Positions 1-25,184 of a stretch of DNA of 25,184 nucleotides are shown piece by piece. Where the stretch lies: positions 1 to 25,184 of IMG/VR virus record IMGVR_UViG_3300046559_000397. One strand, written 5' to 3'. The position numbers were made by a program, and so were the translations under genes. Positions within the stretch are counted from its first letter, which is position 1. Each line of letters opens with the position of its first letter. Origin of the DNA: a virus. The notes under the pieces were generated by a model. That model had not been told where the DNA came from. It saw only the letters and a program-made list of their open reading frames with translations, and made no database searches.

Positions 1-937
1 GTAGCTCGATGGTCTTGGTGTCGGGGATGATGTTGGTGGAGAGCGGATAATCAAAGGTCAGACCTTCGCGCGCGACGAATTCCGACTCCTTCGCCATGTC
101 GTTAATCATCAGCCGCAACTGTTCGGCCTCCTTGCTGTCGGGTTCGCTAATGTCGTCGGCGATGTCGGCGGCCAGCCGTTCCATGGTGGCAAGGCGTTCG
201 GAGGCATCCGCAATGCCCTTTTCCAGATCGGGGCGCTTTTCCATCACCCGCTCAAAGCCGAGCTTCACATAGCCGACGCCGGTGGTGATGGTGCGCCGCA
301 CGACAAGCTTCATCATCGACTTGAACGGGTGCGGCTGGTCGGAAACATTATAGGAATACAATAGCTCCAAGGTTTTCCCCAGCTTGTCGAGCATGGCGTT
401 TTCGGCCTTGACGCGCGCCGCGTCCTGCATCACCGCCATGGCGCCCTGCGCCGCGCCCAGCATCTGCGGCGTCATGCCGGAGCCGGTCATCTGCGCCTGC
501 TGTACCATCTGCGCGCCCGACGCCATCAGCGATTGCAGCGTCGATTGCGATTCATCCCACACCGTCGCGTTCATGCGTTCACGCCGCTTGGCCACTGCCT
601 TGGGATTTTTTGCGTACAGGAACGCGGTTTTTTGCGCGACCAGCCGCAGCGTCAAATTGGCCTTATAGCGCTTGTCGGTGTCGTCGCGCGACCACTGATG
701 ACCAAAGGCAAAGTCTTGGTCGTCAAGCATGCGCTTGAAAGCTTTTTCCCAGTGCGTCTTGGCGGCCTTGACGCGGCCGGTCCATGCCGCCACCAGCGCC
801 TTGCGCTGGTCGGGCGGGTCGGGCGCGTCGCGCGGAATGTGGTCCTTCTCTGCCGCAAGCACCACGGCTTCCAGCGGATTGACGGCGCTTTCATCCGGCG
901 TCACGCCGTCGAGCGGTGCGTTCGGGTCTATAGCCAT
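1..937 (-). CDS. Phage portal protein (N-terminal part, truncated by window edge)
   Basis: The portal forms the dodecameric ring at the capsid vertex through which DNA is packaged and ejected. Reading leftward from ATG at 935-937, the frame stays open for 312 codons to the window edge, so the C-terminus is missing. Visible features are an acidic Pro-rich N-terminus, a conserved-looking block around residues 65-110 (FAFGHQW, then RYKANLTLRLVAQKTAFLYA), a Met/Gln/Ala-rich insert near residues 130-165, and a charged helical segment around 230-290. A possible ribosome site (AAAGGAA) lies 10-15 nt upstream. The start overlaps the terminase stop by about 10 nt. The terminase-then-portal order is the classical phage packaging arrangement and is the main support for the name. 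Confidence 0.82.
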   Translation of the reverse strand, partial: MAIDPNAPLDGVTPDESAVNPLEAVVLAAEKDHIPRDAPDPPDQRKALVAAWTGRVKAAKTHWEKAFKRMLDDQDFAFGHQWSRDDTDKRYKANLTLRLVAQKTAFLYAKNPKAVAKRRERMNATVWDESQSTLQSLMASGAQMVQQAQMTGSGMTPQMLGAAQGAMAVMQDAARVKAENAMLDKLGKTLELLYSYNVSDQPHPFKSMMKLVVRRTITTGVGYVKLGFERVMEKRPDLEKGIADASERLATMERLAADIADDISEPDSKEAEQLRLMINDMAKESEFVAREGLTFDYPLSTNIIPDTKTIEL

Positions 938-2493
938 CCGTCGAGGTTCCTTTTGACGCGATCAAGCCCCTCTTGCTTTTTGGTCTGTGCCCACAAGGCG
1001 CGGAATGTCCCCTCTTGCGCCATTGGTTTTTCCGGCTTCTGGCGGTTGCGCGGTCGCATCTTGGCCAGACCCAGACCGACGAGCGAGAGCGTATCGACAA
1101 AATCGTCCTTGGCGCCCATGGGGAATTTCAAAATCTGGTCCTGCGCCTCTGCCCACCAGCGGCAGAACACCGGGAAGTGAACCATTTTCATGGCGCTGCG
1201 CGCTTGGATGGCTTGCGCGCGCTGCGTCTTGTCAACCGCCGGCGCAATCGGGTCCATGGCGCAGAACACGCGCTTTTCCAGCATGCGCTTGCGTAAGAAA
1301 GGCCCGATTGACTTGGTGATGGCGCCGGCTTCCGCCCACCAGAATTGCGGTTTGTATTTCTCAATCAGCAACAGCATGCCTTCGACGGCGGTGTGGCTGT
1401 CCACCCGCATCCACACCACGTCGGGCATGATCCAGACATTGTCGGCGACATCGACGCCGACCACCATCAGGCAGGATTTGTCGCCCTGCTTGTTCAATGT
1501 CACCGCGTGATCGGAAGCGCCGTAGAAGCGCATTTCGTCGAACGCCGGCAGGTCGCGCATGGAATTGTAGCCGACCAAATCCTTGGCTTGGAAAAATGCA
1601 CCGTCGCGCGGTGACGGCTGGCCCTGATAAAGCGCCATGAAGCCGCGCGGGTCGGAGGCGCGAACTTCTTCAAGATATTTTTCATCAAAGCGTTCCGGCC
1701 ACAACGCCTCACCGGGCGCGCGTCCCAGCACGTCGTTATCATCCGCCAGCGCCGGCAGGTCGATGGAGCGCCAGCGCGTTGCTTCTTCATGGCTGTAATA
1801 CGGGTTAAGGGGATCGGTGAGCCGGCCTACAAGATCGTCCTCGCTCCACCGCGTTTGAATCATGGTGATGGTGCCGACCTTGTTCATCAGGCGGGTTTTC
1901 AAGACTTGGTTGTACCATTGCCAAAGCTTGTCGCGGATGAGCGGCGAGTCGGCTTCCTCGCGGTCCTTGATGGGATCATCGAGCAGGATGGTGTGGGCGC
2001 CGCGCCCGGTGATGGCCGAGCCGCGACCAACGCAGAACACAACACCGCCTTCGGTGGTTTCGATGCGGTTGACGGCGGCCGATTTCTTTTTGATTTCGAC
2101 CTTGGGAAACACCTGCTTGTATTGCGGCGTCTGCATAATGTCGCGAATCTTGCGGCCCAAGTCCCAACTGTAATGCTCGTTATAGGTGGCGACGATGATC
2201 GAGCGTTCGGGATGGCGGCCGATGTACCACGCCGGGTACATATTCGACGCCAGCGTGGTCTTGCCGGCGCGCGGCATGATGGAAATTTTCAGGCGGCGGA
2301 TTTTCCCCTTTTCCACCTCCTCCAACGCCACGCCGATGACGCGGTGAAATTTCTGCGGTGTGTAAACCGAATAGGTCGCGTCGTCGGAATTTTCCGGGTC
2401 CGGCATCATTAAGCAAGTGAAGTCGATTAAATTATCGCGCGCCTTCAGGATGGCACGTTTACGTTTGAGCAGGACCAGATGGCGCGCACTCAC
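928..2493 (-). CDS. terL: Terminase large subunit (ATPase/nuclease)
   Basis: This is the packaging motor that translocates DNA through the portal and cuts concatemers. At 521 aa it has full family length. Domain order is clear: an N-terminal ATPase with Walker A PRAGKTTL (about residues 74-81), Walker B TILLDDP (about 168-174) and a coupling-type TRW (about 214-216), then an RNase H-like nuclease. Likely metal ligands are Asp328 in GASDHA, Glu388 in WWAEAG, and the Asp cluster of AKDDFVDTL (about 461-469), matching the terminase nuclease pattern. The start at 2493 lies 5 nt after the proline-rich gene. The 3' end overlaps the portal start. No recognisable small terminase lies directly upstream, which is unusual. 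Confidence 0.95.
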   Translation of the reverse strand: MSARHLVLLKRKRAILKARDNLIDFTCLMMPDPENSDDATYSVYTPQKFHRVIGVALEEVEKGKIRRLKISIMPRAGKTTLASNMYPAWYIGRHPERSIIVATYNEHYSWDLGRKIRDIMQTPQYKQVFPKVEIKKKSAAVNRIETTEGGVVFCVGRGSAITGRGAHTILLDDPIKDREEADSPLIRDKLWQWYNQVLKTRLMNKVGTITMIQTRWSEDDLVGRLTDPLNPYYSHEEATRWRSIDLPALADDNDVLGRAPGEALWPERFDEKYLEEVRASDPRGFMALYQGQPSPRDGAFFQAKDLVGYNSMRDLPAFDEMRFYGASDHAVTLNKQGDKSCLMVVGVDVADNVWIMPDVVWMRVDSHTAVEGMLLLIEKYKPQFWWAEAGAITKSIGPFLRKRMLEKRVFCAMDPIAPAVDKTQRAQAIQARSAMKMVHFPVFCRWWAEAQDQILKFPMGAKDDFVDTLSLVGLGLAKMRPRNRQKPEKPMAQEGTFRALWAQTKKQEGLDRVKRNLDGWL

Positions 2494-2497
2494 TTCG

Positions 2498-2848
2498 CTA
2501 TCCCTTCGGTCGCCCGACCGGATTCGGGTGTCTAGTGACGTGCTGCGGCACCACTATCTTTTTCGGCGGGCCGCCGGTCATCGGACGCGACGCCGCGTTA
2601 CGCGGCACCGGCGGCACCGGCGCCTGTTGCTGCACCATACCGGGCGCCGGCGATGAATGATGCGTGTAGGCATCCTGCGTGTTCGACACCTGCGGCGGCG
2701 GCCCCGGCGGTGGTCCCGGTGGCGGCAGCGGCCCGCTCGCCTGCGGCCCCGGCGAGGCGGCCTGCGTGTCGGATGGACTGGGCGGATAGAGCGGCGCGTT
2801 CGGGATGATCTTGACGCCCGGCGGCGTTTTCGGTGGAGGGAATGCCAT
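2498..2848 (-). CDS. Proline-rich low-complexity protein upstream of terminase
   Basis: This 116-aa protein has no recognised domain. Residues about 1-80 are dominated by proline, with runs such as PLPPPGPPPGPPPQ. The C-terminus is basic and ends in NPVGRPKG, where GRP resembles an AT-hook core, though it lacks the usual leading Arg and trailing Arg-Pro. The start is supported by AAAGGAA about 8 nt upstream. It occupies the place where the small terminase or another DNA-recognition partner is often found, so a role next to TerL is possible. That is inference only. It could equally be a disordered virion protein. Codon use and spacing match its neighbours, and it is very probably a real gene. 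Confidence 0.7.
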   Translation of the reverse strand: MAFPPPKTPPGVKIIPNAPLYPPSPSDTQAASPGPQASGPLPPPGPPPGPPPQVSNTQDAYTHHSSPAPGMVQQQAPVPPVPRNAASRPMTGGPPKKIVVPQHVTRHPNPVGRPKG

Positions 2849-2888
2849 AACGTTTTCCTTTCACTGACACCTCAGAATGTTTTGCTCA

Positions 2889-3125
2889 TCATACGAGCAA
2901 CGGCAGCATGGCTCCGGTAATTTCCCCCAGTCGAAACCCGGCGCGCGGCAGGATCATCTGCACAAGGATGAGGACGCACACCAAAATGAAAATGACCCAG
3001 ATGATTTGCACCACCTTCGGCGGCAGCGCGATGCCGACAACGGTGCCGAGCACCCAAAGGATCAAGTATATCGCGAGTGCGAGCAGGCAAATATAAATCA
3101 GTCCATATATGACACCTTCGATCAT
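2889..3125 (-). CDS. Small two-helix membrane protein (possible holin)
   Basis: This 78-aa protein is almost entirely hydrophobic. One membrane segment spans about residues 5-30 (LIYICLLALAIYLILWVLG) and a second about 38-60 (VVQIIWVIFILVCVLILVQ), followed by a short tail with two Arg. It recalls small phage and prophage membrane proteins annotated as Thivi_2564-type, a comparison made from memory. Size and topology would fit a class II holin, and it sits among other small envelope proteins between the fibre genes and the terminase. AAAGGAG lies 8 nt before the ATG, inside the end of the upstream gene. No lysis function is proven, because no clear endolysin is adjacent. Confidence 0.72.
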   Translation of the reverse strand: MIEGVIYGLIYICLLALAIYLILWVLGTVVGIALPPKVVQIIWVIFILVCVLILVQMILPRAGFRLGEITGAMLPLLV

Positions 3126-3126
3126 G

Positions 3127-3435
3127 TTAGTGCTCCTTTGGTTGCGGCATGCACTTGCTGCGTTGCGTCGCCGGGATCATCACGTTGCCGGTCGCCGGCG
3201 TGATCGGGGAATCAAAGCCGGGACCGCCAGCGCCCAGCACGTCGCCACGGCAATCGGTGCGGCGCGCAAGATCGTAGAACATGCCGACCACCGGGATTGC
3301 GGCGATGGTGACGTTTGCGGGTTGCTGCGACGGCGCCTGCTTGTGAATGACAACGTGATGGCGTTTGGCATCGGCGGCCGTGATCGCTGCCAGCAACACC
3401 ACGATGGCGGCCAGCGCACAGAGAACCGTTTTCAT
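3127..3435 (-). CDS. Secreted/periplasmic hypothetical protein
   Basis: This 102-aa protein has a classical signal peptide: MKTVL, a hydrophobic stretch to about residue 20, then AADA-KRHH, suggesting cleavage near residues 21-23. The mature part is about 80 aa with two cysteines, in RRTDC and RSKC, which could form a disulphide in the periplasm. It resembles short secreted hypotheticals found often in rhizobial genomes (recalled, not searched). The start is well supported by GGAGGAGG a few bases upstream. ATGA coupling to the upstream gene at 3432-3435 indicates co-translation. The function is unknown. A role in lysis or in modifying the envelope is possible given its neighbours. Confidence 0.7.
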   Translation of the reverse strand: MKTVLCALAAIVVLLAAITAADAKRHHVVIHKQAPSQQPANVTIAAIPVVGMFYDLARRTDCRGDVLGAGGPGFDSPITPATGNVMIPATQRSKCMPQPKEH

Positions 3436-3860
3436 GCGACCTCCTCCTGCGTTCTGACGAAAGGAAAAATAACTTCGACTTCGTCATCGGTTTCGATGCC
3501 AAGGTATTCCATCAGGCCAAGGCTGATGTCGGCAACGCGGCCGGTGTTTTCGTTCGGTCCCCAGTCCGCCGGCCATGCAAGGAATTGCCGGTCGGTGCCG
3601 GGCGCGCGCACAAGCGCGACGTAGTCCATGCTGGCCAGCATCGTTTTGGGGAATTCGTCGTAGTTCCAGCGCATCGCGATGAACGGCACCGAACTATTGA
3701 GGCGGCGCGCCAGCCCGCTGGTGCCTTCCGGCTGCACCGCCAGAAACAGATGCGGCGCCGTGTAAATGTCATAGATGAAGGCAAGCCCTTCATCGGGCGT
3801 AACCCCCATGTCGGTCGGGCCGCCGAACCAAGACACCTTGCCGACAACGTTGAGCGTCAT
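3432..3860 (-). CDS. Putative RlpA-like double-psi beta-barrel protein
   Basis: This 142-aa protein has a C-terminal stretch of about 35 residues, PADWGPNENTGRVADISLGL followed by MEYLGIETDDEVEV. That pattern matches the signature of RlpA-like double-psi beta-barrels (DRGPF...GRIIDLS..AA..LG). The Asp in ADWGP would be the equivalent of the conserved catalytic Asp of that family. There is no signal peptide. RlpA-type barrels act on or bind peptidoglycan in several systems, so a lytic or wall-associated role is plausible, especially as the gene is flanked by membrane and secreted proteins. Fold and activity are inference from motif shape. GGAAGGG supports the start, and both ends are ATGA-coupled. 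Confidence 0.6.
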   Translation of the reverse strand: MTLNVVGKVSWFGGPTDMGVTPDEGLAFIYDIYTAPHLFLAVQPEGTSGLARRLNSSVPFIAMRWNYDEFPKTMLASMDYVALVRAPGTDRQFLAWPADWGPNENTGRVADISLGLMEYLGIETDDEVEVIFPFVRTQEEVA

Positions 3861-4132
3861 GGTAGCGCCCTTCCGATAACTTCCTTAAACAGCATTGATT
3901 TGCCGTTGCCGTTTGGCCCTTGCCGACAATCGCGGATGTCCGTCACCAGCTTGCTGATGAGTTCAAGCTGCGTCTTGCTGCGTTCAGTGACGTTGTTTGA
4001 AATTTCGCCAAGCACATAAGCTGCCAGACCCAGAAAGCCGACGTTGACGATGAGCAGCGCAATCGCCAGCGGCGTAGATTTCATCGCCTCGATGGCGCTG
4101 CTGGCGACCTTGCCCGTTACCTCGACCGGCAT
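3857..4132 (-). CDS. Small single-pass membrane protein (holin-like)
   Basis: This 91-aa protein has one clear membrane helix at about residues 24-42 (LAIALLIVNVGFLGLAAYVLG). A polar, helix-prone tail of about 48 residues follows (ISNNVTERSKTQLELISKLV) with a Cys in DIRDC. The N-terminus MPVEVTGKVASSAIEAMKSTP is amphipathic. The arrangement resembles rhizobial phage proteins sometimes labelled holin-like; that label is inference. It directly follows the fibre/chaperone cassettes and its stop is ATGA-coupled to the barrel-protein start at 3860. No strong ribosome site is visible. Together with the 78-aa protein at 2889-3125 it may form a holin or spanin-like pair. Confidence 0.65.
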   Translation of the reverse strand: MPVEVTGKVASSAIEAMKSTPLAIALLIVNVGFLGLAAYVLGEISNNVTERSKTQLELISKLVTDIRDCRQGPNGNGKSMLFKEVIGRALP

Positions 4133-4141
4133 GCGCGGTGT

Positions 4142-4306
4142 TCATTCCTTTTTGGTTGGCGGCGGCACATAGGGATCGGGCACGCCACCGTCAGCGAGCC
4201 ATTGTTCGTACTCAGCACGATCACGGTTGGCGGGATCGTTCGGAATGAATGCCTGATCGGCTGTGCGGATGACGACATCGTTTTGTGTGAGTTGATAGTC
4301 TGACAT
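4142..4306 (-). CDS. Small fibre-partner/chaperone-like protein, copy B (54 aa)
   Basis: A 54-aa product begins MSDYQLTQNDVVIRTADQAF and continues [20 protein letters not shown], ending PPPTKKE. The core resembles the C-terminal segment of phage XkdW-like and tail-fibre-assembly proteins ([24 protein letters not shown]), recalled from those families. It is a paralogue of the 65-aa protein at 5370-5567, with about 40 aligned residues nearly identical. Its ATG overlaps the stop of fibre B (TGATG), so the two are translationally coupled. By analogy it may help fold or trimerise that fibre. Real-gene evidence is strong because the copy is conserved and coupled. Confidence 0.75.
   Translation of the reverse strand: MSDYQLTQNDVVIRTADQAFIPNDPANRDRAEYEQWLADGGVPDPYVPPPTKKE
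4209..4271. repeat. Duplicated chaperone-gene segment, copy B
   Basis: About 63 bases match 5470-5532 closely (shared starts TACTCAGCACGATCACGG). It lies within the small chaperone-like gene copy B. Confidence 0.8.
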
Positions 4307-5367
4307 CACAGCCTCGCGTCCATAGTCAGGGTCGTTAAAGCGCGTGTTGCCTGATATACAAACGGGCTAATTGCGCTTGGGCCGTTGATAGTGAACCCCG
4401 TACCGCCGCCGGTAAAAGTTGGTATAACTCTCATTTCAGGCGCTAAAAAAATTGACTGACCGGCAACTGCCACATCGACAACGCAAGTCATTTTTTGAAA
4501 ATACCGCTTGCACGTCACCAACTCCTGATCGTAACTCCGCATCACATTCGGCGACTGTGCGGCGGTCGGAGCTTGGGTGCCGGGGAGGACGACAAGACCA
4601 GTGAGATACATATAATCGGTTGTCGAAGCTACACCGTTGGTCGTTCCCGTAACCCCAAGATAACCACCAGACACCCACGCATTGGCTGGCGCGGTTTGGC
4701 CGCTGCCACACATCAGGGCAATGGAGACAGTCAATCCAATCGTATTGTCTTTCGCCCATGTGCCGGTGGTGTCGCCGGGGATGCTGACGGTTTTGTATTC
4801 CCACGCTCCTACGGCATTCATCGTGAATGAGAACGGATATGCTCTATCGGCGGCACCATTTCTTATTGATCCAGAAAACGCGCCGGTTCGATTTGTGGCA
4901 ACCCAAAAGCTGACCGTTATCGGCTGTGCGGCTGCTGTCCCCCAAGCCAATCTGCTAACTCGATAACCTTCGATAGGCTGATAAAAGAAACAATAGTTTC
5001 CGGCTGCCGGGCTTGCATTGGCCGTGCTCACGGAAACGTAGGCAGATTTAACAAATCCGGCAGGACCATTTGGTTGCTGCGATACCGGCAGCACTTGAGC
5101 ACCACTTGTTCCCAGCATCCAGCCATCAAGAATGTATTTGGTGCTACTCACCACCACGGCAGAAGTGCCATTCTCCTGACTGACCTCCATTCCGCCGTTG
5201 ACCTGTATGCCACTGTACGCCATCGCATCGAACGGGGCGTAGATGACGCCGCTGCTGCTCGACACCGCCCACTTTTCGCCGTCCCATTTATAGACCGGCT
5301 GACCGACCACCGGCGGCGATGGATAAAGCTGGCCAATGCTGGGTGAAATGGGAAAATCTAGCGCCAT
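4306..5367 (-). CDS. Tail fibre protein B (short paralogue)
   Basis: This 353-aa protein carries the receptor-binding-type C-terminal region without the long shaft of fibre A. The N-terminus MALDFPISPSIGQLYPSPPV plus YKWDGEKWAV is a short adaptor typical of fibre and structural proteins. From about residue 42 ([20 protein letters not shown]) it aligns with fibre A from about residue 270, sharing [36 protein letters not shown] and a terminal DARL. The last 60 or so residues diverge strongly, as expected for the host-contact tip. ATG at 5365-5367 is chosen over longer frames because it follows the preceding stop directly and the protein starts with a recognisable adaptor. It probably forms trimers on the virion. 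Confidence 0.82.
   Translation of the reverse strand: MALDFPISPSIGQLYPSPPVVGQPVYKWDGEKWAVSSSSGVIYAPFDAMAYSGIQVNGGMEVSQENGTSAVVVSSTKYILDGWMLGTSGAQVLPVSQQPNGPAGFVKSAYVSVSTANASPAAGNYCFFYQPIEGYRVSRLAWGTAAAQPITVSFWVATNRTGAFSGSIRNGAADRAYPFSFTMNAVGAWEYKTVSIPGDTTGTWAKDNTIGLTVSIALMCGSGQTAPANAWVSGGYLGVTGTTNGVASTTDYMYLTGLVVLPGTQAPTAAQSPNVMRSYDQELVTCKRYFQKMTCVVDVAVAGQSIFLAPEMRVIPTFTGGGTGFTINGPSAISPFVYQATRALTTLTMDARL
5168..5240. repeat. Duplicated fibre segment, copy B
   Basis: About 70 bases (starting CCATTCTCCTGACTGACC) nearly identical to 6564-6639. It encodes the [10 protein letters not shown] and [10 protein letters not shown] block. Confidence 0.8.
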
Positions 5368-5369
5368 GG

Positions 5370-5567
5370 TCAGGCTCCTCGCGATTTTTTGCTGGTTGTT
5401 TCCGGTGCAGGTTTTGCCGCGCTGCTTGTCGCAGGATCGGGCGTGTTGCCTTGCGCCAGCCACGCTTCATACTCAGCACGATCACGGTTGGCGGGGTCGT
5501 TCGGAATGAACGCCTGATCGGCGGTGCGGACAACGATGTCGGTTGTGGTGAGTTGATAGTCTGCCAT
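5370..5567 (-). CDS. Small fibre-partner/chaperone-like protein, copy A (65 aa)
   Basis: The product starts [20 protein letters not shown] and has [20 protein letters not shown], then a Ser/Ala/Pro/Lys tail ending KKSRGA. It matches copy B at 4142-4306 over the first 40 residues but has a longer tail. The ATG shares its A with the TAA stop of fibre A (TAATG), indicating coupled translation. The next gene, fibre B, starts 3 nt after its stop. The similarity to XkdW-like/tail-fibre-assembly tails is recalled from family knowledge. A chaperone or baseplate-attachment role is inference. Confidence 0.75.
5470..5532. repeat. Duplicated chaperone-gene segment, copy A
   Basis: Partner of 4209-4271, within chaperone copy A. 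Differences are mostly at third codon positions, consistent with an older duplication under selection. Confidence 0.8.
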
Positions 5568-7444
5568 TAGAGCCTCGCGTCTGCGACCCAGTGTGCCGAC
5601 AAAAGATAAGTTGTTCCTGACGCAATTTGTGCTGTAATCATCCCGCCGCGCTCGTTGATAGCAAGGATAGTAGCGGGCCAAGGACCGCTTTGTGAATTGT
5701 CCCAAACCGTCCCTGCTGTTCCGTTCGTCGTTCCATAAGATGTGAGAGTTGGTGCTGCTCTTTTCGGAATGAACTGCATCCCAAGCCCAACGGTAGTTGT
5801 TACAGGGACACTCGCTCCATAATATATAGCCGCACCACCAAGACCTGTGGCCGTTCCGGGCCTTACCGCATAAGGATAACTCTTTTCATAGTATCGTTGG
5901 CACATCAGCAATTCCTGATCGAACGGCCGCATCACATTCATCGACTGTGCGGCGGTTGGTGCTTGATTGCCGGGGAGGACGGTGACGCCGGTCATAATGA
6001 AATAATCAGAAGTCGCGGCAACGCCGTTGACTGTTCCAGTTGCCCCAAGCTGAACAGTCGAACTCCAAGCCCCGGCCGCACCCTGATTGTTGCTCCCAGA
6101 CATAATGGAAAAATGAACGGCCAAACCAATGGAATTGTCCGCCGTCCACGTCCCGGCAGTATCACCGGGTATGGTGACAGTGAAATACTGCCAAGCGCCG
6201 GATGTGGTGTAGTTGAACGTAAATATGTAGCCACGGTTTGCAGCGCCGTTGCGAACGCAGCCAGAATAAAGGCCAGTGCGGTTTGCGATCAGCCAAAACC
6301 CGAGCGTAATCGGTTGTGCCGCCGCCGTCCCCCAAGCAAGGCGCTTGATACGGTAGCCCTCAATGAACTGACGGAGCGTGCAATAGTCTGCTGCCGCCGG
6401 AGTTGGGTTTGCTGTCGTCACCGCTAACTGCAAGCCACTGTTTAGACCGGCTAAGGTTAAGTCCACTCTTTGAGTGCAAGAAAGGACATGCGCGCCGGAG
6501 GAGGCGATATTCCAGCCGTCAACAATGTATTTTACACCAGTAGGGACGGACACGGAGACAGCCCCATTCTCCTGACTGACCTCCATACCGCCATTGATCT
6601 GCATGCCGCTGTACGCCATCGCATCGAACGGTGCGGCGTAGATGTTGGCCCTCCCCTGTTGCTGCTGCGGCGCCGTCAGCGACTGTGCAGTGTCGTAGCG
6701 CACAACGGTACTGTTGAGCGCGTAGGCGGACGAATCCGGCACCGCGAACGCCGTCACCCATTGCGTGGTGTTGCCGTCGTTGTAGCGCACATAGAGCGTG
6801 CCGGTGTCGCTCTCCCACCACATCGCATTGTCAACGGCGCCCGCCGGCGCGTTGTCGGAAATAAGAAGTGCCGGGCGGCTATCGACGTATTGCTTGGTGG
6901 CGGCCTGCAAATTGGTGGACGGATTGCCCGACAGCGTCAGCAGTCCGGTCATCGTTGAACCAGCCTTGGCGACGTAGGCATTGTTGGCATTGGTGACGGC
7001 GCTGGCATCGGCGGCGGTGAAGGCGGCGGTGACGGCGGCATCGCCTGCGTCGGTATATTGCTTGGTGGCGGCGCCCAGCGGCGCGGTCGGATCGCCCGAT
7101 AACACCAATGGTCCGGTCATGGTGTCGCCGGCGGTATCGACGGCTTGGCTCTGGTCGAGATAGACCGCCCAGTTGGTCGCGTTGAAGGCGCCGGGACTGA
7201 CCGCAACCTTGGCGCGGTAGAGCACGCCGGCGTTGATGACGAAGTCGCCGATGGCGTATTGCGCGCGCGCATCAAAGAAGCGCACCGCCAGCAGCATCAA
7301 GGGATTGCCGAGCGAACCGGCATTGGCGTCGCCGACAACGATCTGCCGGTTGGCGGTGTTGACGGCAATCTCACCCGGCTCGATTGGCGACGGGAACGGA
7401 GTGGCCGGGTTGGACGTGCGCTGGTGCCGATAATGCGAGGTCAT
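5567..7444 (-). CDS. Tail fibre protein A
   Basis: This 625-aa virion fibre probably recognises the host surface. The N-terminal 90 residues contain a phage tropism-type element ([19 protein letters not shown]) and a CBM5/12-like piece ([18 protein letters not shown]). Two tail-fibre repeats follow: [20 protein letters not shown] near 107 and [20 protein letters not shown] near 162, each ending in ATKQY. Residues from about 270 form the receptor-binding-type region shared with fibre B. The C-terminus ends VADARL. AGGAGA 8 nt upstream supports the start. The stop overlaps the start of chaperone copy A. No diversity-generating reverse transcriptase or template repeat is visible nearby. Confidence 0.88.
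6564..6639. repeat. Duplicated fibre segment, copy A
   Basis: Partner of 5168-5240 within fibre A, at the boundary between shaft and receptor-binding region. Confidence 0.8.
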
Positions 7445-7448
7445 AATC

Positions 7449-7730
7449 TCAGTCTCCTATGTCGGTCGGTGCCGACTGATGAACCGGCGGTTTCTTTTTG
7501 TTGGTCGGTGTCTGTGTCACCGACTGCGTCGTCGTCTGCACTGGCGGCGGTGGATTGTTGCCGTCGTAAGCATCCTTGATGGTGTGGGCGCGATTGTTGC
7601 CGACCAGCGCGCCGCCATACATGCGCACGACGTTGTCGGGCGTGTCGGGCGGCAAGCCATAGACCGCCGCGAGCTTGGAACGCGGCGGTGTATTGGGTTG
7701 CAGCGGCAGTTTGCCGGGCCACTGATCCAT
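7449..7730 (-). CDS. Hypothetical phage protein, 93 aa
   Basis: There is no recognised domain. The N-terminal two thirds (KLAAVYGLPPDTPDNVVRMY, then GGALVGNNRAHTIKDAYDG) look folded. The C-terminus is a low-complexity Pro/Thr/Gln/Lys tail (NNPPPPVQTTTQSVTQTP). The start at 7730 shares a base with the stop of the upstream 54-aa gene (TGATG), and the stop lies only 5 nt before the fibre A start. It sits inside the structural operon, so a minor virion or assembly protein is the likeliest role, but nothing specific can be claimed. Confidence 0.62.
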   Translation of the reverse strand: MDQWPGKLPLQPNTPPRSKLAAVYGLPPDTPDNVVRMYGGALVGNNRAHTIKDAYDGNNPPPPVQTTTQSVTQTPTNKKKPPVHQSAPTDIGD

Positions 7731-7894
7731 CAGCCAACCTTGTCGCCGCCCGGTGCCGATTCAGGGTTGGGTGCCGGTGATGGGCCGGTTGGCTGGCTCA
7801 TCGGGTCAACCGCCGGCACCGTCTTTGGCTTGGGTGCGTTCGGCGTCGATGTCGGCTTCTTGTTGTCGTCGTGGTCGTCTTTATGTGTCGTCAT
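7730..7894 (-). CDS. Small disordered Pro/Lys-rich protein (54 aa)
   Basis: The product begins MTTHKDDHDDNKKPTSTPNA and is rich in Pro, Lys and Asp, ending APGGDKVG. It has no hydrophobic core and is predicted disordered by composition. A strong GGAGGAG lies 8 nt (an A-run) upstream of the ATG, and the start overlaps the upstream stop as ATGA. These signals support real translation despite the small size. The function is unknown. Together with the 93-aa gene and the Ig-like protein it could be a decoration or linker component. Confidence 0.6.
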   Translation of the reverse strand: MTTHKDDHDDNKKPTSTPNAPKPKTVPAVDPMSQPTGPSPAPNPESAPGGDKVG

Positions 7895-8508
7895 TTTTTT
7901 TTCTCCTCCGTTTGGTGATGGACTTTGTCTTGATGACCTTCTTTGCCTTGCGCTTTTGCTTCGGCATTACTCGCTCCTGTTTTGCTGCGTGTCGCAGCGG
8001 TGAACGTGAAGGCGAGTTCGTTGGAAATCGCCGAGCCATTGCGGACATTGACCGCAACGTCATCGGGATTAACGAACAGCGAACACTTCACGATGGTTGA
8101 GACTTCAGTCGGCGATAAAAATGTGGTCGGCTCATCGAGGCCGCCGAACATCAGCACGGCGTTCGGCATGTAGCCGTCGCCGGTCACCACCAGAGTTACA
8201 TCGCTTGCATCACCGGCTACTGCTGTTGACGGTGATAAAGAGGAAATCACTGGTGCCACGTCCGGCACCGGTGCGCCGGGATCGACCGGCTCGCCGTCGA
8301 TAAGAACACTACCCGGCACGTCCGAGGTGACGCGCACCGTCACCGGCCCGGTGATGTCGGCCACCTCGCCGTCCGGCACGTCGATCTTGGGCGAGTCGAT
8401 GGGCGTACCGGCGACCGATACGGTGGTGGGCGTGCCGCCAACGATACGCAAATAAGCCGGGCCGCTGACGGCGGCGGTCGAACCTTCCGGCACTTCGATG
8501 CGGACCAT
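7891..8508 (-). CDS. IPT/TIG (Ig-like) domain phage protein
   Basis: This 205-aa protein has a beta-rich N-terminal part (residues 1-70, many Val/Gly/Pro). An IPT/TIG Ig-like domain spans about 77-170: it opens with PVISSLSPSTAVAGDASDVT, continues LVVTGDGYMPNAVLMFGG, and closes with VNVRNGSAISNELAFTF. Such domains commonly decorate capsids or tails and bind surface glycans weakly. The C-terminal 35 residues are highly charged and lysine-rich, ending EEKKK, and are probably disordered. ATG at 8506-8508 is chosen because GGGAGGA precedes it by 5-6 nt; longer in-frame sequence further upstream belongs to another gene's shadow. It is ATGA-coupled to the next small gene. Confidence 0.78.
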   Translation of the reverse strand: MVRIEVPEGSTAAVSGPAYLRIVGGTPTTVSVAGTPIDSPKIDVPDGEVADITGPVTVRVTSDVPGSVLIDGEPVDPGAPVPDVAPVISSLSPSTAVAGDASDVTLVVTGDGYMPNAVLMFGGLDEPTTFLSPTEVSTIVKCSLFVNPDDVAVNVRNGSAISNELAFTFTAATRSKTGASNAEAKAQGKEGHQDKVHHQTEEKKK

Positions 8509-8519
8509 GATTGTCCTCC

Positions 8520-8963
8520 CTAAAACGTTCCGGCGTCGATGATGGACGGCAGCAGGTTGGCCGGGATCGGCGGCAACAGGCTGACCGGGATCGGCGGCAA
8601 AATGAGCGTGCTGATGAGGCCGTTGCCGGCGGTTTTGACCATGCGGTTGGCGTCGAGCGCGGTGTTGCCGGACGGCGTCACGATAGCGATGGGATCGGCG
8701 AAGTTGGCTTCCGGGATGCCAAGCTGGCGCATCTGTTCGTCGCGCAGCGTGTTGGGCGACACAACCTTGAGGCCATCGGTCCCGGCCGCCATGTCGGCGT
8801 CGGTGGCCCAGTCGATGGTGGCGCCGCCGCCGGTCGATTGCGCGGCGAATATGGTCGGGATGGCATTGTCCTGCGGGCGCGGTGTCTCGGTGGTGAGCAC
8901 GGTGTCGGAAATGGCGTTGACGGTGGTCGGCACCCAGCGGGCGACGCGCGCGTTCTGTGTCAT
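8520..8963 (-). CDS. Tail/fibre-associated structural protein, 147 aa
   Basis: The start at 8963 (MTQNARVARWVPTTVNAISD) overlaps the upstream stop as ATGA. Residues about 50-75 include ATDADMAAGTDGLKVVSPNT, the type of motif often found in phage tail-fibre modules (ATDAEAAAGTD...VTP...). The C-terminus contains a short repeat of proline/leucine (LPPIPVSLLPPIPANLLPSI). It is probably a small virion or fibre-network component acting with the 466-aa fibre protein encoded just before it. The exact position in the virion is unknown. Confidence 0.65.
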   Translation of the reverse strand: MTQNARVARWVPTTVNAISDTVLTTETPRPQDNAIPTIFAAQSTGGGATIDWATDADMAAGTDGLKVVSPNTLRDEQMRQLGIPEANFADPIAIVTPSGNTALDANRMVKTAGNGLISTLILPPIPVSLLPPIPANLLPSIIDAGTF

Positions 8964-10360
8964 GGCGGCGCCGTCCCCGGCTGGAACCAGACCATCCAGA
9001 TGTGGGCGTCGGCGGGAGGCGCCACGCCGAAATGCACGTTGTTGCCGGTGGCCGTGAAGTCCTTGCCGGCTTCCTGAATGACGCCGTCCTGCGACAGCGC
9101 CAGTTGCGCGCCGGTGCCGACATTGGCATCGACGATGGCGCCAACGGCGTTCTGATATTTCAGCGGAAAATTCTGCGTGGTGCCGTCCGGGGTGATGGGC
9201 TGAATTTTCCACGCCAGCACCGCGCCCGGCGCCACGTTTTCCGGCGGCACCAGCAAGTCCCACTGCACGACGGAACCGGCGGCGACATCGCCGGTGAGCG
9301 TCAGTTTGTTGGCGGCCTTGTCGATTGCAAAGTCATGGCCCTCGACCAGCTTGACGCCGTTCAAGTGAACGTCGGACGGCGAAGTGAGCACCGCCGGCGC
9401 CATGCCGTTGTCGTCGGCGCCTGAGAACACGGTCTGGCCGTTGGTGGCAGCGGTGTAGACGAAGCGGGAGGCGTAACCGTGCGCCAGTTGCGAGGACGGT
9501 ATCCACGCGATGCCGTTCCAGACGTAGAGCAGGTCATCGGAGGTGTTGAAATAAAGCGAGCCGGGCGGGATCGGATTTGGCGCGTTCATGCCGTTGTCGG
9601 GATTGACTTCGCCCGGCAGCGGCGGCTCTGCCCAGCCGCCCAGATAGAACGTTGATAGCCCACCGACCAGTTGCTGGGCATAGATCGCCCACCACTTCGC
9701 CGACCACAGCCCCGCCATCTGTGAGCCATGCACCGGCTGGTAGTAGAGGCCGTGCGGCCATTTGGAACCGGCGATGTAGGCCGGCGCGTCGGCCGGGTTG
9801 ACGACGGGACCGGCGAGGAATTCGGCCCACGCCAGCGCTTCGTCTTTTGCCGCGATGGCGTTGTCGGCCATCGCTTGGCTGTAGTTCGCCCAGTTTTCCG
9901 AATCGGTGGCGTAGGTGTCGGCGTCGTTGGCGGCTTTTGTGTTGGCGCCGCTGTGCTGCTCGATGATCTGGCGCAGCGCGTTCAAGCCGTTGACCAGTTC
10001 CTTGGCGACGCTGACGGCGGCTTCGGCATCCTTGGCATAGAGCGCGGCGTTCTTTTCGTACTCCTGCACGTTTTCGGCGGCGTGACGGATGGCGGCGCGC
10101 ACCGGCTCGACCGTCTTGGCGATGGCGTCGGTCACTTCGGCGATGAAGTTGTGGCGGAAATGTTCGGGGCCGACACTCTGCGGCTTGAGCGTGCCGTTCG
10201 GCTGCCTGATTTCGGCGAGCGCGTCCTGCGTGGTCTGGATGGCTTGGGTCAGTTCGATGAACATGGCATCGAGGCGGTCGCCGGGATGCTGGTCGCGCGG
10301 GTGCGACTTCGTCCAGTCGGTGAACGAGAACGAGCGGGTGGGCCGCTTGATGATCGTCAC
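8960..10360 (-). CDS. Tail fibre / tail appendage protein, 466 aa
   Basis: The N-terminus (DRLDAMFIELTQAIQTTQDA) and the following Ala-rich coiled-coil-like region (residues 60-185, ending IAAKDEALAWAEFLAGP) are typical of podovirus-type fibre shafts. The middle has a GSLYFNTSDDLLYVWNGIAW element, common in fibre adaptors. The C-terminus carries two similar beta modules: FVYTAATNGQTVFSG...VHLNGVKL...DF near 300-370 and PDGTTQNFPL...LSQDGVIQ...DF near 395-460. The start is GTG at 10360. No good ribosome site is visible, so the start is less certain than the gene. It is the first gene of the structural operon seen here. Confidence 0.78.
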   Translation of the reverse strand: MTIIKRPTRSFSFTDWTKSHPRDQHPGDRLDAMFIELTQAIQTTQDALAEIRQPNGTLKPQSVGPEHFRHNFIAEVTDAIAKTVEPVRAAIRHAAENVQEYEKNAALYAKDAEAAVSVAKELVNGLNALRQIIEQHSGANTKAANDADTYATDSENWANYSQAMADNAIAAKDEALAWAEFLAGPVVNPADAPAYIAGSKWPHGLYYQPVHGSQMAGLWSAKWWAIYAQQLVGGLSTFYLGGWAEPPLPGEVNPDNGMNAPNPIPPGSLYFNTSDDLLYVWNGIAWIPSSQLAHGYASRFVYTAATNGQTVFSGADDNGMAPAVLTSPSDVHLNGVKLVEGHDFAIDKAANKLTLTGDVAAGSVVQWDLLVPPENVAPGAVLAWKIQPITPDGTTQNFPLKYQNAVGAIVDANVGTGAQLALSQDGVIQEAGKDFTATGNNVHFGVAPPADAHIWMVWFQPGTAPP

Positions 10361-10475
10361 GATTGGGTCAGTGAGGCTTCCGTTTTAGAACGCTGGAATG
10401 CCTAGAGCGTTGCGCTGCCGGCGCGTGACGAGCAGTGATGGTTTTTAATACACCCGTTGCCTGAAAACTGGAAGG
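10361..10475. other. Short intergenic gap between the fibre gene and the XRE repressor
   Basis: No gene is seen. A small inverted repeat AACGCT (10389-10394) / AGCGTT (10406-10411) with an 11-nt loop could be a weak terminator for the repressor transcript, followed on the minus strand by TCTAAAA. No convincing promoter for the structural operon was recognised here. Confidence 0.4.
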
Positions 10476-10790
10476 TTAACGCGGACGCCGCCCGGACGGC
10501 AGCGGCTTCGGCTTGGGGCCGGTCGGGATGGCCGAGAGGTCGGCGATGGTCACGTCGAGCGCCTTGGCGATGCGGTCGAGCATGGCGACGGTGGGGTTTT
10601 CCAGTCCCCGCTCAAGCCGGCTGACGTAGGAGCGGTCGGCGCCTGAATCGGTCGCCAGTTGCTCCTGCGACAGCGCCTTTTCGACCCGGATGCGGCGCAC
10701 GTTCCAAGCGATGCGTTCGTTGCCGTTCTTTTTCATGCTCACAGGGTGACATTGCGGGCTGTCTAAAACCATGTTCCTTAATGCCACCAT
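10476..10790 (-). CDS. XRE-family helix-turn-helix repressor
   Basis: This 104-aa DNA-binding protein has a standard XRE/Cro-CI HTH at about residues 27-82. The recognisable core is RRIRVEKALSQEQLATDSGA then DRSYVSRLERGLENPT and LDRIAKALDVTIADL. A basic Pro/Lys/Arg tail follows (PKPKPLPSGRRPR). ATG at 10790 is preferred over the internal Met19 because AAGGAGGTG lies about 4 nt upstream. The gene is divergent from the small-gene operon at 10879 across an 88-bp region with palindromic sites, the usual layout for a phage repressor acting on its own and an early promoter. No C-terminal oligomerisation or cleavage domain is present, so it may be a CI-like or a Cro/ClpR-type regulator. Confidence 0.85.
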   Translation of the reverse strand: MVALRNMVLDSPQCHPVSMKKNGNERIAWNVRRIRVEKALSQEQLATDSGADRSYVSRLERGLENPTVAMLDRIAKALDVTIADLSAIPTGPKPKPLPSGRRPR

Positions 10791-10821
10791 TACACCTCCT
10801 TGCGCGCGAACTTTTTATGGC

Positions 10822-10850
10822 TTCACCCGGTGCTAAGGGTGCATTATACT
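10822..10850 (+). promoter_or_regulatory. Predicted sigma70 promoter for the small-gene operon
   Basis: TTCACC (10822-10827) and TATACT (10845-10850) are separated by 17 bp. They match the sigma70 consensus at 4/6 and 5/6. The promoter lies 29 bp before the ATG at 10879. Confidence 0.6.
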
Positions 10851-10855
10851 ACACC
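10838..10855. promoter_or_regulatory. Candidate repressor operator (18-bp imperfect palindrome)
   Basis: GGTGCATTATACTACACC matches its own reverse complement at 14 of 18 positions and covers the plus-strand -10. Its minus strand also contains TATAAT (10843-10848), a possible -10 for the repressor gene. Further GGTG/CACC half-sites lie at 10824-10832 (CACCCGGTG) and 10869-10872. Binding by the XRE protein is inference from position. Confidence 0.55.
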
Positions 10856-10878
10856 TATATAGCGAGAGGGTGAGAACA

Positions 10879-11298
10879 ATGCCAAAGCTGTTTCCGATCC
10901 ACATTGAAGTCGAGGAAATGTATGTCGGGCGGGTTTACCGGATGCTCGACAACATGGACGGCGTTGCCAAGATCGTGCTCACCGGACTGAGCGACAAGAC
11001 CAAGCCGAACGGTCACGCCGAAGCGCGCAAGGGCACAGTGCGCGGACCTTACAAGAAATACGAAACCACCGGCGATGAAGCGCTGTTCAAGGCCATGCAC
11101 GGCAAGCCGCCGATGACGGTGTCGCAGATGGCCGATAGCTTTGAAGCGATGGGCCGCTCGCCGGTGTCGGTGCATTCATTGGTCCACAAGCTGAAAAAGT
11201 CCGGTGATCTGGTGGCGCGCGAGGACGGCAGCTACGCGCTGGCAACAAAAGTGCGCGACCGCATGCGGCACAGGAAGGCTGCGAAGAAAAAAAAGTAA
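10879..11298 (+). CDS. Putative winged-helix regulatory protein, Lys-rich tail
   Basis: This 139-aa protein is the first gene of the operon facing the repressor. The N-terminal 50 residues are mixed. Residues about 73-118 (MTVSQMADSFEAMGRSPVSV then HSLVHKLKKSGDLVAREDGS) look like a winged helix-turn-helix with a wing ending in YAL. The C-terminus is strongly basic (RDRMRHRKAAKKKK). ATG at 10879 is chosen because GAGAGGG precedes it by about 7 nt; a GTG at 10870 would lack a ribosome site. A role as an early transcription regulator is likely by position, but its target is unknown. Confidence 0.7.
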   Translation: MPKLFPIHIEVEEMYVGRVYRMLDNMDGVAKIVLTGLSDKTKPNGHAEARKGTVRGPYKKYETTGDEALFKAMHGKPPMTVSQMADSFEAMGRSPVSVHSLVHKLKKSGDLVAREDGSYALATKVRDRMRHRKAAKKKK

Positions 11299-11324
11299 GA
11301 CGGCGATGAAAAAGGGGTTTGATG

Positions 11325-11705
11325 ATGGCAAGAACCTACATCTATCGCAGCTATCGCTTCATCGACAAAGACCCGGTGATTGATGCGGTGCGCACCGTGG
11401 TGCAGCAAGAGCGGCTAAAGAATTCCGCCGTGCATGCGGTGTCGGGTGTTGCCACCGCCACCTTGGACAACTGGTTTGATGGCCCGACGCGGCAACCACA
11501 AAACTCGACGGTGACGGCGGTCACGGCGGCGCTGGGTTATGCGCGCCACGATGAAATTACTGCGGACGGCCGCGTCGTGGTCGGCTTTCGCAAACGCAGG
11601 AAACTGGACTGGAAAGAAGAAGCGTTAAAGCAAGCGGACTGGGTGATTAAACACGCGCAGCCAAAAAAGAAGCGCGCGAAGAAGAAAAGCAATGGGCACG
11701 GCTGA
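11325..11705 (+). CDS. Putative HTH DNA-binding protein (YRSYRF family-like)
   Basis: This 126-aa protein starts MARTYIYRSYRFIDKDPVID. Residues about 20-68 (VRTVVQQERLKNSAVHAVSG, then VATATLDNWFDGPTRQPQNS) form an HTH like those that recognise promoters: a helix, a turn at SGVATATLDNW, then a basic loop. It resembles proteins repeatedly present in Bradyrhizobium genomes (recalled). The tail is extremely basic (PKKKRAKKKSNGHG). ATG at 11325 gives 7 nt from GGGG; the ATG at 11322 is a possible alternative. It is probably a phage regulator in the early operon. Confidence 0.72.
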   Translation: MARTYIYRSYRFIDKDPVIDAVRTVVQQERLKNSAVHAVSGVATATLDNWFDGPTRQPQNSTVTAVTAALGYARHDEITADGRVVVGFRKRRKLDWKEEALKQADWVIKHAQPKKKRAKKKSNGHG

Positions 11706-11732
11706 AGCAAAGTCGGCCCTTGAAAGTCGGAA

Positions 11733-11996
11733 ATGGCGTGGATGGAGCGGCGCATGTTGCTGGCTCTGCTGTCGCAGCGTGACAAAAGTTTGCCGCTGGA
11801 CCGTTTCCGCGTGCGCGCCAAGGCCATGCTGGTGCGCCTTGAACGTGGCGGTGTGGTCGAGGTCAACGCGGTCCACGTTTCATTAACGCCCCACGGTGTC
11901 CTCATCGCTAGGCGGATGAAAAAACGCCGCGCACAGAAAGCCAAGGACGGCGCCAGTGGACATCGCGGTGTAGGCGACAAGGGCGACGTTGAATGA
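11733..11996 (+). CDS. Small basic winged-helix-like protein
   Basis: This 87-aa protein has RRMLLALLSQRDKSLPLDRF followed by RAKAMLVRLERGGVVEV and a short strand HVSLTPHGVLIA, which together suggest a small winged helix. A basic tail follows (RRMKKRRAQKAKDG). It is the third consecutive gene in the operon with a DNA-binding look and a Lys/Arg tail. The start is uncertain among Met1, Met4 and Met8, and no strong ribosome site stands out. The stop is ATGA-coupled to a 37-aa frame. An overlapping frame from 11692 to 11886 is judged a shadow. Confidence 0.58.
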   Translation: MAWMERRMLLALLSQRDKSLPLDRFRVRAKAMLVRLERGGVVEVNAVHVSLTPHGVLIARRMKKRRAQKAKDGASGHRGVGDKGDVE

Positions 11997-12106
11997 AGTC
12001 ATGGGCAATGATCCCTGCCCCGGCGTTGTGTAGTTTAATCGCGTTGATCGGAAAGCGGTGGTGGGATGGTGGGGGGGTGGAATGTTTCACGGGCAACAGC
12101 GGTTAA
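11993..12106 (+). CDS. Possible 37-aa peptide, coupled to the preceding gene
   Basis: ATG at 11993 overlaps the previous TGA (ATGA). The frame encodes MKSWAMIPAPALCSLIALIG then KRWWDGGGVECFTGNSG. The first 20 residues are hydrophobic and could be a short membrane anchor or signal peptide; two Cys are present. The stop at 12104-12106 lies inside the AAGGAG region used by the next gene. The evidence is position and coupling only. Confidence 0.4.
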   Translation: MKSWAMIPAPALCSLIALIGKRWWDGGGVECFTGNSG

Positions 12107-12116
12107 GGAGCGGTTT

Positions 12117-12278
12117 ATGAATGAACAGGTGAAGGCGGCCAGCTTTGTCAACGCGCTGGACCAGTACCTTGCGGCGCGCGAGGCGGTGAAGGACGGGGGT
12201 GGTGAAGTGTCATCACGTCGCGCCTATCTGGTGGCGATGACGGCGGCGCTGCTGAATGATCGCGGTGATGGCAAGTGA
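12117..12278 (+). CDS. Small hypothetical protein, 53 aa
   Basis: This product of 53 residues starts MNEQVKAASFVNALDQYLAA and is helix-rich and acidic/Ala-rich in the first half, ending LLNDRGDGK. AAGGAG lies 6 nt before ATG 12117, which favours this start over an in-frame ATG at 12066. The stop overlaps the next start (GTGA). The function is unknown. It is part of a chain of coupled small early genes. Confidence 0.65.
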   Translation: MNEQVKAASFVNALDQYLAAREAVKDGGGEVSSRRAYLVAMTAALLNDRGDGK

Positions 12279-12484
12279 AGCTGGACATCGTGGAGCGGTT
12301 GATCGCGTACCGGGATCGTGTTGGGAGGTCGCGTCATGGCCGCGAACTGCTGGCGGATGCGTGCAATGAAATCATATTGTGGCGCGGTGCCATGATCGCG
12401 GCGCACCGGGCCTTGATGGCGGGGCGGGCTGATGCTGCGGCCAAGATCATAAAGGATACGATTGCAAATGCTCGGCCCGATTGA
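12275..12484 (+). CDS. Small hypothetical helical protein, GTG start
   Basis: This 69-aa protein begins at GTG 12275, which overlaps the previous TGA. The sequence VERLIAYRDRVGRSRHGREL then LADACNEIILWRGAMIAAHR is amphipathic helical and basic. No domain is recognised. Co-translation with its neighbours supports a real gene. Confidence 0.62.
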   Translation: MKLDIVERLIAYRDRVGRSRHGRELLADACNEIILWRGAMIAAHRALMAGRADAAAKIIKDTIANARPD

Positions 12485-12557
12485 TGCCGTCGATGTGGCG
12501 ATTGGCGTGACGATGCTGCTGGTGATCGCGTTCGGTAGCTGGTGGGTGTTTGGATGA
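12468..12557 (+). CDS. 29-aa single-pass membrane peptide
   Basis: The frame reads MLGPIDAVDVAIGVTMLLVI then AFGSWWVFG, with one membrane helix from about residue 10 to the end. The start lies inside the end of the previous gene, and the stop overlaps the next ATG (ATGA). Phages often carry such mini membrane proteins, so it is plausible, but length alone leaves it uncertain. There are similar peptides at 18245-18319 and 18340-18423. Confidence 0.5.
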   Translation: MLGPIDAVDVAIGVTMLLVIAFGSWWVFG

Positions 12558-12721
12558 GCGAGGACGACAAAGAATACCAAGCCGACATGGACCTGATTGT
12601 GTTTTTGATCGGCGACAAGGTGGTGCGTAACGTGGACCTTGAAAAAGAGTTCGTTGATGCGGTGACAAAGTACGGTTCGTCAGTCAAAGCGCTCGCCGCA
12701 CTGAAACGGAAGCGGCGATGA
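12554..12721 (+). CDS. Small hypothetical protein, 55 aa
   Basis: This product starts MSEDDKEYQADMDLIVFLIG and ends ALAALKRKRR. It is acidic at the N-terminus and basic at the C-terminus, with mixed helix content and no recognised domain. The ATG overlaps the preceding TGA and its own stop overlaps the next ATG at 12718, so it is embedded in a translationally coupled string. Confidence 0.62.
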   Translation: MSEDDKEYQADMDLIVFLIGDKVVRNVDLEKEFVDAVTKYGSSVKALAALKRKRR

Positions 12722-12906
12722 TAAAACTCATTCAGCTTTTGACTATGAACGCGCACAACGAACGCGTGGTGTGGTTGAACGCCGCACACGTCATCGCGGT
12801 CGAGGACGATGACGGCCAGACGTGCATCACGGTCACAGGACCGTCAACGCTGTACGTCACCGAGAGCGTCGAGCGCGTGGTTGAACTGGTGAGCGCGGCG
12901 AAGTGA
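12718..12906 (+). CDS. Small hypothetical beta-rich protein, 62 aa
   Basis: MIKLIQLLTMNAHNERVVWL leads into NAAHVIAVEDDDGQTCITVT and STLYVTESVERVVELV. This strand-loop-strand-helix order recalls small phage/plasmid proteins with the pattern VWLNA.HI..VE..DG.T.I.... (recalled). Function unknown. ATGA-coupled at the start and GTGA-coupled at the end. Confidence 0.65.
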   Translation: MIKLIQLLTMNAHNERVVWLNAAHVIAVEDDDGQTCITVTGPSTLYVTESVERVVELVSAAK

Positions 12907-13115
12907 CAGCGCTGTTTGAATTCAAATGCGACAGGTGCGAACAGACCATCGCACTGCCGGTGCAGTCGGTGATGTGGAAAATCCAAGTGCGATGTCCCGA
13001 CTGCGTGAACAAGCAAGAGGCGAAAGTGTTTCACCGCCGAATGGATCGCATCGAGGGACACCTGAAGCAAACGGCGCGCGGCAGACAAGTGCTGCGAGAG
13101 TTGAAAACCAGATGA
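12903..13115 (+). CDS. Small zinc-ribbon protein
   Basis: This 70-aa protein starts at GTG 12903. It has two CxxC knuckles, CDRC near residues 9-12 and CPDC near 31-34, separated by a beta-rich segment of about 18 residues (IALPVQSVMWKIQVR), the pattern of a zinc ribbon. A basic helix follows (VFHRRMDRIEGHLKQTARG). Zinc ribbons of this size bind nucleic acid or polymerase; the partner is not known. Coupled to the next gene by ATGA. Confidence 0.7.
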   Translation: MTALFEFKCDRCEQTIALPVQSVMWKIQVRCPDCVNKQEAKVFHRRMDRIEGHLKQTARGRQVLRELKTR

Positions 13116-13288
13116 CAGTCGAGGATCACATCAAGGCGGTCGAAAAACTTATCAATGAGTTTTTTGCGACCAATCCGACACCGGCCGACGCAAACAAATT
13201 TCTCACAACGCTTGGCTCAGACTTCGCCGTGATGCTGTACGCGATGCGCGAACGGTTTGGAAACGTGGACGGAAAATTTAGTCAGTGA
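13112..13288 (+). CDS. Small hypothetical helical protein, 58 aa
   Basis: MTVEDHIKAVEKLINEFFAT starts a mostly helical product with NPTPADANKFLTTLGSDFAV and a short C-terminus ending KFSQ. ATG 13112 overlaps the previous TGA. It is the last gene of the plus-strand small-gene operon; no clear hairpin terminator follows. The function is unknown. Confidence 0.62.
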   Translation: MTVEDHIKAVEKLINEFFATNPTPADANKFLTTLGSDFAVMLYAMRERFGNVDGKFSQ

Positions 13289-13508
13289 GGGTTGCGGTCG
13301 CCAGCGTTCCTCAAGTCGGGGGGTGGGCAGGGGTCGGTTTTGATTTTTTAGAAAGCCTTGCAGCACAGTGATTAATACGTGCTGTATGCGACACAGTATC
13401 GGACGATGCTGTGTCACATCAATGCGCGCTTTTCAGGGGTTTGTTTGGGGACAAGCCGCACGCGCACTGATGCAACGTGTTATTGCAGCGCTTGTTAAAG
13501 GCCTTGCG
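13289..13508. other. Intergenic region with CACAG/CTGTG repeats
   Basis: No gene is seen over these 220 bases. Inverted repeat GACACAG (13390-13396) / CTGTGTC (13409-13415) has a 12-bp spacer. A neighbouring AGCAC...GTGCT pair (about 13362-13383) repeats the same CAGCAC/GTGCTG theme. TGATTTTTTAG near 13341-13351 is T-rich and may end transcription of the plus operon, but no strong stem precedes it. Confidence 0.4.
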
Positions 13509-13730
13509 TCAATTCTCTTTCGCGCTCGCTGCAATCTCAGAGTCTAATTCTTCTATGCTCATCGCTGCCGGCGCTTTGCTTCCATCGGCGCGCGAGTCGC
13601 TACCGTAGAATTCTGCAAGCGTGCGGCCGGCGCTTGCACGCGCCGATGCTGGCGCTTTGCGATCTTGCAGAATGGTCAGCAATTCTTCCCTAATTAAATC
13701 GCTGAGTGTCCTTGGAATTCCGCGCGGCAT
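13509..13730 (-). CDS. Small hypothetical protein, possible terminase-small-like partner
   Basis: This 73-aa protein reads MPRGIPRTLSDLIREELLTI then LQDRKAPASARASAGRTLAE, FYGSDSRADG and an acidic SIEELDSEIAASAKEN tail. The pattern of a helical pair rich in Ala and Arg followed by an acidic tail recalls small phage proteins annotated as packaging or HTH-like; this is a weak resemblance. No ribosome site is visible; the start lies inside the HGG gene, so coupling is possible. If it were TerS, it would be unusually far (11 kb) from TerL. Confidence 0.5.
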   Translation of the reverse strand: MPRGIPRTLSDLIREELLTILQDRKAPASARASAGRTLAEFYGSDSRADGSKAPAAMSIEELDSEIAASAKEN

Positions 13731-13957
13731 TTATGTAGTTTTTTAACCTTGTTAACGTGCGAGGTCTTAAACCTCATTCGCTTTTGGCCGCCATGCTTAT
13801 TACAAAAACGCGATGATGTGACGGCGATGTTATGGCACGGCGATCCATCAGCCTTTAACCGTTCACATCGTCGCCTGTTAACGTTGCCCGGTAACAGTCG
13901 CGCTTTTAACAGCCCGACTTTCCAAACTACGTTTCCACTTCCTGCGGTGACTGGCAT
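13694..13957 (-). CDS. HGG-motif small phage protein
   Basis: The 87-aa frame contains CERLKADGSPCHNIAVTSSR then FCNKHGGQKRMR. This Cys-x(7-8)-Cys...C-x2-HGG layout is that of HGGxSTG/HGGxR-type phage proteins, which are often found beside terminase or HNH genes (family knowledge). The C-terminus is basic (KTSHVNKVKKLHKCR). The start is uncertain: ATG at 13957 has no ribosome site, and the first 25 residues look unlike the family, so a later alternative start is possible. The promoter presumably lies in the palindrome region immediately upstream (13958-14100). It overlaps the next gene by 37 nt. Confidence 0.55.
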   Translation of the reverse strand: MPVTAGSGNVVWKVGLLKARLLPGNVNRRRCERLKADGSPCHNIAVTSSRFCNKHGGQKRMRFKTSHVNKVKKLHKCRAEFQGHSAI

Positions 13958-13962
13958 TGGAC

Positions 13963-13980
13963 GGATTTAAACCCGGACGG
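13963..13980. repeat. Inverted repeat flanking the palindrome (left copy)
   Basis: The reverse complement of this segment, CCGTCCGGGTTTAAATCC, closely matches 14055-14071 (CCGTCCGAATTAAATCC). The two copies face each other across the 42-bp palindrome. A looser copy (GGACG with TTAAATCC) lies at 14202-14221. Confidence 0.75.
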
Positions 13981-13984
13981 TTCT

Positions 13985-14026
13985 TGGACGTAATACACAC
14001 TCTAGAGAGTGTGTGTATTACGTCCA
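13985..14026. repeat. 42-bp palindrome (16-bp perfect arms, 10-bp spacer)
   Basis: Left arm TGGACGTAATACACAC (13985-14000) is the exact reverse complement of the right arm at 14011-14026. The spacer TCTAGAGAGT contains CTCTAGAG-type symmetry, so pairing could continue with a 2-nt slip. No T-run follows on either strand, so it is not a typical terminator. Confidence 0.9.
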
Positions 14027-14054
14027 GAGAGTAACGGGCGGATTAAATCCAATT

Positions 14055-14071
14055 CCGTCCGAATTAAATCC
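14055..14071. repeat. Inverted repeat flanking the palindrome (right copy)
   Basis: CCGTCCGAATTAAATCC is the partner of the 13963-13980 element. It lies just after the odd palindrome GGATTAAATCC (14040-14050), giving dense iteron-like spacing on this side. Confidence 0.75.
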
Positions 14072-14235
14072 ATTATGTCCTTTCGTCCAACAACTCTAAA
14101 AACAGTTACACATCAAAACGTTAAGCACCCTACCCTACCGGACACACCCTTAAACCGTTCTTTTACACAGCTTCAACGTGTGAAATAAAAACGCATTTTT
14201 CGGACGAAATACATTAAATCCGACCTGTTAACAAA

Positions 14236-14263
14236 AAAGGCCTAGCAAACCTGCTAGGCCTTT
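14236..14263 (-). terminator. Rho-independent terminator for the 14286-14801 minus operon
   Basis: A perfect 12-bp stem AAAGGCCTAGCA / TGCTAGGCCTTT encloses the 4-nt loop AACC. Reading on the minus strand the stem is followed by TTTTTT (six Ts including the stem end), giving a strong intrinsic terminator. It lies about 20 nt beyond the stop of the 96-aa gene. In the plus direction only three Ts follow, so it is weaker there. Confidence 0.85.
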
Positions 14264-14285
14264 CCGCATTTGATGTCGCCGGCCG

Positions 14286-14576
14286 TCACACTGGCGCGCC
14301 GTTCGCTTCCAGCCATGCTGTCAGGTCTGCGATGGCTGCCGCACTGTTCTTTGCGTTCCACCGCTTGCCGTAGTCCTTGCCGCAAATCTTACCGGCCGTG
14401 GCCAGCATGTTGGCCGGGCTATAAGCGCTGTTAACCTTCATCCCCGTCTTTGCGTAGAACATCATCGCGCGCCGTACCGCCATCGCGCCGACGACATAGG
14501 GCGGGCTTGTCGGATAGGCCGGCTTCAATCCCAGTGGCGTCATCCCCGGCATTGCTGGTACTTGTGGCGTTTTCAT
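14286..14576 (-). CDS. Hypothetical protein, 96 aa, leader-motif gene
   Basis: This protein has no recognised domain. It starts MKTPQVPAMPGMTPLGLKPA (Pro/Met-rich), then contains YVVGAMAVRRAMMFYAKTGM and ends with a helix SAAAIADLTAWLEANGAPV. It is preceded by the shared leader motif and followed by a strong terminator. It forms a two-gene minus operon with the RMF-like gene, whose stop lies directly before the leader. Function unknown. Confidence 0.68.
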   Translation of the reverse strand: MKTPQVPAMPGMTPLGLKPAYPTSPPYVVGAMAVRRAMMFYAKTGMKVNSAYSPANMLATAGKICGKDYGKRWNAKNSAAAIADLTAWLEANGAPV

Positions 14577-14596
14577 TTGGTTGGTCCTTTTTGGTT
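14577..14596 (-). promoter_or_regulatory. Start-associated leader motif, gene 14576
   Basis: Reads CCAACCAAAAAGGACCA then ACCAAA-ATG on the minus strand. AGGACCA ends 6 nt before the start codon. Confidence 0.85.
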
Positions 14597-14600
14597 GGAG

Positions 14601-14801
14601 TTAAAAACAGCGAATTGCGCTGCTTAGTTTTTGTGTCAATCCGTACTCGCTTACGGTTCCGACATCGACGAATGTTCTTGCCCGGCCATCAACATACCCG
14701 GCCGCATATTCTTGCCCGTACACGGCAACGTCTGGCGGGCAATAGTCCTTGCCGCTTTGCCCGTCGCGATACCCGTCTGCGTAAAAACTTGATTTGGTCA
14801 T
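14601..14801 (-). CDS. RMF-like small protein (ribosome modulation factor-like)
   Basis: This 66-aa protein has the sequence FYADGYRDGQSGKDYCPPDV and then YGQEYAAGYVDGRAR. The arrangement GYxxGxxGxxxxCP followed by a second GYxxG/A helix is like ribosome modulation factor (GYQAGIAG...CPY...GW.EA), the protein that dimerises and silences ribosomes in stationary phase. Many phages carry RMF-like proteins, whose roles are mostly unproven. Calling it RMF-like is inference from this pattern; the C-terminal third (VSEYGLTQKLSSAIRCF) does not resemble RMF. Driven by the minus promoter at 14982-15009 and the shared leader. Confidence 0.58.
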   Translation of the reverse strand: MTKSSFYADGYRDGQSGKDYCPPDVAVYGQEYAAGYVDGRARTFVDVGTVSEYGLTQKLSSAIRCF

Positions 14802-14825
14802 TTGCTTTGGTCCTTTCTCAGTTGG
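14802..14825 (-). promoter_or_regulatory. Start-associated leader motif, gene 14801
   Basis: Reads CCAACTGAGAAAGGACCA then AAGCAA-ATG on the minus strand. It is the most diverged first half (CCAACTGA), but the AGGACCA block and 6-nt spacing are kept. Confidence 0.78.
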
Positions 14826-14981
14826 TTGCGGTTTTTAACATCCGGCCGCCATGCTGTCAATAGGTGTATATGCTCAATTAGTCTAATAGGCCATTTGACC
14901 CTACAAGCCTTTAAAAAACCTCCCCGCTACCTGCTATCCCCGCACCGCCTTTAAACCCGCCCACGGCCATCCTTGCGGCTC

Positions 14982-15009
14982 ATTGTAAACCGTTCTTTTA
15001 CCTAGTCAA
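14982..15009 (-). promoter_or_regulatory. Predicted minus-strand sigma70 promoter
   Basis: On the minus strand TTGACT (15009-15004) and TACAAT (14987-14982) are separated by 16 bp, matching the consensus at 5/6 and 5/6. It points to the 14801 and 14576 genes. A second candidate -35, TTGACA (14860-14855), lies closer but has only a weak -10 (TTAAAA). Confidence 0.6.
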
Positions 15010-15048
15010 TTCGCCACTGTTATGGAACATTTAGACCATATAACCCTA

Positions 15049-15078
15049 TTGACACCATACACGATAAGGGCATATAAC
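15049..15078 (+). promoter_or_regulatory. Predicted strong sigma70 promoter for the ardC-like gene
   Basis: TTGACA (15049-15054, 6/6) and TATAAC (15073-15078, 5/6) are separated by 18 bp. The ATG is 32 bp further on. CCCTATTG at 15044-15051 recurs at 17543-17550. Confidence 0.72.
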
Positions 15079-15089
15079 CATCACAGCGA

Positions 15090-15109
15090 CCAACCAAGGA
15101 CCAAGGACC
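15090..15109 (+). promoter_or_regulatory. Start-associated leader motif, gene 15110
   Basis: Reads CCAACCAAGGACCA then AGGACC-ATG. The AGGACC block is doubled here, as at 16773. Confidence 0.88.
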
Positions 15110-16003
15110 ATGAAAAAAGACCTGTACCAGACAGTAACAAACCGAATTCTTTCTGAACTGGAAAAAGGCTGTGTGCCATGGGTCAAGCCATGGGCAGCGA
15201 CAGCCGGTGCCAATCAACCTTGCAATGCGGATACCGGCCGGCCGTATTCGGGCGTCAATATCATCCTGATTTGGCAAGCCATGGCATCTAATCCGCAGTG
15301 GACGACTCCCCGCTTCCTGACGTTCAAGCAATGCCAAGCGCTAGGCGGACACGTCAAAAAGGATGAGCACGGCATACAGGTTTACTTTGTGAAGCCGCTA
15401 CTGGTTAAGGGCAAGAAAGAACAGCCAGCCGGTGATGAAGAATTGAAGCGCATCACCATGTTGCGCGAATTCACCGTTTTCAACGTCGCCCAATGCGACA
15501 ACTTGCCGGCCCGTTGCCTTGGCACAGTCGCGCCAAAAATCAGGAACAAGGACAGCCGCGACTCTACCGTTGACTCATTCATTGCCACGCTTGGCAGCGA
15601 CTTGAGGCATGGCGAGGACCGGGCTTACTACGCTTCCAGCCATGACTTTGTGATGTTGCCTAACTTCCAAGACTTCAAAGGCGCTGACCATTACTATGCG
15701 ACAAGCTTCCATGAACACGGCCATTGGACTGGCAACGAAAAGCGGCTTAACCGCGAATTCGGAAAGCGCTTTGGCGACAAGGCCTATGCGGCGGAAGAAT
15801 TGGTCGCTGAACTCACAGCGGCTTTCCTTTGCGCTGAATTCGGTATCGACGGCGATTTGCGCCATGCGGCCTATGTGTCGAACTGGATTGCTATTCTAAA
15901 GTCAGACTCCAAAGCATTCTTCACAGCGGCAAGCGCTGCACAAAAGGCCGCCGATTATATGCGCGGCCTTGCACTCGCAGAGCCGCTTGCAGTCGCGGCC
16001 TAG
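15110..16003 (+). CDS. ArdC-like anti-restriction protein with zincin-type metallopeptidase domain
   Basis: This 297-aa protein has the two-domain ArdC layout. The N-terminal domain (residues 1-130) starts MKKDLYQTVTNRILSELEKG, carries PWVKPW near 23-28 and RPYSGVNIILIW near 44-55, typical of the ssDNA-binding ArdC domain. The C-terminal metallopeptidase-like domain has HEHGH at 201-205 (HExxH, in FHEHGHWTGN) and a downstream Glu cluster AAEELVAELTAAF near 227-239 that may give the third zinc ligand. ArdC-type proteins protect incoming DNA from restriction enzymes, usually by binding DNA. It is headed by the strongest promoter in the module. A GC-rich hairpin follows the stop. Confidence 0.88.
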   Translation: MKKDLYQTVTNRILSELEKGCVPWVKPWAATAGANQPCNADTGRPYSGVNIILIWQAMASNPQWTTPRFLTFKQCQALGGHVKKDEHGIQVYFVKPLLVKGKKEQPAGDEELKRITMLREFTVFNVAQCDNLPARCLGTVAPKIRNKDSRDSTVDSFIATLGSDLRHGEDRAYYASSHDFVMLPNFQDFKGADHYYATSFHEHGHWTGNEKRLNREFGKRFGDKAYAAEELVAELTAAFLCAEFGIDGDLRHAAYVSNWIAILKSDSKAFFTAASAAQKAADYMRGLALAEPLAVAA

Positions 16004-16005
16004 TC

Positions 16006-16049
16006 GCTATCTAGCACGGCCGGCGCAATGCCGGCCGTGTCGGGATAGC
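16006..16049 (+). terminator. Strong GC hairpin between the ardC-like and next gene
   Basis: The inner stem CACGGCCGGC (16015-16024) / GCCGGCCGTG (16030-16039) is perfect with loop GCAAT. Outside it GCTATC (16006-16011) pairs with GATAGC (16044-16049). There is no T-run, so it may be an RNA-stability or attenuation element rather than a classical terminator. A related stem occurs at 17182-17218. Confidence 0.7.
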
Positions 16050-16064
16050 ATCTAAGGCTATCGA

Positions 16065-16083
16065 CCAACCAAGGACCAAGACA
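16065..16083 (+). promoter_or_regulatory. Start-associated leader motif, gene 16084
   Basis: Reads CCAACCAAGGACCAAGACA-ATG; identical over all 19 bases to the leader of gene 17262. Confidence 0.9.
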
Positions 16084-16356
16084 ATGCCGAGCAAAAAGAA
16101 CGTCTGGCGCAAACGCGGCCGCCTTGAATTCCGCCGCGAAACGAAACGCTATAGCGACGGGACTCCATGGGGCATTGATGTGCTCTATGTCCGCGTGAAA
16201 AAGCGCGACTGCGCCATCGTCGAACCTTTTGAGCTAACCAGCTACCGCGAACAAGGCAAAACGCTTTCTGTCCTGCCATCGCTAGGCAGCACATACCGCA
16301 TTGATAGGCCGGCCAGAATTCCGGCCATCATCCGCGCAAGCTTGCGCGGCCTGTAG
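16084..16356 (+). CDS. Hypothetical protein, 90 aa, leader-motif gene
   Basis: The product begins MPSKKNVWRKRGRLEFRRET and is basic and beta-leaning: DGTPWGIDVLYVRVKKRD then EPFELTSYREQGKTLSVLPS. It ends IPAIIRASLRGL. No domain is recognised. Its shared leader places it in the same set as the ardC-like gene. Function unknown. Confidence 0.68.
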   Translation: MPSKKNVWRKRGRLEFRRETKRYSDGTPWGIDVLYVRVKKRDCAIVEPFELTSYREQGKTLSVLPSLGSTYRIDRPARIPAIIRASLRGL

Positions 16357-16379
16357 CCAACCAACCAAGGACCAACGCT
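16357..16379 (+). promoter_or_regulatory. Start-associated leader motif, gene 16380
   Basis: Reads CCAACCAACCAAGGACCA then ACGCT-ATG. The leader begins one base after the stop of the previous gene, with an extra CCAA unit. Confidence 0.88.
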
Positions 16380-16730
16380 ATGACCCTCACAAAGCGATTA
16401 CAGGCTGACAAGGCGCGCACCATGCGCGACCCCACCAGAAACGAAATGCTTACCTTTCTCGCCGGCTTTTATCCCGGCGAGGCAGACCAATTTGACCGTG
16501 AGGCCGCAATCTACTGGTTTGCAAACGACTGGCATGGCGGACAATGGTCAAATCTTTATGCGGCCTTGTGTGCCTCGATGTACCGGCCGGGCCTGACCAG
16601 CAATGGAGTCCTGCCCGGCAGCATGGCGGCCATGCTCTATGAAGAATTGCAAGCGCGCTATTGCGAGGTGGCAGAGGATAAAGAGGCGCGCATTGCACGC
16701 CACTGCGAAGCTGATGAGCCGCACCGTTGA
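16380..16730 (+). CDS. Hypothetical protein, 116 aa, leader-motif gene
   Basis: Residues about 25-95 contain FLAGFYPGEADQFDREAAIY, WFANDWHGGQWSNLYAALCA and SMYRPGLTSNGVLPGSMAAM. This conserved-looking WSNLYAALCAS.YRPG core is familiar from rhizobial phage/prophage hypotheticals (recalled), with no function assigned. The C-terminus is a charged helix (AEDKEARIARHCEADEPHR). Likely a soluble folded protein. Leader motif directly upstream. Confidence 0.7.
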   Translation: MTLTKRLQADKARTMRDPTRNEMLTFLAGFYPGEADQFDREAAIYWFANDWHGGQWSNLYAALCASMYRPGLTSNGVLPGSMAAMLYEELQARYCEVAEDKEARIARHCEADEPHR

Positions 16731-16746
16731 ACATATCAGGCAGACT

Positions 16747-16772
16747 CCAACCAACCAAAAGGACCAAGGACC
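16747..16772 (+). promoter_or_regulatory. Start-associated leader motif, gene 16773
   Basis: Reads CCAACCAACCAAAAGGACCA then AGGACC-ATG, with a doubled AGGACC as at 15090-15109. Confidence 0.88.
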
Positions 16773-17165
16773 ATGTGGAAATTTTACGACGCATTCACGC
16801 AACGCAGCGAGGGTTACCAGCCGCAGCAAGGCCCGATGCCATTAAAGCGCTGGATAGCGGACGGCAAGCGCCACAAGCTGCACTACCGCGCACCCAAGCG
16901 CCCGAAAGTCACGCCAACCACCGACTCGCAATTTGAGCGCAAGGCCGCCGACTATGCCCGATGGCTTGCCAAGCGCGACGGGATTGTGTTGCCCAACACA
17001 TACAGCGTTAGCGTGATCTGGTCAGGTGTGAGCGCTAACAACGCGTCCCGATGGGAGCGCAGAATTCGCGCCGTGACTTTCGGGACCGTGACAATCGACC
17101 TGCCTAACTGGGACTTCATACCGGAGTCCTTGGCAGAGTCGGAACCACTGCAAGAGGCGGCCTAA
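16773..17165 (+). CDS. Hypothetical protein, 130 aa, leader-motif gene
   Basis: The first 50 residues are very basic (KRWIADGKRHKLHYRAPKRP), followed by a helix ERKAADYARWLAKRDGIVLP and a beta-like segment NTYSVSVIWSGVSANNASRW, then an acidic C-terminal tail ending EPLQEAA. The basic start could bind nucleic acid; this is inference. No family recognised. A hairpin follows the stop. Confidence 0.66.
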   Translation: MWKFYDAFTQRSEGYQPQQGPMPLKRWIADGKRHKLHYRAPKRPKVTPTTDSQFERKAADYARWLAKRDGIVLPNTYSVSVIWSGVSANNASRWERRIRAVTFGTVTIDLPNWDFIPESLAESEPLQEAA

Positions 17166-17181
17166 TCAGTCGCTATCGCAG

Positions 17182-17218
17182 CACGGCCGCGCAGGTCCGC
17201 CACACCCTGCCGGCCGTG
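17182..17218 (+). terminator. GC hairpin after the 130-aa gene
   Basis: CACGGCCG (17182-17189) and GCAGG (17191-17195) pair with CCTGC and CGGCCGTG (17206-17218), a 13-bp stem with one bulged C and a 10-nt loop. The outer stem repeats CACGGCCG/CGGCCGTG of the 16015-16039 hairpin. There is no T-run. Confidence 0.65.
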
Positions 17219-17239
17219 TCACGATGGCGATGGTGCCGT

Positions 17240-17261
17240 CAACCAACCAAGGACCAAGACA
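17240..17261 (+). promoter_or_regulatory. Start-associated leader motif, gene 17262
   Basis: Reads CAACCAACCAAGGACCA then AGACA-ATG; the 19 bases before ATG equal those of gene 16084. Confidence 0.9.
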
Positions 17262-17534
17262 ATGGCGAAGCTTATTCTATCGACCTACAACGCCCAACGT
17301 TCAAATGGCTTTCTGCAAGTCGCGCTTAGTATCGGCAGCGATGGGCCGCTGCCGTCAAAGACGGTAGAAATTAAACGCACCATAGATGCGGCGGCCGAAC
17401 TGGAAACCTACAAACAAGAGGCGGCCGCGCTTGGAATTCCGCTTGTCGTTTCCTTGCGGATTGCCAGAGGCGACCGTTCGCCGAACGGCTTTGATGCGTT
17501 CAATGCCGCCGGCTTCCATCCTGTTAACGTCTAA
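17262..17534 (+). CDS. Hypothetical protein, 90 aa, leader-motif gene
   Basis: MAKLILSTYNAQRSNGFLQV leads a strand-rich start, then SKTVEIKRTIDAAAELETYK and EAAALGIPLVVSLRIARGDR, finally GFDAFNAAGFHPVNV. An alpha/beta small domain is likely. No family recognised. It is followed by a perfect 12-bp hairpin at 17541-17570. Confidence 0.66.
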   Translation: MAKLILSTYNAQRSNGFLQVALSIGSDGPLPSKTVEIKRTIDAAAELETYKQEAAALGIPLVVSLRIARGDRSPNGFDAFNAAGFHPVNV

Positions 17535-17540
17535 GCCATT

Positions 17541-17570
17541 AGCCCTATTGCCTTGGTAGGCAATAGGGCT
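17541..17570 (+). terminator. Perfect 12-bp hairpin after the 90-aa gene
   Basis: AGCCCTATTGCC (17541-17552) pairs exactly with GGCAATAGGGCT (17559-17570) around loop TTGGTA. Only ATATA follows, so termination is uncertain. The same stretch contains CCCTATTG as in the promoter at 15044-15051, and TTGCCT-16-TATATA could be a weak promoter for the next gene. Confidence 0.65.
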
Positions 17571-17584
17571 ATATACCCCAACCG

Positions 17585-17606
17585 ACAACCAGCAAGGACC
17601 ATAGAC
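17585..17606 (+). promoter_or_regulatory. Start-associated leader motif, gene 17607
   Basis: Reads ACAACCAGCAAGGACCA then TAGAC-ATG. The first half is diverged (ACAACCAGC), but AGGACCA and its 5-nt distance are kept. Confidence 0.78.
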
Positions 17607-18065
17607 ATGACCCGTTTTGTCGAAGCGCACGATCTGGAACCGTATGCAATCAATACCGGCGAATTCTACCAGACGCACCTTGCCCTAGTTGGCAAGGATT
17701 TAGGCGAGTGGATGGAGCACGTTCGCCAAAAGGTCCTAACACGGTACTGCAAAGAAATTGAGCCGGTGAAGCTGGCAAACGATGTCAACATCGCCGTGGC
17801 CACCAAGCTGATGGGCTACTACATCCGCCACACCAACGAGTCGAAGGCGCTGGCAGACTCAGAGCGTAGCGGATTGCCGCCGACGCCGTGGGAATTCCGG
17901 GGCAACGGCGACACGTTTGCCATCGTGGACAAAAACGACAGGCTTGTTTTTGAACTGCCCTACATCGAGGAAACCGACAAGGAGCCGCTAGACACAGCAA
18001 GCGGCCGGCTTGTCGTGATGATTGTGGACGCTGTGAATGCAAAGGGACGCAATGACCAAACGTGA
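17607..18065 (+). CDS. Hypothetical protein, 152 aa, leader-motif gene
   Basis: The protein begins MTRFVEAHDLEPYAINTGEF. It has a helical middle (GEWMEHVRQKVLTRYCKEIE, then DVNIAVATKLMGYYIRHTNE) and a beta C-terminal half (WEFRGNGDTFAIVDKNDRLV, then SGRLVVMIVDAVNAKG). The start at 17607 is chosen from the leader, not the longer frame from 17553 that crosses the hairpin. No family recognised. The next gene's ATG lies inside its final codons. Confidence 0.68.
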   Translation: MTRFVEAHDLEPYAINTGEFYQTHLALVGKDLGEWMEHVRQKVLTRYCKEIEPVKLANDVNIAVATKLMGYYIRHTNESKALADSERSGLPPTPWEFRGNGDTFAIVDKNDRLVFELPYIEETDKEPLDTASGRLVVMIVDAVNAKGRNDQT

Positions 18066-18252
18066 ATTCCTAGCAGCGCTTAAAGAATTGCACCTTGGCA
18101 CTGCCAGCAAAGCGACCGTGCGCGCGCTTGGCGTGACCGTGACGCAGATTCAGCGGCTGGCATCCGGCCGGCAACGTGTCACGCGCCAGCTAGAACTGTT
18201 GCTTCATATGTATCGCAAGCACGGCATCCCCAAACAGGTGCCGGGTGAGTAG
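18052..18252 (+). CDS. Small helix-turn-helix-like protein, 66 aa
   Basis: MTKREFLAALKELHLGTASK precedes ATVRALGVTVTQIQRLASGR and VTRQLELLLHMYRKHGIPKQ. The middle resembles an HTH that joins a LGVTVTQIQRLASG helix pair, like small Cro-type phage regulators. AGGGA lies 4-8 nt before ATG 18052. It overlaps the preceding gene by 14 nt and lacks the CCAACCAA leader, unlike neighbours. It may regulate the module. Confidence 0.65.
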   Translation: MTKREFLAALKELHLGTASKATVRALGVTVTQIQRLASGRQRVTRQLELLLHMYRKHGIPKQVPGE

Positions 18253-18319
18253 TACCGCCCTGCCAATGGCCGGCATCATCGCCATTGTCTTGTGGATCAT
18301 TTTTGATGATGCGTTCTAA
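18245..18319 (+). CDS. Possible 24-aa membrane peptide
   Basis: A GTG start at 18245, overlapping the previous stop region, gives VSSTALPMAGIIAIVLWIIF then DDAF, one hydrophobic helix with an acidic end. There is no clear separate ribosome site, but PGE-TAG coupling is possible. The stop lies at the start of the next leader. Weakly supported. Confidence 0.35.
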   Translation: MSSTALPMAGIIAIVLWIIFDDAF

Positions 18320-18339
18320 CCAACCAAAGGACCAAACAA
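18317..18339 (+). promoter_or_regulatory. Start-associated leader motif, gene 18340
   Basis: Reads TAACCAACCAAAGGACCA then AACAA-ATG. This is the last copy of the motif on the plus strand. Confidence 0.88.
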
Positions 18340-18423
18340 ATGATTCTGATTCTCCTGCTGGGCCTCTTGGCTTGGCTCATCATCCACGTCGTTGTCTGGT
18401 GGATCACCAAGGAGTCGGCGTGA
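18340..18423 (+). CDS. 27-aa single-pass membrane peptide with leader motif
   Basis: The frame MILILLLGLLAWLIIHVVVW then WITKESA is one membrane helix with two Lys/Glu at the end. Having a full copy of the shared leader makes it much more convincing than length alone would. Its stop overlaps the next ATG (TGATG). Confidence 0.7.
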   Translation: MILILLLGLLAWLIIHVVVWWITKESA

Positions 18424-18632
18424 TGGACTGGGTCGTAGGGATTGCCGTTTTGTATGGCCTTTATTGGCTGGCCCACAAAATGATCGACGTTTTTTTATAT
18501 CCGCCAGAGGTTAGGGCGGAAGAAGCGAGGCGCGAAGCTGAATGGGAGGCCACTCGCAAGAGTTACGAAGCCATGCAGGAGCTACAATTCCGCAACCGTA
18601 TGGAAGAAGCGAAGCGACAGGCACGACCATGA
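18423..18632 (+). CDS. Small membrane-anchored coiled-coil protein, 69 aa
   Basis: An N-terminal membrane helix [20 protein letters not shown] is followed by a charged, Glu/Arg-rich helix ([20 protein letters not shown] then [20 protein letters not shown]). The topology suggests an inner-membrane anchor with a cytoplasmic coiled coil. ATG at 18423 is coupled to the previous stop, and its own stop to the recombinase start (ATGA). Function unknown. Confidence 0.66.
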
Positions 18633-19267
18633 CTAAAGCCGTCATTGCCTACTATCGGGTATCGACGCAGAAGCAAGGCCGCAGCGGGCTGGGCTTGGAA
18701 GCCCAGCGCGCGGCGGTGTTGCGTTTCATCGAAGCCGAACAACTAAAGCTACTGGCGGAATTCACAGAGGTGGAAACCGGCAAAGGCTCAGACGCCCTTG
18801 ACCGTCGCCCGCAGCTTGCCGCCGCCATGCAGGCAGCCAAGAAGCAAGGTGCTTCGATTGTGGTGGCCAAGCTCGACCGCCTTTCCCGCGACGTTGCGTT
18901 TATATCGACGCTGATGGTGCGCAAGGTGCCGTTCATCACCGCCGAATTGGGCACGCAAGCCGACCCGTTCATGCTGCACATCTATGCCGCACTGGCAGAA
19001 CAGGAACGGCGGATGATTAGCCAGCGCACCAAGGCCGCACTCAAGGCCGCCAAGGCGCGCGGTGCCAGAATCGGAACGCCGGACTTTGGAGCAAAGAACA
19101 AAAAGGCCGCAGCCAAGCGGGCGCTGGAACTAAAACCCGTCTTTGTTGAACTGGCAGAATTGAGCGCCAGACAAATCGCGCTGGAATTAAACCGTCGCAA
19201 GGTTGCGACCCCGACCGGCGCGCCATGGTCCGGTAAGACCGTTAGCCGGGTACAGGGGCGGTTGTAG
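18629..19267 (+). CDS. Serine recombinase (resolvase/invertase family)
   Basis: This 212-aa site-specific recombinase has the catalytic domain at the N-terminus: YYRVST with nucleophile Ser12, [25 protein letters not shown] (residues 80-88) and [18 protein letters not shown] (121-138). The C-terminal about 50 residues ([20 protein letters not shown] then [15 protein letters not shown]) look like a short HTH DNA-binding tail. That is the small resolvase/invertase size, not a large serine integrase. It is coupled to the membrane protein upstream and overlaps the convergent ATPase gene by 26 bp. It could resolve, invert or integrate DNA; the target is not visible. Confidence 0.9.
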
Positions 19268-20501
19268 CTTCCGGCAGCACGCGCCACATCAAAACCTTGC
19301 CATCGCCGGCGTAGCTCGACACAAACTTGCGCGCCTCGCGGTGCTTGTTTGCCCTATCCCATGCTTTCCTCACAGCATCGTCGCGCTTGGTTGGGTCGCC
19401 TACTGAGGGATACTTGTGCGCGAAGGCGTCGCGCACAACTGAGTCCTCGACGCAACGCATGACCGGATACCCCGGACCCGGTGCCATCATCTTGCCGCTG
19501 CTGGCCAGTGCATCATCAAGCGCAGCCAACAGCGGCAACAGCGACACATTGGGCCGCCCTGCCCGACTGTGAACCACGATACCGTCCCACTGTACTGTCA
19601 TTTCCACAATTGGCTCACCATCCAGATCACGGCCCATGTCAACCGGCGACAGCCTGAAAGGTATTTCATCGCCGGCCGCCCCGCCCCGCATCTTGCGGAT
19701 GGCCAGCCGCGAGTTACGCAGCACGCCGGTTTGCGATTTCTCACCGAGCACCGAGAGCACAAAGTCGGCGCTGGCTTCCTTGGCACTCGACCCGCGCACG
19801 CCCCGGCTTTCGTCCTTGCCGAAGTGATCGACCACCAGCACGGTAGCGTCCGTTGCTGCCGACAGACGCGCAAGCAGATTCATAACCCGCTGTGCTTCGC
19901 TGGCATCGTTCTGATCTTTGAAGTCGGCGGCAGCGGCCAGCGTATCAACTGCAATGAGTACCAGCCCACAATCGAATTGCTCTGCCAGTTCATGCTTCAT
20001 ACGCTCGCAGAAATTAAACATCTTGTCGTAGGCATCGTCCGCAGACAGCCGTGGCACATTGGTAATCCACTTGAACGGCAGGCGCTTCATGTCCTCGCCG
20101 ATTTCAGTGAACCACGGCGCGATTTTAGCCTTGCGTAATCCCTCCCAGCGCTTGCGGACCTGTGACGGCGCCTCTGCCGCGAACAGGATCACACCGCCAA
20201 CTTGGTCAACTGGTTTGTTTGCAAAGTCGCGTTGCAGAATCAGACACTGCACCAGATCGAGCACGGCAAACGTCTTGCCCATGCCGGACTGGCCGGCCAT
20301 CAGCCCAACGCCCATCTTGGGGACAATGCCCTTGACCAGCCAGCCTTGCGGCGGCGTTTCATCCGGGTCGCCTTCCCACTGGCCTTTGTATTCGTCCGCC
20401 ATCCACGGCTTGTCATGGCCGTTGGCTTTGCGCGCCCATGAAATGTCAGGCTTGTCGTGCCGCGAATTCTTTTCGACGTAAGGCCGGATTTCTTTAGCCA
20501 T
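19242..20501 (-). CDS. RepA-like AAA ATPase / replicative helicase
   Basis: This 419-aa RecA-fold NTPase resembles RSF1010 RepA and AAA_25-type phage helicases. Walker A is GQSGMGKT at about 70-77, then [19 protein letters not shown] at about 105-123, Walker [11 protein letters not shown] (180-189), and sensor [10 protein letters not shown] (221-230) with [14 protein letters not shown]. The first 50 residues are variable. ATG at 20501 is chosen over 20573 because the extra 24 residues overlap the primase frame and look unlike coding sequence. The overlap with the upstream primase is 8 bp, so the two are co-expressed and probably form the replication fork unwinding-priming unit. Confidence 0.85.
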
Positions 20502-21414
20502 GCAGGAAGTCGGCGAAGTCGTAACCTTCGTCCTCCGGCGTTCTGATGATTGCGGTGCGCCCGGCCTCGACAAAGCGCGAATAGCACTGCTCTGCCGCGT
20601 AGAGGCCGGCAGCGTCGTTATCGGCCCAGATGCAGATGCCGCCTAGCCCGAATATCACCGGGAACGACTGAATAGCGCCGGCCGAACCAACGGCCCAGAT
20701 CGGTTTGACGCCCGACGCCAGCAACGCCAGACCCGTTTCAAGGCCTTCGCAGATATTGAGACAGTCGCAGGTAGCCAGATCGCTTGCGAATGTTTCGGCC
20801 CTGCTGGTCAGCTTGATGGCGCAGCCACCGACCGGGCCGAGCATCATCGCGCAGTCCTTGGTGGCGTCTTTGGTCAGGAACAGCCGGTGAATTGCTTTCG
20901 GCCTGTCCGTTTCATCGTCGCGGAACAGCGCAATCAACGCCGGCTGTTTGCCATTGCCGCGCGGGCAAACCGGGTGAAAACGAACGACGCTCGCGTCCTT
21001 TGGAAGTAGCAGATCACGGCTGTGCAAGTACCTTTCCGCGTCAGTCGAATACGGCGACCACGACTCTTGCCAGATTTTCAGCGCCAGATCGGACGCCGGC
21101 GCCGCCAGCGGCCTGTTCTCGTAGTGCTTGGCCCACTTGCGCGCATCGACCATTTCGTAGCCGGGAGTCTCGCGGCTCTCGTTATCAAGCCGGCAGCGTT
21201 CCCTTGCGTAGTCTGAATCCCAGAGGCCGCGCGATTTGAGCACGGCAATGACATCGCGCGGATCGCAGCCGGCCATGCAGCGCACTTGCACGGCTTCGCG
21301 CCCGTCGAACACAATGAGCGACGGCGAGCGATCTTCATGCGCCGGGCAACAGCACGCCCACTGCCGGCCCGAACGTTTGCCACCAAGCGCGAGTGCGATT
21401 TGTTCTGCGTTCAT
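20494..21414 (-). CDS. DNA primase with CHC2-like zinc finger and Toprim domain
   Basis: This 306-aa protein has a zinc-binding N-terminus CCPAHEDRSPSL...VRCMAGC, with likely ligands Cys23, His26, Cys46 and Cys50. The Toprim domain shows Glu223 in LNICEGLETGLAL and the DxD pair in IWADNDAAG (about 263-270). The gene is short but contains both domains needed to make RNA primers. The C-terminus ends [12 protein letters not shown]. It starts with ATGA overlap to the nuclease gene and is followed by the helicase. Primase-helicase adjacency is typical of phage replication modules. Confidence 0.88.
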   Translation of the reverse strand: MNAEQIALALGGKRSGRQWACCCPAHEDRSPSLIVFDGREAVQVRCMAGCDPRDVIAVLKSRGLWDSDYARERCRLDNESRETPGYEMVDARKWAKHYENRPLAAPASDLALKIWQESWSPYSTDAERYLHSRDLLLPKDASVVRFHPVCPRGNGKQPALIALFRDDETDRPKAIHRLFLTKDATKDCAMMLGPVGGCAIKLTSRAETFASDLATCDCLNICEGLETGLALLASGVKPIWAVGSAGAIQSFPVIFGLGGICIWADNDAAGLYAAEQCYSRFVEAGRTAIIRTPEDEGYDFADFLHG

Positions 21415-21869
21415 GGCAGCATCTTTTCAAAGATGACCTGATTGAGCGGACAAAAATAGTTGTCCTCAACATTGCCGGTGTTGCTGGCCAGAATGTTGCC
21501 TTTGCGCCACCACGGTTTTGTCCTGTACGGAATGATGGCGCAGTAGGTCATGCTTGCGTTGACGATGACGTAGGCAGCAACATCGTCACCGGCGCGATCA
21601 ACCACGCCAACTCTGGAAACAATCATGTCGGTGTGTGGCCAATCCAAAGCGGACGTAAAATCAATGTCGGGCCGATGTTTGACTTCGTAGCGACGGCGCA
21701 CAATCAAGTCGCCGTCATCAAGGAAATGCTCTGCTTCGCCGGCAGTCGCCGCAACTTTGATGGGCCGGATTTCGACCGAGCAACCCTTTGCGTGAAGGTG
21801 CGCCGCGACCGCGACCATCGCCGACCCGGATGCACGCAGACGTTTCTGAAAACCGGGATGATTGTTCAT
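21411..21869 (-). CDS. Putative PD-(D/E)XK nuclease-like protein
   Basis: This 152-aa protein has HFLDDGDLIVRRRYEVKHRP near residues 48-67: Asp54 followed by Glu62-x-Lys64, the spacing of a PD-(D/E)XK core. Before it lies a beta hairpin SVEIRPIKVA. It may resolve branched DNA or act as a repair nuclease with the adjacent VRR-NUC gene. ATG at 21867-21869 is selected because the preceding stop overlaps it as ATGA; a longer frame would extend into the neighbour. Catalysis is inferred from motif only, and it could be an inactive fold. Confidence 0.68.
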   Translation of the reverse strand: MNNHPGFQKRLRASGSAMVAVAAHLHAKGCSVEIRPIKVAATAGEAEHFLDDGDLIVRRRYEVKHRPDIDFTSALDWPHTDMIVSRVGVVDRAGDDVAAYVIVNASMTYCAIIPYRTKPWWRKGNILASNTGNVEDNYFCPLNQVIFEKMLP

Positions 21870-22303
21870 ACCGACACACTGGCCTTTACGGCGCCCCATG
21901 CTTTGAGTTTGTTGATGGCGTCCTTGTAGTTGTCGCACCAGAAATACGGATAGCCGTTGAGCACGCAGAATTCGGAAAACGATTGTTGCCACTCCGATAG
22001 CTTGCTGCCTTTGCGCTTCAATTCCAGAAAATGCACGCCGCCGAATTCATGCAAATCCTCAAATGTCTGGATTGGCGCCAGCAGAATAAAATCCGGCCAG
22101 CCGACTTGCACGCCCATGCGTTTCAGCCGCATCGCCGTTGCCGGGTGCCGGTACTCGCCGGCCGGGAAATGCGACCAGCGCCAGCCCGGCATCTGCCAGC
22201 GGCGCAGCGTGTCGGCGACCATGCAGTGCGTGACGTACTCTTTGGCCGGCGGTGATTTCACGCCGCGCTGACGTTTGCTTTTGAACAGCGACAATTGCGC
22301 CAT
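21866..22303 (-). CDS. VRR-NUC domain nuclease
   Basis: At 145 aa it has the compact VRR-NUC layout. Catalytic motifs are Asp71 in VGWPDFILL and Glu94-Leu-Lys96 in VHFLELKRKGSKLSEWQQSF, with the conserved Gln about 10 residues on. A Glu near residue 22 (PAKEYVTH) may complete the site. Related phage VRR-NUC enzymes process branched or flapped DNA in replication. AGGGG lies about 8 nt upstream. It is followed by a second PD-(D/E)XK-type protein with ATGA overlap. Confidence 0.85.
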   Translation of the reverse strand: MAQLSLFKSKRQRGVKSPPAKEYVTHCMVADTLRRWQMPGWRWSHFPAGEYRHPATAMRLKRMGVQVGWPDFILLAPIQTFEDLHEFGGVHFLELKRKGSKLSEWQQSFSEFCVLNGYPYFWCDNYKDAINKLKAWGAVKASVSV

Positions 22304-22312
22304 GCGCGACCC

Positions 22313-22558
22313 CTAAGCCGCTGCACTGTTTTGTTCTGGCTCAAAATCCCATAGCCCTTGCGGCGCGTCGTAACCGTTTGCGCGCAATTGCTTTCGCATC
22401 ATCGGGTAAAATCTGGCGGGGAAACTTTTGCGTTCATTCACCCAGTGGTGGACTTGCGGCGGTCGCCGGCGCACCAGCCGCGCCACGGAACTTATGCCAC
22501 CCAGCGCCGCGACCACGGCCGACTGCGTTGAAAGTATTTGTTTTTTGCGTTTAGCCAT
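22313..22558 (-). CDS. Cro-like / carph-isopro HTH regulator
   Basis: This 81-aa protein has a basic start MAKRKKQILSTQSAVVAALG, then GGISSVARLVRRRPPQVHHW and VNERKSFPARFYPMMRKQL. The order matches short phage regulators of the carph-isopro/YdaS type (recalled), where the AARL...PQVHHW helices read DNA. Its C-terminus (PQGLWDFEPEQNSAAA) is typical of these. It lies at the head of the minus replication operon and next to the control region 22559-22866, so it probably represses or activates those divergent promoters. Confidence 0.72.
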   Translation of the reverse strand: MAKRKKQILSTQSAVVAALGGISSVARLVRRRPPQVHHWVNERKSFPARFYPMMRKQLRANGYDAPQGLWDFEPEQNSAAA

Positions 22559-22866
22559 TTTGGAATGCCTTTTTGGGGAGAGGCATTCTCAACGTCGCGA
22601 TGTTTACACAGACCGGCAATGTTTCATTTTGTGCTATTTTGCATCACAACTTTTTTACAAATGAAACGTTTTGACACAGCATGATGCAGAATGAAACACG
22701 CTTGCCCCTACCAGTTACCGCCGAGCGGTTTATGGTCTGTCACGCATTCATCAGAAAACTGTTGCACTGATTTTTTATGAGTTTAAGTTTTTATTATTAG
22801 CAATTTCTAATTAGCCGCCATCCCGAATCCGATTGACCCGGCAGAGTCCGTTGCAGGGAGTAAGCA
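22559..22866. promoter_or_regulatory. Divergent control region between replication and recombination operons
   Basis: 308 AT-rich bases without a gene. It holds three copies of the heptamer ATGAAAC (22661-22667 and 22691-22697 on the plus strand; as GTTTCAT at 22621-22627), spaced 40 and 30 bp apart, an AT-rich stretch (22770-22815), and a hairpin at 22563-22588. TTGACA (22671-22676) is present but no good -10 follows at the usual distance, so promoters are not assigned. These ATGAAAC sites are likely binding sites for the Cro-like protein or host factors. Confidence 0.55.
22563..22588 (-). promoter_or_regulatory. Hairpin covering the ribosome site of the Cro-like gene
   Basis: On the minus strand GAATGCCT (22588-22581) pairs with AGGCATTC (22570-22563), an 8-bp stem with a 10-nt loop (CTCCCCAAAA). 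The AAGG that would act as ribosome site falls within the stem edge, 9 nt before the ATG. This could limit translation of the regulator. Confidence 0.55.
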
Positions 22867-23673
22867 GTGCTGACCCAAGCGCAACTCAAAGCCCGCGAAA
22901 ACAGATTGACCGCTTCCGTTGCGCCGGTGGTCATGGGTGACGATCAATCCAAGCTGACCGAACGCTGGAAGGTCGCCATCGGCGCCATGCCCGAACCGGA
23001 CTTGTCCGATGTGTGGGCGGTGCAGTGGGGATCACACGGCGAAACGTTCACCCTCGACTGGCATGAACGCAAAACCGGCCAGCCGCTGACCGAGCGCGGC
23101 ACGTTCTGCCCGCATCCGACGCTGCCCTATATCGGTTGCACGCTCGACGCCTACCGCGCCTTCGACGATACCGTGCTCGACTGCAAAGTTAGTTCCAGCT
23201 TCAACCCGCTCGACGACATCATCGAATACTACACGCCGCAGATCATCGTGCAGATGCGCTGCCGGCAAGCGGCGCGTGGCGCGTTACTGGTCGTCCACGG
23301 CACCGCCGCCCCGCGCGAACTGGAAATCAAGGCGGACCCGGAATACGAAAAGGAACTGTGGGAGCGCATGGCCGCGTTCTGGCTGTGCGTTGAAACGTTG
23401 ACCCCGCCGATGGCACTCCCCAAGGCCATCCCGCCGTCGCAGTGGCGCAAGATCGTCCTCGACCCCGACAATGAGGGCGTGTGGCCGAACTGGGGGCAGG
23501 ACATGGCGGCGTGCTTGCGGGTGTGGAAGTTCACCAAGGCACACGCCGAAATGTATGCCGAAGCCAACAAGGAACTGCGCGACATCATCCCCGACGATGT
23601 CGGGCTGATCGAGTTTGAAAATATGCGTGTCATCCGCAACCGCGCTGGCAGCATCACCGTGAAGCGAGGCTAA
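22867..23673 (+). CDS. YqaJ-type viral recombinase (5'-3' exonuclease)
   Basis: This 268-aa exonuclease acts with the neighbouring annealing protein in Red-like recombination. The PD-(D/E)XK core is at residues about 90-110: CTLDAYRAFD (Asp94) followed by DTVLDCKVSS, with Asp105-x-Lys107 in place of the usual Glu-x-Lys. Then YYTPQIIVQM (121-130) supplies the conserved Gln. The HGETFTLDWHERKTG segment near 58-72 is typical of YqaJ. The start is GTG at 22867 after GGGAG at 22857-22861. The DCK variant is worth noting but compatible with the family. Confidence 0.85.
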   Translation: MLTQAQLKARENRLTASVAPVVMGDDQSKLTERWKVAIGAMPEPDLSDVWAVQWGSHGETFTLDWHERKTGQPLTERGTFCPHPTLPYIGCTLDAYRAFDDTVLDCKVSSSFNPLDDIIEYYTPQIIVQMRCRQAARGALLVVHGTAAPRELEIKADPEYEKELWERMAAFWLCVETLTPPMALPKAIPPSQWRKIVLDPDNEGVWPNWGQDMAACLRVWKFTKAHAEMYAEANKELRDIIPDDVGLIEFENMRVIRNRAGSITVKRG

Positions 23674-23676
23674 CCC

Positions 23677-24513
23677 ATGTCCCTCCCCGCGCTTGTCCCG
23701 CAGTCGCTGCATGAAGCCATGGAACTGGCCGACCAGCTTGCCAGTAGCCGGCTGATCCCGAAGGATTTTAAGGGGTCGCCGCCCGACATCCTCAGTGCCA
23801 TTTCGCTGGCGCAGCGCTGGCAAATGGACATCTGGGCGGTGATGGAGCATGTGTCGATTATTCAGGGCAAGCGCTTCATCGACGGACAGATGGCGGGCGC
23901 GCTTATCAATGCGCTGGCCAACGTGCAGCGGCCAATCGTTCACACCTACAGGGGCGAAGGCGACGACCGCACCGTCACGGCTTCCGCGACATTCAACGGG
24001 GAGACTAAGCCGCGCGAAATCGAGGTACGGCTGGGTGACGCCCGCACGCCCAACAGCGCTTGGAAAAAACAGCCCGACCAGCAGCTTGCCTATACCGCCA
24101 ACCGGGTCTGGGGCCGCCGCAACTGCCCGCAATTGTTTGTGGGCATCCATTTCAAGGGCGAGCACGTCATCGAACTGGACGCCACCGAAGTCCCCACCAC
24201 CGAACTGCCGCAACTGGCGCAGCCGATTGCACCGGAAGCCGACCCCGACACCGGCGAAATCGGGCCGCGCAATCTGGCCATCGGCGATCAAGAGGAATGG
24301 CTGGCGTGGGGTCAGCGTTTCATGGCCGCCATCGGCGCGGCGGAAACTGAGGAGGACATCAAGCTGTGGCGCGAACACAACGCGGCCGAGCTTGAACTGA
24401 TGGCGACCGACGAGCCGAAGCTTTTTGAAAAGATGATGCTCTACGTCCACAAGCGCGCCGACAAGTTGAAGCCAAAGAAGGAGGCAAAGCCCAAGGAGGA
24501 GGTGCCGCCGTGA
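23677..24513 (+). CDS. RecT-like ssDNA annealing protein
   Basis: This 278-aa protein reads MELADQLASSRLIPKDFKGS then PPDILSAISLAQRWQMDIWA and VMEHVSIIQGKRFIDGQMAG. The pattern (LA..LA.S.L.P..FKG.P.D...A...G...G..P..A...I..I.G.P...G...) is that of phage RecT-type annealing proteins (family knowledge). Around 85-105 VHTYRGEGDDRTVTASATFN is a beta-hairpin, and the C-terminus is acidic/charged (KLKPKKEAKPKEEVPP). Just downstream of the exonuclease, so the pair anneals resected ends. The TGA stop is coupled to the next GTG. Confidence 0.8.
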   Translation: MSLPALVPQSLHEAMELADQLASSRLIPKDFKGSPPDILSAISLAQRWQMDIWAVMEHVSIIQGKRFIDGQMAGALINALANVQRPIVHTYRGEGDDRTVTASATFNGETKPREIEVRLGDARTPNSAWKKQPDQQLAYTANRVWGRRNCPQLFVGIHFKGEHVIELDATEVPTTELPQLAQPIAPEADPDTGEIGPRNLAIGDQEEWLAWGQRFMAAIGAAETEEDIKLWREHNAAELELMATDEPKLFEKMMLYVHKRADKLKPKKEAKPKEEVPP

Positions 24514-24755
24514 CCAAGCGCAGCTTCAACACCCTCATCACAGACATGCGCGTGCTGTGCAAGGACAAGGACGTTGACGATGTCTTTCTCGCCGCCTTTG
24601 CCTTGCTGCTCTCAAGCGTGCATCAGCGCACCGACAACAAAGAGGACGCATTGCGGATGCTCGACTATGTGGCGGCCGGAATGAAGGAGGCGATGGAAAC
24701 GGATTACGACAGAGCCTGTGAGGAGGTGACGTATGGCGCGCACACCCAGCACTGA
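24510..24755 (+). CDS. Hypothetical protein, 81 aa, GTG start
   Basis: The helix-rich product includes LCKDKDVDDVFLAAFALLLS then KEDALRMLDYVAAGMKEAME. GTG at 24510 overlaps the RecT stop as GTGA, which supports translational coupling. No domain recognised. It may accompany recombination or regulate it. It overlaps the next gene by 23 nt. Confidence 0.62.
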   Translation: MTKRSFNTLITDMRVLCKDKDVDDVFLAAFALLLSSVHQRTDNKEDALRMLDYVAAGMKEAMETDYDRACEEVTYGAHTQH

Positions 24756-25008
24756 AGGCAAGGCATTGAAGCTGAAAGATTTGGCAATTCGCTGGGGCGT
24801 GTCGCGTGCAACGGTTTATCGCTGGCGCCGCGACCGCGAAATCCCGCCCGGCGACATCGGTCCTCGCCGGCGCATCTATTCCGAGCGCTTGGTAGAGCGG
24901 ATTGAGGACAGCCGTGTTGTCGAGGACGCGCCGCGCAAGCGTGCCGTGAGCTACGAATTTGACAAGTTGCTGGCTACAGCAGTTTTTGAAACGGGAGTAG
25001 CGCACTGA
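24733..25008 (+). CDS. MerR/HTH_17-like DNA-binding protein (excisionase-type)
   Basis: This 91-aa protein carries a MerR/excisionase-type HTH at about residues 13-45: KLKDLAIRWGVSRATVYRWR then RDREIPPGDIGPRRRIYSER. The LA.RWGVSRATVYRW core is characteristic. The C-terminal half (RIEDSRVVEDAPRKRAVSYE) is charged and could bind a partner. AGGAGGTG lies about 5 nt before the ATG. It may be a recombination directionality factor for the serine recombinase or a simple regulator; the sequence does not choose. Confidence 0.74.
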   Translation: MARTPSTEGKALKLKDLAIRWGVSRATVYRWRRDREIPPGDIGPRRRIYSERLVERIEDSRVVEDAPRKRAVSYEFDKLLATAVFETGVAH

Positions 25009-25172
25009 TGAGCGACCAGACCATCGCCGCAATCGCCCGCCGGGTTGCCGTCAATGCGGCGATCAACGGCTACGAGCGCCGGGACAACAGCAAGATTGAA
25101 TACCTGCAAGCGCTGACCGAACTGTGTGCGGCTGTAAAGGCGGAACAAGATGAGCAACTCCCTCGACAGTAG
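25008..25172 (+). CDS. Small hypothetical protein, 54 aa
   Basis: The product starts MSDQTIAAIARRVAVNAAIN and continues GYERRDNSKIEYLQALTELC, ending DEQLPRQ. It is helical and Ala/Arg-rich with no recognised domain. The ATG overlaps the previous stop (TGATG). Frame completeness before the window end supports it as a real small gene. Confidence 0.55.
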   Translation: MSDQTIAAIARRVAVNAAINGYERRDNSKIEYLQALTELCAAVKAEQDEQLPRQ

Positions 25173-25184
25173 CGGCGTGCTGCT
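25150..25184 (+). CDS. Possible gene start cut by window edge
   Basis: ATG at 25150, preceded by AAGGCGGAACAAG, opens a frame MSNSLDSSGVL that runs off the right edge. It overlaps the end of the previous gene, as many pairs here do. Only 11 codons are visible. Confidence 0.35.
   Translation, partial: MSNSLDSSGVL

What the first reader, a model, noticed from the sequence alone, without database searches (positions are those of the whole stretch)
14576..18345. Nine genes on both strands share a near-identical start-associated leader
Directly before nine genes (starts 14576, 14801, 15110, 16084, 16380, 16773, 17262, 17607, 18340) the sequence reads CCAACCAA, 0-3 bases, AGGACCA, then exactly 5-6 nt and ATG. 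AGGACCA is in all nine; two leaders are identical over 19 bases. AAGGA alone could be a weak ribosome site, but the flanking CCAA repeats go well beyond that. The motif is absent from the other genes of the window. It resembles Start-Associated Sequences known in Cluster K mycobacteriophages, but the sequence is different and the host appears to be an alphaproteobacterium. It may bind a phage regulator, modify translation, or guide recombination between cassettes. The set includes an ArdC-like anti-restriction gene, an RMF-like gene and a 27-aa membrane peptide, so it could be a co-regulated takeover module. Because it is at both strands and at tiny genes, it can be used to find module members elsewhere.
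Basis: partly seen in the sequence, partly recalled or inferred. Interest (0 to 1): 0.85.

Follow-up and report, generated by a model that had tools for sequence, protein, structure and literature searches.

The report
Repeated start leader of phage genes
A phage known only from environmental DNA puts nearly the same short leader in front of nine unrelated genes, related phages put different leaders in front of the same kinds of gene, and genes appear to be gained, lost and replaced at these leaders.

Summary
Nine mutually non-homologous genes on both strands start 5-6 nt after AGGACCA (9 found, 0.14 expected); seven also carry CCAACCAA, two a decayed form. The array sits in an early/accessory-type module; in a 43.6-kb sister record 11 of 12 leaders lie in the first 5.6 kb. 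It is not a common alphaproteobacterial ribosome site: one tight pattern gives 6 matches in the window but 7, against 5 for its reversed control, in 289 whole genomes.

(1) The leader goes with the genome, not the gene: ArdC and two other gene families carry different shared leaders in other phages. (2) The leader is a hinge: between the window and a sister about 90% identical, 5 of 12 homology ends fall in leaders, with one exact leader-to-leader fusion that removes a gene; in two sisters another gene sits between leader and original gene, overlapping it by ATGA.

Best reading: a start-associated translation leader, SAS-like but unrelated in sequence, that also offers in-register homology for cassette exchange. 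The translation role is inferred; the hinge statistics are modest (P 3.6e-4 to 0.14 by null). Host unknown.

The parts
14577..14598 (-). leader of gene 14286-14576
   Evidence: 25-bp island 14574-14598 conserved in sister G004 between diverged stretches; in G004 it precedes another 70-aa ORF
14802..14829 (-). leader of gene 14601-14801 (decayed CCAACT form)
   Evidence: homology to L010 ends at 14815 inside it
15088..15109 (+). leader of ardC-like gene 15110-16003
16063..16083 (+). leader of gene 16084-16356; left partner of the leader-to-leader fusion in L010
16357..16379 (+). leader of gene 16380-16730; right partner of that fusion
16747..16772 (+). leader of gene 16773-17165; homology to L010 ends at 16751 (default scoring) or 16738 (other scoring)
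17240..17261 (+). leader of gene 17262-17534
   Evidence: upstream and leader conserved in G004, first 90 nt of coding sequence 52%
17580..17606 (+). leader of gene 17607-18065 (decayed form); no protein match to this gene in G004, DNA homology ends at 17585
18316..18339 (+). leader of 27-aa hydrophobic peptide 18340-18423
15037..15078 (+). promoter-like element upstream of ardC (CATATAACCCTATTGACACCAT ... TATAAC)
   Evidence: no inverted repeat of 8 nt or more found here and not listed by the consensus promoter scan
14844..14872 (-). divergent copy of the same element upstream of gene 14801 (2 mismatches)
   Evidence: (I1, 84%)
17540..17575 (+). 14-bp perfect inverted repeat overlapping promoter-like TTGCCT...TATA upstream of gene 17607
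   Evidence: (I23)
16004..16062 (+). predicted intergenic hairpin before the leader of 16084
17166..17239 (+). predicted intergenic hairpin before the leader of 17262
15110..16003 (+). ArdC-like antirestriction protein
22867..24513 (+). RecE-like exonuclease and RecT-like annealing protein, candidate recombinases (role here inferred)

Best explanation
It is a phage start-associated leader: an A/C-rich, poorly structured stretch plus a moderate Shine-Dalgarno core (AAGGA) at fixed distance from ATG, placed in front of nine genes of one accessory-type module, often just after a predicted hairpin and, for a subset, behind a shared promoter-like element. It most likely gives each gene cassette the same translation start (inferred). 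Because the leaders are nearly identical, they also act as in-register homology at which cassettes are lost, gained or replaced while the downstream gene keeps a working start (seen as homology ends and a chimeric leader; that enzymes such as the phage RecE/RecT pair do it is inferred). The leader word is uniform within a phage lineage, so a gene that enters a lineage tends to end up behind that lineage's leader.
For: Position and copy number: 9 vs 0.14 expected. Non-homologous genes. Module restriction: no other copy in the window; in sister record G029 11 of 12 leaders lie in the first 5.6 of 43.6 kb. Not a common host motif: 7 vs 5 control in 289 genomes, 6 in the window with the same pattern. 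Relatives keep the leader directly in front: 4 of 5 in G029 and 4 of 5 in G004. Leader goes with genome: ArdC, the 17262 family and the G029-2634 family carry AAGGGGA-type leaders in L086; ArdC carries other repeated leaders in 9 of 14 distant loci. Hinge: 5 of 12 homology ends in leaders that make up 5.6% of the module, P 3.6e-4; chimeric leader in L010 with the left flank of the 16084 leader and the right flank of the 16380 leader, same block order in a second contig, L014. In both exceptions to leader retention a different gene sits directly behind the leader and overlaps the original gene by ATGA. Leader region more open than non-leader starts (unpaired 0.64 and 0.68 vs 0.45); pairing with the recalled 16S tail only -4.9 and -5.8 kcal/mol, so pairing does not explain the conserved flanks.
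Against: The hinge statistic weakens with other alignment scoring (4 of 12, P 0.0033) and when only intergenic positions are allowed (P 0.035 or 0.14); the 12 ends were picked by me from the collinear blocks. In other families ends in leaders are about 3-fold above expectation (8 of 152 vs 2.3; 11 of 114 vs 3.7; 6 of 76 vs 2.3), but pairs are not independent. The one whole-genome switch (L014) lies 20-185 nt inside the gene, not in the leader. The ardC leader is no better conserved than its upstream DNA in G004 (96% vs 100%). The 16380 relative in G029 and the 14576 relative in G004 have no leader directly in front. The AAGGGGA leaders are little more open than controls (0.51 vs 0.45). A consensus promoter scan found 2 sites against 3.3 expected, none at these elements. 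No expression data.
Confidence: 0.62

Rival explanations
1. Only an optimised ribosome site: selection for an unstructured A/C context and a Shine-Dalgarno core makes leaders look alike; breakpoints fall there because gaps between genes are short and shared sequence extends alignments.
For: A/C-rich leader (G+T 20% vs 47% upstream), greater openness; the intergenic-only breakpoint test is weak.
Against: A particular word recurs rather than any A/C string; other phages with the same gene families use quite different words; Shine-Dalgarno pairing is modest; sampled alphaproteobacterial genomes hardly use the word above control.
Confidence: 0.2
2. Binding site for a phage- or host-encoded RNA-binding protein or small RNA that switches the module on or off at translation.
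For: Uniform word per lineage, both strands, one module; the SAS authors raised the same possibility for Cluster K (PMC3203893, passages).
Against: No candidate factor found; three lineages with the word share no protein at E 1e-6 among the partial loci compared.
Confidence: 0.13
3. Recent copying of one leader by duplication or gene conversion without function.
For: Near identity of some leaders (16084 and 17262).
Against: Leader kept before relatives only 50-73% identical in protein (4 of 5 in G029); position always fixed to ATG; genes not homologous.
Confidence: 0.05

Closest known systems
[quoted passage not shown]
   Same: Short repeat typically 3-7 bp before the start codon, 11-19 copies per genome, non-structural half only, contains a Shine-Dalgarno core plus conserved flanks that cannot pair, no exact copy in M. 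smegmatis (PMC3203893, passages); about half of the SAS genes have an inverted repeat, which holds a putative promoter (PMC3203893 and PMC11373665, passages).
   Different: Sequence unrelated (GGGATAGGAGCCC versus ACCAACC/AGGACCA); different phages; gene starts on both strands; several alternative leader words at the same gene families and homology ends in the leader are added here. The role of SAS is itself unknown.
26-bp repeat of Citrobacter phage Mordin
   Same: SAS-like repeat upstream of 8 hypothetical genes (PMC4611695, one passage).
   Different: Different sequence; I saw no evolutionary analysis in that passage.
PeSL promoter/stem-loop cassettes of T4-like phages
   Same: Repeated intergenic regulatory unit reported to mediate gene shuffling (through PMC4503421, passages; the original papers are not held).
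   Different: PeSLs are promoter-terminator units; here the repeat is a start leader and only some copies have a promoter-like element.

Membership tests
Cluster K SAS | 13-bp consensus GGGATAGGAGCCC with at most 2 mismatches | tested here: not met
   0 matches in the window, both strands
Cluster K SAS | Within a few nt of start codons, ATG-biased | tested here: met
   9 of 9 at ATG, 5-6 nt (the search pattern itself required ATG; a start-free listing of AGGACC is)
Cluster K SAS | Restricted to non-structural genes | tested here: met
   most module genes have no family match, so 'non-structural' rests on location
Cluster K SAS | Rare or absent in host | tested here: inconclusive
   7 vs 5 control in 289 Alphaproteobacteria, but the true host is unknown
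Extended SAS | Imperfect inverted repeat with sigma-70-like promoter upstream of a subset | tested here: inconclusive
   CATATANCCCTATTGACACCAT with up to 3 mismatches: 2 in window, 2 in L100, 4 in L010, 0 expected; inverted repeats in L010, L100 and window 17540-17571 but not at window ardC; consensus promoter scan negative
T4 PeSL | Early promoter plus terminator stem-loop as a unit | tested here: not met
   Hairpins before several leaders; the terminator scan lists none before the leaders of 16084, 17262 or 17607; promoter-like element at a minority
T4 PeSL | Mediates modular shuffling | tested here: inconclusive

The most novel reading that the evidence does not exclude
Each phage lineage has its own start leader as a lineage-specific code: genes acquired from outside enter directly behind a leader, by recombination at the leader itself, and are thereby translated during infection, possibly because a lineage-specific factor prefers that word. 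The leader would be both the entry socket for new genes and the key to their expression, and leader words would reveal the trade routes of accessory and anti-defence genes.
Probability: 0.22. Interest if true: 0.85.

Novelty: new variant of a known kind. Interest (0 to 1): 0.6.

Why it matters
The role of SAS was left open in 2011 and still was in the papers of 2024 and 2025 that I saw in passages. Here the same gene family is found behind different leaders in different phages, and cassette changes coincide with leaders, which makes two explanations (translation code, recombination socket) directly testable. Leaders also give a sequence-only handle for listing small phage genes, including an anti-restriction gene and peptides too short for usual gene callers.

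Tried and rejected
Host ribosome site: not supported for sampled Alphaproteobacteria (7 vs 5 control in 289 genomes, one of the 7 in a genome reached through the motif itself; six genomes reached through the motif had 1 match each and 1 control match in all). The genome-contig scan gave 22 stretches in 257 Gb, 7 of them alphaproteobacterial; my own uniform-base estimate for chance was about 15, no control was run.

Known phage relatives: no blastn match of window 13500-19300 in 50,697 phage records. Rhizobium phages L338C (first 100,000 of 109,558 bases) and RHph_N65 lack the array. Plasmid relatives: the two Microvirga ArdC genes examined lack the leader.

Assembly artefact: the fusion occurs in two contigs, L010 and L014, and the window arrangement is continuous in five others, L012, L022, L024, L041, L043, so it is unlikely; the L014 switch could be an assembly chimera and was not counted.

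RMF homology: not supported. Cluster K as an independent test of the hinge: 10 of 272 ends in SAS regions vs 3.2 expected over 12 ordered pairs of 4 phages (right parts only), heavily non-independent, so only suggestive. A crude gene-caller test of lineage leaders (27 loci) did not separate L087, L088, L091 or L099 from control windows, separated the window only weakly (6 vs 5), and also failed on Adephagia, a true SAS phage, so it is insensitive. The L091 leader stays weak (4 of 6 occurrences start-linked), and so does the one in L122. In 5 of 14 distant ArdC loci (L090, L092, L093, L095, L096) no shared leader was seen.

Rows dropped: from the homology ends I left out the 14574-14598 island, the repeat-to-repeat matches and the two outer ends of the region. 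Of 18 AGGAC-start matches in G029 I counted the 12 with a CCAACC-like stretch as leaders. The 14576 line for G004 used a start 2 nt off and, as one search shows, compares a different gene; it is not used. In one search I had compared only with leader genes of G029; the unrestricted search is. Sharing of one word by three lineages is partly imposed by searching for that word, so it is not treated as proof of common origin.
Full report
WHAT IS THERE. The window is a 25,184-bp virus record with terminase large-subunit, tail-fibre, primase, helicase-like, RecE-like and RecT-like genes. Between them, 14286-18423, lies a module of small genes. AGGACCA-N(5-6)-ATG occurs at nine starts, two on the minus strand, and at no other place in the window (9 versus 0.14 expected). 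Seven leaders carry CCAACCAA; 14801 and 17607 have decayed versions. The nine proteins do not resemble each other; only the ArdC-like one has a Pfam or PHROG match at E 0.01.

SURROUNDINGS. Predicted hairpins stand before several leaders (16084, 16380, 17262, 17607). Mean folding z-scores of the -85 to -21 stretch are -2.0 (9 window leader genes), -1.4 (11 in G029) and -2.0 (18 in L086-L088) against -0.3 for 12 window genes without leader, whose starts I chose by hand; 4 of 9, 5 of 11, 11 of 18 and 2 of 12 are below -1.5. An element CATATANCCCTATTGACACCAT occurs divergently before ardC and gene 14801 and again in sisters, with none expected. In L010 it is part of a perfect 14-bp inverted repeat, in G029 of a 9-bp one, and a 14-bp repeat lies before gene 17607 in the window; none was found at window ardC. 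It looks like a promoter by eye, but a consensus scan does not list it. This resembles the ESAS of Cluster K, a putative promoter with inverted repeat upstream of part of the SAS genes (PMC11373665, passages).

DISTRIBUTION. A strict motif scan of viral contigs gave 42 stretches, 12 with two or more copies; five of those 12 (L012, L022, L024, L041, L043) are near-identical copies of the window's phage. In 35 of the 42 records a looser form CCAACC...AGGA...ATG gives 127 matches, overlaps counted, against 2 for the reversed control; at least one per record is there by selection. A tighter form gives 6 in the window and 0 reversed, and 7 against 5 reversed in 289 alphaproteobacterial genomes. In G029 (43.6 kb; 74% DNA identity in ardC) 12 leaders are seen, 11 in the first 5.6 kb.

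LEADER AND RELATIVES WITHIN THE GROUP. Five of the nine window proteins have relatives in G029, 50-73% identical; four have the leader directly in front. The fifth, the 16380 family, starts by an ATGA overlap behind another gene (G029 2080) that has the leader. In G004 five have relatives; four have the leader directly in front; the fifth, 14576, has lost its first 19 residues and starts by an ATGA overlap behind a 70-aa ORF that has taken the place behind the leader. So both exceptions look like entry of a gene directly behind the leader.

LEADER GOES WITH GENOME. A protein search for ArdC, blind to the leader, gave 23 loci: 9 at 73-100% identity, of this group, and 14 at 31-63%. I printed the upstream DNA for 5 of the 9 (5 of 5 have the leader) and for the 14 others (0 of 14). 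In 9 of those 14 the ArdC start carries another leader that is repeated at other genes of that contig: AGCAAGGGGAA-like (L086-L089), CCGCGAGGA (L091, weak), GAAAGGCTACA (L094), TATATAAAGAACTAACAAAG...AAGGAGATG and variants (L097-L099). In L086 two further gene families that have the ACCAACC leader in the window or G029 carry the AAGGGGA leader. Another possible leader type appears in L122.

THE HINGE. L010 (record G004) is about 90% identical to the window. Homology ends at 14815, 16079, 16360, 16751 and 17585, all inside leaders, out of 12 ends in the module (P 3.6e-4, or 3.3e-3 with other scoring where 16751 becomes 16738). With ends limited to intergenic DNA the P values are 0.035 and 0.14. 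Same-size windows at +1..+26, -52..-27 and +27..+52 hold 0, 0 and 1 end. The clearest case: L010 lacks gene 16084, and its leader joins the left flank of the 16084 leader to the right flank of the 16380 leader, in register within ACCAACCAAGGACCAA; L014 has the same block order. At 16380 and 16773 upstream DNA is 53-54% identical, leader 85-88%, coding start 96-99%; at 17262 it is the reverse, 97%, 100%, 52%.

MECHANISM. Shown: placement, module restriction, lineage specificity, homology ends. Inferred: that the leader sets translation, from its position, openness (0.64-0.68 versus 0.45 unpaired; 0.51 for the AAGGGGA type) and Shine-Dalgarno core; that exchange uses leader homology, perhaps by the phage RecE/RecT pair. 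Pairing with the 16S tail (recalled sequence) is moderate, -4.9 and -5.8 kcal/mol for two window leaders, so the conserved CCAACC and CC need another reason: lack of structure, a binding factor, or being kept alike by recombination.

KNOWN KINDS. It works like SAS/ESAS but is not a member by sequence. The SAS authors noted position and non-pairing conserved flanks and left the role open (PMC3203893, passages); later papers call the role ill-defined (PMC11373665, passages) or in need of experiments (PMC12699233, passages). A SAS-like repeat is reported in Citrobacter phage Mordin (PMC4611695, passage). Shuffling at repeated intergenic units is known for T4 PeSLs (through PMC4503421, passages). 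My paper searches for the motif word and for SAS or similar elements brought nothing closer in their listings.

LIMITS. No isolate, no host, no expression data; nearly all relatives are metagenome contigs; sister pairs are few.

Noticed in passing
13985-14026: A 19-bp inverted repeat (95%) in a stretch without obvious genes that also holds repeated ATTTAAA/TTAAATCC words; could be a replication origin or operator region.
   Followed up: no
L097-L099: About 40% GC phages with a repeat of roughly 30 nt, TATATAAAGAACTAACAAAGATAAGGAGATGA and variants, before many genes; possibly promoter plus leader in one unit.
   Followed up: partly
22271-22527: L043 matches the window over 13.9 kb except for 60 differences all within 22271-22527, a localised allele replacement.
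   Followed up: no
L014: First 4.6 kb (reverse strand) identical to G004, right part almost identical to the window; the switch lies 20-185 nt inside gene 16773. Recombinant or assembly chimera.
   Followed up: partly
4306-7444: Two neighbouring tail-fibre genes match the same PHROG family (phrog_4492), and the region left of about 6570 matches the sister G004 only in short pieces.
   Followed up: no
L055, L059, L068: The strict leader pattern occurs at three places of one Candidatus Phytoplasma ziziphi chromosome; possibly a repeated element.
   Followed up: no
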